From Carposina sasakii (lineage: Eukaryota; Arthropoda; Insecta; Lepidoptera; Carposinidae), in the NCBI GenBank assembly GCA_014607495.2, contig CP053160.1:6634001-6698000 (forward strand): a stretch of 64,000 bases of DNA, in the 5' to 3' direction. A program made the translations under genes and the position numbers. Below are positions 1-64,000 of this stretch, piece after piece. Every line of letters starts with the position of its first letter. The stretch's first letter is position 1. Below the pieces are notes generated by a model that saw only the letters and a list, made by a program, of their open reading frames with translations, searched no databases and was not told the DNA's origin.

Positions 1-277
1 ACTCAAAAAAGCCTTTATGTCTATGAAATATGGATGTTACTAATAACAATCGAATCTAGCGAAACGTTTACGATTGCTTCGGAGACGCTCGAACGGCGTT
101 GGACGGCAGTTGAATAATCAGCTCACATGCCTTCATGCCAAACGGCGTCGGGGACGGCTGAGTACCGATGGTGGTGATGATGGTGCTCGCGATTGCAGCC
201 AGTTGAGTGTCTATAAAAAAAATAAAAATCTAACGCCATAGCTCCGCTCACACGCATGCCCCACTCTTAGGGATGAA

Positions 278-866
278 ACGATACCATAGAGTCATCGATA
301 CTTTTACTCGATACAGTATCGGTTGTCAAGTATCGATACTTACTCGTATCGAATAGTTTTTGTAAAATTTAGAGTAAAAACCGTAACAAGTATTATTGGC
401 ATTCTTTATTATAATTTTTTTGAAATATTTCCACACACTAGACTTCGGACGCCCCATTTTCAATAACTCACGAAATTAAAAACCAAAGAAACACCTGAAA
501 TACCGGCTAGTAAGATCAGCAGGACGCGGAACAGATCAACATTGAAACTGTCAGTCACTGACATAGCGACAAAATATTATGGCGGCGCAGTGACCAGGGA
601 TTACGACGTGATTACGGCGACTTCAGATGACGGCAACTGACGGTTTTTTTTCGGGCAAACAAGCTTGCCAACTCAACTACACCAAATTAGGACTAGGATG
701 CGTTCAAAAACTTAAATTTAAATTGTGTTATTTTTTTATTATTGCTGAAATGAAATAACTATATTGACATACTGATATGAGTACTTTTGACCGATACCTA
801 CTCGATACTTCATTTTAAAGTATCGATACTAAAGTACTTGGTATCGAAAAAAGTATCGAGTAAAGG
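278..866. mobile_element. hAT-like terminal/subterminal repeat region, probably non-autonomous
   Basis: Both ends of this interval are dense in the palindromic motif GTATCGATACT and its partial forms (about 282-352 and 780-862). The middle is less repetitive and holds no long frame. Terminal palindromic motif clusters of this kind are common in hAT-type non-autonomous elements. A possible left end is TAGGGATGAAACGATAC and a possible right end, read on the minus strand, is CAGCCTTTACTCGATAC, but I found no convincing 8-bp target duplication. Both the exact limits and the superfamily are therefore provisional. Confidence 0.4.
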
Positions 867-1728
867 CTGCTTATACACCTGAACGGATGACGGACCGCCA
901 CAAAACGGAAACCTTGTACACTTATAAATCTTTTCAACGGATGAATGGCATATCAGAGATTACATACATGCGATAATAATATATCGAATATTAAGAATGA
1001 GTTTTATTTACAACAATTAGTAGGTGGAAAGTACCTATATGAAAAATAAACTTTAACACCTCAGTTATTATGAAATTATTCTTAGTTCAAAATAAGCTTT
1101 ATCTTTATAAGTATTTCATGCATTTGAAAACAGTTGATCAATTTTTGATGTTAAAGACGTCGCCAAAAGTTTAACTTATCTAATGTAGAATACATTAGAC
1201 CATTTCTTTTGTTCATGAAACGGGTTTAAATCCATTAACGTCTACAAGCACCCATTCTTTTCGCGGTCCGTTGTCCGGTCAGGTCTACAAGGGGTCTAAT
1301 TCATACCGTTCATAACGCTAGGTCAGAGCGTGGCGAACACGTTCTGTTTGACGAAATAGGTATGCTTTAATGCTCTAACGCATGTTTTACGGTTTTATCA
1401 TTTTATCTTCTATATATCTACTGTATTTGTAATACTTTCTTAATGCATACTTAGTATGATGAAAAGAAAGCAATAACAATTATAACAGGATAACTATTTA
1501 TTTTAATAAGAATGTTATATTCCTCGCGAGTATTAGTCGTATTACTAATAGACTTAGTCCAGGCGTTCATACTTCCATCAGATACACATAATCACATCTC
1601 GCTTCCACTAACAATCCTATTTTGGAGTTCGTGCTTACCCTAGGATCAGTAAAACACAGAGAGCAAAAATTTTAAAATTTAAATGAGAACCAAGTTTTAA
1701 CGACAAAGAAGTGAAATCTAAATGGATG
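867..1728. other. AT-rich stretch, nothing recognised
   Basis: No frame with coding character, no RNA-like fold and no repeat shared with the rest of the window was seen. Confidence 0.5.
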
Positions 1729-2034
1729 TCAAGTTCCAGTGATGTATAAGATACTCTATACAAAGTATCGGAAATACACGATGCAAGATACTTTCAAAAA
1801 AGCATTGCAGATACCAGATACAAATATTTTTTGTAAAAAGGTATCTGAAGTACTAGATACAAAATACCTATCTTTCAAATACTTCTAAACAATAAAATAC
1901 TTTTGTAAGAAAACATCATTTAATTGAACTGAAATTTATTTTTTCGAGAAAACTATTTTCGAATAGATCGCGTTGATAACAAGGGTCAAACAAATGGGAG
2001 AAGACAAAATATGAAGATATTAAAATTTATACTT

Positions 2035-2163
2035 TTAATCTTTATGTTTTAATTGAGATTTGAGTAAAACTAATTCCTCAAACATATTATCATTCACCTT
2101 CCTTTGATGATGCCTCATGATCATGCTCCCAAAGGAGAAGAGTCGCTCCACAGGGGCAGTATC
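2035..2163 (-). pseudogene. hAT transposase C-terminal dimerisation region, truncated
   Basis: The minus-strand frame gives DTAPVERLFSFGSM followed by a basic stretch and an FEELVLLKSQL-type helix, ending in TAA at 2035-2037. The APVERLFS motif marks the hATC dimerisation domain near the C-terminus of hAT transposases. All catalytic parts (the DDE/RW motifs and the BED zinc finger) are missing. Upstream of the fragment the sequence passes directly into the repetitive subterminal region with no start codon. It is therefore a relic that cannot encode an active enzyme. Confidence 0.8.
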
Positions 2164-2256
2164 TTCAAAATACTAAGATACTAGAATAAAGTATCTAAAT
2201 TAGATTCAAATTAAAAAGTAATTCAATCAAATACAAGATGTAAATACGTATTTTGT

Positions 2257-2291
2257 CTATTGAGGGATCGTCCGCCACCGGGCCCTTCCTA
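2257..2291 (-). mobile_element. 35-bp fragment of the ribozyme (Penelope-like) repeat
   Basis: The insert contains ATTGAGGGATCGTCCGCCAC, which matches the common end of the larger elements at 27295, 33544 and 56477. It is bounded on both sides by TACGTATTTTGT (2245-2256 and 2292-2303), a perfect 12-bp duplication. Short length with a full target duplication indicates an extremely 5'-truncated target-primed insertion into the hAT element. Confidence 0.65.
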
Positions 2292-2784
2292 TACGTATTT
2301 TGTATCTTATATCTATATTTCAGATACTTTTATCTAAGATAAATCACATCTCTGCCAAGTTCAATGGTCAGTCCTGAAATTTATTTGTAACATCATAAAA
2401 TATCATTTCTTCTTATAACTTTGAATAGTACATTGTAGTCTCAGGTCTGACTTGGCTAATTTCTAGCATCAATCTAAATTTTCAGACTAATAAATAATAG
2501 GTAAACGATAGGTAACAGGTTTAGAACTTGCGAAGGCTATTATAAGTATAATTCGTATATAAAAAACTAGCTAGTTCTGCTACCTGGAACTTGGTGTGAT
2601 CTACCGCAATAAAAGGTAGACTTGATCCTTTCTAAGGCTCTAGACTATTTGTACACCAAATTTTATTCAAATCGCTTCAATAGTTTTTGTTGTGAAAGAC
2701 TGACAAACATATACACCTTCGGCGAACTATTCTATCGGCGAACAGTATTTCGACAGACCGTTGCAAGCTCGCTGTGGCCATTTT

Positions 2785-2845
2785 CAGACTATGTTAGAGG
2801 ACACGGGAGGCGCTTCTGCCTACCTCGCGGAAACCTTATAGACAT
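2785..2845 (-). repeat. Fragment of the LINE 3'-end repeat (family F)
   Basis: The words GACTATGTT, ACACGGGAGGCGCT and CGGAAACC occur in the same order and spacing as in the fuller family F copy at 63655-63705. The fragment is diverged, and the 82-codon frame across it is not a gene. Confidence 0.45.
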
Positions 2846-2870
2846 GAGTTATATTTATCGATTTGCGTAA

Positions 2871-3346
2871 CAAGGCTTCAATGTACATACTTCCATTAAT
2901 TCGTACCAGACGTAAGAACCCGGTTTTTCTAGATACTTTGAAGTATTTTTAACTACGTAGGAAATTAATCTTTATCGTGACTGTGATAAGGAACATTATG
3001 GAGATTGGGCAGCTAAACACATTAAACACTTAATTCTTTCATGTACCTATGTTGTAGAAAATTTTAATTAAGGTATGTAATCAATAATCATAATCATATC
3101 ATATTGCTATATAAATAAGATTTAAAATCATACACCACAACTCACGTATAGCCATGCTTCATATTTCGAATTTGCGGTACAAAGTTGTCACTTTATAAGG
3201 TTTTTATAGAAAAATGAACCTAGTAATCTTAAACATAAAGAAAATAATCGCACTACAAAATAACTACCTAAATAGTTTCCTAGAATTCTACGGGCTGCCC
3301 CGAGCACTGGCGCCAATGGCTACTAAAGTATTGTATAGAAAAATAG
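2871..3346. other. Intergenic, nothing recognised
   Basis: AT-rich sequence without a supportable coding frame, RNA gene or repeat. Confidence 0.4.
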
Positions 3347-3823
3347 TTCTTATTTCAATAAGCCTGCGTGTTATAATCGCGTTAGCCAATCTTATTTACT
3401 TTGAAATTATTTTCTTTCACATAGCCCGATTATACCTATACACTTTAGATATATAAATGTAAGGCTTAATTTTGGATTCAAACTATTACTATGATAGGTG
3501 CAACGTTTTTGAGGTTGCACTGTATCGCTAACCTAATACTTTCAAAATCTTCTACATATTTCGGTTCGTTCTTGGTTTACGTACTTCCAAGTAAAAACCA
3601 ACTCGCGTAAATATGTACCATCCTTACCCTTAATCGTCTCTTACGATACCCATATGGGCAGACATGAGATACGTCCATACGCATTTAGTTAAAAAGTTGT
3701 TTCATATTGCAAACAGACACTACAGTTTTATTTGACTGTGTAGATCATACATTGTTATTATTAAAAAATACAAACATCCTCCAAAGTTGATAAATGATAA
3801 AGACGTTATACTAACCGTTTACA
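3347..3823 (+). repeat. Tandem segmental duplication, copy 1 (477 bp)
   Basis: This 477-bp block starts TTCTTATTTCAATAAGCC and is repeated almost base for base from 3824, where a MITE interrupts it. Only scattered single-base differences are visible (for example TTTGACTG against TTTGTCTG), so the event is recent. This copy keeps the uninterrupted GTAC site at 3581-3584 that is occupied by the MITE in copy 2. The part near 3630-3672 (ATCGTCTCTTACGATACCCA) resembles part of the family F repeat. Confidence 0.85.
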
Positions 3824-4673
3824 TTCTTATTTCAATAAGCCTGCGTGTTATAATCGCGTTAGCCAATCTTATTTACTTTGAAATTATTTTCTTTCACATA
3901 GCCCGATTATACCTATACACTTTAGATATATAAATGTAAGGCTTAATTTTGGATTCAAACTATTACTATGATAGGTGCAACGTTTTTGAGGTTGCACTGT
4001 ATCGCTAACCTAATACTTTCAAAATCTTCTACATATTTCGGTTCGTTCTTGGTTTACGTACTATCAACCAAGGCGCCGCTGACATACCTTAAGGTTTCGT
4101 TTAGTTTGCAGCGCGTTAGTAAACCACCCTTCAATAGAAAGTCAGAAAAACATTACAATAGACTTTTTTACTATTGACAAAATGTAAAACAATAAAAATA
4201 TTGGCTGACTAGCACAGATGTCAAACATAAGAATATTCTTAACAATGATTTTTACACCCTCTCCTGTTGTTTGGGGTTTCTCAAGACAAAGGCTCATTTT
4301 ATGTAACTTTTTTTAAAATTATTGATACAATGAACAGATTGGTATGCAGCAGTAAAGAGTATTGCAAGGAACTATCGTAGCTTGCAAACGAAAAATTTTT
4401 AGAATCGTGTCAGCGGCGCCTTGGTTGATAGTACTTCCAAGTAAAAACCAACTCGCGTAAATATGTACCATCCTTACCCTTAATCGTCTCTTACGATACC
4501 CATATGGGCAGACATGAGATACGTCCATACGCATTTAGTTAAAAAGTTGTTTCATATTGCAAACAGACACTACAGTTTTATTTGTCTGTGTAGATCATAC
4601 ATTGTTGTTATTAAAAAATACAAACATCCTCCAAAGTTGATAAATGATAAAGACGTTATGCTAACCGTTTACA
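3824..4673 (+). repeat. Tandem segmental duplication, copy 2, interrupted by a MITE
   Basis: It repeats 3347-3823 in the same orientation, with a MITE inserted at the GTAC site. The two junctions share only a short TTC/TT overlap, consistent with a microhomology-mediated tandem duplication. Confidence 0.85.
4061..4431. mobile_element. 371-bp MITE with 24-bp perfect TIRs
   Basis: The left terminus at 4061-4084 begins CTATCAACCAAGGCGCCGCT and the right terminus at 4408-4431 is its exact reverse complement (24 bp). It is flanked by TA (4059-4060 and 4432-4433). Because TA lies inside the palindrome GTAC, a 4-bp GTAC duplication is equally compatible. The first copy of the host duplication has the same site unoccupied, so the boundaries are certain. 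There is no transposase frame. A TA target points to the Tc1/mariner group, but this is inference. Confidence 0.88.
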
Positions 4674-4817
4674 TTTTTAAATTCATATACCTACATTAAT
4701 ACTGATCGCATCAACTATGAAATAAGTTACAGCTAATAATCCATTACAAACACTATTAAACCCTTTTCAGAAACAATACGCAATCAAAAGAACCTTAGAA
4801 AGTTCTAGTTCCGAATT

Positions 4818-5402
4818 GCGTACAATCAATACATTACCGCCTCTGTGCTCTTTGTGATATTGTTCTGGTTGGTTAGAGTGTTTGCTCTAACCGACTTGAA
4901 TATCTAAATAGCGAAATGATTCTGCCCTTTGTAAGGCAGACGAGGTTAAAGTAATAAGAACCATCATCAAATAAATAGGTCTTCACGACATTAGAATCAT
5001 CTCCCATAAGAAAATAACTGAGGAAACTAATAGCATCACCACCACTTACAAAAATAGACAACAAAGGTATACATAATTATGTATTATCACTCTTGCTATC
5101 CTCAGGATAACTATTGTTTAGACAATTCAATGACAGTGCACAAACCGGGATGTTAGATGAATTGCTATTAAATTAGCGCAGGCTTTCATAGCTCATCATG
5201 TATTATTTCGATGTATACGCTATATTAATGTGAAGTTTCATTAAAAAGGGTTGTAAGTGGCTTCGACTAATACCTTGGGACCCTAAGTCAACCTCACTTG
5301 CCCATGGTATACTCTGCTATTTAACGAACGAGGCTCTGACGCTAAATAGCTTATAATACCTATTTTGCACGAAAACATTTCCTTGGATTCGTTAGCGGTC
5401 AA
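4818..5402 (+). repeat. Dispersed segmental duplication, copy 1
   Basis: This block reappears at 6783-7485. The shared part runs from a SINE remnant through GGTCTTCACGACATTAG and TTAAAAAGGGTTGTAAGTGG to TTTCCTTGGATTCGTTA. This copy lacks two short segments found in the other (the equivalents of about 7022-7070 and 7206-7240) and has its own CCATGGTATACTCTG. The internal promoter part of its SINE is deleted. Confidence 0.8.
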
Positions 5403-5453
5403 AGTTATCTAGGTATTTTTAAAAAGTAAACTATATCATATAAAAACTAGGAA

Positions 5454-5459
5454 TTTATT
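5454..5459 (-). terminator. Poly(A) signal AATAAA of the 157-aa gene
   Basis: TTTATT on the plus strand reads AATAAA on the coding strand, 55-60 nt after the TAG stop. Confidence 0.5.
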
Positions 5460-5514
5460 TTAAAGAAAAAGTAATAAGTAAGTACTTAAAGATAACATAT
5501 ATTTAAAACATAAC

Positions 5515-6468
5515 CTACTTAAAATTAATGTTAGAACTATAAAAAACGGGCTCCGATTCATTAAAAAGTTCATGCGTGACGTGCATAAACGATTGCAGCT
5601 TACGCCACTGCGGAGAGTCTTTGTTCAGCTGCACCTTCAGCGCGATCAACGCTTTTTTCCAGCGGTCCGTCGGACGAAGGGAGGCTGCATCAGCGGTATC
5701 GTACACCTTGATTTCCACGTAATGTGTTCCTGTGACCGACGATGTACGTCGCACCTTCCCGTTTGCGACGAGGCTGACCAGCGAGCACGTCAACTCCTCC
5801 TTCGAGGATGTAGTCGTCAATGACGTCCCCGCCTCCAACCCGAAGATGTCGTCGTTCCCTCTAGACGGCGCTGTCTTCTTTTTTGAGTCACTATAAGAAA
5901 AACAGAATAGTTTACTAACATGTACGTTACAAATATAAACATTATAACTTAAAAATAAACAGGGACATCTGTGTTTTGAAACTCTATACATACATACATA
6001 TACATAAAAATCACGCCTCATTCCCTGAGGGGTAGGCAGAGATCACAGATCTCCATTTGCTACGAACCTGACACACCTCTTTCGCTTCATCAGCTTTCAT
6101 GATATTCTTCATGCACGCTCGTCGGTTAAGGGTACTCTTGACCTGACCTTTCTCTAGAATTTCTTTAGAAACCCTATAATATGTAAGTATTTACGCACTA
6201 GGTAAGTATAATGAATAACCGTACCGGGTAATCGAACCCGAGGGTTTATCGTGACTTATGAAACATGAATTAAAATATCTTTGGAATAAACAAAGTTATT
6301 TATCACTATGGTAGGCTTGTCTTAGGAATTGAACCGAGACACCGCGTTTAGATAACAAAATGTTATTTACCTTGAACTCGGTTCCGTTGAATTCTTGCGC
6401 TTGCTTGAAGTCTTTTTCTTAGGCTGAACAGCTGCTACCACCTCATGTTCACGCTCGGAGTCAGACAT
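5515..6468 (-). CDS. Two-exon gene for a 157-residue lysine-rich protein of unknown function
   Basis: Exon 1 is 6468-6371 and exon 2 is 5890-5515. The 480-bp intron starts GTAAAT and ends CTTATAG, and splicing keeps the frame (98 + 376 nt = 158 codons with the TAG stop). The ATG at 6466-6468 opens MSDSEREHEVVAAVQPKKKT. Residues 16-38 are very rich in Lys and Ser, like a nuclear localisation segment. Residues 48-125 look folded, and WKKALIALKVQL (110-121) looks like a helix. I see no signal peptide or membrane segment. AATAAA on the minus strand lies about 55 nt beyond the stop (5454-5459). I do not recognise the family. The coordinated splice signals, intact frame, higher GC and poly(A) signal argue for a real gene. 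A small nuclear or chromatin protein is a guess from composition only. Confidence 0.72.
5991..6075 (+). repeat. Dispersed repeat in the intron (family L)
   Basis: A CATACATACAT run is followed by TCACGCCTCATTCCCTGAGG and GGCAGAGATCACAGATCTCC. The same order occurs at 29103-29180. It lies inside the intron of the 157-aa gene, and the run-on frame through it is not coding. Confidence 0.6.
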
Positions 6469-6782
6469 TTTTAGGTTCTTGCTAGACTCAGCAGATAAGT
6501 AGGTATGTACCACTTTTTCGACGAGTGAACTCGAGGATTCAAAATTAATCCGAAGAATGATGAAAAATTTAAAAAGTGTTCCAATTTATTGTAATATTGG
6601 TGTTTAAGGTAGAAAAGTCATATGTCATTACAAATAATACAAATCATAATTCATTTTTCAATTCATATCAATCGAAACCTTTGCATTACCAATATTGCTG
6701 ACGCGAGCGCACGTGTTTTAGAGATCCGTAAGTAAATATTAATCGAACCTAAGTGAATTAAATGGTTTGAAACCTAAATTTT

Positions 6783-7485
6783 ATACAATACTTTACAGCC
6801 TCTGTGGTCTAGTAGTAAGAGTTTAACTTTCTACCCGGAGGTTATGGGTTCAATTCCCACGGAGTGCTTTTTGTGAAATTGTCTCGAATGCAAAGAGCAA
6901 ACAACTTGAATATCTAAATAGCAAAATGATTCTACCCTTTGCAAAGCAGACGAGGTTAGTCATCATCATCATCACAAAGATAAATAGATCTTCACGACAT
7001 TAGAATCATCTCCCATAAGAAAATGTTATACTTATTTAATATCCATTATGTTTATCAAGTTATGAGCTCTAGATAACAGAGGAGACTAATAGCATCGCCA
7101 CCACTAACAAAAATAGATAACAAAGGTATACATAACTATGTATTATCACTCTCGCTATCCTTAGGATAACTATTGTTTAGATAATGCAATGACAGTGCAC
7201 AAACAACTAAATGAGAAAGAGCCCCAGCCAAAAAGTAACAATAACCGGGATGTTAGATGAATTGCTATTAACTTAGCGCAGGCTTTCATAGTTCATCATG
7301 TATTATTCCGATGTATACGCTATATTAATGTAAAGTTTCATTAAAAAGGGTTGTAAGTGGCTTCGACTCATACTTTGGGACCCTAAGTCAACCTCACTTG
7401 CTATTTAACGAACGAGGCTCTGACGCTAAATAGCTTATAATACCTATTTTGCACGAAAATATTTCCTTGGATTCGTTACTGGTCG
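6783..7485 (+). repeat. Dispersed segmental duplication, copy 2
   Basis: The longer partner of 4818-5402, starting with an intact SINE and extending about 500 bp beyond its tail. Because the SINE and its downstream flank are both shared, the SINE insertion predates the duplication. Confidence 0.8.
6798..6975 (+). mobile_element. tRNA-derived SINE with (ATC)n tail
   Basis: The head looks like a tRNA: GCCTCTGTGGTCTAGTAGTA carries a box A-like stretch, and GGGTTCAATTCCC about 40 nt later matches box B (GGTTCRANYCC). A non-tRNA body follows and ends in CATCATCATCATCAC. This arrangement (Pol III promoter, body, simple tail) defines a SINE. The related copy at about 4828-4960 has lost the box A-box B segment. 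It is unlikely to be a functional tRNA because no proper acceptor stem closes. Confidence 0.75.
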
Positions 7486-8194
7486 CTAGATTGTCATATT
7501 GGTGCTCGAAAAGCGGTGGTAGGCTCACCACTTACCACGTAGGGATAGGGTAACTGATGAAAAGTGGGTGTGTAATTCGCATACCTCTGCCCAACCTCCT
7601 TAGGAATAATGGGTATGATCTTTATGTACCTATCTACCTATGTATTCACTAAAATCCATTCAGTAGGTTTTATATGAAATAGTAACAAACATCTATCCAT
7701 ACTTACAAACTTTCGCGTTTATAATAATTATAGTGAACACCCGTGACTCTGTCCGCGTGCGCTCATTCGTTTTATTATGTTTTCTGTATGTGTAGGTATG
7801 TGTAGGACCTGTCACTATATTTTCCTGAAAACTGCATTGAAAGAGACTAGCGCGCACAAACATACATACATACATACAGATATGAAGACATACGGACATG
7901 CGGTCATACAGATATACAGACAAAATGGAAAAACAACTCTTACGTGAATAAGGACCACCCATTATAATGTTTTTAATATATTTTCCATGTACATAAATCG
8001 ATCCGTTACAATTTCATTATATGTATCTTAGGTAGATTTGTAGGATGATGCTCTTGCTTCATACTATAATACGATAAAGTAGTAACCATCAACAAGCAAA
8101 GCCATACGATTTAGTTTACTTGCTTAGATATCGTTTTACGATTTCACAATATCCTGCCCGCGTCATAACAACTCACAAAGGCGAGAGTTTCATA
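7486..8194. other. Low-complexity and repeat-fragment stretch
   Basis: It holds a diverged fragment resembling family D near 7690-7770 (ACAAACTTTCGCGTTTATAA, CCCGTGACTCTGTCCGCG) and CATA/ACAT runs at 7857-7880. The 89-codon minus-strand frame here is repeat-derived. Confidence 0.4.
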
Positions 8195-8254
8195 TTCTGC
8201 AAGCTGTTTTAGTTTTATGTACAGTCGAAGATAAAACTAAAACAGCTTGTAGAA
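8195..8254. repeat. Near-perfect 24-bp inverted repeat (hairpin)
   Basis: Arm 1 (8195-8218, starting TTCTGCAAGCTGTTTTAG) and arm 2 (8231-8254) pair over 24 positions, with one G:T position in the RNA and a 12-nt loop. The length is that of a pre-miRNA stem, but there are no internal bulges and the flanks do not pair further. It could also be a short transposon-derived palindrome. Confidence 0.6.
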
Positions 8255-9350
8255 TTGCGAAGATAATACAAAGATGATGGTAGGTACTTTCTAAGTATGA
8301 ATACTGGGTTCTAATACGGATAGTCGTTGGGATGACTTTTTCACCGACTTCATTTAATACGATATGATAATATGATATGTATGTAAGTAGATAATTTTAA
8401 ATATATTTTTACGTATACGCATTAGAAATACAGTTGTAAGTCACAAGATTGAACATAAAGTCATATCTGAAAAATAACGGTGTAACAGAATTATTAATTA
8501 AACCTACCCCGCTTCCTACGGCATTAGAAGACATTTATTCGTGTACGTGACTGTACTTGCTTCAGCTCTGGGGCCAATTCTCGAAAAGTTTTGAGTTAGC
8601 ATGAAGCCGAAACGGAACCGTTGTAGACACTCAAAACAAAGTTAGACATACATTTCAGCACAAGACAGATATTTGTTTAATTCTATCATACTCGTGACCG
8701 ATGCCTGCCAAAATATACCTTATTACTCAAGCGGTAAGCATATATTGCTTGCACCGCATTTCGTTAACGTTCGTTAGTTGTGGCGTTTCGACTTAAAAAT
8801 TTATAAGAATTGACTCTCCCTGATATGTTACATAAAACTGCAACGTAGTAGAATATTAGTATTTAGTGATGTGCAATCATAATGTGCTGCTTCGCAATAA
8901 CTCGAGTTAAAATTCGAATAGGTGCTAAACTCGATTTGGAGGTTGGACTTAGGTATATGACGTAGGTAGGCACTTAAGACCATAACAATGAATTAAAATG
9001 ATATAGCTAGTGATGAAAGAAAATCATTTTCAAAAATATTTTTATATTCTGATGGTATGTAGATAGATAAATAGGTACTCTATGTTTACACTAAACTGAT
9101 GTTTAAAGTGATTCTAAGCTAATCTATCTTTGCTCATTAGTTATATAATATGTTTCGTTGACATCCTAAAAACCATTCAGAACCTGAGTTCCCGAGTATC
9201 CAACTCGATGCGGGACGTTACTCGTCTGTCCCATCACTATTTTTTTCATTCATTATTCATTCGATGTATTATTTTTTACCACTGACGTGTTAGAAGTCTA
9301 GTATACAAGTTATTGATAAATTTCTGATGGATTTAGTGTTTATGCGTAAA
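8255..9350. other. Intergenic, nothing recognised
   Basis: No gene, RNA or shared repeat was recognised in this stretch. Confidence 0.4.
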
Positions 9351-10615
9351 TTTGTGGAATAACCTGAGACAATCTGTCCAGAATTTTATCCCTACTTTAG
9401 GTAAGTAATAGTTATTTTATGTTAAAAGCATTTTCAGAACTCAATTATAAATGTAACACTATGCGGTACCTATATTTTGTAGAAAGATAAAAGTTAACCT
9501 GATAAGAAATTTAATAATTTCAAAATTGTGGTGTTCTTTTATTATTAAAATATAATTTCTGTTTTCTGTGGAATGACATGAATTTTAATTGTTGAAATTC
9601 TGATATCTTCGAGCCAATATCGTTACAGAATTGTTATTTTCTGTGGAACGACACGAGACAATCTGGTGTCTTCGAGCCAATCTGGCCGCAGAAATGTGGT
9701 AATAATTTATATTTAAAAATAATTAATGTTTTTGTGGAACGACACAAGTCAATCTGGTGTCTTCGAGCCAATCTGGTCGCAGAAATATAGTAAGCATTGA
9801 AATTTTAAAATAATTTATGTTTTCTGTGGAACGATACAAGTAATCTAGTGTCTTCGAGCCAATCTGGTCGCAGAAATGTGGTAATAATTTATATTTAAAA
9901 ATAATTAATGTTTTTGTGGAACGACACAAGTCAATCTAGTGTCTTCGAGCCAATCTGGTCGCAGAAATATAGTAAGCATTGAAATTTTAAAATAATTTAT
10001 GTTTTCTGTGGAACGATACAAGTAATCTGGTGTCTTCGAACCAATCTGGTCGCAGAAATGTGGTAATCATTAAAATAATAAAATATATATGTTTTCTGTG
10101 GAACGACATGAGGTAATCTGATGTTTTCGAGCCAATCTGGTCGCAGAAATATGGTAATAATTAAAATAATAAAAATATATTTGTTTTCTGTGGAACGACA
10201 CGAGTCAATCTGATCAGAATATCTAAGTTTGAAATTCTGGTGTCTTCGATCCTATCTGGTCACAGAAATATGGTAATAATAAAAATATATTTGTTTTCTG
10301 TGGAATGACACGAGTCAATCTGATCAGAATATCTAAGTTTGAAATTCTGGTGTCTTCGATCCTATCTGGTCACAGAAATATGGTAATAATAAAAATATAT
10401 TTGTTTTCTGTGGAACGACACGAGTCAATCTGATCAGAATATCTAAATTTGAAATTCTGGTGTCTTCGAGCCTATCTGGTCGCAGATTATTATTTAAAGA
10501 TGAGATTATATTTTTCTGTAGAATGACGAGTCGATCTGATCTAAATTTTGATAGTTGAAATAAATGTCTTCGAGTCAATCTGATCACAGATCTTTTTTTA
10601 TTTAACTGTGAAAGG
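9351..10615 (+). repeat. Tandem array of about 12 hairpin-capable units (90-92 and 108-110 bp)
   Basis: Each unit opens with TTCTGTGGAACGACACGAG, continues with GTCAATCTGGTGTCTTCGAG and closes with CCAATCTGGTCGCAGAAAT, so the ends can pair (TTCTGYG with CGCAGAA). An AT-rich linker of about 30-50 bp separates the cores. TGTGGAA starts lie near 9353, 9567, 9642, 9733, 9825, 9915, 10007, 10097, 10189, 10299 and 10409, with degenerate units near 10517 and 10607. Units at 9720-9902 and 9902-10084 form a repeated dimer. The three units from 10189 are longer through an extra ATCAGAATATCTAAGTTTG. Frames crossing the array are by-products. Confidence 0.85.
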
Positions 10616-12023
10616 CGTGAGCAATTTGGAATACAAATTTCTAGTTCTTTCTACACAGCTGATATCGTAATAGATGTTATGTTGTAATTTAATAGCTGTT
10701 CTGAATTTTAACATAAAATAACTATTACTGTTTTAAAATTACAGAAATGTAAACATGGGTGATGTGATACAATGGTGGCACGCTTCGACGAGGGAGCTAT
10801 GTAAGTCAATCAAAATTAATTGCTGTTATTGGGCACACCCAAAAATTGGGATGGTGTGCCCAATAACTTACTACTGACAATTGCTTTTATTTTATTATAT
10901 TAATGTAGATACTACTTATTATTGAGGGTAGAACAAAACCGAATACAGCGCATACTCATACAGTGTGACGCGCGTACCTATATGTTTTTTTTTATTATTA
11001 TTTCACTACGAAGAAAAGGCAAAGGAGACCAATGGCCATGTAGCCATTGTATTTTAAAAAACATCACAAGGACACGAGTATTTAATTTATTTTTAAATAA
11101 ACAAATAATTACACCAGCTCCTCCTACCGTTTCTGTATAAGTTTAAACATTATAGAATCTTACCTAGGTCTGATGTAAAGTGGAGGAAATTTTTTAACCA
11201 AATAGTATTTTTCGAAATAATTGATAGTTATATTTTGAAATAAAATAATGATAAATCGACAAGCATGACCGTGGTATTTACTATGTACAAACACGTGTGT
11301 TTACTAGGAATGAATTCATTTAATTAACTTTATTTAGACTTTACAAAGCCTGGGTACTTAGACAATGTATCATCATTTTGCATCGACATTCGTGGTCTCA
11401 ACACTCCCACCAATAGCTGTTAGACTTCATCACATGAAAAATTAAGGCTTCCTATTGGAGCAAACGTGTAAATGATGAACCCATATCGATTTGATCAAGA
11501 AATAACGTTACTTTATCTAAGCATGATGCCCATACTTAGAATAATGATTCGCTTCGCTTTGCTCCGCGAAGACCTATCATTAATCTAAGTGCCCATATTA
11601 ATAGTTTTGACATTCAAATTCTTACCATAGGCAAAATATGTCTCCAAGTAATATCTGCATACCTAGGCGCCTATCAATTTCCGAGCCCTGGGTACATCTT
11701 TGTGAGCGCATTTTACGGAGCTCTGTGCGAAAACAAATTGCATTCCTTTCCTCACGGCTACCTAGATATTGTGCCTCCTATACAAAGGGATATGATGACA
11801 AGAGTTATAAATTGTGGTGTATCCATAGTGTGGACATAGATTAGGTCGTGCAGAGAGTACGCTTTGGAAATACTTGACACATAGTTAGTTACTTACTATG
11901 TCATTGTGAACTTTAAACAGGTGAAATTGGTACGATCGGTGACCCGTTAGGAGCCAAGTTTCCAAGTTTATCACTCCAAATAAAATAACTTAATAACGTG
12001 GTTAACTATAAAAACGTGCCTAT
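10616..12023. other. Intergenic with one short perfect hairpin
   Basis: A 15-bp perfect inverted repeat (GTTATTGGGCACACC at 10825-10839, reverse complement at 10853-10867) is the only structure seen. No coding exon could be supported. Confidence 0.4.
10825..10867. repeat. 15-bp perfect inverted repeat with 13-nt loop
   Basis: GTTATTGGGCACACC and its exact reverse complement flank CAAAAATTGGGAT. It may be a short MITE remnant or a structured RNA segment. Confidence 0.6.
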
Positions 12024-12085
12024 AGGATCTTTTTCATGATTCTGCAATTATGGCAACCCATTTTGGGAACACAGTCGTATATACA
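12024..12085 (-). repeat. Family G fragment
   Basis: Its minus-strand order resembles the G copies at 13585 and 60868: a form of GGGTAGCCAGAACTGCAG next to GGATCATAAAGGAGATC. This one is diverged and truncated. Confidence 0.5.
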
Positions 12086-12180
12086 CAGCTGCATGTATAT
12101 AATAATTTGTAAACAGATTTAATTTCTCTTGCCCTTCATCGGGATATATTAAAATATTATTATATGTATAGATAGTGGAC

Positions 12181-12365
12181 GCCCGCGATTTCGTCCGCGT
12201 GGACTGCAGGAAAACAAAATGTCGAAATTATCCGAGATAAAAATATTTTCCCGAGATAAAAAGTAGCCCATATATTAAGCGAAATTCTGAAAACTGCATC
12301 GAAATCGGTCCAGTCATTTCTGAGATTAGCGTGCACAAACATCGATCCGTTACAGTTTTATTATA
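12181..12365 (+). repeat. Dispersed repeat, family D
   Basis: It begins GCCCGCGATTTCGTCCGCGT, continues with CCCGAGATAAAAAGTAGCC and a GGTCCAGTCATTTCTGAG stretch, and ends near TTATTATATGTATATAGATAG. At least five other copies share the first two words (29771, 33111, 36114, 52965, 62570). Such GACTTCGTCCGCG repeats are very common in Lepidoptera. The element class is not clear from the sequence. Confidence 0.75.
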
Positions 12366-12990
12366 TGTATATAGATAGATAGATAGATAAATATGTAGTT
12401 ATATTTCTGCAAATAAATTAAAACGAAATAAAATTAGGTACTATAGTCTTAACTATCACGAGTGAACATTCTGAATGTTTAATCCACTTGATGCTTATAG
12501 CCGTTGGCAACATTAAAATGACAAATTGTTTTGTGCTCTGATTCCATTTTTCATACGAATAGGTTCGCAAAAATTGAGGATATATTAAATCATGCCTGTG
12601 CTAATCGTAGTTCGACGGAGTTAATCGACAGTGACGTGATAAGGTTTTCTGAAACCTTTTCTCGAGTAAAGCAAAATAAAATTGGATAGTGATTTGAGCC
12701 CATTAATAATAATGCCCGCGTTAGACTAGAAGTAGGTATTCTCAGATTAGGTTTCGTTAAAAAGATACATACAACATATATACCAAATATTTTCATTAAG
12801 ACTAGCAAGAGCTCAGAGACCATTTCGAGAGAGTTTAGTTACAAATACTGTGACACAAGATTTTATATAACATCTAAGAAAGAAATATCCAATTATAGAC
12901 AGCAACAATACCAAGGAATTTATCTACTATCCCTCCCTCGTGATCTTTATCCTTCTATATTGCCAACAATGACAATAGAAAAGAAGAAAA

Positions 12991-13190
12991 GGATATTCAC
13001 AACACTATTATTATTAACCTAGCCCCACACTAAGATCCCTAAGCTCTTGAAGCAACAGTATATAAATACACGATATAGAAACATCTATAACTCGGAAACA
13101 AAGATTCATGATATCAATGTTTGCACCTCCCGGGATTCGAAACCAGGACCTATGGCATCGCAGGCAAGGTCACTGACAGACAATGACTTC
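12991..13190 (-). mobile_element. tRNA-derived SINE, second family, near full length
   Basis: On the minus strand it carries a box B-like GGTTTCGAATCCCGGG and the body words GTTTCCGAGTTATAG and GGGATCTTAGTGTGGGGC, ending in a TAA-rich tail. It is the same family as 31164-31417, diverged. Confidence 0.7.
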
Positions 13191-13584
13191 GAATGAGGCA
13201 GATCGTCAACATTGCTGCCTAGATTCTATGAGGTGGTGATAGAGAGAGAGATGTAGGTACTACCCCTGTCTGATGGATTGACTTTACCCATTGACGTCAT
13301 AGTATTTGTTTACCCTAATGTCAATAAGGAAACTTATAAAACCCTTCCGGTTCCGGCTTCAACAGTTCAATAAACAACCGAAGGAGAGAAAATCTCGCAC
13401 GGACGTGATTTGAGCTTCGAATGCCGCATAAGCGTGGCTGGGAGTGGCGTCCGACGCTTAATACTGACGGACACTGTAACATGTATCATAAATATATAAT
13501 ATTTACAAAGACTAATTATGTAAACAACCAGTATGGAGCACAGGCTGATTTTGTACATACATAATAATATACACAAGTCTTAGT

Positions 13585-13840
13585 ACCCAAAATGAGGTAG
13601 CCAGAACTGCGAGATCACAAAAGAGATTCTACAGTCATGTTTAGTATAGTAGCGGGGCGAAATATTATTATCAATGACGGTCATCGCCTCAGCGAACGGC
13701 CCTGAGTTTCTTAGTAGACATACACGGAAGAATATGCAGGTGATGTATTCTAATGAAGCCCCGCATCAGCACAGGAAATCATGTACGGGCACAGGGGCAA
13801 AAAGAACGGGCATTCTAAAATTTACTCGGTCAAATTCGTG
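13585..13840 (+). repeat. Dispersed repeat, family G (uninterrupted copy)
   Basis: It contains AATGAGGTAGCCAGAACTGC, AGCGGGGCGAAATATTATTA, GGCCCTGAGTTTCTTAGTAG and ACACGGAAGAATATGCAGG in order. The interrupted G copy hosting the foldback element shows the same succession, so this copy acts as a related empty site (junction near 13718). Confidence 0.7.
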
Positions 13841-13882
13841 CCTCTCTAATTTCTATAATTTATGATAACATATTATGACATC

Positions 13883-13980
13883 GGCAAATACCCCCATGGC
13901 AGTCTTGTGGCGTGCCCTGGGGGAGGCCTACGTCCAGCAGTGGACTGCAATAGGCTGATTATGATGATGATGATGATTAT
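13883..13980 (+). mobile_element. LINE 3' end, family F, 5'-truncated
   Basis: GGCAAATACCCCCATGGCAG is followed by GGCCTACGTCCAGCAGTGGA, CTGCAATAGGCTG and a (GAT)n tail. This is the terminal part of the F consensus seen more fully at 34886 and 63513. Confidence 0.7.
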
Positions 13981-15739
13981 AACATCGGCATACAAAACAC
14001 GAACTATTTTAACCAAAATGTGTTCTCATTCAAAATACCGAACTACTTTATACGTAACGCTTTTGGAAGTTGTTAAATATTCCATTTAAGCGATTCCGAT
14101 ACGGTCGTGATAGAGAAAAAAAAATACGTGATCTACATCCTAATGGCTAAATGGCTCGGTATAGGGCCTTATGAATTAAATTACTTACGGAAATTCACCA
14201 GCGGAATTTGTAGCGGGGCCTGTTTTTATTTAATCGACGATAAAATTTTAGCCTAATTTTTCTAAATGGAATATTTTGTAATTTTTTAACCAATTAGTTT
14301 GTAGCTTGAATTGGAATCTCGGAATTGTTATTTTAAAATATTTTTTTAAGGAACCAACTCTCCAAAGAAAGTATTAAAATGTTATTCCCGCTGTATTAGT
14401 ACATTATTTAGCAAACGATCAATGGTTTAGAATCTAATATGTACCGATAAATTAAGCCACTGTCGGTAATTGCAGAACATGATAATGGGAATATTGACCG
14501 CCTAACCCTATAAAAATAAAACCTTTAACCTTAAAAATAATGCAACTTTGTTCTCGAAACGACGCCATTTTAGAAAGAGCTTACAATAAACGCTATTCTG
14601 AATGTTTTATAAGATTTATTTCGTTGTTTTCATCCAAATGTATTACCTACGAGTAAGTTCACAGCTATACCCAATGGACACATGCTGTGTAGTCTTTGTG
14701 CAAACAAGCTCGTACATAACGATAGAAAAGTATAGTTTATAGTGTGATTGACTGTATACTATCGCCGATTCAATAGATCTGTGTATCTCAATTTGATAGC
14801 AACGACACAAAGTTAGAATACTCAATACTCTCTTAGGACTAGTGAGACAGCTTAGTGCCAATTAGAGGTAACTGTTAACATTTATTTATAGATACAGAGA
14901 TTTGGCGGCGGTGGAGAGAAAATACATGTCGCGGCTTTACAATATTTGTTACATGTGTATACTGGTAAAAATAAACGTAAATGTTTTTATAGTTAGAACA
15001 TTTTACTTTAAGATTACTTTGTTTGTGATAAAGTTGAAGGAGTGTTTTTAAGACTAAATAGCTTTTTCTGTGTTGTACGACTGTTTCCGATGATTAATCT
15101 TGAACAACTGCACCCATTGGCACCTATGTTCCTTCAAAAGACAATGAATAAAAATCCTAATAAGTCAAATTCAATTATGATAAAAAAAATCGTAGCCAAC
15201 CGGCTCATTCATCATTCATTCATCTTACAATATCAACACAACATTTGCTACCTTTTTATTGTGAGATTAGGTTAGGTACGGATTACACAAAAACCTCAGC
15301 CATTTCTTTTTCTCAACCAAGATTCCCAAGACTGACTCCCAAGCATATTGACCCGGTCACGGCATTACCTACATTTTAATATAATAGCGTAATTTGTTAG
15401 ACTAAGTACACGAGTACTACTGTAATCGATGAGAAGGGAACTCTAAGGGGCCCCTAATAAATCCGCTCGGGGCCCCCGACATTAATTCTGTCAGGTCCGT
15501 ATCTTCAACCACTGATGTTTTGCCATGTTGGGGCCCGATTTATTGGCCCAATCATTCGTAAGTATGATGATGAATAACTTCAATAATTATACGGAGGAGG
15601 GTATTTCGTCGGTTGTAATGGTTTCAATTCAAAAAAGGTCCTTGTGCAGTTGACACCGCGGGGTCAACGGCTCGTGGTTTCAACCGATGAAATATCCATA
15701 ACTTATAGAACCATTTTTTGAGTAAGTACATTATGTACA
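13981..15739. other. Intergenic, nothing recognised
   Basis: AT-rich. A local GC rise at 15440-15545 (GGGGCCCCTAATAAATCC) has no coding or repeat identity that I can name. Confidence 0.4.
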
Positions 15740-15904
15740 CACGGTTGTATTACTAAAATGGGGTAGCCAAAACTGCAGGTTAACAAAGGAGATCCTTTCC
15801 ATCAATTTAAGCATAGCGGGGTCAGATGTTAATGAGAGATGTGAATGACAAGTTGTTAGCTTATCGCCTGAGGGAACGCATTTGAGTTTTAGTCGACACT
15901 AACG
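15740..15904 (+). repeat. Family G repeat, left part, split by the foldback element
   Basis: AATGGGGTAGCCAAAACTGC, AACAAAGGAGATCCTTTCC, AGCGGGGTCAGATGTTAATG and CGCCTGAGGGAACGCATTTG align with the G copy at 13585. It ends at the target duplication CACTAACG (15897-15904) and resumes at 25242. Confidence 0.75.
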
Positions 15905-16373
15905 ATGTGTGTGAAGTTAGCACCGCCATTTTGGAAATTTAAAAAAATAATAGTTGTGCTAGATTGTGCTAGGCATGTGCTGACTTGTGCCGTAAATAAA
16001 ATTTTAAAATATCAAAAAATTAAAAAGTTACAGGAAAAATAAAAAAAATATCACTAGCACCGCCATTTAGTAAAATTGATAAAATAACAAATGGATAAGT
16101 TTGTGCTAGGGCTGTGCTATACTGTGCCGTAAAGCAAATTTCGATAACGCTGATAGATTTTCAGAAAATCGCGATTGAAAAAAAATCGCAGCACCGCCAT
16201 TTTGTCAAAATCGAAAAAAAAAAAATTGCTTCGATTCTGATTAAAATGTGCTAGAATGTGCTGCAAACGAAAAATCAATATCATAGACGGTTTATGAGAA
16301 AAACAAAATTGAACATTAAAAAATGAATATGCGATTTTAACGGTTTAAATTCACTTATTTGAAAAAACAAAAA
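15905..16373 (+). repeat. Foldback terminal block, left (469 bp)
   Basis: It contains three copies of AGCACCGCCATTT (15921, 16059 and 16191 regions) and three clusters of TGTGCY spaced 10-11 bp (about 15954-15993, 16101-16127 and 16246-16263). It is complementary to 24774-25241 with, as far as I can see, only a 1-bp homopolymer difference. Confidence 0.88.
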
Positions 16374-19300
16374 ATGTGCTAACTTGTGCTAGGCTAGTCT
16401 TCTAAAACTACGTTCGAATAACGAGAATAAATGTGCAATTTTTTCTAAAAATGAAAAAACAAAATTTTTTAAAAAAAATTTTTGTTCGTACGAAGTTCCA
16501 AAAAATACCACAACTTGTGCTAGGTTTGTGCTGCAGAACGCCGAAATCCCCACTTCGATAAGTCAATGCGTTGTCGAGAAATTGCAGAAATAAAATTTTG
16601 GAACATAAAAGCGTCAAAATAACGGTCAAAATGCACTCATTTCAAAAAAACAAAATATGTGCTAACTTGTGCTAGGCTAGTCTTCTATATCTACGTTAGA
16701 ATAACGAGACTAAATGTGCAATTTTTTCTAAAAATGAAAAAACAAAATTTTTTAAAAAAAATTTTTGTTCGTACGAAGTTCCAAAAAATACCACAACTTG
16801 TGCTAGGTTTGTGCTGCAGAACGCCGAAATCCCCACTTCGATAAGTCAATGCGTTGTCGAGAAATTGCAGAAATAAAATTTTGGAACATAAAAGCGTCAA
16901 AATAACGGTCAAAATGCACTCATTTCAAAAAAACAAAATATGTGCTAACTTGTGCTAGGCTAGTCTTCTATATCTACGTTAGAATAACGAGACTAAATGT
17001 GCAATTTTTTCTAAAAATGAAAAAAACAAAATTTTTTAAAAAAATTTTTGTTCGTACGAAGTTCCAAAAAATACCACAACTTGTGCTAGGTTTGTGCTGC
17101 AGAACGCCGAAATCCCCACTTCGATAAGTCAATGCGTTGTCGAGAAATTGCAGAAATAAAATTTTGGAACATAAAAGCGTCAAAATAACGGTCAAAATGC
17201 ACTCATTTCAAAAAAACAAAATATGTGCTAACTTGTGCTAGGCTAGTCTTCTATATCTACGTTCGAATAACGAGAATAAATGCGCAATTTTTTCTAAAAA
17301 TGAAAAAACAAAATTTTTTTAAAAAAATTTTTGTTCGTACGAAGTTCCAAAAAATACCACAACTTGTGCTAGGTTTGTGCTGCAGAACGCCGAAATCCCC
17401 ACTTCGATAAGTCAATGCGTTGTCGAGAAATTGCAGAAATAAAATTTTGGAACATAAAAGCGTCAAAATAACGGTCAAAATGCACTCATTTCAAAAAAAC
17501 AAAATATGTGCTAACTTGTGCTAGGCTAGTCTTCTATATCTACGTTAGAATAACGAGAATAAATGTGCAATTTTTTCTAAAAATGAAAAAACAAAATTTT
17601 TTAAAAAAAATTTTTGTTCGTACGAAGTTCCAAAAAATACCACAACTTGTGCTAGGTTTGTGCTGCAGAACGCCGAAATCCCCACTTCGATAAGTCAATG
17701 CGTTGTCGAGAAATTGCAGAAATAAAATTTTGGAACATAAAAGCGTCAAAATAACGGTCAAAATGCACTCATTTCAAAAAAACAAAATATGTGCTAACTT
17801 GTGCTAGGCTAGTCTTCTATATCTACGTTCGAATAACGAGAATAAATGTGCAATTTTTTCTAAAAATGAAAAAACAAAATTTTTTTAAAAAAATTTTTGT
17901 TCGTACGAAGTTCCAAAAAATACCACAACTTGTGCTAGGTTTGTGCTGCAGAACGCCGAAATCCCCACTTCAATAAGTCAATGCGTTGTCGAGAAATTGC
18001 AGAAATAAAATTTTGGAACATAAAAGCGTCAAAATAACGGTCAAAATGCACTCATTTCAAAAAAACAAAATATGTGCTAACTTGTGCTAGGCTAGTCTTC
18101 TATATCTACGTTAGAATAACGAGAATAAATGTGCAATTTTTTCTAAAAATGAAAAAACAAAATTTTTTAAAAAAAATTTTTGTTCGTACGAAGTTCCAAA
18201 AAATACCACAACTTGTGCTAGGTTTGTGCTGCAGAACGCCGAAATCCCCACTTCGATAAGTCAATGCGTTGTCGAGAAATTGCAGAAATAAAATTTTGGA
18301 ACATAAAAGCGTCAAAATAACGGTCAAAATGCACTCATTTCAAAAAAACAAAATATGTGCTAACTTGTGCTAGGCTAGTCTTCTATATCTACGTTAGAAT
18401 AACGAGACTAAATGTGCAATTTTTTCTAAAAATGAAAAAACAAAATTTTTTAAAAAAAATTTTTGTTCGTACGAAGTTCCAAAAAATACCACAACTTGTG
18501 CTAGGTTTGTGCTGCAGAACGCCGAAATCCCCACTTCGATAAGTCAATGCGTTGTCGAGAAATTGCAGAAATAAAATTTTGGAACATAAAAGCGTCAAAA
18601 TAACGGTCAAAATGCACTCATTTCAAAAAAACAAAATATGTGCTAACTTGTGCTAGGCTAGTCTTCTATATCTACGTTAGAATAACGAGACTAAATGTGC
18701 AATTTTTTCTAAAAATGAAAAAACAAAATTTTTTAAAAAAAATTTTTGTTCGTACGAAGTTCCAAAAAATACCACAACTTGTGCTAGGTTTGTGCTGCAG
18801 AACGCCGAAATCCCCACTTCGATAAGTCAATGCGTTGTCGAGAAATTGCAGAAATAAAATTTTGGAACATAAAAGCGTCAAAATAACGGTCAAAATGCAC
18901 TCATTTCAAAAAAACAAAATATGTGCTAACTTGTGCTAGGCTAGTCTTCTATATCTACGTTCGAATAACGAGAATAAATGCGCAATTTTTTCTAAAAATG
19001 AAAAAACAAAATTTTTTAAAAAAATTTTTGTTCGTACGAAGTTCCAAAAAATACCACAACTTGTGCTAGGTTTGTGCTGCAGAACGCCGAAATCCCCACT
19101 TCGATAAGTCAATGCGTTGTCGAGAAATTGCAGAAATAAAATTTTGGAACATAAAAGCGTCAAAATAACGGTCAAAATGCACTCATTTCAAAAAAACAAA
19201 ATATGTGCTAACTTGTGCTAGGCTAGTCTTCTATATCTACGTTAGAATAACGAGAATAAATGTGCAATTTTTTCTAAAAATGAAAAAACAAAATTTTTTA

Positions 19301-21927
19301 AAAAAAATTTTTGTTCGTACGAAGTTCCAAAAAATACCACAACTTGTGCTAGGTTTGTGCTGCAGAACGCCGAAATCCCCACTTCGATAAGTCAATGCGT
19401 TGTCGAGAAATTGCAGAAATAAAATTTTGGAACATAAAAGCGTCAAAATAACGGTCAAAATGCACTCATTTCAAAAAAACAAAATATGTGCTAACTTGTG
19501 CTAGGCTAGTCTTCTATATCTACGTTCGAATAACGAGAATAAATGTGCAATTTTTTCTAAAAATGAAAAAACAAAATTTTTTTAAAAAAATTTTTGTTCG
19601 TACGAAGTTCCAAAAAATACCACAACTTGTGCTAGGTTTGTGCTGCAGAACGCCGAAATCCCCACTTCGATAAGTCAATGCGTTGTCGAGAAATTGCAGA
19701 AATAAAATTTTGGAACATAAAAGCGTCAAAATAACGGTCAAAATGCACTCATTTCAAAAAAACAAAATATGTGCTAACTTGTGCTAGGCTAGTCTTCTAT
19801 ATCTACGTTCGAATAACGAGAATAAATGTGCAATTTTTTCTAAAAATGAAAAAACAAAATTTTTTTAAAAAAATTTTTGTTCGTACGAAGTTCCAAAAAA
19901 TACCACAACTTGTGCTAGGTTTGTGCTGCAGAACGCCGAAATCCCCACTTCGATAAGTCAATGCGTTGTCGAGAAATTGCAGAAATAAAATTTTGGAACA
20001 TAAAAGCGTCAAAATAACGGTCAAAATGCACTCATTTCAAAAAAACAAAATATGTGCTAACTTGTGCTAGGCTAGTCTTCTATATCTACGTTCGAATAAC
20101 GAGAATAAATGTGCAATTTTTTCTAAAAATGAAAAAACAAAATTTTTTAAAAAAAATTTTTGTTCGTACGAAGTTCCAAAAAATACCACAACTTGTGCTA
20201 GGTTTGTGCTGCAGAACGCCGAAATCCCCACTTCGATAAGTCAATGCGTTGTCGAGAAATTGCAGAAATAAAATTTTGGAACATAAAAGCGTCAAAATAA
20301 CGGTCAAAATGCACTCATTTCAAAAAAACAAAATATGTGCTAACTTGTGCTAGGCTAGTCTTCTATATCTACGTTCGAATAACGAGAATAAATGCGCAAT
20401 TTTTTCTAAAAATGAAAAAACAAAATTTTTTTAAAAAAATTTTTGTTCGTACGAAGTTCCAAAAAATACCACAACTTGTGCTAGGTTTGTGCTGCAGAAC
20501 GCCGAAATCCCCACTTCGATAAGTCAATGCGTTGTCGAGAAATTGCAGAAATAAAATTTTGGAACATAAAAGCGTCAAAATAACGGTCAAAATGCACTCA
20601 TTTCAAAAAAACAAAATATGTGCTAACTTGTGCTAGGCTAGTCTTCTATATCTACGTTAGAATAACGAGAATAAATGTGCAATTTTTTCTAAAAATGAAA
20701 AAACAAAATTTTTAAAAAAAAATTTTTGTTCGTACGAAGTTCCAAAAAATACCACAACTTGTGCTAGGTTTGTGCTGCAGAACGCCGAAATCCCCACTTC
20801 GATAAGTCAATGCGTTGTCGAGAAATTGCAGAAATAAAATTTTGGAACATAAAAGCGTCAAAATAACGGTCAAAATGCACTCATTTCAAAAAAACAAAAT
20901 ATGTGCTAACTTGTGCTAGGCTAGTCTTCTATATCTACGTTCGAATAACGAGAATAAATGTGCAATTTTTTCTAAAAATGAAAAAACAAAATTTTTTAAA
21001 AAAAATTTTTGTTCGTACGAAGTTCCAAAAAATACCACAACTTGTGCTAGGTTTGTGCTGCAGAACGCCGAAATCCCCACTTCGATAAGTCAATGCGTTG
21101 TCGAGAAATTGCAGAAATAAAATTTTGGAACATAAAAGCGTCAAAATAACGGTCAAAATGCACTCATTTCAAAAAAACAAAATATGTGCTAACTTGTGCT
21201 AGGCTAGTCTTCTATATCTACGTTAGAATAACGAGAATAAATGTGCAATTTTTTCTAAAAATGAAAAAACAAAATTTTTTAAAAAAAATTTTTGTTCGTA
21301 CGAAGTTCCAAAAAATACCACAACTTGTGCTAGGTTTGTGCTGCAGAACGCCGAAATCCCCACTTCGATAAGTCAATGCGTTGTCGAGAAATTGCAGAAA
21401 TAAAATTTTGGAACATAAAAGCGTCAAAATAACGGTCAAAATGCACTCATTTCAAAAAAACAAAATATGTGCTAACTTGTGCTAGGCTAGTCTTCTATAT
21501 CTACGTTCGAATAACGAGAATAAATGTGCAATTTTTTCTAAAAATGAAAAAAAAAATTTTTTAAAAAAAATTTTTGTTCGTACGAAGTTCCAAAAAATAC
21601 CACAACTTGTGCTAGGTTTGTGCTGCAGAACGCCGAAATCCCCACTTCGATAAGTCAATGCGTTGTCGAGAAATTGCAGAAATAAAATTTTGGAACATAA
21701 AAGCGTCAAAATAACGATCAAAATGCACTCATTTCAAAAAAACAAAATATGTGCTAACTTGTGCTAGGCTAGTCTTCTATATCTACGTTCGAATAACGAG
21801 AATAAATGCGCAATTTTTTCTAAAAATGAAAAAACAAAATTTTTTTAAAAAAATTTTTGTTCGTACAAAGTTCCAAAAAATACCACAACTTGTGCTAGGT
21901 TTGTGCTGCAGAACGCCGAAATCCCCA
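16374..21927 (+). repeat. Left array, about 19.6 units of 283 bp
   Basis: Units start ATGTGCTAACTTGTGCTAGG at 16374 and recur every 282-284 bp. Diagnostic variants are TTCTAAAACTACG in unit 1 only, GACTAAATG in units 2, 3, 8 and 9, AAATGCGC in units 4, 10, 15 and 20, and CTTCAATAAG in unit 6. Units 2-6 and 8-12 carry the same variant order, revealing a six-unit (1,698-bp) duplication. The last unit stops at CGAAATCCCCA (21927). Confidence 0.92.
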
Positions 21928-24773
21928 AGCACAAGTTAGCACATATTTTGTTTTTTTGAAATGAGTGCATTTTGACCGTTATTTTGACGCTTTTATGTTC
22001 CAAAATTTTATTTCTGCAATTTCTCGACAACGCATTGACTTATCGAAGTGGGGATTTCGGCGTTCTGCAGCACAAACCTAGCACAAGTTGTGGTATTTTT
22101 TGGAACTTCGTACGAACAAAATTTTTTTTTAAAAATTTTGTTTTTTCATTTTTAGAAAAAATTGCACATTTATTCTCGTTATTCTAACGTAGATATAGAA
22201 GACTAGCCTAGCACAAGTTAGCACATATTTTGTTTTTTTGAAATGAGTGCATTTTGACCGTTATTTTGACGCTTTTATGTTCCAAAATTTTATTTCTGCA
22301 ATTTCTCGACAACGCATTGACTTATCGAAGTGGGGATTTCGGCGTTCTGCAGCACAAACCTAGCACAAGTTGTGGTATTTTTTGGAACTTCGTACGAACA
22401 AAAATTTTTTTTAAAAAATTTTGTTTTTTCATTTTTAGAAAAAATTGCACATTTATTCTCGTTATTCTAACGTAGATATAGAAGACTAGCCTAGCACAAG
22501 TTAGCACATATTTTGTTTTTTTGAAATGAGTGCATTTTGACCGTTATTTTGACGCTTTTATGTTCCAAAATTTTATTTCTGCAATTTCTCGACAACGCAT
22601 TGACTTATCGAAGTGGGGATTTCGGCGTTCTGCAGCACAAACCTAGCACAAGTTGTGGTATTTTTTGGAACTTCGTACGAACAAAAATTTTTTTTAAAAA
22701 ATTTTGTTTTTTCATTTTTAGAAAAAATTGCACATTTATTCTCGTTATTCGAACGTAGATATAGAAGACTAGCCTAGCACAAGTTAGCACATATTTTGTT
22801 TTTTTGAAATGAGTGCATTTTGACCGTTATTTTGACGCTTTTATGTTCCAAAATTTTATTTCTGCAATTTCTCGACAACGCATTGACTTATCGAAGTGGG
22901 GATTTCGGCGTTCTGCAGCACAAACCTAGCACAAGTTGTGGTATTTTTTGGAACTTCGTACGAACAAAAATTTTTTTTTAAAAATTTTGTTTTTTCATTT
23001 TTAGAAAAAATTGCACATTTATTCTCGTTATTCTAACGTAGATATAGAAGACTAGCCTAGCACAAGTTAGCACATATTTTGTTTTTTTGAAATGAGTGCA
23101 TTTTGACCGTTATTTTGACGCTTTTATGTTCCAAAATTTTATTTCTGCAATTTCTCGACAACGCATTGACTTATTGAAGTGGGGATTTCGGCGTTCTGCA
23201 GCACAAACCTAGCACAAGTTGTGGTATTTTTTGGAACTTCGTACGAACAAAAATTTTTTTTAAAAAATTTTGTTTTTTCATTTTTAGAAAAAATTGCACA
23301 TTTATTCTCGTTATTCGAACGTAGATATAGAAGACTAGCCTAGCACAAGTTAGCACATATTTTGTTTTTTTGAAATGAGTGCATTTTGACCGTTATTTTG
23401 ACGCTTTTATGTTCCAAAATTTTATTTCTGCAATTTCTCGACAACGCATTGACTTATCGAAGTGGGGATTTCGGCGTTCTGCAGCACAAACCTAGCACAA
23501 GTTGTGGTATTTTTTGGAACTTCGTACGAACAAAAATTTTTTTTTAAAAATTTTGTTTTTTCATTTTTAGAAAAAATTGCACATTTATTCTCGTTATTCT
23601 AACGTAGATATAGAAGACTAGCCTAGCACAAGTTAGCACATATTTTGTTTTTTTGAAATGAGTGCATTTTGACCGTTATTTTGACGCTTTTATGTTCCAA
23701 AATTTTATTTCTGCAATTTCTCGACAACGCATTGACTTATCGAAGTGGGGATTTCGGCGTTCTGCAGCACAAACCTAGCACAAGTTGTGGTATTTTTTGG
23801 AACTTCGTACGAACAAAAATTTTTTTAAAAAAATTTTGTTTTTTCATTTTTAGAAAAAATTGCGCATTTATTCTCGTTATTCGAACGTAGATATAGAAGA
23901 CTAGCCTAGCACAAGTTAGCACATATTTTGTTTTTTTGAAATGAGTGCATTTTGACCGTTATTTTGACGCTTTTATGTTCCAAAATTTTATTTCTGCAAT
24001 TTCTCGACAACGCATTGACTTATCGAAGTGGGGATTTCGGCGTTCTGCAGCACAAACCTAGCACAAGTTGTGGTATTTTTTGGAACTTCGTACGAACAAA
24101 AATTTTTTTTAAAAAATTTTGTTTTTTCATTTTTAGAAAAAATTGCACATTTAGTCTCGTTATTCTAACGTAGATATAGAAGACTAGCCTAGCACAAGTT
24201 AGCACATATTTTGTTTTTTTGAAATGAGTGCATTTTGACCGTTATTTTGACGCTTTTATGTTCCAAAATTTTATTTCTGCAATTTCTCGACAACGCATTG
24301 ACTTATCGAAGTGGGGATTTCGGCGTTCTGCAGCACAAACCTAGCACAAGTTGTGGTATTTTTTGGAACTTCGTACGAACAAAAATTTTTTTTAAAAAAT
24401 TTTGTTTTTTCATTTTTAGAAAAAATTGCACATTTATTCTCGTTATTCTAACGTAGATATAGAAGACTAGCCTAGCACAAGTTAGCACATATTTTGTTTT
24501 TTTGAAATGAGTGCATTTTGACCGTTATTTTGACGCTTTTATGTTCCAAAATTTTATTTCTGCAATTTCTCGACAACGCATTGACTTATTGAAGTGGGGA
24601 TTTCGGCGTTCTGCAGCACAAACCTAGCACAAGTTGTGGTATTTTTTGGAACTTCGTACGAACAAAAATTTTTTTAAAAAAATTTTGTTTTTTCATTTTT
24701 AGAAAAAATTGCACATTTATTCTCGTTATTCGAACGTAGTTTTAGAAGACTAGCCTAGCACAAGTTAGCACAT
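21928..24773 (-). repeat. Right array, about 10 units of 283 bp, inverted
   Basis: The same unit in reverse orientation. From the outside inward the variants are TTCTAAAACTACG (unit 1), GACTAAATG (unit 3), AAATGCGC (unit 4) and CTTCAATAAG (units 1 and 6). Units 3-7 match left-arm units 3-7 in order. Confidence 0.92.
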
Positions 24774-25241
24774 TTTTTGTTTTTTCAAATAAGTGAATTT
24801 AAACCGTTAAAATCGCATATTCATTTTTTAATGTTCAATTTTGTTTTTCTCATAAACCGTCTATGATATTGATTTTTCGTTTGCAGCACATTCTAGCACA
24901 TTTTAATCAGAATCGAAGCAATTTTTTTTTTTCGATTTTGACAAAATGGCGGTGCTGCGATTTTTTTTCAATCGCGATTTTCTGAAAATCTATCAGCGTT
25001 ATCGAAATTTGCTTTACGGCACAGTATAGCACAGCCCTAGCACAAACTTATCCATTTGTTATTTTATCAATTTTACTAAATGGCGGTGCTAGTGATATTT
25101 TTTTTATTTTTCCTGTAACTTTTTAATTTTTTGATATTTTAAAATTTTATTTACGGCACAAGTCAGCACATGCCTAGCACAATCTAGCACAACTATTATT
25201 TTTTTAAATTTCCAAAATGGCGGTGCTAACTTCACACACAT
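24774..25241 (-). repeat. Foldback terminal block, right (468 bp)
   Basis: Reverse complement of the left terminal block, ending CTTCACACACAT at 25241, immediately before the second CACTAACG. Confidence 0.88.
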
Positions 25242-25490
25242 CACTAACGACATGCACGGAAGGAGATGCAGTTGATGTACTCTGACAAAGCCTCACAACA
25301 AACAGCGCTTGTTTTATATGACTCAATGCCAGCATAAAATCCAGTATAGCAACTGATGTACTGAACTGTAATGGTTGCAATATACTCTGTGCCAAGTTCC
25401 TTAAACTGAAAAAGTAAATTTGGAAATAATAACGATTCCTTGAAATCTCTGAATTGATTGATCGTTATCATATCGTGAGCCATGTCGTTT
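25242..25490 (+). repeat. Family G repeat, right part, with an exon-like segment on the minus strand
   Basis: ACATGCACGGAAGGAGATGC and TGATGTACTCTGACAAAGCC continue the G alignment to 13720-13770. On the minus strand, TTTACTTTTTCAG at about 25408 is a good splice acceptor. The following frame begins ELGTEYIATITVQYISCYTG and is open for about 60 codons to the foldback junction. This could be a captured exon or a chance frame, and I do not recognise the protein. Confidence 0.5.
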
Positions 25491-25671
25491 CAACTAACAT
25501 AACAAGAAAGAGGAAAAATAAAACAAGAGCTCAGGTTTTTCTCTTTCTACATTTTCAAGACATTATGCAATACTAATGTGGTCGATTCCGGCAGTCACAC
25601 ACTTAAACCTAAATTTAAGAAAAACCACGCCTAAGATATTTTACTTTAAAAAAGGAACATCATGACATCAT

Positions 25672-26021
25672 TTGCACGTAAGCGTAGACGTACACGTACC
25701 TCTGAGTTTAATGTATAGAACTGTCACCACTTGACGTCTATGCTTACATCTACGCATACGCATCCGGTCTGCTCGTGCCTATACAGTTCTATACATTACA
25801 ACTCAGAGGTACGCATACGTCTACGCTTACGTGCACGCACACGCATCCGGTGTGCTCGAGCCTTTAACGTATAGAACTGTCACCGCTTGACGTCTATGCT
25901 TACATCTACGCATACGCATCCGGTCTGCCCGTGCCTATACAGTTCCATACATTACAACTCAGAGGTACGCATACGTCTACGCTTACGTGCACGCACACGC
26001 ATTCGGTGTGCTCGAGCCTTA
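25672..26021. repeat. Palindromic and tandem repeat of CGTAGACGTA-type sequence
   Basis: A block of about 155 bp beginning GTATAGAACTGTCACC (25713) is repeated from about 25869 with few changes. Inside it, GTACACGTACCTCTGAG (about 25690) is inverted as CTCAGAGGTACGCATACG (about 25803 and 25961), so the region is both a tandem duplication and an inverted repeat. TACGCATACG-like words give it unusual CpG density for this window. Confidence 0.7.
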
Positions 26022-26625
26022 AATCACGATCAAACCTATCATTTCTACTTAAAACTATAAAATTGTTGTTTGAATTTTTAATCTTAGTCGCTAAAACTAT
26101 TCTGACCGCACACTTTATCCTAAACCTAAAAAGCTGACACTTGTAAATTTAATAATAATAAGTGTTGCCAGTATATACCGTCAAAAAAAGAAAAGAGTGA
26201 ACGAAAGAGCAAAAATGAATGATAAAAGAAAAAAAAACTTTTTTTCATCCCGAAAGAAAGGTAAAGAAATCTATGGACCATGCGTCCATGTCCATGTCTT
26301 TAGTAAAAAAAATATCAGATTATGGGGGATAGAAATATCTCATAGAAACGGAAACTTTCTAGAAAACATTGGAAACGGGCAGTGGCGTGATTAGGAAACG
26401 GGTCTAATGTTCTTAAAACATCAAAATAAACAAAATAAAACTGGCAGGAGTTCATGTAGGAGTGGATAATCACTGGATAATTTTGTCGTCTTTTTTACCA
26501 TTCTATTCGTTATTATAATAACCTTACGTTTTACAACATATCATGTTCGCTGAAGCGCTGACGATTACAAAAAGACACAAGTATAATTGAAACGCCAACT
26601 TTTAGATGCCTCATAAACTTAAGTA
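26022..26625. other. Intergenic, A-rich, nothing recognised
   Basis: It contains poly-A/AAG-rich tracts near 26180-26260. The 65-codon frame there is low-complexity and not supported. Confidence 0.4.
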
Positions 26626-26750
26626 ATGAGGGATTTTCTGACAACTATTATAAGTTAAAAAATTTTTGTTGAAATCAACTGGATAGATGGCGAGAGCGCA
26701 TCACCTACCCTAATCCCCTCCATTTCACCCCTCAACCAAAGACATCAATA
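26626..26750 (+). repeat. Dispersed repeat family H, plus orientation
   Basis: AATGAGGGATTTTCTGACA, GATGGCGAGAGCGCATCACC and CCCTAATCCCCTCC recur inverted at 28258-28368. Confidence 0.65.
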
Positions 26751-27462
26751 GTTCCTAAGCACTATAGATAGACGAAGCAGACTAGTGTGCTGTACACGTC
26801 CGACTAAAAATCGGTCCGATAGGAAAAACAAAGATATAGCAAATATGTACCTGAGCATTGCTTGCATCTCTGCTAAATTAAAAAAATTAAAGGTATCTAC
26901 ACTCTACTACACAAGGGTTAATAGTTTATAAGTATCTGTAGCATTTAATAACATGGGATGGGATGAAAGACATATACAGGAGTACGGAGAAAGACATAGA
27001 CTACATTCTGTAGTTCACGCATATGAAGTCACGGGCATCAGTAGTCATTCATAAAGTTAAGTTTGTTAAAAAAAATTAAGCAGGTATCATCTCGTATTAA
27101 GATTATATAATCTGATACTATTAACCCCATGTAGCAAAATCCAACTTGTTACTTGCTATGTCTCCTACTCGCATGCTATGCTACACCGTCTTTAGAAAAC
27201 CGACCGTATTATTTATTGTCGGCTGTACACAGTCTGGGTGTGTAGCCAGCTTTAGTCATCAGTGCACAGTCTATTCACGGAACTATTACTATCCCATTGA
27301 GGGATCGCCCACCACCGGGCCCTATACCCTCCGCTGACCCTCGGATCTGCCTACTCATGATCACGAACACAAGACACTACAGTCGCAACGAGAAGCCAGA
27401 TCCAAGCACCTAGCATGCAACCATAAATACATAGCTGCTAATCCGAAAACCAATTAAAATTT

Positions 27463-27507
27463 TAATCGACATATGTTTCGCCAACACCCGTGGCATCATC
27501 AGGATTA
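27463..27507 (-). ncRNA. Hammerhead ribozyme, intact core (HHR1)
   Basis: On the minus strand: TAATC (stem I), CTGATGA, GCCA/TGGC stem II with loop CGGGTGT, GAAA, a two-pair stem III (AC/GT around ATAT), GTC, then GATTA closing stem I. All conserved core bases (CUGANGA, GAAA, GUH) are present. Predicted self-cleavage falls between 27468 and 27467. Spacing is identical to the small-stem-III hammerheads described in Penelope-like elements. Confidence 0.8.
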
Positions 27508-27566
27508 GTTTTCCATGTTAGTTCTATCTACCGAACCAACTAACTAACAACTAAAACCAATGTATT

Positions 27567-27598
27567 GCCACGGGTGTTGGCGAAACATATGTCGATTA
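27567..27598 (+). ncRNA. Hammerhead ribozyme remnant lacking CTGATGA (HHR2)
   Basis: The stem II strand GCCACGGGTGTTGGC, GAAACATATGTC and GATTA are present. The upstream stem I strand and the CTGATGA box were lost at the inversion junction, so it should not cleave alone. Confidence 0.7.
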
Positions 27599-27989
27599 AA
27601 ATTTTAATTGGTTTTCGGATTAGCAGCTATGTATTTATGGTTGCATGCTAGGTGCTTGGATCTGGCTTCTCGTTGCGACTGTAGTGTCTTGTGTTCGTGA
27701 TCATGAGTAGGCAGATCCGAGGGTCAGCGGAGGGTATAGGGCCCGGTGGTGGGCGATCCCTCAATGGAGATTTGAACTTCCGAATAGTGACGCCTGATAC
27801 AATTCAATATTTAACGAAGTGTAGCATCACTAAACAGGCAAAATTATACATCAGACTAACAGAAGCTCAACGTATTGCAAAACAAAACGTGTGGTTTAAC
27901 CAACAATGTAAGTACCACATCTATAAAGGCAATACATTGGTTTTAGTTGTTAGTTAGTTGGTTCGGTAGATAGAACTAACATGGAAAAC

Positions 27990-28034
27990 TAATCCTGATG
28001 ATGCCACGGGTGTTGGCGAAACATGTGTCGATTA
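27990..28034 (+). ncRNA. Hammerhead ribozyme, intact core (HHR3)
   Basis: TAATC, CTGATGA, stem II GCCA/TGGC, GAAAC, loop ATGT, GTC and GATTA are all present, with predicted cleavage after C28029. Stem I can extend: GAAAAC (27984-27989) pairs with GTTTTC (28047-28052) across a 12-nt one-sided loop. Confidence 0.8.
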
Positions 28035-28257
28035 AAATTTTAATTGGTTTTCGGATTAGCAGCTATGTATTTATGGTTGCATGCTAGGTGCTTGGATCTG
28101 GCTTCTCGTTGCGACTGTAGTGTCTTGTGTTCGTGATCATGAGTAGGCAGATCCGAGGGTCAGCGGAGGGTATAGGGCCCGGTGGTGGGCGATCCCTCAA
28201 TGGAGATTTGAACTTCCGAATAGTGACGCCTGATACAATTCAATATTACTATCCTTC

Positions 28258-28368
28258 AAGCTGGGAGAGGTGAGGTGGGGGGGATTAGGGCAGGTGATGC
28301 GCTCACGCCATCTAGTTTAAAATGTTATTTTATTTTGTCAGAAAATCCCTCATTGTACGCTTCTAATG
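28258..28368 (-). repeat. Dispersed repeat family H, minus orientation
   Basis: The reverse complement of the words at 26626-26750. The Penelope-like insertion abuts its left side. Confidence 0.6.
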
Positions 28369-28567
28369 TCAAAAACTTGACCAGTAGAATAGCTTTTTAC
28401 GCATAAACCTAAAGTAAATTGAAAAAAAAAAGTTGAAACGTTAATTTAAATTAAATTTAGCTGCCACCTGTCAGAAAAGTGACTGCCAGAATAGCTTTTG
28501 ACGTGCTTAAACCTAAATTTTTAGGTTTAATTACGTTTAAGAATAAGTTGTGACTGCCGGAATCGAC

Positions 28568-29102
28568 GTTAATGTTTACTTAATAATTGCCCTCATTTAG
28601 AAATAATAATATCCATTTTCGGGAAATTGATAGAATCTTCCCAAGTTTATCTGGACGGCTCTAGCCGGGATATAATAACAACGAAACGAAACTTTCGGAG
28701 GTAAATATTAGTTTTTCGGACAAAGTTTATGGAGATTTGTGAAGATAACAGAATAAATATACTGCGAATAATTTTTCTCCTTAAAAATACGAAGGATTTC
28801 TCCTATTTATCGTTATAAAAAGAGTTGAAATTTTTGTGAAGTTTTTAAGAAATTTGTTTTTCGAAGTTGCTCGAAGTTTGGATAAGGGTCCGGGATAAAT
28901 AAATTAGTTAGTCCATTATGATACCTAGATAAAGAAAGGTAGCGAATAAAGAGTGTGCAAGATTTGTTCCGTGATTTATTCGACACTTGAAAACTCTTTA
29001 TTACCTTGTATTTTATTCAGATACCTCTGTTACTCGGTTAGTAACACACATATTTCAATTTTAAAAATATAAATGTTTACGTACCGTGCTTTAATTTCCG
29101 TG
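28568..29102. other. Intergenic, nothing recognised
   Basis: No supportable exon, RNA or repeat. Confidence 0.4.
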
Positions 29103-29180
29103 ATCCATACATACATAGATATATAATAATCAAGCCTCTTTCCCGAAGGGGTAAGCAGAGATCACGGATCTCCATTTGAG
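29103..29180 (+). repeat. Dispersed repeat, family L
   Basis: Matches 5991-6075: CATACATACAT, CTTTCCCGAAGGGGTAAGC, AGAGATCACGGATCTCCATT. Confidence 0.6.
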
Positions 29181-29689
29181 TGATCCATTTTAAACAAAAC
29201 CCAGGCATATAACCGTTATTTTAAATTAGTAGATTGTCTCCAAAGTATGTACTTCCATACGCGGTAGGTACTTTTGCACGTGTTTGCTATATAAAAATAT
29301 CTCCACGTATACATATCCACACGAACAAATTTGTTAAATAATCCACGTGTGCCTACTAAAAACCTATGGCCGCTTAACCTACCGATGGCTATAATAGATA
29401 TGAGGCGACATCCTATTACCTTTAGTGGTTACAATTTGCTTTTACCGATCAAATGAAAGGACCCATCAAGTGGGTGGTATATCGAAAACCCATTGGAGTA
29501 ATTTAAGGTAGAATTCACCTACTCCGAACACCTGGAATAGGTGAATATATAGAGAATAATACAGTTCGTATCATAATCAAGTTTTCACAATGATATTTAA
29601 TTATGTTTGTCTGATAACTTGAGAGGATATCAGGCGATAAGTTATCAAATTGTCACTGTTTTTTTTACATCTGCTAAGCTGACTTGCTA

Positions 29690-29760
29690 AACGTAGCTGT
29701 AAGATCTCCTTTGTGATCCTGTAGTTCTGGCTTCCTTATTTTGGAACACAGCCATGTTAT
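29690..29760 (-). repeat. Family G fragment
   Basis: GATCTCCTTTGTGATCCTG and AGTTCTGGCTTCCTTATTTT are the complement of the G words at 60868-60915. Confidence 0.6.
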
Positions 29761-29770
29761 TATTTCTAAT

Positions 29771-29955
29771 GCCCGCGACTTCGTCCGCGTGGACTGCAGA
29801 AAGAACTAAATGTCGAAATTATCCGGGATAAAAATATTTTCCCGGGATAAAAAGTAGCCTATGTGTTAATCTAGCTCCGACCGTTTTTACGTGAAAGATT
29901 AACAAACATCCATCCATACTCACAAACTTTCGCGTTTAAAATATTAGTAAGATGT
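29771..29955 (+). repeat. Dispersed repeat, family D
   Basis: GCCCGCGACTTCGTCCGCGT, then CCGGGATAAAAAGTAGCC and ACAAACTTTCGCGTTTAA in order. One of the more complete copies. Confidence 0.75.
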
Positions 29956-31163
29956 ATCCCTAATATCTAAACATATTGATTCGAAGTAACCGAGTTGATT
30001 TCGTGGAGTAAAAAGGTACCTGGGTTTATAAAAAAGTATTACCTATTGCTATGATACTCGTCGATAAACAGCAGTTTATTATTTCTAAATCAAATCAAAT
30101 GAATTGCGTTTATTTATGGATTAGGATTTATATAATTTTTCTAGTTTTAAGTTTGGCTTGAGAAATGTTAATACGTCATTAACTGCTCGGTCACTTTTCT
30201 AATATATAGGTATACAATCTGTCTTATTTCTCCCATTACCCTGGTTTACACGCATAACATTCAGGATAACACTAAAGTGGGTGGGGTTAATAGGCACAGT
30301 GTAGGTATGTCGAAAACCCATCGGGATAATTTGAGGTGAACCGATTCGATGTCACTGAACGATTCAGTCCCACGCTTTGGGACCAATGGGGATAACTATT
30401 TGGATGTAAGCAATTTAGAGCAGAGCTGATAATGGATTTCGTGAGGTTGGAAACTTGATGTCAGGCTATAGACGACTAAAGGGTTAGGTTAGGTTAGGTT
30501 ACCTTTGTTTTGTTGTAGGTCCATGATCAAATAATCTAAAATCTTAATTTTATTATGAAATTCTAAAAGTATACGTGTATAATCTATACTGTGTATATTG
30601 TTTTAATATAGATATAATCACACAGAAATCCTAAAATTACAAAATTTACGAAAATATTTAAACTGCCACATAGAACTCACAATGATATTGCTCTTTACTT
30701 TTTTTCATTGTAAGTAAGTAATTTATTTCTCTTTCACAAAGTCTTACATGTGACATAAATTCGCACTTCTGTACTCGTATTATCTTAGCTTATTTAGCGT
30801 TAAACAATGCAGTCTGGTTGTGAGAGACTGGTGTCTGAACTAGGTAAAAACCGACTTCAAAAAAAGGAGGTGTTTATTCGATTTGACCGTCCACCTACAT
30901 GTAAGTAGGTATATTTTATACTTGTGGTAGCTTACCGTACGTAAGTATGCATTTTAAAAATTGAGAGTGGTGGCTCCTAAAACCCCATTGTACTCGTAGT
31001 AGCGGGAAAATGAAAGCGGTTCCTCTTAGGCCAGGGTGCTGGTTGATATAAGAGGACTGTACGAGTATATGGCGGGTTAGAAATTGCTTCTACCGAACGA
31101 AACGAACGACACGCTTGCAATTCCCTATAGTTATAAAGTTTCCCTATAGTTATAAAATTTGAC
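29956..31163. other. Intergenic with scattered repeat words
   Basis: It holds the TTAGG-type run at 30481-30501 and a short AAACCGACTTCAAAAAAAGG word near 30849, a common lepidopteran repeat tag. No gene was found. Confidence 0.4.
30481..30501 (+). repeat. Short interstitial (TTAGG)n run
   Basis: GGGTTAGGTTAGGTTAGGTTA contains four GGTTA units, the insect telomere repeat. It is too short to be a functional telomere. It may be a chromosomal-break scar or chance. Confidence 0.6.
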
Positions 31164-31417
31164 GGCCGATTGGTGTAGTTGGTAGAGGCCCTGCCTGCGA
31201 CGCCATAGGTCCTGGGTTCGAATCCCGGTAGGTGCAAACATTGATGTGATGAATATCGATGTTTGTTTCCGAGTCATGGATGTTTATATACTTATCTATG
31301 TATTTATATACCGTTGCTTAGTACCCACGACACAAGACCTTAGGGATCTTAGTGTGGGACTAGGTCAATGTGTTGTGAAGTGTGTGAATATTTATTTATT
31401 TATTTATATTTATTTAT
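31164..31417 (+). mobile_element. tRNA-derived SINE, second family, full length
   Basis: The head GGCCGATTGGTGTAGTTGGT contains a box A, and GGGTTCGAATCCCGGTAGGT contains a perfect box B with a closing stem. The body includes GTTTCCGAGTCATGGATG and GGGATCTTAGTGTGGGACT and the tail is TATT-rich (31388-31417). A 21-bp tandem duplication (TCCCTATAGTTATAAA...) lies just upstream. Related copies are at 12991-13190 and 35698-35870. Confidence 0.85.
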
Positions 31418-33110
31418 AAAGGACGAAGAAAGAGGATTTGAGAAAGGAAAAGTACGTGCACTGACTGCAGGGTTCCTCCAGGATCGCTCTTCTCACTCGA
31501 CAGGCACGAATAGTTCAAAGCTCATACACAACACGAAATAGTATTAAAAGGTTCAATATGCAATGTCTCAACGTCACACTTGGTGCGGATTTAGCTGCTA
31601 GCGGCGGCGTGCTTTTTTCGCAACGGTTAGCAAGAGAAGCAGCTTGTAGTGAGTAGCAGACGTGCGGAATAAGACTAGGAGTTTGGTTGGGTAAGGCGTT
31701 GCAAGTGGCAGAACTACCTGAAACCTAAATTATTAATATTGCTCGTAGAACGAAACTCAACAGAGAGTAATAATGTGAATAATTAATGTATACTACAATT
31801 ATGACGTAAAAATAGACAAACAAATCCCCTAATACATATTTATAACATTAGTAAGTGTATCAAATAGAAATCTGCCTTTAGCCAGAGCCGCATTGCCACC
31901 GCAGTTCACCCTTATCACAGCTTATGCCATCCCACGTTAAGGGCAGCCCAGGGCTGTGCTCAGGTGGCTGGTATTGAACAACATTGAATAATTATTACAA
32001 GCCTTTCGGGAATGCTTTGTGCGGATGACGTTCGTTTTAATTACGGCCCTGTCATCTAATTTTTGGGTACAGTTCTTAGGGAAGATTCAATTTTGTAAAA
32101 AGTAATAAAACGTATAAAAGATTCAATATTAAATCCGTAGATTTACAAACTACATATAATTTAATGTCTAGATGTATTCAGAAAGGGACTACAAGTACGT
32201 ACACTATAATATTACAGGTTTTATAATACTTCATCAGGGTAGTGAATATGAGTATAGTATGAACTTAGATTATCGTATGAACTTACGGCCTGTGTGAGCT
32301 GAATATTAGTCTAAGACTATTTTAATGCAGAATGTACCTTCAATACACAATTTAGCTCTTCCTCGAAATGTAAATAGCATAGCCGTACCGTCTGTGGTCA
32401 TAAAATTTGTTTGCCAGCGCCCGATATAACTTTTATGAAAACTTATGAAGTCGGAGTTTGTGCTTTTGACGCTTTTCCTATAAATACATATAACATCATA
32501 GAGCAAGCACGTGAAGGAGCTTTCACAACGTTTTTTCATATGAAATATTTAACATAAAACAGTTGCCCCGTAACGTGGGTTACGTAAGTACAGTTGTTAC
32601 AGCAATTCCTTAAAAATGGTAAATTGTAGGAAAAAAGTGTGAGCATAATTTTTTGGGCTATTTATTATGCTCTGAGCTTTATTGTCATAAAACTTACTGT
32701 TTCACAAAAAAAAAACAGTTTTAAGAACTCGCATAATATTTTTTTGCACAAGCCAGATTAATGGGCACATTCTGCAGTTTTACTTTAATGGTATTCCTAA
32801 GGTTAATACATTTCTTTTTGTTATAACAAGGTTTTTACAAACAGCTAGTTGTGAATTTATGCAAGGATGTATGTTTATTTTTTATACGTACCTACTAAAG
32901 GCAGTTGTAAAGCAAATTTTAGCCAGTAATTGGTTCATACCGTTACGTAGATATTTACAATCACATCTCTTCCTTTACTTTGTTCATGTACAAGACTAAC
33001 ATAGCCCGCGAGTTTTCAAACTTGCATTTGTGTAAACTTATCAATTGTAAAAAACTTGTACGTTTGGTCTGGCCTGGTTTGGTATGTCGTTATATGAGAA
33101 ACTAGCTATT
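31418..33110. other. Intergenic, no supported gene
   Basis: A slightly GC-richer patch at 31570-31690 (GCTGCTAGCGGCGGCGTGC) and a 77-codon minus-strand frame at 32306-32539 were examined. Neither shows splice signals, homology or codon bias that I can defend. Confidence 0.35.
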
Positions 33111-33270
33111 GCCCGCGACTTCGTCCGCGAGGACTGTGTGAAATGTAGCCTATATTCTTCTCCGTACTACTAACTATAATGTATGCTAAATATCAAGAAG
33201 TTTGGTCAAGTAAATAAAACGTGAAAGGTAACAAACAAACTTACTTTCGAATTTGTAATATTAGTTAAGA
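33111..33270 (+). repeat. Dispersed repeat, family D
   Basis: GCCCGCGACTTCGTCCGCGA at its start and CTTTCGAATTTGTAATATTAG at its end. The middle is shortened. Confidence 0.65.
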
Positions 33271-33292
33271 GGGCTAATAAAGGTAAATTGTT

Positions 33293-33544
33293 AGTTCGGT
33301 AGTTAGAACTAACATGGAAAACTAATCCTGGCGATGCCACGGGTGTTGACGAAACATATGTCGATTAAAAATTTTCATTGGTTTTCGGATTAGCAGCTAT
33401 GTATTTAATATTATGGTTGCATGCTAGGTGCTTGGATCTGGCTTCTCGATGCAACAGTAGTGTGTTGTGTTCGTGACCATGAATCGACAGATCCGAGGGT
33501 CAGCAGAGGGTGTAAGGCCCGGTGGTGGGCGACCCCTCAATGGA
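33293..33544 (+). mobile_element. 252-bp Penelope-like ribozyme repeat
   Basis: It is flanked by the perfect 10-bp duplication GTAAATTGTT (33283-33292 and 33545-33554). It is a single unit in plus orientation, from TTCGGTAGTTAGAAC to GGGCGACCCCTCAATGGA, the same end as in the other copies. The ribozyme core is mutated. The 62-codon frames on either strand are not genes. Confidence 0.8.
33323..33367 (+). ncRNA. Hammerhead ribozyme with inactivating changes (HHR4)
   Basis: The box reads CTGGCGA instead of CTGANGA (invariant A6 replaced by G), and stem II closes GCCA against TGAC, giving one mismatch. Stem I (TAATC/GATTA), GAAAC and GTC persist. Predicted inactive. Confidence 0.7.
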
Positions 33545-33554
33545 GTAAATTGTT

Positions 33555-34557
33555 GATTATTCATATTTCTATTTCCAAGATTTCTACCGTTACAATAATG
33601 ATGTCCCATTAATTATAGTGGAACTAATTAAAATATTATGGATCAGTAAGAAAAATACAACTAAACTAGCGCCTATGAAAGGAACTTCATCAAAGAAATG
33701 AACTTATATTCTATCTATTTTGGGAAATATAGAAAGAATCGTAAAATCTTTTGACTGCCTACCGTAAAAAAATGGCAAAAGAAGTCCCTATATGAGAATT
33801 CCACATTTTATTTGGGTTAACAGAGCTATCGTAAAAATGTGAGACGTACCAACTATAAATTCGTTTCATTAAAAGTCTACTCACAGTGGCGCTAGTGTCT
33901 TTGCAACTGTAATACTGTTTCAATTGATTCATTTAGTTTTAGAAAAATCCGCGAGAGATGGCTATTGATACCGTCCTATAATAAAGCGTACGTGAAACGT
34001 AGTCGACACTGTTACGTACAATTTCGAAAGCTTTGATAAACGAATCAATTTATAGGAAGCAATGGTGAGATGAAGTGAGTGATAGAATATATTGTAACTT
34101 CAATACCATAAATAAATAACGTCTTTAGGGCAGCATAATGCACAAGAAACAAAGTTATATAATGTATTAGTCATTTTATTTTGTACTTTTTAGTTAAAGA
34201 ATTTCTTTATGAGTTTAAGACAAAAAACAAAAAGTTTAATTTTACACTAGTTCAAACAAATCATTTCATATTTTTATCTGACACCCTGCTTAACGTTTAT
34301 GTTACCTAAAAGTTGTTTTTTTTTTACCTGAATGTAAAGTATAAAGTAGTATAATACTTGCTTACGGACGATCCCTACGAAAAGAGTTTCCTAGTCAATT
34401 CGATAACACCTTAACATCGTTAAATGCAAAACAAAATGGATTCCAACGCAGCACAGGTCACGTCCTAAAATTTTGCTGTAAACAAATTCAACTTGCCTGT
34501 AAATAATTTTCATGAGCGAATAATAGTTTACATCAAAGAATAAGTGAGGTTCTCCTA
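33555..34557. other. Intergenic, nothing recognised
   Basis: No coding or repeat feature could be assigned. Confidence 0.4.
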
Positions 34558-34826
34558 TGATGCTCTGGGAGTGAAAAAAAAACGTATAATACTACAGCTG
34601 CTTCTCTTCCCGGGCATACTGTACAAGTTAGGGGAGGGAGAGGGACAATAGAGTCTTGGTGTTTTGTAGGCGATGGGCTGACCACCTGTCACTACTAACC
34701 GAACTTGTACATCTCAACTATACCCTCAAAATTGGTCAGAAATGGCACCATGTGGTTTTATCGGGCCTTGGTGCTCTGCCTACCCCGTTAGGGATAAATG
34801 CGTGATTATATGTATGTATGCATGTA
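34558..34826 (+). repeat. Dispersed repeat, family M
   Basis: It contains CTCTGGGAGTGAAAAAAAAA, GATGGGCTGACCACCTGTCA, ACTTGTACATCTCAACTATA, CTGCCTACCCCGTTAGGGAT and a terminal TATGTATGTATGCATG. The complement occurs at 40786-41050 and a truncated copy at 59450-59570. Confidence 0.75.
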
Positions 34827-34885
34827 ATAAGTGACGTTTAACTACAACGTAATTTACTTTGATTTTAGTTAGGTGCATTTACTTC

Positions 34886-35053
34886 CGCCTCCCGTGTTGA
34901 CAACATAGTCCAAAATACAAACTGCGGTCACCAACCCGCCTGCCCAGCGTGGTGACCATGGGCAAATACCCCCATGGCAGTCTTGTGGCGTGCCCTGGGG
35001 GAGGCCTACGTCCAGCAGTGGACTGCAATAGGCTGATGATGATGATGATAATG
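34886..35053 (+). mobile_element. LINE 3' end, family F
   Basis: CGCCTCCCGTGTTGACAAC, CTGCGGTCACCAACCCGCC, CAAATACCCCCATGGCAG and GGCCTACGTCCAGCAGTGGA precede a (GAT)n tail. Multiple copies share this exact 3' terminus with different 5' breakpoints, as expected for a 5'-truncating non-LTR retrotransposon or its SINE. Confidence 0.75.
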
Positions 35054-35696
35054 ACATTTACTTACCTAAGTTTCACTTAGATTAAACTTTTGCTGTCATA
35101 AGCATTCTCGCAAAAACTGCGTAAATCTTTGCCACTCCAGCTTATCCAAAGAATTATACCTATTTACTCCTAAGCATACAAAACGACACGTTATCCTTCC
35201 GGATTTATTATCTAAAACGCTCACAAAAATTCCCCGACTCAAAAAATGCCAACTTTAAGAAGTGTTAAGCATAGGCACTTTTGAATGTTTGTAATTTCGG
35301 GAAGTGAATTTTATCAGGCTGCCAACGGCTGGAAATAAATTCAGAATCAGTGGAAACAATGGAATTTACGTCTCAGGGGAAAGGTGGTATTAATTTATTT
35401 ATTCTAGTAAAACTAAGTAACTCAAGGTACACGTAGAGCGGCTGGAATTAAAATGTCAGACTAAAAAGCTTTCGTAAAACCTTACTTTTTAGATGGAAAA
35501 AATTTTGTCGGTAAAATTTTAAAGTGCTTTTTCCATGATATTTTTGCGTGAACTCGCGACCATAACTCACGATTGAAACAACGGACAGGAGACAACGTCC
35601 GTCGGGTTAGCTAGTGGACGCAATAAATAACTTTGGCCATTAGGTTTAAATGGTTACAATTTCGATACTGAATGATGTTCTAAACATTTTTTTCAT

Positions 35697-35697
<1 letters not shown>
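35054..35697. other. Intergenic, nothing recognised
   Basis: No feature could be supported. Confidence 0.4.
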
Positions 35698-35751
<54 letters not shown>

Positions 35752-35870
35752 TTCACACACTTCACAACACATTGACTTAGTCCCACATTAAGATCCCTAA
35801 GGTCTTGTGTCGTGGGTACTAAGCAACGGTATATAAATACATAGATAAGTATATAAACATCCATGACATT
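35698..35870 (-). mobile_element. SINE (second family), 5'-truncated, with a T/A tail of about 50 nt
   Basis: On the minus strand the SINE body (GGATGTTTATATACTTATC, CGTTGCTTAGTACCCACG, GGGATCTTAATGTGGGAC) ends in an uninterrupted A tract of about 49 nt (T on plus, about 35700-35748). The long clean tract suggests a young insertion. The lysine-rich frame across it is an artefact. Confidence 0.8.
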
Positions 35871-36113
35871 AGAAAGACCTAGTTTCCAAATCGTATTCAA
35901 CCATTTAAAAATAACTTTTACAAATGTTACAGAAACCAGAATACTACCAGCTCTTCAAAGTTAATCCAAACTTGTGTGGATCCCATGACACATGGTACAA
36001 AATCTCGCACCTAGTGTACACAGTATTCGAAGTATTTACAGTATTCGAAGTATTCACAGAAAATTTACTTAATTTTTATCACTCGTGCAAATATAAATAA
36101 TTTAATATTATAC

Positions 36114-36325
36114 TTCCTCCGCGTGGACTGCACAAAAAACAAAATGTCGAAATTATCCGCGATAAAAATATTTTCCCGGGATAAATATAGCCTATGTGTT
36201 AATCCAGGAGGTCAGCTAACTTTACACCAAATTTTATTAAAATAGGTCCAGCAGTTTTTACGTGAAGGAGTAACAAACATCCATCCATTCTCACAAACTT
36301 TCGCGTTTATAATATTAGTAGGATG
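36114..36325 (+). repeat. Dispersed repeat, family D, 5'-truncated
   Basis: CTCCGCGTGGACTGCAC, TCCCGGGATAAATATAGCC, GGTCCAGCAGTTTTTACGTG and TTTCGCGTTTATAATATTAG in order. Confidence 0.75.
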
Positions 36326-37011
36326 CTATACCTATAAATGCCTACAATCCTAGAAAATAACAATAAACTCATTAATTCCATAGGCTATAAACATACGAGT
36401 AACGTAAACTAGTTATCAATTTTTAGCGTTCCGCGTTGTCATGAAGAGCCATAGTGAAGAGCTAAATAGTAGGTACAATAGCAGATAATAGCAGACACAT
36501 TTAGATTAAGCCCTGTCAATAGGGGTTACCTATAATTATCTACAGCAGATTACCATCTATTTCAAACTATAATCGGATTTATAAGATTATCTATACCTAA
36601 TTTTGTACATAAATTAATTAATGAAGACATGTAATTGGTTTGACTTAATAATGTAATTTAATGGTTACGTAGACTAACTGTTTACGCGTATTACGTATAC
36701 GGATAACAGAATATTTGGAAATAAATATTTTGGACTATATTTTGGTTCGGAGTAAATATTTTCATGACTTAAAAAAATCTGGTAAGTAATGTACGACTGG
36801 TTTGCTGGAAGAAATTCCTCTAATGCTGACGCCAGACATAACTTCAAAGATTTCCACACTTCTTTGAATACTTTGCAAAGCATTGAAAACGCATTTGAAC
36901 ACATATTGACGCAACCTGCCAGACATGCTTCGCAAAGACTTTTCTCCACAGTACGCTGGTAGACAACAAATAAGATGGACGACGATTTTGTGGACGCAGT
37001 GTGTCTATCTT
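36326..37011. other. Intergenic with one unassigned frame
   Basis: A 136-codon minus-strand frame (36674-37084) has a cysteine-containing stretch but runs into a LINE tail, has no recognisable domain and uses codons like the surrounding AT-rich sequence. It is not called as a gene. Confidence 0.35.
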
Positions 37012-37150
37012 TAATAATAATAATAATAGTAAGCCCGTAGGGCAGCTTGTGGTGAGCTGTTGGGAGGTAGCGTTCCCACCCCAACTAACAACTGTTGGTT
37101 GTATAGAAGACCTGAGAACGTTTCGGGCTTACCAATCGGGGTTCTATAAT
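37012..37150 (-). mobile_element. Probable LINE 3' end with (TTA)n tail
   Basis: Read on the minus strand, CTCACCACAAGCTGCCCTAC and CGGGCTTACTATTATTATTA run into a TTA-repeat tail. The class is not determined. Confidence 0.5.
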
Positions 37151-38349
37151 TAGCCAAAGAAGGTAGTACGTCCATAGAAAGTGGCGCATTTATTTCTCCA
37201 ATTTGCTCTAAATCGCATGGGATTGAGATTTTACTGATAAACTATCCATGGGTTAAAGACAATATTTTAATGCCCCTCTCAAATAATTAAGAATTTACTA
37301 AAATAATTACAAATTTTAAGTCATAAAAATACTTTCAGTGTTCAGAACACTACTATAGCACTTGTCATGACAGATCCCAGTCACCATTATATAAAATTAG
37401 GGTTCCCTCCAAATGTTCCTTGAGTCATAAATAAAATTATCTTATTATAATTTTAATTTTTAATAAATATAATGTTATCCGTAAGACAGGTTTAGGTCCA
37501 GACTTCTAGAACATTACGGCCATACTAATTATTAATTAACATACATAGTTTTTATGTTGCTTATTTGCTCAGATGGATAATAACCGAACCATTTTTTATA
37601 ATTGATTGTTCAACTTGATTTTTACTTATTCAATATTGTTATGAAGTACATACAAAAATGCCTTTACAAATCTAATTTATAATTTAAAAGCAACATTGGC
37701 CTACCATTATAAACCGTAATTAGGTTTTAAAAGAGATATGGACTCCGTTACAGTTTAATGGAAGAACTATAATAGTTTGCAAGAAAACCATATGGTCCTA
37801 AAAGAGTGTCTTCGTGACAGGTTTATCACTAGAACTATAACAAGCCTTTGCAAACTTTTTTAGGGCAATTGAGTTATCTAAGGGTATTATAAAACTCAGC
37901 TATATTCCAATATAGCTCAATTGTAGAGTTTTTGCGCCCACTATATTACTACAGCCCTGTAATGACGATCTACAAATATATCACAATTTCGCCCTATAAT
38001 TGATGTTCAATTTCTACAATAACAAAGTCCCATTCAAGTTCGTGTGGAACCTTTATTGCGTAAATCAGAGACGTAAGGGATATTGTGAACACTGCTATAG
38101 AGTTCTATGGTTGCATAATGGTCACTTTAGATGTCATTACAACTCCTATCTATAACAGCTACATAAATTAGCCAAGTAAACCTTTACATCAATTATTTAT
38201 GTGTCGGTTTTGCTCTATAAGCTTAAAGAGCTTACGATAAGATGTTACAAAACACTTTTATACAACAATGGGTCACCGCCAAAACCTTTACACATCGTTT
38301 ACAGAGCTTTTTGGAGATTTAACCTTAGGTTATAGGACAAAATTGTTAG
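37151..38349. other. Intergenic, nothing recognised
   Basis: AT-rich with a small palindrome near 37898 (AGCTATATTCCAATATAGCT arms). No gene was found. Confidence 0.4.
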
Positions 38350-38971
38350 TTGGGACCTGAAGTGCTCCCGGGGGAAGACCCTGTTACTTATCTCCGGCGC
38401 CGGAGTGAGGTCTGACGAGGAACAGTTCCCACGCCTCTGCCTTGTCTTCGCCGGCCGGGCAGAGTGGAGTCGCGAGAGCTATGACGCTCGAGGATGGATG
38501 TGCCCGTCCGTAAGTGGCGAGTTGGCCTCGGTTTAAAGTCCAGAGGCACCCCTCCACCCTAGCTGCTACCAAATGTTGCCCCCTTTGTCGCTCCGTGCGT
38601 GCGGCCGTTCAGGGGGCCCATGAAATGAGTCGGCGAGTCACCGCCTGCCACCAAACAGTTATGAGACTTGGTTGTAAGGACAGGTGTCAGTTAGTCTCCT
38701 TCAATAGCCCGTTTTTCCAACCCCACCCAACATTCAGCCTCATAGCCCATGACCTTTGTTTCCATCGCATGACATAGACCTACACTCCAATAGTCTTGCA
38801 CATGGCGGGAATCATCGCCGGGTGTATCATATTGTGCGGTCGGCGATGGTATCCGCCACGTGTATCCCCATACCATATTAAAATTCTCTTAATAGGGCCT
38901 CTACATCTTGGCTACGGCCCGATGCATGCCTCTCAAAGGACCGGGACTCTGTAGTCCCGAGAATTTAAACA
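38350..38971 (+). mobile_element. GC-rich non-LTR-like repeat, probable LINE 3' part
   Basis: A compact GC-rich block (CCTGAAGTGCTCCCGGGGG, CTCCGGCGCCGGAGTGAGG, GTGCGGCCGTTCAGGGGGCC, GGGCCTCTACATCTTGGC, CCGGGACTCTGTAGTCCCG) contrasts sharply with AT-rich flanks. I associate such sequence with lepidopteran non-LTR retrotransposon 3' regions, but the clade is uncertain. Short frames on both strands are broken. The Penelope-like insertion follows directly. Confidence 0.5.
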
Positions 38972-39148
38972 GAGATACAAATCCTATGGGTGCGCCCACC
39001 ACCGGGCCCTACACCCTCCACTGACCCTCGGATCTGATAACTCATAATTGCGACAACAGGCACTTGCACTAACTACAATCGCCATGAGAAACCAGACCCC
39101 GAGCACCTAGCATGCAAGACGATACATTGCACCATCCGAAATTAAAAA

Positions 39149-39193
39149 TAATCTACATATGTTTCGCCAACAACCGTGGCATCCTCAGGATTA
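39149..39193 (-). ncRNA. Hammerhead ribozyme, variant but permitted core (HHR5)
   Basis: The minus strand gives TAATC, CTGAGGA (position 7, G for T, allowed by CUGANGA), stem II GCCA/TGGC with loop CGGTTGT, GAAAC, loop ATAT, GTA (allowed by GUH) and GATTA. Activity is plausible but the cleavage triplet GUA differs from the other copies. Confidence 0.72.
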
Positions 39194-39352
39194 TGTTAAA
39201 TTATAAACCACTTTTATTCTAAAACCCAACACATATTCACAGAATTAACACCCTCTACTATAATAAAGTTTAGTAAGGGTAGAATTCTGTGTAAAATGTG
39301 TTGGGTTTTAAGGTTCAATAATTAGTGGTTTACTATTTATTAATTTCTTTCC

Positions 39353-39399
39353 TGATGCCACGGTTGTTGGCTATGTAGATTATTTATCTTTTTGATTTC
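39353..39399 (+). ncRNA. Hammerhead ribozyme remnant (HHR6)
   Basis: CCTGATGCCACGGTTGTTGG is followed by CTATGTAGATTA. The GA of the first box and the GAAAC box are deleted. Inactive. Confidence 0.65.
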
Positions 39400-39520
39400 G
39401 GATGGTGCAATTATCGTCTTGCATGTGCTCGGTCTGGTTTCTCATGTGTATAATTTTTTATGAGTTATCAGTGTGTGGAGGGTGTAGGGCAATAAATGTT
39501 TGATTTAAGGAGATACAAAT

Positions 39521-40713
39521 AATGATAATACATAATAAAGCTATTTATTCCAATAAAATCTTAAAACTAGTACAAGTATGATTTGTTAAATTATATTTTA
39601 TTCTTATTCGCACACATAATAAATAAAAGAAAAAAAACAATATCTATCTTTATGTCTACTTATATTATTAATGTGCATGTAATAATTTTTTACGTGAAAT
39701 ATTTAAGGAAACCGTAATAACAAGAGACCTATGTATATTCTAAGTGTCACACATGGCAATCAAACAAGTGTTCAATCAAGTGAAGCTATGTCTGGCGCCG
39801 GCTTAAGAGATAAGCACGCCTTTGTACATATTCCTTGTTATAAACTTTATTTGTGAAACTTTACTGTGTACAAAAAAGAATATAAGGACCATTCTGATCA
39901 GAAGAGAGCCCTACACCTACCAAACACTGAATCAGCCATTTTGGCGATAGTTTCCAAAAGTGCAACTATCTATAAAGAATAATGTAAAAAAATTTGGAGC
40001 CAAAATTAAGAGAATATTTACAACGATATAATTTTCAGATAATATCTTTCATTTTTAAATCAATCCTGCAATAAAAAATTTAACAATTATTGTTTAAAAT
40101 TAGTGTAACCGTATTTAAAAGTTCTGAGCACACAATTTTGGTGTTGTTAAAGATCTTAGCAGTGGGCTTTCTTCTATTAAACCATCTTACCTAATCCCAA
40201 TGTCACCTGAAACAAAAACGTTTATTGTTCCCACCGATAACGTGGGACATCTGTTTTAATTTGCCCAGCCCGGGCTGAGAGGGGATGAAAATATTTTTCC
40301 TTTATTGCGGACTCGAAGCGACCAATTACATTCCCAATTAAGTTAATTTGAGGGTAAGGCTGCCGACCTGTTGGGGCTTATGTTCCTTAAGTACTTCGCA
40401 AATTGTGATGCTCGATCTGTGTTGCGTTTGTTATAAATTGCGAAGTTAATTTTAGAAACTATTTAAACTAAGCTTAGTTTTTCTGTTAAGTAGGAATAGC
40501 GAAATATGGGACTTGGTCATATAATTAAGTACCTCTACTTATTTTATGATGGTTTCGGATCCTGTTCGCTAAAACAAACAAACAAAAAAAACCAGGTATT
40601 TGGTGATGCCCAAAAAATACATTCCCGAAAACTGTATGAAAATCAGTTAAGCCATTTCTGATATTAGCGTGCACAAACAGCGGCTAGTTTCAGTTTTATT
40701 ATACCTATATATA
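39521..40713. other. Intergenic, nothing firm
   Basis: Near 40620-40710 there is a fragment resembling the end of family D (TTTCTGATATTAGCGTGCAC). The rest is unassigned. Confidence 0.4.
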
Positions 40714-40785
40714 CAGGGTGTAACAGAAGTGGCATGTTAAGCAAAATGATAAGAATATCCACAAAATATGAGACTCGAAATCATA

Positions 40786-41050
40786 CATACATACATATAA
40801 TCACGCCTTTATCCCTTTCGGGGTAGGCAGAGCACCAAGGGCCGATAGAACCACATGGTGCCACTTCTGATCAACTTTTAGGGTATAGTTGAGATGTACA
40901 AGTTCGTTTAGTAGTGACAGGTGGTCAGCCCATCGCTTACAAAACACCAAGACCCTCTTGTCCCTCTACTGACTTGTACAGTGTGCCCGGGAGAGAAGCA
41001 GCTGTATTATACGTTTCTTTTTTCACTCCCAGAACAGCATAGAAGAAAGA
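40786..41050 (-). repeat. Dispersed repeat, family M
   Basis: The complement of 34558-34826: CATACATACATATAATCACG, ATCCCTTTCGGGGTAGGCAG, TATAGTTGAGATGTACAAGT, TTTCACTCCCAGAACAGC. It is nested in the MITE. Confidence 0.75.
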
Positions 41051-41116
41051 AGGACAGGTAGGATTTTAATGGGCTATTTTTTCACATAGCTTTTCGCTTA
41101 ACATACCCCTTTTGTT

Positions 41117-41616
41117 GCCGATACCCCAGGCCCAAATATGGATGTGGCTGCGTACACCAACTGAAGAAACCCGCATCATGCAGAGTTGAAAAATAATGCA
41201 GGATGCAGACAGACTAAGATCACTGTTCTGGAAGCATCGAAATGGCTCACTCGTAACCTCATAAGTCTAAATAGGGACAGTATCCGCAAGGTCAGGATCA
41301 GAATCTTAACAGGGCCACTGTCCGCTAAAAAAACACCTGCACAACATATGTGTGACAAAGAGCCCCCTCTGAAGAGGATGCAAGGAGGCGGAAGAAACGC
41401 CACAGCACGTGATCATAGAATGCATAAGGGTGGCCGAACAACGGGCACTGATCCTCCGATCGCCAGCATCACTCTCGGAAGCATGCACCAAGCCTAGAAA
41501 GCTGACCTTCTAGGAAAATCTGGTTTGGTTGGAGTAGACAGGTAAGGTGAAATACGTACAATGGCCTCACTTATAGAGGCTAAGTGCGGCAAATGCCCGG
41601 TTAAACAAACTAACTA
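41117..41616 (+). pseudogene. 5'-truncated non-LTR retrotransposon with C-terminal (RNase H-side) relic
   Basis: A 500-bp insert flanked by the perfect 12-bp duplication ACCCCTTTTGTT (41105-41116 and 41617-41628). Plus-strand frames, interrupted by frameshifts, give ILTG followed by Cys/His-bearing text and EAEETPQHVIIEC near 41380-41430, like the C-terminal region after RNase H in Jockey/R1-type LINE proteins. It ends AAACAAACTAACT. No start, RT or endonuclease is present. The 103-codon frame is a mixture of frames. Confidence 0.65.
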
Positions 41617-41639
41617 ACCCCTTTTGTTACACCTATACT

Positions 41640-43306
41640 TATTACACAGAGATAGATATTCCCTTGATAAACATAACGAATATTTTTCTCGTTGGTATTA
41701 AAGACAAAAACAGGCTCCTTATTATGAAAAGTGAGGAAACTTCATCGTGTTAATTTTTTAATTAAATATAACAAATTAATAATAGAATTTCCATTGAAAT
41801 AAAAACGTTCTTACTTAATTAGATTAAAGTAGAGAAAACTAGTCTCTTAATCGCCTTATCCACAAAAGAAATAACCTATTTAGAAGCAAACAAGAAGCAA
41901 CTTACATATTTATTTTAGGTAAATAACTACTATTTAATAAAACAGAATCCATTATGGCTGCTTATGATTTTACCGAAATGTTTCCATTTCAAAAATTCTC
42001 AAAAGTCATGTACATATTTTTATTATAGCATTGAAAGCTAAATGTAAGAAGGCTATTTTTTATCCCACAATTAGAACATGTTGCAAAACTCTTTTTAAGT
42101 TATGAAAATATTTCCAAATGATCAGAGATGCCCAAACTTTACGACCTGCCATGAAATAAAAATCTAATCTGTCTCCAACTAATAAATTTATTAAATTTAT
42201 TTTGTTATAACACATAAGATTTCTTTGATCCTATAATGGACTTGATCTGACAATTCTCGAAGTTCTTGACCGACGCCCCTTGTATTTCGCCCATGAGATA
42301 ATTTTCGATAAAATTTGTATTTTTGCTATAACTTTACTACATTAAAGTGTTGTCTCAAAAGAGTGACAGCATAAAATGTATGTTGATTATATTTTGATTC
42401 GATAGATAAAATGTTGACATGTTGAATGTGTCTAGTGTCAAATGTCACCGGCCACCGCCGCCGCAGAGCGAATACCAGATAGCTTCATTCGTGGACGCCA
42501 TTGCTCACTTTAGGAATCGCTGTCAGACGGACTGTTCATTACCAACTTTCTCTAGAGTACCTTCATGAGAGCACAGCGTTGCCTAAACCTCACGTTGTTT
42601 GGACTCAGAGGTCGTTGAAAGTTAAAGTATTTGCTCTTAAATTTATATAAAATTATATTTATACGCAACTCAACTTTGGACCAAAGTTACTCATTTTTGT
42701 TTTTATATTTTAAGAGCTGGTTACCTAATGATGCAAAAAGCATTTTTTTAGTACTCAGCATTTCGTTGAGTCGAACGGTATTAACATACTGAAGTGACGT
42801 TTTAATCTTTAAGAGCCATGATATTTTCTTTAAATACCTAAATTATAAATAACAATATGTACTATCTAGCAGTACCTATCTCTACTTTTTGAACGATAAA
42901 AGTCATCCTGTTAGATAGAAAATTTCATAAATATCATTTTTACACACTGCCTTATATCTATTTATATCTTCTATTTTTTTTTGACACAAAATTTTAAGTT
43001 CAATTTAAAACACAACTTGCACTAACTTCATCATACATACACAACACTGCTCCTACATCTTTCCACAATTCCCTTTTATTTAGACATTCTCTTATCGTCC
43101 CCGATTCGTCCCTAAGGACGTGCATTGCTGACGTTCCAGAAACTTCCTAGGGGAGTAAAAATTGGCTTGTCTGCCCCATCTGCGACGGTGCATGTGCAAC
43201 GTCGTGCATTTTGACAAATTATCCTAAATAAGTGATGAAAATGTTAAGAGGGACGGTAGATAAAATGTGTAGTTCAAGCAGAAGTATCTCTATAAGTAGA
43301 TATCTA
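41640..43306. other. Intergenic, nothing recognised
   Basis: A GC patch at 42445-42540 (GCCACCGCCGCCGCAGAGCG) stands out and could be an unrecognised promoter or exon. No frame or splice structure supports a call. Confidence 0.35.
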
Positions 43307-43830
43307 TTTTTACCCGACTGCGCGACGCAAAGGAGTGGTATTGTGTTTAACAGCCTATGTATGTATGTATGTTTCCTTTGAATCACTACAGAGACCAAAC
43401 GCCTCGACCGATTTTTATGATTCATGCGTCAATCGATTCCTCTTAGTTCGGGGAGTGTCATTAAAGACATGACGTTAGTAAAAATCTAATATGGCGACTA
43501 CTGGCCGCCATACTGAACAGTCGGGATCCATTATCCGACAGCCAAGCTAATATTTCAATGGATCCTGGCTGTTCAGTTGTTATGTTACGATCATTAGAAA
43601 ATATTTTATGTTCTTCAATAGTATTCATTCCATAATCATATTATAGAATTCTAATTCTCTAATAATTCTAAGTGCTTGTTTTTTTTTTTTTCAGTTTTTT
43701 TATTATGTACATTATTTGGTTCTTTTTTAAGCAGTCGGGTTTTTGGATTTTTTAAATTATGTTTTTTTTATTATTAGATACATAGTTTGGTTCTTTTTTA
43801 CGCAGTCGGGTTTTTGATTTTTTTTTATGT
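43307..43830. repeat. Dispersed repeat with inverted ACCCGACTGCG/CGCAGTCGGGT ends
   Basis: TTTTTACCCGACTGCGCGAC at the left and CGCAGTCGGGTTTTTGATTT at the right are inverted partners. The right end is locally duplicated (GCAGTCGGGT at 43731 and 43802, about 70 bp apart). The interior contains TATGTATGTATGTTTCC and GACCGATTTTTATGATTC, words common in lepidopteran repeats. The class is unresolved. Confidence 0.55.
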
Positions 43831-44941
43831 ATTTGACATTAGAAAATTTGTACATAGATTTCAAATATCTCATGAGTCCCCTAAATCTTAATCAATTTTA
43901 CACCATATCACTGTTTCATAAACAACAACTGGACTTTATACTTAGTTAGGAAAGATACTATTATGTTATAGATAAACAATTTACTTTATAAAATAATGCT
44001 GTATTTTACTAAACTGGTCTTACAACGTATAAGAATTATAGGTACACAACATTATTTCGTTACAAAAGGTCAATGGTGCTTGTATCGCGGTCTTGACTAG
44101 CAAGCTATCAAAATCACTTGCATTCGTACAAACATCACATGTTGCAGTAATGTATCAAGAATACACCATGTAAGTATACTACTAACTAATGACGACTGTA
44201 CAAATGCACTGAAGCTTTAGAAGTTAGGTATTCTCGCAATCGCTTTATTAAGCAAGTCGAGTGCTTCAAGCAATTCTAGCGCTCAATTGATTTGCATCCG
44301 ACCCGCACAAAGCCGTGAAAGACTGCTAGGAATCCAACGCTCAAACTAAATCTAAGGATTAGAATTCACTGAATAAAACGGTACGTTTAATGAAAAAAAA
44401 AAGGAGATTGCATTTGCATCAAATGAGATTTTTCTTTAATGAAATGAAAATGAAGTGAAAGGTTTGTTTACAAAATGACAATGGTTGAAATAATGACATT
44501 ACACTATTGGAAATCTAAAACATTATTATTACGAACATGAGAATCTAATAAGAAATTTTAACTACTTATACTTCTATATATAGGTATATAATATTCATTC
44601 ACATATTTTACCTGCTTATACAAACCTTGAGACCAATATAGAAATAATGACAAACGGATATTTTAGGTTTTTTTTTTATTTATGCAAACATGGCTTGGAT
44701 ACTTGTGATATTTTAGGTATCAATATGGTGTTACCTGTATGTCGTTTTAACATTATTATATGTTCCTATTCTAGTGACTAGAGTAGGTCGTTCTCTTTTC
44801 ACATTGCAACCTATTGGTTCTTCAAAATTGTTGGGTCACATTTTTTTTTCATCCGTGTTATCCAATACCACTTACCTATAAGTTTATAAGTACTTATTAT
44901 AAAACTAATCCCTATTTTTACTATTTGGTAAAGATTTTCAT
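43831..44941. other. Intergenic, downstream flank of the MADF-BESS gene
   Basis: Possible poly(A) signals for the gene (TTTATT on plus) lie near 44676-44682. No other feature. Confidence 0.35.
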
Positions 44942-46610
44942 CTATTTCCTTGCCGCCTCATGGAGTAAAGTCATAATTTTAACCTTGACACCCAGCTTCT
45001 CATTTTCAGGAACCTTTTTCAGCTTGGTTGACAGAGATAGTAGAAATAACGTATCCTCATCCTGCTGAAAGACATCACGTTTACATTTATGTGTGTATTC
45101 ATTTACATCATTTTCCTCGGAATCGTGTCGTCTTTTCCTTTTCTTTTCCTTTTTAGTTCCTTGGTATAGTGGATCTTCAGGGTCATCAGATAATTCTCTA
45201 ATCTCTAATTCTAAAGGGGGAGACATTTCTTTTATGTCTACAACTCTCTGAAGGAATTGTAGCTGCTGGAAATACATGTATTCACTCTTACGTGGTCCTG
45301 CGTCGATGTTATATCTCAGTGATCTCTTTCTGCTCAGCTCTCGTGTGTAGCAACCTCGGATGCCTTTCCATCTCTTTTGTAAAATGATTCCTGAAACAAA
45401 TTGTATAAATTTTAAATCATCAATGGTTAACTATAGAATTTAATTGGGGCTTAATTGACAGACAATCAAAACTTTTAGGGCTTTACTAATAATAAACTTT
45501 ATACCTCATAGCTATATCCACCTATATACAGTTTAATTTGATAGATATTTCATATATTTTGCTGTATAATGAGGATGTGACTTAATACTAGCACAGTTAA
45601 TTTTCAACTCAGACAGATTAGTATCTAGTCTAGTTAGGACTTTTTATTTTTTTGTAATTCCAGTGATAGTGACACCGCCCCCTAACTAGCATGAATGCGA
45701 AGGCGAAAATCGCAGATTGCTTGTATCTGCTACTTTTTCGTTTTACTTAAAAGGCATTCTCAAAGGAATTTGTCTTTTCGACGCGAACATGGTGCTTTTT
45801 TCGCTGTCGCTATAACGTTACTGACTGATATAAGAACGTTATCATTTTTTCTTGACATGCGAGTATTTGACATTATTTACCATTATATGAATTGCTTCTA
45901 GGCTTCAACATATCTTAACGTTATGAGAAAAGAACCTTTAAATTCTCTAAAAAAAACCTACATAAAAGGTATTTCCTGAATAATAACGTCCAAATGCACT
46001 TACCGGGCATTGCAATCTAGTTAAAAAGGAATTTCCATGACGAATTGACGTTTCCATGCAAATAAATTAAAAAAGATTAACCTATTGTGGACCTACCACA
46101 ATTTTTTGAAATGCATCGTAGGAGATATGAACCATCGAGCTTGTTTATCAAAAATTTGTTTTTAACTTAAGTTGGTCAAGTCAAATTACTTCTGTGAATT
46201 AGACTCACAAAGCAATCAAGAAGAAAAGATAAAAAAAATACAATGTTATTAGCTGTCTAAAATAAGAACGTAGCTATTTACCAATTTAAGGCAGTAACAT
46301 TCGTTTCATAGAGTAACTTCTATGCCTGATTTCGGAACTAACATCTTTTGTAAGTATGCAGTAACACAGACAATGCATATACCTAGTAACTAGCGCCATC
46401 ATTCAGGAACTATGTGGAGAAACGTACTAAGTACTCACCGAGCTCTCTTTTTTCAGAATTACTCATATTTTCCCCGGCAAACACATTCACTACATTCTCC
46501 CAACTTTTTTTCTTCATATCTTTAATACCATACTCCGCTGTAGCACTATCCCAAATCGCGGGCTGCCGTTCTATCTCTTCAATAAACCTTACAGTGTCAA
46601 AGCCGTCCAT
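44942..46610 (-). CDS. MADF-BESS domain DNA-binding protein (Adf-1-like), two exons
   Basis: Exon 1 (46610-46439) and exon 2 (45390-44942) are joined across a 1,051-bp intron with donor GTGAGT and acceptor TTTGTTTCAG. The frame is kept (172 + 449 nt) and gives 206 residues ending at TAG. Residues 7-104 form a MADF domain: FIEEIERQPAIWDS, the KSWENV helix, QKRWKGIRGCYTRELSRKR and a YFQQLQFL C-terminal helix. An acidic/basic linker holds KKEKKRKRR (137-145), a likely nuclear localisation signal. Residues 168-203 fit a BESS motif (DEDTLFLLSLSTKLKKVP, then VKIMTLL). MADF domains bind DNA like Myb/SANT and BESS mediates protein contacts, so a nuclear transcriptional regulator is likely. The start ATG has A at -3 and G at +4. 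The target genes cannot be inferred. Confidence 0.9.
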
Positions 46611-46870
46611 ATTTACCAAAATAAGTAAACCAAAACACAACACACGCCACGTGCACTTGGCGGCGCAACCAGCGATCGACTAAACGCGTGTGAGCGAGAG
46701 AGACCAGCCGCTAGGCGCAACAGAGCTACAACGCGCGCATTTCATTGGTAGCGTCACCAAGACCGGCAACGTTGCCAGCCCGCGCCGCGTTGCTGGCAGC
46801 GCCGCCAAATCGGCAACGTTGTGGCAATGGCATGCGCGATGTGGGTCGATTCACCTTCGATCCAGTTAGG
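46611..46870 (-). promoter_or_regulatory. GC-rich promoter-like island of the MADF-BESS gene
   Basis: Unusually GC/CpG-rich for the window. It contains CACGTG (46648-46653), CCAAT on the coding strand (46744-46748), the palindrome GGCAACGTTGCC (46765-46776) and a second GGCAACGTTG (46812-46821). No TATA box is seen. Position directly upstream of the start codon supports a promoter, but the transcription start is unknown. Confidence 0.55.
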
Positions 46871-47574
46871 TTGGTACGTTTGGTCTCTCAGTAACACTGT
46901 CGTCGCCAGTTGCGTGGCATTTATGTATGATTCAGTTTTATTTCCTATGTTTTCCCACTGATAACATTTTAATACTATAGGTTTATTATGTAATAAATAA
47001 CACTAATAAGTAATGTGTAAGTAAGTAGTATATTTGGGACTTACAATAGTAAAGTACCTACTATGCGATATCTTTTTTACTTGACCAAATAAACAAAAAT
47101 TAGGCAGATAGGTACTCAAAAATGCGATTTTACCTACCTACCTAATTTGATGAAATGATGATGACTGCACTAGCGTAAACACAATCGAAATATGACCTAG
47201 TAGGTACTTCAAGCAGTTTAAAATTAGTGTTACACAATAAATCACCTACAGTTAGCTCTACATTCAATTCTACTAACATTTTGTATACCTACCTATGTAG
47301 TAACACAGGTTACCTATAATATAATTTTATACGCTTCGTAACTTAGCGTCATCATTTAAAGAAACTACCTAAATGTGAAATTGTGGTGATTAGATATCAC
47401 ATTTATTACTATTTTAAGTACATATGTACCTAGTTATGTATTTTGTATACAGTACATAATTACAATTTACAACGGAAGGAGTACTAATATTGTAAAGCGA
47501 AATATTACAGAATTTAAATGTCCACTATTTCCCACTACACAGGAATAAAAGAAAATCACGTGCTATTTAGTACA
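46871..47574. other. Intergenic, nothing recognised
   Basis: AT-rich, no gene or repeat assigned. Confidence 0.4.
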
Positions 47575-48165
47575 CCTTGGTACACGTGCCTTAGGGGAAG
47601 CCTACGACCAGCAGTGAACTGTAATATGATGTATAAGTATACAGGATGTTTTTACGAAACCTTGTGGCCACCTTTAACGAAGGGTACGTATTCTATACAT
47701 GAAATTTCTCGTTTAAAGTAAGTTATGCCAAAAAAAAAAGAAAATGCTGAGATTTTTTTTTTTTTTTTTAATTTTAAATTCCTTGATCGTGCGAAATTTA
47801 ATAGTGTCTAGTGTTTATGTTAATTTTTTTATAGACAGATATTAATTATTTTTCGTGAAAAAATCGCAATGCTTTACGCGCGTCTTTGTGCATTTATGCA
47901 GAAAAACGCAGTCTATTTACTCAACTTTGGACCTAATATTTTGGAAACCAGACCACTTCCCAGGTATGCTTCCATGGAGAAAAATGATCGTGATGATGAG
48001 GAGATTCCGTAGTTTTATAGTCGGGAACGTTGACGACCAAAAATCATCCTGTATATCTAATGTGATGTCAGATGTGTGAGATAATAATACGAACCTGCGC
48101 GTTGTAGTCCGACTCGCACATGGCCGGTTTTTACTTTTTATTGTCAAGAAAAAGGGTTCATAATT
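47575..48165 (+). repeat. Repeat mosaic matching 51705-51880, interrupted by a MITE
   Basis: GTGCCTTAGGGGAAGCCTAC and GACCAGCAGTGAACTGTAAT (a diverged F end) precede the MITE. TGTGAGATAATAATACGAAC, CCGACTCGCACATGGCCGG and AAAAAGGGTTCATAATTAGA follow it. The partner at 51705 has these parts joined directly. Confidence 0.75.
47642..48051. mobile_element. 410-bp MITE (TA target), with a related empty site at 51.75 kb
   Basis: The termini are CAGGATGTTTTTACG and AAAAATCATCCTG, flanked by TA on both sides (47640-47641, 48052-48053). Internal words AGACAGATATTAATTATTTT, AGTCTATTTACTCAACTTTG and TATGCTTCCATGGAGAAAAA recur in copies at 53254 and 60428. There is no transposase. The TA target and CAGGRTG ends suggest Tc1/mariner mobilisation. 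Confidence 0.85.
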
Positions 48166-50280
48166 AGATAAAACCTTAGTTATTCGTGTAGTCTAATTAG
48201 GTTAACGATCGTAAAATCATATGAACACAAAAGAAGCGAATATAATACCTCAATAATTTGGGTGCTTTCTAATCTAATTTATAAATATTATTAAGAAAAT
48301 AAAAAAAAATCACCTGAGTGAATCTAATTTAATTTATTATTTTTTTTTATTACTTGTATGTATGACATTTGGAATGAATAATATTGTTAAGTCTGACTTG
48401 TAATATTTAAACCTGCATGCTATGTAAATTTTGCCTATTAAAGTTACGTTTAATTAATTAGTGACTATTTCTGATAAAAAAATAGGCAGATTTTCGCGAA
48501 CATTACTATTGTTTAGGACACCATACATTGACATTGTATAATATCATAGTATTATCTACCGGAAATCAGACAAATAATATATTTAATTTCATTTAATATT
48601 TGATTTCTTCGAGGATTCCAAGCGGGCAGCGAGCGCTAAATAATTTCTTTAATTCCACTTCTTTGGTAAATATAACAACTGCGGGTTCTAATTAAATTTT
48701 TATATGCATAGTAATGATTTTAGGACCGATTTTTCCAACGTCAGATAGCATATCCGAAGGATTAATTTAATGATGTCTTGCTCTAAAAGATCAAGATAGT
48801 GAGCTCTAAAGTTTATAAATAGATGAATAACTAGCTACAAGGTGTTCTTTAAAATTTTCTTTTCAATAGATTGTTCAAAATTAACGGTATTTTAAGTACC
48901 TAGTTCAGGGAAGCTACGAGAGGCAATAGGAGATCCTTTTGATTTGCGTTATAGCGCAGAGCTAGTATCACTATAGACTAGACATTTTTTTTAAATTAAG
49001 GTGTTATTACAAAATCTCGTCTAAAGTTATACCTATATACTCTTTGAAAATGACATTTGACTGCAAAACACATGGAATCTTCAAAATTTAGCCAATTCTT
49101 AGTCTAATCAATGTTTAAATTATTTTATAATAATAAGTACAACAGACAAGTCATCTATGTCTTTGTAACAGATTGCTTCATCATTTTTTCAAGTAGGTAT
49201 CTAGGCTATTGAATCTACGTTTTTCTGACTTGACCTTAATCGAAACATGTCGAAACACAAACCAAATTATACTAAAAACAACATGTGCATAAAATATGCT
49301 TTCTTTTGATATTAGTTACCCAATCTGGTTCAGAACTTTGAATTGTAATATTCTTAATAAGATTGAGGTTTGTTTTATGTATGTACCATATTTTCTTAAA
49401 TAAATTTGTATGAAAAATTCACTGGCCCGTTAACAGCACAGGTGCTACCTACTGTTCTATAGTACTAATATCTCTATGTATTCAAGGAATGGAGCCGGGA
49501 TTGAGCACGGAATTCAATGCAGTCAAAGGACTGAAAGGGACGCATTGACGGGCTAGCAGCGCTACTAGAATTCTGATAAGCACGTCTTAGTTTTCCTTAT
49601 TAGGGACAATTTGGTCCAATACTCGTACCTGGATATTGGGGTCCAGGTGATGAAGGCACCTAAAGCCCACTCTAGACTTGTAACAGACATGCGTAAGTTG
49701 GCGCTTAAGTTATTCTAAGTCCCTTGTCCCTTTCATAGAATAACTCTTATGCCTGATTTCGTAACAAAAAATAATTGTATGCAGTATCATCTATAATAAA
49801 GTCCCACATACGTATAGTAACCAGCGCCATCATTCAAATGAATTATTTGATGAAACGCGCTCTAATACTGTGTAGGTATTTTTGTTTTAGCAGAGTGAAA
49901 ATACATCATGATTTTACATAAATTAATCAACATATCATTTTACAATTATGTGCACTATAATGATGATTTAAAATTCGTACGTTATAGAAAATGGTATTGG
50001 ATTGAATCAATGTAAAATTAAACATTCCTACTACACCACATACGCGGTCTCTGTTTACCAAAGATTTTTTCCCGCCGAGGCGCGCTCTTTTAGTATTGAC
50101 CAAAGAATATACTTACATTGACGAAAGAGATTTTTTATTGCTTGTCAAGTTAATGATTTTCGATCAGTTTAAAAAAAAATGAGTTATAAACCAAACTTTG
50201 TACAAGATTCATTCTTCAAAATAAAAAAATGTACTCGTCCTACCCAAAGTCCTTGCATTCTGCCAGATTATGTGTTAGCA
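48166..50280. other. Intergenic, no supported gene
   Basis: About 2 kb of AT-rich sequence with no gene, RNA or shared repeat that I can defend. Confidence 0.4.
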
Positions 50281-50457
50281 TGGGCAGCAGCGCCTCCCGT
50301 ACTGACAACATAGTCTGAAAATCACACTGCGGTCACCAACCCGCCTTGCCAGCGTGGTGACTATGGGCAAAACCCCCCCGTGGCAGTAGCCTTGTGGCGT
50401 GCCCTGGGGAAGGCCTACGTCCAGCAGTGGACTGCAATAGGCTGAAGAAGAAGAAGA
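50281..50457 (+). mobile_element. LINE 3' end, family F, with (GAA)n-type tail
   Basis: GGCAGCAGCGCCTCCCGTAC, TGCGGTCACCAACCCGCC and GGCCTACGTCCAGCAGTGGA, ending in GAAGAAGAAGA instead of the GAT repeats of other copies. Confidence 0.75.
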
Positions 50458-50876
50458 TGTGTTAGCGTGAAAGATTTATTTATGCTAACCTTATATCTCA
50501 TATAGTCCATGACGATTGACGGCTTTTAGATGCTGTGAGATTGCTTTTGTTATAAATGGTTGCCTATAAACTATAGTTATATGTATTAATGTACATTCTA
50601 AGACGAAAACGGCTGCCGACAAACTGCTGTCAGCCTTTTTTTAACTCCACAAAAAAAATACTGCAGAAATCATAAAGTTTAATTAACATTTCCTCGCAAC
50701 TAAATGAAAAATCAACATCACATTTCAGAAACGGCGATGACAACGTCGAATAAAAAAAATAAACAGACGCGAAACTAACGAAGGGAATAATATTTGTTGA
50801 ACCCTTTGAATAAAATGTGGAAATTGCTCCGAATAGCCTATTAACACTGCTGTCTTGTAGAGCTCTCCGGGCAATC

Positions 50877-51090
50877 ATTTTTAGGGTTCCATGGCTACCC
50901 AAAGGGTAAAAACAGGACCCTATTGGTAAGACTCCGCTGTCCATCTATCTCGCTATGAACAGGCTGTATCTCATGGACCGTGAATTTTGGCAATTATTCA
51001 CATATGATGTGCTATAACAACAAATAATAAACATAAAATAAATATAAGTGGCGCTTCCATACCACGAACGTAATCTTTTTTGCTGTTTTA
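50877..51090 (+). repeat. Dispersed repeat, family K, left part
   Basis: TTTTTAGGGTTCCATGGCTA, CCCAAAGGGTAAAAACAGG, AAGACTCCGCTGTCCATC and GGCTGTATCTCATGGACCGT are hallmarks of a widespread lepidopteran repeat whose other end contains GTCCGACTCGCAC...GGCCGG. That end appears at 51800-51840, separated by later insertions. Confidence 0.65.
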
Positions 51091-51516
51091 TACAGGGTGT
51101 GTGTGACAGCCAGGCAAATACTGAGATACTGAACAAGACTTGACTTGATTATACGCAATGTTTGCTTTCCGCGCCAGTTGTTTCGGGCGATCCTGTGACT
51201 AGTTAAATGGGCTTATTGGTAATTGTGTGATACATTCCTGTTTTTTGGATCACTTGTGACTCTACTTTAGGGTTGATCAGTTTTTTTAACTTTTTGAGAG
51301 CAACTTTTTTTTTTAAATCATCCATAGGTTAAAATTTTGTTTGTAAGTCATTATTAAAGGCCTACTTAAACGAACCACACTATTTTTTTCCGAAAAAATT
51401 TAAAAAGTCGGAAAATTACGGAATTTTCCTGCGAAAATTTTCACTTGTTTTCATCTCAGAATCATGGTCTGAAGTCACCATATGAATATTTGCCTGGCTG
51501 TCACAAACACCCTGTA
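51091..51516. mobile_element. MITE with inverted ends of about 35 bp, nested in family K
   Basis: TACAGGGTGTGTGTGACAGC followed by CAGGCAAATA is inverted as TATTTGCCTGGCTGTCACAA then ACACCCTGTA. The ends are TA-bounded. Its sequence differs from the 47642 family apart from the CAGGGTG terminus. Confidence 0.75.
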
Positions 51517-51524
51517 TATATAGA

Positions 51525-51765
51525 TAGTGCCGTGTGATGTCAGAGTGAAATAGCACCACCCCATGTCTGCCCATGGGTATCGTAGGGTCCAGCATCCATC
51601 TCCCGTGTTGGCAACATAGGCCAAAATTCACACTGCGGTCATTGTATTTGGTGTATATATTTATATGTCGTATATAGGTGTATGTCAGTATACTTGTGAT
51701 GTGACGTGCCTTAGGGGAAGCCTACGACCAGCAGTGAAACGTAATATGATGTATAAGTATATATA
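51525..51765 (+). repeat. Diverged family F fragments
   Basis: CCACCCCATGTCTGCCCATG, TCCCGTGTTGGCAACATAGG and, after a gap, GTGCCTTAGGGGAAGCCTAC lie in F order. Its continuation without the MITE provides the empty site (about 51752) for the element at 47642. Confidence 0.65.
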
Positions 51766-51794
51766 TTCTAATGTGAAGTGTGAGATAATAATAC

Positions 51795-51880
51795 GAAACC
51801 CTGCGCGTTTTAGTCCGACTCGCACATGGCCGGTTTTTGCTTTTTATTGTCAAGAAAAAGGGTTCATAATTAGATTATAC
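51795..51880 (+). repeat. Dispersed repeat, family K, right part
   Basis: CCTGCGCGTTTTAGTCCGAC, TCGCACATGGCCGGTTTTTG. The same end occurs at about 48093-48150. Confidence 0.65.
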
Positions 51881-52964
51881 TAATTGAACTGAGTTTCTCG
51901 TTTAAAGCGTTAACACTTTTTCGGTGACTGGTTTTTATCCGTTTTTCTTTTTTTTATTAGTTAGCCATTTTTGTTACCTATGTACGAGTAGCATAGTTTT
52001 ATTTCTTGTGCTTGGGTTACACGCATGAATATTTTACAGAATATGTCGCAAATTAGGCTTTAATTACATTTTCTTTTTACTTCAATTTTAAATACTGAAT
52101 AGCTCATGGTAGGTTGTGCTCATGATCTTAGTATGAGTTTTTTCCATTCGCCCTTAAACTAATAAACTTTAACTTTTTAACCAACCATGCAATGCCATTA
52201 TTCTCAATTTTATAACATCACATTATCACGCTAAAATGATTGGTTGTTGTGGTTGAAATTTACACCAGTTCGAATTGCAAACTGACACAGTCCCTTGGCT
52301 CTGTGTAAAATTGCGCGTATAAAGCTGTACAGGAAAGTTATATGATGAAATATAATGGTTAGCAGCATACTGACGAAATATCCTGCAGCTCTTATGTGTT
52401 TTATAACACAATGTGGGCGATTCTGACCGTCACACTTAAACCTAAACTTAAAGTTAGGCCTGCCTGTCCCTATCTGTCCTAGAAATTTACACTAAGAATG
52501 GAGAGAGACAGACATGACTAATTTTTTGTTTAGGTGGTGATCAGAATAGACAACATTGTCATCCTATATCACAATAGTAATTACTAATTTTAACAACACA
52601 AATATTCAGAAAAATACCCTCATTTCAATTACTTATTGGCGTTCGTTATAAATTTTAATTAATCAGAGTCAAACTCAAGCAGCGAAAGTTAATCCAATTA
52701 GCAAGCAATAAGTGCAGCGGCAAGTGGTGGTGATTACGATATTGGTGGCGGGTTCGACTCCTGCTAATGAATTACTGCGAAATTGTACATCGCAGCCTCC
52801 AGGGACGCTGACGCCAGGTGATGGCTCGTTGAGTTCTCGATTTTAAAATTAATTAGATTTAAATAATAAAATTGATGTTTTATTATAGTTCACCTTTTTA
52901 ATTATTACTAATTAAGCAGGTAATTAAGTTCATCATAGATACTCGTATATGCTAAATCAGTGTA
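51881..52964. other. Intergenic with a weak tRNA-like patch
   Basis: GGCGGGTTCGACTCCTGC (about 52747-52764) resembles a box B, but no box A or acceptor stem is convincing. TCTGACCGTCACACTTAAACC near 52420 is a relative of the ends at 25578/28567. Confidence 0.35.
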
Positions 52965-53195
52965 TGGCCGCGACTTCGTCCGCGTGGACTGCAGAAAAAA
53001 CAAAATGTTGAAGTTATCCGGGATAAAATATTTTTTACCGGGATGATAAGTAGCCTATGTGTTAATCCAGGGTTAACTAACTCCATACCAAACTTAATTA
53101 AAATAGCTCGAGCCGTTTTTACGTAAAAGAGTAACAAATATCCATCCATCCATCCATCCTTACTTACAAACTTTCGCGTTAATAATATTAGTAGG
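52965..53195 (+). repeat. Dispersed repeat, family D
   Basis: GGCCGCGACTTCGTCCGCGT, GATAAGTAGCCTATGTG, GCCGTTTTTACGTAAAAGAG and TTTCGCGTTAATAATATTAG in order, with a CATC run (53142-53158). Confidence 0.75.
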
Positions 53196-53250
53196 ATCTT
53201 TTTCGAGATCCTGCAGTTCTGGCATTTATGGGAATACAGCCGTGTATAAT
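53196..53250 (-). repeat. Family G fragment
   Basis: ATCTTTTTCGAGATCCTGC and AGTTCTGGCATTTATGGG, complementary to the other G copies. It ends just before a MITE. Confidence 0.5.
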
Positions 53251-53253
53251 ATA

Positions 53254-53674
53254 CAGGGTGTTTTTTGGTCGTCAACGTTCCCGAATACTACGGAATCTTC
53301 TCATCATCACGATCGTTTTTCTCCATGGAAGCATACCTGGGAAGTGTCTGGTTACCAAGATATTAGTGTCCAAAGTTGAGTAAATAGACTGCGTTTTTTG
53401 CATAAATACACATAGACTGCATAAGGCTGAAGACGACGACGACGACGACACATAGACGTGCGTAGCAAGATTTTTTCATGAGAACTAATTAATATCTGTC
53501 TATAAACAAAAAACAACATAAACACTGGACACTATAAATTTCGCCCGATCGAATAATTTAAAAATATCAATAAAAATAACATTGTTTCCCAGCATTTTTT
53601 TTTGCATGAACTTACTTTATTTGAAGTATAGAGTACGTGCCCTTCGTTAAGGGTGGCAACGAAAAAACATCCTG
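53254..53674. mobile_element. MITE, same family as 47642, inverted relative to it
   Basis: CAGGGTGTTTTTTGGTCG and GCAACGAAAAAACATCCTG termini with TA on both sides (53252-53253, 53675-53676). It has a 31-bp insertion at 53417-53447. Confidence 0.82.
53417..53447 (+). mobile_element. 31-bp LINE-tail micro-insertion
   Basis: CTGCATAAGGCTGAAGACGA plus CGA repeats equals the very 3' end of family F (CTGCAATAGGCTGAAGA-tail). The perfect 9-bp duplication ACACATAGA flanks it (53408-53416, 53448-53456), and the sister MITEs lack it. Confidence 0.7.
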
Positions 53675-53676
53675 TA

Positions 53677-54670
53677 TACGTATGTATGAAGTTTATACAG
53701 AAAAACAGCTTGCAGTCATAATGTACAAAGGCGTGCTTGTCCCTTACAAAGAATTCTTCCAATTTTGCCAATCCCGAAACTTGTTAACAGGATTATTTTT
53801 ATGAAAGGAAGAAGAAATAATGCATTATTTCTTACAATATTAATGTAAATTATGATTTAGAAAAATTTGAACAATAAAAAATAATTAAAATTCCAAAATA
53901 AGTAATTAAATATTATCTGAAGACGAAAAACTGGTATTGCGCAGTGCTGCGGTCAATTCAAAATCCCGCCAAATAATCCAACTTTGTTTTTCGGACTTAT
54001 CAATTTAAACTCTGCAACTCAAGGCTTAACATTTAAAACAGCAAAAATCACGTTTGAATGTTTAAAACAATCAAAATGTTCGTATTACAGGAGCAACTTC
54101 TACATTACAAAGTAAATTTGTTTTCTGGCGAAACGGTAATTTTCGCCAGACTTTTGGGATAAGCTTACGTTACAATGTTTGGCGTTGATTGTAGACATAT
54201 TTAATTTGGAGCTTTATCTATGCTGTAGACTCGGACATGTTGGAGCAAACATAATTTGTTTCAATGATTTCATTCGTATGGAGGTTAAAGAGTGGACCTT
54301 ACTTATAAAACAAAATGTATTGAATATCTATTAAATTAAGCGCTGATTAGCTTATTTATTTTAGCTTATTTATTATAATCAATTAATGAAGTTTTTTTAT
54401 AAGTAAGGCCCTATGTTTGTTTCAATTATTTGATTAATCTCATGATTTAGTAATATTCCATACTCTTGAATCTCATCTATTCCTCATCACTTCAATTTAA
54501 GCAATACTTGAGTACAAGTAATTACTTGTTCATCTTTATCGATACGGGTGCAAGATATCTAAGTTCTTGTGAGAAATCTCTGTTATAAACACCTTTTTCG
54601 CTGCTTGTGTACCTACGTACAATAATATGAATATGATCTTCGTAAATTTGCACTTTATTAATTAATTATT
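53677..54670. other. Intergenic, nothing recognised
   Basis: No feature could be supported. Confidence 0.4.
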
Positions 54671-54830
54671 CGGTCTTACGTCGAGCTTCAGTTATTCGAA
54701 CTTCAGTTATGTCGATCTGTGATTATTCGAAATTTTGTGAATTCGCACTTTCGTGATCCGATCTTTTGTATTTCGCAATTAAGTTGTACGATCTACGTTT
54801 TTGTCCTTAATTCGATATTCTTAATCTGTG
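54671..54830 (+). repeat. Degenerate 15-16-bp periodic repeat with conserved CGA/CGC
   Basis: CGA or CGC recurs every 15-16 bp about eight times (for example CGAGCTTCAGTTATT, CGAACTTCAGTTATGT, CGATCTGTGATTATT, CGAAATTTTGTGAATT). Spacing is kept while the letters between drift, mostly keeping TT..GT.AT. Confidence 0.55.
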
Positions 54831-55385
54831 TACTTGCTTCATTTCATTGAAGAGAGAATTTCCTATATCTGTCTAGTAAACTCAAAGCTTAATCAATCCG
54901 TATACTGACTAGCAACTATGGGTATATTAGAAATAAAATAGCACTAAGTTTACTCCTAAAGCCCATAAGACCTCGATCTCTGTCTTATCTCAAGAAAACA
55001 CCCAATAAACGAGGTAACCTCAAATATTTTCATCGATGTATAATAACCATTTCTGAGGTCTATAAATCAGCTAAATGGGGCCCCGAGATGCCATGTCGCA
55101 CGCCGTTATCAGTCATTTCTCTTATACCTACAGACCTCGGAATAAGGATTAACTTTAGAAACCGTTAACACTCGTTGAGCCGCTGCGCATAGCTAAACTC
55201 CAATGTGCAAAGTTCTTTACACTGAAAAGTTTCCATACTCCAGTTATAGTAGTATTAATAGGAGGCCTTTTTCTTGTAGAGAAATCAAAGAGGCTCAAAA
55301 ATTGTTATACTTGTAAAGTAAACGTAAACTTTTCCAGTAGACATGTAGGTACATGAATACTGTATTACTTTATCTCTGATAGTGG
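54831..55385. other. Intergenic, nothing recognised
   Basis: No feature could be supported. Confidence 0.4.
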
Positions 55386-55800
55386 CCCGCCCTCGCTTCG
55401 CTTCGGTACATATCAATACATAGTACAACTTTATATGGTACGTTTTCGTTTATGGTTTGGTCCCCTTCCCGTGGGAATAACTTTGTTCCTTGCTTCCATT
55501 AGCAGCTGTTTTCGTATCCTTTTCTTACCCAGTGCTCCCTCGCATACGGCATTTCACATATGTATCTTATTTCCCGTTTGTCCCCTTCCCGTGGGAATTC
55601 ATATATTTGTCCCCTTCCCTTGGGATGTTGTCCTTCCTCGTGTCAAGACAACAAATGAACGGTTCTCGTAAAAATTATGAATTCCGTGTCCCCTTCCCGT
55701 GGGATCTCTGCCTTCCTCGTTGTCCCCATACCCCTCCTTCATATGGGGTTTTCGTAAAAAATATTAAATTCCCGGTCGCCTTCCCGTGGGATGATGTATG
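55386..55800 (+). repeat. Repeat with five CCCCTTCCCGTGGGA-type blocks
   Basis: GTCCCCTTCCCGTGGGAAT-like blocks occur near 55460, 55580, 55608, 55689 and 55778, alternating with TTCCTCGT and AGACAACAAATGA words. Blocks of this sort belong to a lepidopteran dispersed repeat. The 176-codon frame across them is repeat-derived and not called. Confidence 0.55.
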
Positions 55801-56115
55801 TATATTAATTTTAATCTCATATACCTATTCATTACAACCAAACAAACAAAGCCTCTTTTATAATATTAGGATTCTGCTTAATAACTATGTTACTTCCACT
55901 AGCAGATACTTTTCTTACCCAATACGAATTGTTTTTAATTCATTTTCAAGACAACAAATGAGCTCCATACCCCTCCGACATATTATGTATATTAATTTTA
56001 ATCTCATATACGAAGCTTAGCTATATTACTCTATATTACTCTATATGTGTGTAATACGTACCCAGTGAAAAGCTCTGAACGAGTGACATCGGCCTAGATC
56101 TTGATCAGTCTAGAC

Positions 56116-56305
56116 CAGCCTTTCCCAAAGTGGGTGATAACGCCCCCTTATGGGCGCTGCAGGCCTAAAGGGGAAAGGTAAGAGACCCAGAAATAAATTG
56201 GGGCGTTGTGTAGAGGGTTGGGGAGTTATAGTAGGTAAAAAAATGGGGGGGAAAATAATTTATTCTCAAAGTGGGCAGTAGACAAAATAAGTTTGAGAAC
56301 CCCTA
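56116..56305. mobile_element. 190-bp hAT-type MITE
   Basis: The termini CAGCCTTTCCCAAAGTGGG and, on the other strand, TAGGGGTTCTCAAACTTA match the pattern of hAT (Charlie-like) short elements. The perfect 8-bp duplication GTCTAGAC flanks it (56108-56115, 56306-56313). It is non-coding. Confidence 0.85.
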
Positions 56306-56524
56306 GTCTAGACTCTATTATAATTTACTCCGGGAATCGCAATCAATAGAAGTCGTAGGTAGGTACATTAATTACAGTTCGGGGCCATGTAATTAAATTG
56401 CTATAATATAAACTAATTCGTGATAATAACGTAGCTATTTATAATATATTGGGGCGTTTGTTCGGAAGTCATTTATTGAGGGATCGCCCACCACCACTTT
56501 TTGAACCAAAATTTGGGGAACATA

Positions 56525-57453
56525 TTATTTACAGAAAGGTTTGGCTACTCCGTTGTCAGTTTTCGTATAATGAATAAGTTTATATTTTATTAAATTATAT
56601 TTGGTTGGACCATTCTGGTCCAACACCTTTTACCAAGCATGCCAAAATCTTTCTGGCAGTAATAATAGCATAATTCCCCTCTCATAAAAGTTTTGGTCCT
56701 TGCTGGCAAAAAACTCGTCCAGGTGGTTTTTCCACCCATGACATCTTCATTTGAGGTAAAGGTTTTGCCATCCAAAAAAAAGAATTTTGCAGGGACCGGG
56801 GTAACAAATAGTAGTCAATAAAAAGGAACCCATTTTTCGTCCCCAGTAATAATCCGCTTCAAAAATGGATCATTTTGGAGGTTTTTCTATCTAAATTATT
56901 AAAAAAAGACGTTTGAGGAGCTTATAATTCATTACAAAAGAATCACACGCGTCAACACGAAGTGTGATGAATGTGATGCGTGACACAAATTTCGCTTTTA
57001 ATGTTCGGTAAGGACATGGGGCACCCACACATCAAGCTTCGAGGTTAAGTCCATGCTTTCAAAGCAACCTGGCCATAAACAGTTGAATTCGACAAATAAA
57101 AAAAACGTTAATTATTAATAAAAATAGATATTATTACCTCTCACCGATCTCTCGTGTTTTCACATGGTGATTCGCCGATTTGCATCAACTAATGCCTTTA
57201 TCTCATCTTTGTCAGCTTCGACCGGCCTTGTAATATTCCAGATATATATTTATATATTTCCGTGGTGCATCTTCGACATCAAAAATTGCCGGATCGAAAT
57301 TTTGACGAAATGAATCCAGTTCTGGCACTGGCGTACTGTTAACACGCCTTCTCCATACACATCCGTCAATTTTTTTCTCGCTTGGACAGCATTTTTACCT
57401 TTTCTGAAGTTAAAAAGTAAAATATGACGAAAATGCTGCTTATTGCTCTCCAT
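56525..57453 (-). pseudogene. mariner-type transposase, broken
   Basis: The N-terminal frame from 57453 (FRHILLFNFRKGKNAVQARK, VYGEGVLTVRQCQNW) is the helix-turn-helix DNA-binding region of mariner. Further on, KLDVWVPHVLTE (near 57040) and TGDEKW (56830-56847), which holds the first catalytic Asp, lie in other frames. The C-terminal LDGKTFTSNEDV (near 56760) follows closely, so the segment with the second and third catalytic Asp is deleted. Frameshifts and stops separate the pieces. The terminal inverted repeats are not clear. Non-functional. Confidence 0.82.
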
Positions 57454-57612
57454 ATTTAAAAGGGCATTTATTTTTCCAATAATTTAACAAAAACTACTGG
57501 GTAGAATTAATAGAACTTTTCACACACAACCTTGCAATATCAGCTCTCAAGACATATAATGGTTTATGGGGCTTAAGTGTGAAGTTAGTTTCGAAAAAAC
57601 GTAATTAAGTCC

Positions 57613-57640
57613 TCTGGCGAAACATATGGAAAAAAATTGG
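57613..57640 (+). ncRNA. Hammerhead ribozyme remnant (HHR7)
   Basis: Only CTGGCGAAACATATGG, the stem II end, GAAAC and part of stem III, survives. The cleavage triplet and the CTGATGA box are gone. Confidence 0.45.
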
Positions 57641-57789
57641 TTTTCGAAATGATTTATGGTTGCTTTCCGGCTTCTCGTTGCGAACTTGTGTTCGTGAATG
57701 AGTAGGCCCAAGCGGAGGGTATTTATAATATTGTTATCATACCAAACCCCAATTTTTCGAACCATATGTCCACCGAACCATATTATACA

Positions 57790-58844
57790 ATTAGCAAGAT
57801 ATTTCTACAATTTAAATTATACACCCATTAAAATGACGCTCCATTAGTAACGTAAGATTCTACAATGGATACAGCATTAGATTCCTATATCTGCATGTAT
57901 AGGAAATGAGCAACTGACCTAAAAGTCTACTGAAATACGAGAATAACGTATAACATACCGAACTGTGGACTGCACTGGAATGGTGTCACGTAACACATGG
58001 ATCATCTGTAGCACTCGTAGCATTCGTAGCAGCCGTAGTACATGTGTGACGTCAGTGTAGACACAAATGAGTGAAGAAACTTTAATATTAGGGAACAATT
58101 GGTCGTACCATTGTGAAAAAAGGACTATATGGATACTATACTATAGGGAAAATCCAGGTTCTGTTATAGAAGAGATGATGTTTTAAAGATTGGAGTGAAG
58201 TGATTGGATTGTACGTAGTATCTTTAAATTGGAAATTTCTATATAGAAAAATCCTCATCCACACTTGCATTTATTCGCCATTAGTTCTTACATAGTCCAA
58301 TGCAGACTAACCACTTAAATACTTAAACCACTGTATATATTTATTCTATATTCGTATGGTATCAAGGGAATAAACCCAGCTACGGCTGCCGAATTATCTG
58401 TTACAAGTCAAAAATCAAAGAGAAATCCTTTTTGTACTTATTTGTAACAAAACTTCGTTGGTGACAAACTATGTTTAGAAATGTAGTATATCCAAAATAA
58501 TGACGTGATGATTTAATAGGCGCTTTCTTCCCAAAAGCCGCCAAAAGCTATGTTCTTATGAGAATTTTAGGGCCTGTTATTTGATAGTAGTAAAGATTAC
58601 TTTTAGTCAAAAAGTCACTTAACCTAGTATTTTAGAGGTATTTTATTTACTGATCATACTAGGTATTTGCCCTGACAGTGATGTGCAGATACCAACTTAA
58701 TTTTTCAGAATAGATAAAATTGTAGAAGCTGACCTACCTATCTAGATTTAGTCCGAAAGTAGATTACTATAAGACAAGAAGTACTATTTGCAAAAACATT
58801 GCGTTGTTTACAAAATAAGATTATCCAATCATTCGTAAGATTTC
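57790..58844. other. Intergenic, nothing recognised
   Basis: A small imperfect repeat of CGTAGCA words near 58014-58040 only. Confidence 0.4.
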
Positions 58845-58930
58845 TACTTCGAAATAGGGTAGCCAGAACTGCAGGATCATAAGGGAGATGCCACAACCAC
58901 GATTATATATCATAATGGGGAATAGATGTT
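58845..58930 (+). repeat. Family G fragment
   Basis: GGGTAGCCAGAACTGCAGG, ATCATAAGGGAGATGCC and ATAATGGGGAATAGATGTT in the family order. Confidence 0.6.
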
Positions 58931-59449
58931 AATTTTTTAAATAAATAATAATAATAAATAAATATCAGTGACAAGTACAAATCATATAAAAACATTCATA
59001 TTACCAAAGACGATATTACATACCTACTTTTTCGAAGCGTTCTAAAAGAACCTCCATAAGGTAAATATTTTCGCACCCGAACTTCATTACACATAAACGT
59101 GCCATACATTATCACACAGAATCCCCATTAGAGGCTAAAACACGAAGATGTACGACGTTAATATCCGGACTAGCATCTCAATATCCGCCCTCGGATATGT
59201 CAACTCGGATACACAAATATTCAGATGTAGGCCTCTGCGTAAACCTGTAGGTAATTAGATTAATCGACAATCGATATTAAGTAGTTTTACATCATCGAAT
59301 AGGTACTACCAATAGTACTACTAAAACTATATCCTCCTATCCTTTAGCTTTACCTATAAATTATTTCTGGGACATACAGTCATATTCGGTACCAATTTGG
59401 TGAACAACATTTGTACCTAACCTATGATCTATAAATCTTCTAATATAAT
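58931..59449. other. Intergenic with a TATCCG/CGGATA cluster
   Basis: ATATCCGG, ATATCCGC, CGGATATG and CGGATACA fall within about 60 bp (59160-59215). Significance unknown. Confidence 0.35.
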
Positions 59450-59570
59450 AATAACTTGTACATCTCAACTATACCCTCAAAATTGGTCAGAAGTGGCAAC
59501 ATGTGGTTCTATCGGCCCTTGGTACTCTGCCTACCCCGTAAGGGATAAAGGTGTGATTATATGTATGCAT
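59450..59570 (+). repeat. Dispersed repeat, family M, truncated
   Basis: AACTTGTACATCTCAACTAT, CTATCGGCCCTTGGTACTC, CTGCCTACCCCGTAAGGG and TGTGATTATATGTATGC. Confidence 0.7.
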
Positions 59571-60120
59571 AATAATAAAATTCTCGTGTTTGTTACCGGC
59601 TTGACTTTTCGGTCTGAGAATAGGTCGTAAACTATTTTATATTCCACGCAATAAGCGACATCCACGCGACCGGAGCCGCGGGAAACAGTAAACTTATATA
59701 TTATTCGATTTAAAAGTGGCGACTATGAATGGTGACAAAACTGCCAAAGGAATTACTCAAGTCCTCTATTCACGGGACATGTCCTTCCAACGTACTCAAT
59801 TATCATGCACAAATTCGGCAGCATGTTACCTCATACGTCTCTAAAACTAATCTAAATGAAGTCCGTTGAGGACGAGTGCTCAGTTAGCAAATAAACCCAA
59901 ACTAACGAAGTTTGCCTCTCTAGGTGATGAACGTGTCGACCACCTCTTAATATTATTATTAGATATTTATTTTATTTATTTAGTCATTTATTTCGTGTAA
60001 TTGTTCAACACATATTTTGTTAGTAGTTTTTTAATCTATGTTAGTAGTAGTATGTATTCATTCCATATGTATTCAGACACAAATATATCTAATACAGTAC
60101 ATATAGATAGGTATGAGTCT
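59571..60120. other. Intergenic, nothing recognised
   Basis: No feature could be supported. Confidence 0.4.
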
Positions 60121-60205
60121 TCCGGCGACTCGGACCGCTCGAAACTCGGACCGCGGTCCCAATCGCCGGATACCGTTGTTAAATCCGTCGACTGGGACCG
60201 CAAAA
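60121..60205. repeat. GC-rich imperfect palindrome with a CGACTSGGACCGC motif
   Basis: TCCGGCGACTCGGACCGC is nearly complementary to GCGGTCCCAATCGCCGGA (16 of 18). The direct word CGACTGGGACCGC recurs near 60188. The density of GC contrasts with the AT-rich flanks. Confidence 0.6.
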
Positions 60206-60427
60206 TGTCTGACGTAAATTGTACAGTCACCAATTATTTTTATTTTCAATCATGAGCGTTTGAATGTACCATATGACAATGTTGCTTGTACTCACAGTCA
60301 AACCTTCTGTCAAACATATTGAGGATGCTGATGGGGCTAGCCCCAATTTAATCTACAGAGAGCAAACAATATAATTCAGACCACAGATGCTTAATATATT
60401 ACTATCGTCTTGCTATCTCTAGATATA

Positions 60428-60809
60428 CAGGATGTTTTTTCGTCGCCACCCTTAACGAACTATACATAACTATACATCAAATAAAGTAAGTTTATATTAA
60501 AAAAATGCTGGGAAACTATGTAAATTTTTTTTGATTTTTTTTTTTTATTACTTGATCGGGTGAAATTTATAGTGCCCAGTGCTTATGCTAGTTTTTTCAT
60601 AGACAGATATTAATAATTTCTCGTGAAAAAATCTTGCTACACGCGTCAATGTGCATTTATCCGGAAAAATGCAGTCTATTAACTCAACTTTGGACCCTAA
60701 TATTTTGGAAACCAGACACTTCCCAGGTATGCTTCCATGGAGAAAAATAAACGTGGTGATGAGGAGATTTCGTAGTTTTCGGGAACGTTGACGACCAAAA
60801 ATCATTCTG
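60428..60809. mobile_element. MITE, same family as 47642
   Basis: CAGGATGTTTTTTCGTCG to CCAAAAATCATTCTG, TA on both sides (60426-60427, 60810-60811). Shares AGACAGATATTAATAATTTC and TATGCTTCCATGGAGAAAAA with the others. Confidence 0.82.
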
Positions 60810-60867
60810 TATAAGATCGTAACTAATGACGTACATACCTACATATATGCACATACACAAGGCAGTG

Positions 60868-60930
60868 TTCCCTAAATGGGGTAGCCAGAACTGCATGATC
60901 ATAAAGGAGATCCTACTGTCACGTTTAGCC
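60868..60930 (+). repeat. Family G fragment
   Basis: AATGGGGTAGCCAGAACTGC, ATGATCATAAAGGAGATCC and TACTGTCACGTTTAGCC. Confidence 0.65.
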
Positions 60931-61009
60931 TAGCTAATTTCATTAATGTAACAAATTATTGAAATAATCAAATATGCAATAATGCACAGACAGTAGAGAG
61001 CATAATGTA

Positions 61010-61213
61010 GGTACACAGGCTAACGTTTGCTTTTTACTATACGAGAAGATGTGCCTAGCCAATTCATCATGTGACTTAATCCCTCACCCGGGTGGGAGAA
61101 TACTAGTGCGGGTCAATTACTCGGATGACGAATTTTACCATCTCTTTTTGAAATTACATTATACACAAGCTAACGCTAAGCTTGCTTTTTACTATACAAA
61201 AGATGTGCCTATT
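61010..61213 (+). repeat. Local duplication of about 45 bp at 149-bp spacing
   Basis: ACACAGGCTAACG...TTTGCTTTTTACTATAC then AAGATGTGCCTA (61013-61056) recurs at about 61160-61210. The 90-codon frame that spans it is unrecognised and not called. Confidence 0.5.
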
Positions 61214-61539
61214 CAACCTACACAGAATACCACGAGTATCAAATATCAACCTACTCCAACTCCCGCAGGTCACATAGAAATCTGTTGTCTTTCAATTCCG
61301 CGAAAAAACTACGCAAAATAAAAGAGTGACAACCCCATTGGGTTTATCAGTTTCGGGCCGAACGCGGACAATGCGGCTGATAGATGTGTCCCAACCGTGA
61401 ATAGGGACGGGCTGGGACAGTCTGCGATAGCCTGGGACGGGATACAAATGGTGCCCAGAACAATGAGCTAAATAGCCTACGGCGAATAGCATCAAAAACT
61501 ATTTGGTAACCCGTTCATGAAGCAATAGATGGGGTCGAA

Positions 61540-62187
61540 CTTGGCTTGTCTGTGATGCGAGGCAGATTAAAAAGATTAGACAACAAATTAAAAAGATTTG
61601 GCATCATGTCTCTAAGCGAGCGTCGTAAATCTTACGATCTTCGCTTTCTTCGTAAACTTCTCCACGGCAATATTGACTCCCCAGTCCTTCTTAGCTTAAT
61701 TGAACTAAATTGTTTGCGCGAACTCGCAAGTTTTTGACGTTTAACCTGCATATCTATCTATATAAAAATAAGGTGTCATTCAATGATCCAGTCATGAGAA
61801 TGTGCCGGCTATACAACGAACTTTCTATCCTTCTCAAGCACGTCAAAATTAATAAGGGATGTCTGGAGCATATTGGATGAATATTTCTAACCTGTGCTGA
61901 TGTATGTATATTGTTATATACCTACCTATATGTAAGTCTGATTGATTATTATTGATCCTTTTAAAACTTTACTCGCATCTACTCTGTTATCTAGGCTTGG
62001 TATATTGTTGCTAACATCTACCTACACTTTTATTATTAAAAAGCCTGTCTTATAATTAACTAGGGTACTATATAATCCTTATATATTATATAGATTATAG
62101 CTTAGAACAGTAATATTTCCCTTTATCTACTATCTCTGATTGAACTGTAATTTGTTTTGTGTGTCATTGGTAAATAAATAAATAAAA
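61540..62187 (+). pseudogene. 5'-truncated LINE, reverse-transcriptase C-terminal relic and 3'UTR
   Basis: The plus-strand frame gives SLSERRKSYDLRFLRKLLHG then IDSPVLLSLIELN, the arginine-rich helix and leucine stretch usually found at the C-terminus of Jockey/CR1-type LINE polymerases. DPVMRMCRLYNELS follows after an interruption near 61780. An AT-rich 3' region ends in TAAATAAATAAATAAAA (62170-62187). No palm motifs are present. A decayed 3' end. Confidence 0.75.
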
Positions 62188-62569
62188 TTGATAGACGGTC
62201 TATTGAATAGGTGGCTTAGCTCTTCCCTACACTACACATCCAAAAAAAAACAAAACAAATAAATATCAGATTCCTGCGCCTAGCAGCTTCCTCTGTGTTT
62301 TGGGGGTCAGTTCTTTGATACTAATTGACCAAGATAGCAAATATATAAGCACTAATACATACATCATTATATAATAACAACACACAAACAGACAGCACTG
62401 AGAAGCAGCACGTGCAGCCTGCTGATGACAGATTTGACAGAAATCCGTACGGTATCCACGGACGGACAGCGACGATTAATCTGCTGCCCGAACCATTCGT
62501 CTAGTGACACGCGAAAGGGACTCTCTCAGACCGAACTGTAATAAGTTATATACATATTTACTAGTGTAG
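62188..62569. other. Intergenic, nothing recognised
   Basis: No feature could be supported. Confidence 0.4.
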
Positions 62570-62755
62570 GCCCGCGACTCCGTCCGCGTGGACTGCAGAA
62601 AAACTTGTTCTAGTTGACCGAATTTGTGAATCTAACTAAACTATTCTCGAACCCACTGTTCAACACACACAAAATTTCATTAAAATCGGTCCAGCCGTTT
62701 AGAAGGAGTTAAATTACAAACACACGAGCAGAAGATTTATATATATGTATAAAGA
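62570..62755 (+). repeat. Dispersed repeat, family D-like
   Basis: GGCCCGCGACTCCGTCCGCG, then AAAATTTCATTAAAATCGGT and CCAGCCGTTTAGAAGGAG. The 3' part differs from the other D copies, suggesting a subfamily. Confidence 0.65.
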
Positions 62756-62790
62756 TTGACAAACATATGTATGAATGAGCGTGCATGAAT

Positions 62791-62940
62791 CAGCCAATTG
62801 CAGTCCGCTGCTGGACGTAGGCCTCCCCCAGGGCACTCCACAAGACTGCCATGGGGGGTATTTGCACATAGTCACCACGCCGGGCAGGCGGGTTGGTGAC
62901 CGCAGTTTGTATATTGGACTATGTTGTCAACACGAGAGGC
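62791..62940 (-). mobile_element. LINE 3' end, family F
   Basis: The complement of the F end: CAGTCCGCTGCTGGACGTAG, GCCTCCCCCAGGGCACTCC and GGCAGGCGGGTTGGTGACCG, without a clear GAT tail. Confidence 0.72.
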
Positions 62941-63512
62941 AATATATATCTATACATATGAATTTCCTATATAGGTATATTGTAAAGCGTGCTTTAGCTA
63001 TCAATGTATACTCTTAAGTCCACACCCGCAGACATGACGATGCTACAGGTAATGAGATCAATACTCCCATTTATCAAAACATATAAACATCATTCGACAT
63101 GGTGTAACAGACGGTCGTCAAACACAACACAAGCTTGATACGCCAGGGAAAACTGTAAGAAAACATCTAAAAAGGGAGTGTTTTCTATTAGCACCTTTTA
63201 TACAGTACTCATGTTGTGTTGTCATATATTTTTTTCTACTTGGATCCGATGTGTGAACAGACAGGTGCCATGTGGGTGCCTTAGCCTCTTGAAGCGTTGA
63301 AAATGGTAGGATACTTGAAATATCGCAGCTTGTAACGGTAATGATAAAAAGATGTTCTCAACGTAGAATTTTGAGTATCTGTAGTAGACAAAACAGTATA
63401 TTTCCTTTGAGGGACTAATGTGATGTCTAATATTATGGTTATAAAAGGGTGCATTAGGTTGATGCAGCCCCAGCATAATAGAACACGACAGCTGGAAGAA
63501 TAGACTAATGAT
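62941..63512. other. Intergenic, nothing recognised
   Basis: No feature could be supported. The frames of 84 and 99 codons here overlap the F repeat or lack support. Confidence 0.4.
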
Positions 63513-63780
63513 ACCATCATCATCATCTTCAGCCTATTGCAGTCCACTGCTGGACGTAGGCCTCCCTCGGGGCACGCCACAAGACTGCCATGGGGGGTAT
63601 TTGCCCATATTCACCACGCTGGGTAGGCGGGATGGTGACCACAGTTTGTGTTTTTGACTATGTTGTCAACACGGGAGGCGCTGCTGCCCACCTCCCGGAA
63701 ACCCTTAATCGCCTTGTACGATACCCATGGGCAGACATGGGGTGGTACCAATTCTACTCTACCGGCACCACGCGGCATTA
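63513..63780 (-). mobile_element. LINE 3' end, family F, longest copy in the window
   Basis: It starts with the (ATC)n tail complement, then GCAGTCCACTGCTGGACGTA, GGTGACCACAGTTTGTG, ACACGGGAGGCGCTGCTGCC, CGGAAACCCTTAATCGCC and TGGGCAGACATGGGGTGGTA. It extends further 5' than the others and defines the family order used here. Confidence 0.78.
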
Positions 63781-64000
63781 TACCATATTTTTATTATTTT
63801 CCTTCAACCATCTGTACTAAAAATTAAATTTAATCGTCTTGTTAACGAGATATACCTCAATGTACATAACATATATCTACTATAATTAATTTTAATAAAA
63901 GTGCCGATGTAGAAGTCTTCAAATTCTTATCTCAAACATCACAAGTATTTCAGCGTAATATTACCTACACAATGTTGGTTTAATCAATATGGAAACTTTG
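63781..64000. other. AT-rich end of window
   Basis: Nothing recognised. Confidence 0.4.

Follow-up and report, generated by a model that had tools for sequence, protein, structure and literature searches.

What kind of structure occupies positions 15905-25241 of the 64,000-nucleotide stretch of Carposina sasakii DNA analysed here (the window), and what could its long, repeated arms be for? We report that it is an inserted foldback element of 9,337 bp, gene-free, and we describe its ends, its arms and the short motif that runs through them before weighing which enzyme might move it.

Boundaries and insertion of the element

The features on which the description rests are as follows, with positions in the window and strand where one applies (TSD, target-site duplication).

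15897-15904: left TSD CACTAACG; 6-bp alternative ACTAAC at 15898-15903
15905-21927 (+): left arm, 6,023 nt
15905-16373 (+): left terminal block, 469 bp
15919-15931 (+): 13-bp box AGCACCGCCATTT adjoining the left end
15954-15992 (+): first motif cluster, four TGTGC[TC] spaced 10, 11 and 10 bp
16374-21927 (+): left array, 19 complete 283-bp units plus one cut short at 179 nt
21928-24773 (-): right array, with 10 starts of the 283-bp unit, in the opposite orientation to the left array
24774-25241 (-): right terminal block, 468 bp
25242-25249: right TSD CACTAACG; 6-bp alternative ACTAAC at 25243-25248
13589-13774 (+): diverged host-repeat copy without the insertion, outside the element (empty-site paralogue)
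12012-12072 (-), 13589-13774, 15736-15796, 29686-29757 (-): dispersed short repeat (AAATGGGGTAGCCAGAACTGCAGG...GGAGAT)
53190-53248 (-), 58852-58905, 60853-60928: further copies of the same dispersed short repeat

The initial annotation had described an 8-bp direct repeat just outside both ends and exact inverted termini, and both are present: CACTAACG flanks the element on either side and ATGTGTGTGAAG stands at both ends. The duplication starts with C and finishes with G, so that the base outside each terminus reads G, and the same letters could be read as a terminus GATGTGTGTGAAG next to the shorter, 6-bp duplication ACTAAC. We prefer the 8-bp reading because the 6-bp one requires two extra chance matches; a 7-bp duplication is excluded by the letters. 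One given pair of 8-base stretches would match by chance with p of about 3e-5 at this base composition.

The flanks resemble a dispersed repeat with further copies in the window, and the element seems to have inserted into one of these copies. The empty site available for comparison is a diverged paralogue, not an allele. When the flanks are joined with one TSD copy, they align continuously with it at a score of 138. With 71 nt of the element substituted for the right flank, the score is 98, and 200 shuffles gave a mean score of 28 and a maximum of 51. Because the alignment with this diverged copy at 13.6 kb runs through the insertion point, 15905-25241 is an insertion and not an assembly fold. 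Most of the TSD falls in a 9-base gap of the alignment, and the paralogue therefore favors neither 8 nor 6 bp. The locus thus has what is expected of a foldback element, i.e., a TSD with insertion at a site that is empty elsewhere (here the gapped paralogue) and long inverted repeats with internal tandem repeats. A plain satellite array is ruled out by the defined ends and the TSD.

Other repeats lie in the same window. Two 156-bp tandem copies, 96-97% alike, are found at 25707-26020, about 460 bp right of the element, and a smaller structure of inverted and direct repeats occupies 27294-28247; its arms (27294-27569 and 27928-28203, 276 nt) are 99.6-100% complementary, its direct copies lie at 27566-27811 and 28002-28247, and relatives of it occur at 33290-33545 (about 90%) and 38993-39193 (about 77%). 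Adjacent tandem arrays of 91-bp and 110-bp units with common sequence are located at 9637-10494, and within 4889-7484, stretches of 4889-5400 recur about 2.0-2.1 kb rightward, 90-98% alike.

Arms, units and the inward motif

Aligned with the outermost 3,315 nt of the left arm, the right arm (3,314 nt) is 99.52% identical; of the 3,316 columns, 13 are mismatches and 3 are gaps. The inverted repeat extends beyond the ends, and the whole right arm is mirrored in the left one. The terminal blocks have the sizes first assigned to them and their sole difference is one A in a poly-A run. A reversal of the arrays at 21927/21928 with no spacer had also been proposed, and the arrays do meet there directly. 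As tandem arrays, they extend over 16338-21927 (19.8 copies) and 21928-24809 (10.2 copies). When the arrays are cut at one motif, a unit starts 20 times on the left and 10 times on the right. Units are 282-283 nt long except for the innermost of each side: the left one breaks off at 179 nt, so that 19 units are full there, and the right one measures 299 nt. The earlier count of about 30 near-identical units agrees with 29 full units that are on average 99.05% alike (minimum 97.17%), with the truncated L20 left out and R10 trimmed to 283 columns.

Six variable columns sort the units into types which, read inward, run abbcdedbbcdfffcdfdfg on the left and hdbcdedfdd on the right. Counted from the ends, units 3-7 have the identical type string in both arms, the order differs at units 2 and 8-10, and unit 1 of each arm has two bases in common that are absent from every other unit. 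Local alignment of 19 left units (L20 dropped) with the 10 right units supports co-linearity (p 0.012, 5,000 shuffles; p 0.55 in the control with the right arm reversed). With columns 80-112, a homopolymer tract, omitted, the test over the 8 units 2-9 at the best of offsets 0-10 was not significant (p 0.12), and that over units 3-7, which were picked post hoc, gave p 0.006. When units 2-9 are compared, mismatches are lowest in the end register (0.50 per pair) and next lowest in the register shifted by six (0.62), and shuffled orders did equally well in 12% of trials. We regard the co-linearity of the arms from the ends as suggestive only: it suggests, and does not prove, that the arms were formerly co-linear inverted copies and that a segmental duplication later took place within the left arm.

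A finer repeat is found inside both the terminal block and the 283-bp unit. The block consists of three diverged repeats of about 137 bp (element positions 14-150, 151-285 and 286-421), clearly related, with z values of 12.3, 10.5 and 6.2 (200 dinucleotide shuffles). In the 283-bp unit, motifs stand in two pairs at distances of 140 and 143 bp from each other, and the halves of the unit show a weak mutual likeness (z 4.6). Likeness to the three block repeats in turn is z 3.3, 3.2 and -0.0 for the first half and z 3.6, 5.8 and 2.8 for the second; BLAST at lax settings also connects the block with the unit (best E 5e-6). The terminal block and the 283-bp unit are likely akin, and the unit might be a 140+143 dimer, a weaker reading that draws mainly on motif spacing. 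The whole element, terminal block plus 283-bp arrays, is probably one hierarchical array, an organization absent from the initial annotation.

The motif itself, TGTGCTA, occurs 105 times in the window, where 7.64 copies are expected by chance, and 101 of these copies are inside the element. All 65 copies on the plus strand are in the left arm and all 36 on the minus strand in the right arm, i.e., every one points inward. The relaxed form TGTGC[TC] is found 89 times in the left arm and 51 times in the right, and within clusters its spacing is 10 or 11 bp in 73 of 73 cases. Because the units are copies of one another, the fair sample takes each of the five repeat types once, and there the spacing is again 10 or 11 bp (8/8). 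Along the left arm, the clusters follow each other every 141.3 +/- 2.4 bp (range 128-147; 43 clusters including the terminal block), and the right arm has 24. The terminal block contains 9 motifs, against a mean of 0.32 and a maximum of 3 in 2,000 shuffles. Five diverged repeat types retain the motif, its one-turn spacing and its direction. The 13-bp box AGCACCGCCATTT is present three times per arm, always in the terminal repeats (mirrored in the right block), and nowhere else in the window; it does not vary among these three repeats (p 0.007, longest-run test) and contains a GGTGCT core in the opposite direction. Its CCGCCAT core we take to be similar to YY1/Pho sites.

Coding content and relatives

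The absence of a transposase, claimed from the start, is borne out: the longest stop-to-stop frame overlapping the element has 86 codons and extends into the right flank, and the longest one wholly within it has 83. The accompanying view of a foldback insertion that needs a transposase in trans is supported, as none is encoded in the element. Among four frames outside the element that were searched with Pfam, three had no domain; in the fourth, 44942-45430 (-), a BESS domain and part of a MADF domain were recognized, and its two matches at E <=0.001 are to proteins of the nymphalid butterflies Euphydryas editha and Vanessa cardui (43% and 42% identity), in keeping with a lepidopteran host. Rfam returned no family at the gathering score over the window.

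That the termini match no nameable family is in line with exact-sequence searches of viral contigs and paper texts, which produced no related element. The patterns GAAGTTAGCACCGCCATTTTG and TTGTGCTAGGTTTGTGCTGC had no hit each in viral contigs, nor had AACTTGTGCTAGGCTAGTC in prokaryote genome contigs, searches from which the window's own or very near records were possibly excluded, and four element sequences had no match in paper texts. TGTGCTAGNNTGTGCTAGG and TTAGCACCGCCATTTTG were found in 1 and 5 viral contigs, respectively; all six loci have at most three TGTGCTA and no ATGTGTGTGAAG, and we take them as chance. In the literature, we found no account of this element or of a lepidopteran foldback element with such arms; Repbase and most subscription journals were outside the search, and it may be catalogued there. 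This is apparently a new foldback family, known here from one copy in the window. The tandem 9-kb transposable element of the peppered moth was set aside as a different structure.

Several known systems share parts of this architecture, as described in the excerpts of the cited papers on which the comparison draws. In Muta of Aedes aegypti, all 14 families have TSDs of 8-9 bp, and 10 of the 12 families with long terminal inverted repeats (TIRs) have short subterminal tandem repeats of 9-15 bp (PMC5225508). Muta1, termed a type 2 Foldback by its authors, has non-autonomous derivatives with a common TIR; it differs from our element in encoding a transposase, in a terminal palindromic motif of which we see none here, and in TIR length (145-151 bp in Muta1 and Muta5 vs 3.3-6.0 kb) (PMC5225508). 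Tetris of Drosophila virilis resembles the element in having no ORF, an 8-9 bp TSD in its three complete copies, TIRs with tandem repeats of about 220 bp inside a flanking domain, and a 37-bp stretch common to the repeat and that domain. Unlike in the element, its arms are separated by an inner domain and a middle domain, its TIRs reach 1,735 bp at most, and its repeats are 87% alike within complete copies vs 99% here (PMC4079207). Galileo, of the P superfamily, also has long, internally repeated TIRs, transposase THAP sites within the repeats (putative in our element) and TIR-only copies (PMC3688188, PMC3573991), whereas its TSD is 7 bp, its longest TIRs are about 1.26 kb and its internal repeats number two or three (PMC3573991). 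Within the TIR repeats, the Galileo THAP domain binds at three sites, one of them footprinted, and the authors suggest that specificity may come from many sites (PMC3688188). Tm1 of root-knot nematodes has foldback-like TIRs of tandem repeats, a TSD of 8-10 bp in 45 of 53 cases and a Phantom-type transposase in one member; in contrast to our element, its 7-bp ends are asymmetric, its TSD is mostly 9 bp and its repeat unit is a short motif of about 14 bp (PMC3169594). gadMor-hAT-1784 of Atlantic cod likewise has TIRs of 167-169-bp tandem repeats and no ORF, with a TIR of only about 600 bp and a place in hAT (PMC12368964). For arthropod Mutator-like elements (MULEs), the longest TIR given in a survey is 1,193 bp according to its text and 1,527 bp according to its Table 1 (PMC13359780), so that arms of 3.3 and 6.0 kb are longer than those of Galileo, Tetris and arthropod MULEs as given in these sources. 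The architecture is known, and the length and regularity of the arms appear unusual against the literature compared.

Source of the transposase and use of the arms

We consider it fairly probable that the element is a non-autonomous cut-and-paste foldback transposon whose arms are arrays of putative transposase-binding sites, the enzyme being most likely Mutator-like (Muta/Phantom). It is the analogy with Galileo and Muta that leads us to treat the motifs as putative secondary sites of the enzyme and to class the element among non-autonomous derivatives. A foldback element would have inserted into a copy of the dispersed host repeat; a transposase made elsewhere would use the TGTGCTA-type motif as a secondary site, and the arms would be site arrays that help the enzyme locate and pair two distant ends, with the 13-bp box near each end possibly being an additional protein-binding site. 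The arms may have grown by multiplication, the terminal trimer first and then the dimeric 283-bp unit, the latter expanded through unequal exchange, together with inverted copying or gene conversion between the arms. Within this reading, a supplier of the Muta/Phantom kind has roughly an even chance, and hAT, P/Galileo or another superfamily takes the remaining share. Mutator-like elements have TSDs of 8-11 bp and long TIRs (PMC6446971); the preferred 8-bp TSD and the 3.3-kb TIR agree with this, neither being superfamily-specific. In a 2026 survey, the first three bases of most arthropod MULEs are G/C-rich, a tendency and not a strict definition (PMC13359780), and here they are ATG (GAT in the 6-bp reading). 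The termini contain nothing pointing to Mutator.

The same architecture and use of the arms could also be combined with a hAT or P/Galileo-type transposase as the mover, which we think rather unlikely. Both hAT and P elements produce 8-bp duplications, as is preferred here over the 6-bp alternative, and the TA in the middle of the TSD matches the Buster-type hAT consensus; against this, the second base of hAT ends is A and the fifth is G, and our termini read ATGTG (or GATGT). Merlin was rejected as the GGNNC end is absent. The cod hAT derivative with its ORF-free repeated TIRs (PMC12368964) and the internal repeats of Galileo TIRs favor hAT and P/Galileo, respectively, while Galileo copies have 7-bp duplications (PMC3573991) and the letters here fit 8 or 6 bp. 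A quite different use of the arms, which we find improbable, would be as a hairpin, in which a transcript over 21928 pairs with itself along as much as 3.3 kb and the double strand enters small-RNA silencing, or mainly as the seed of a satellite. A loop-free inverted repeat of 3.3 kb is what a hairpin needs, and Tetris repeats gave rise to a satellite in Drosophila virilis (PMC4079207), but the motif, spacing and direction kept in diverged repeats are left unexplained by either.

Long near-identical arrays are difficult to assemble, and the central inversion or the unit number could be an assembly error, possibly with a loop lost. An artefact at 21928 had been named at the outset as one outcome that would overturn the foldback; checked from the sequence, mirror identity at the center (21927/21928) is only 11/60, which makes a fold-back read artefact unlikely. 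The join links different unit phases with no shared base, unlike a repeat collapse, both ends and the duplications are present, the paralogue favors an insertion, and the arms differ in unit order at units 2 and 8-10. We judge such an error to be very improbable, slightly more so than the hairpin or satellite seed.

Returning to the arms as arrays of transposase sites, the aspect that bears most on mechanism is the single-array structure with its helically phased motif. As to why foldback arms are internally repeated, a binding-domain test is reported, in the parts of the literature compared, only for Galileo, with three sites (PMC3688188). The motif, spacing and direction shared by five repeat types make the idea of a binding-site array testable with one synthetic cluster. 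A bolder and less likely reading is a new lepidopteran foldback family in which the entire element, ends included, would be one hierarchical array of repeats of about 141 bp, each with putative transposase sites in helical phase. If this is true, each arm would bring dozens of synapsed sites into transposition (43 clusters on the left and 24 on the right), and the repeat length, which is near that of a nucleosome core, would set the packing of the transposase complex.
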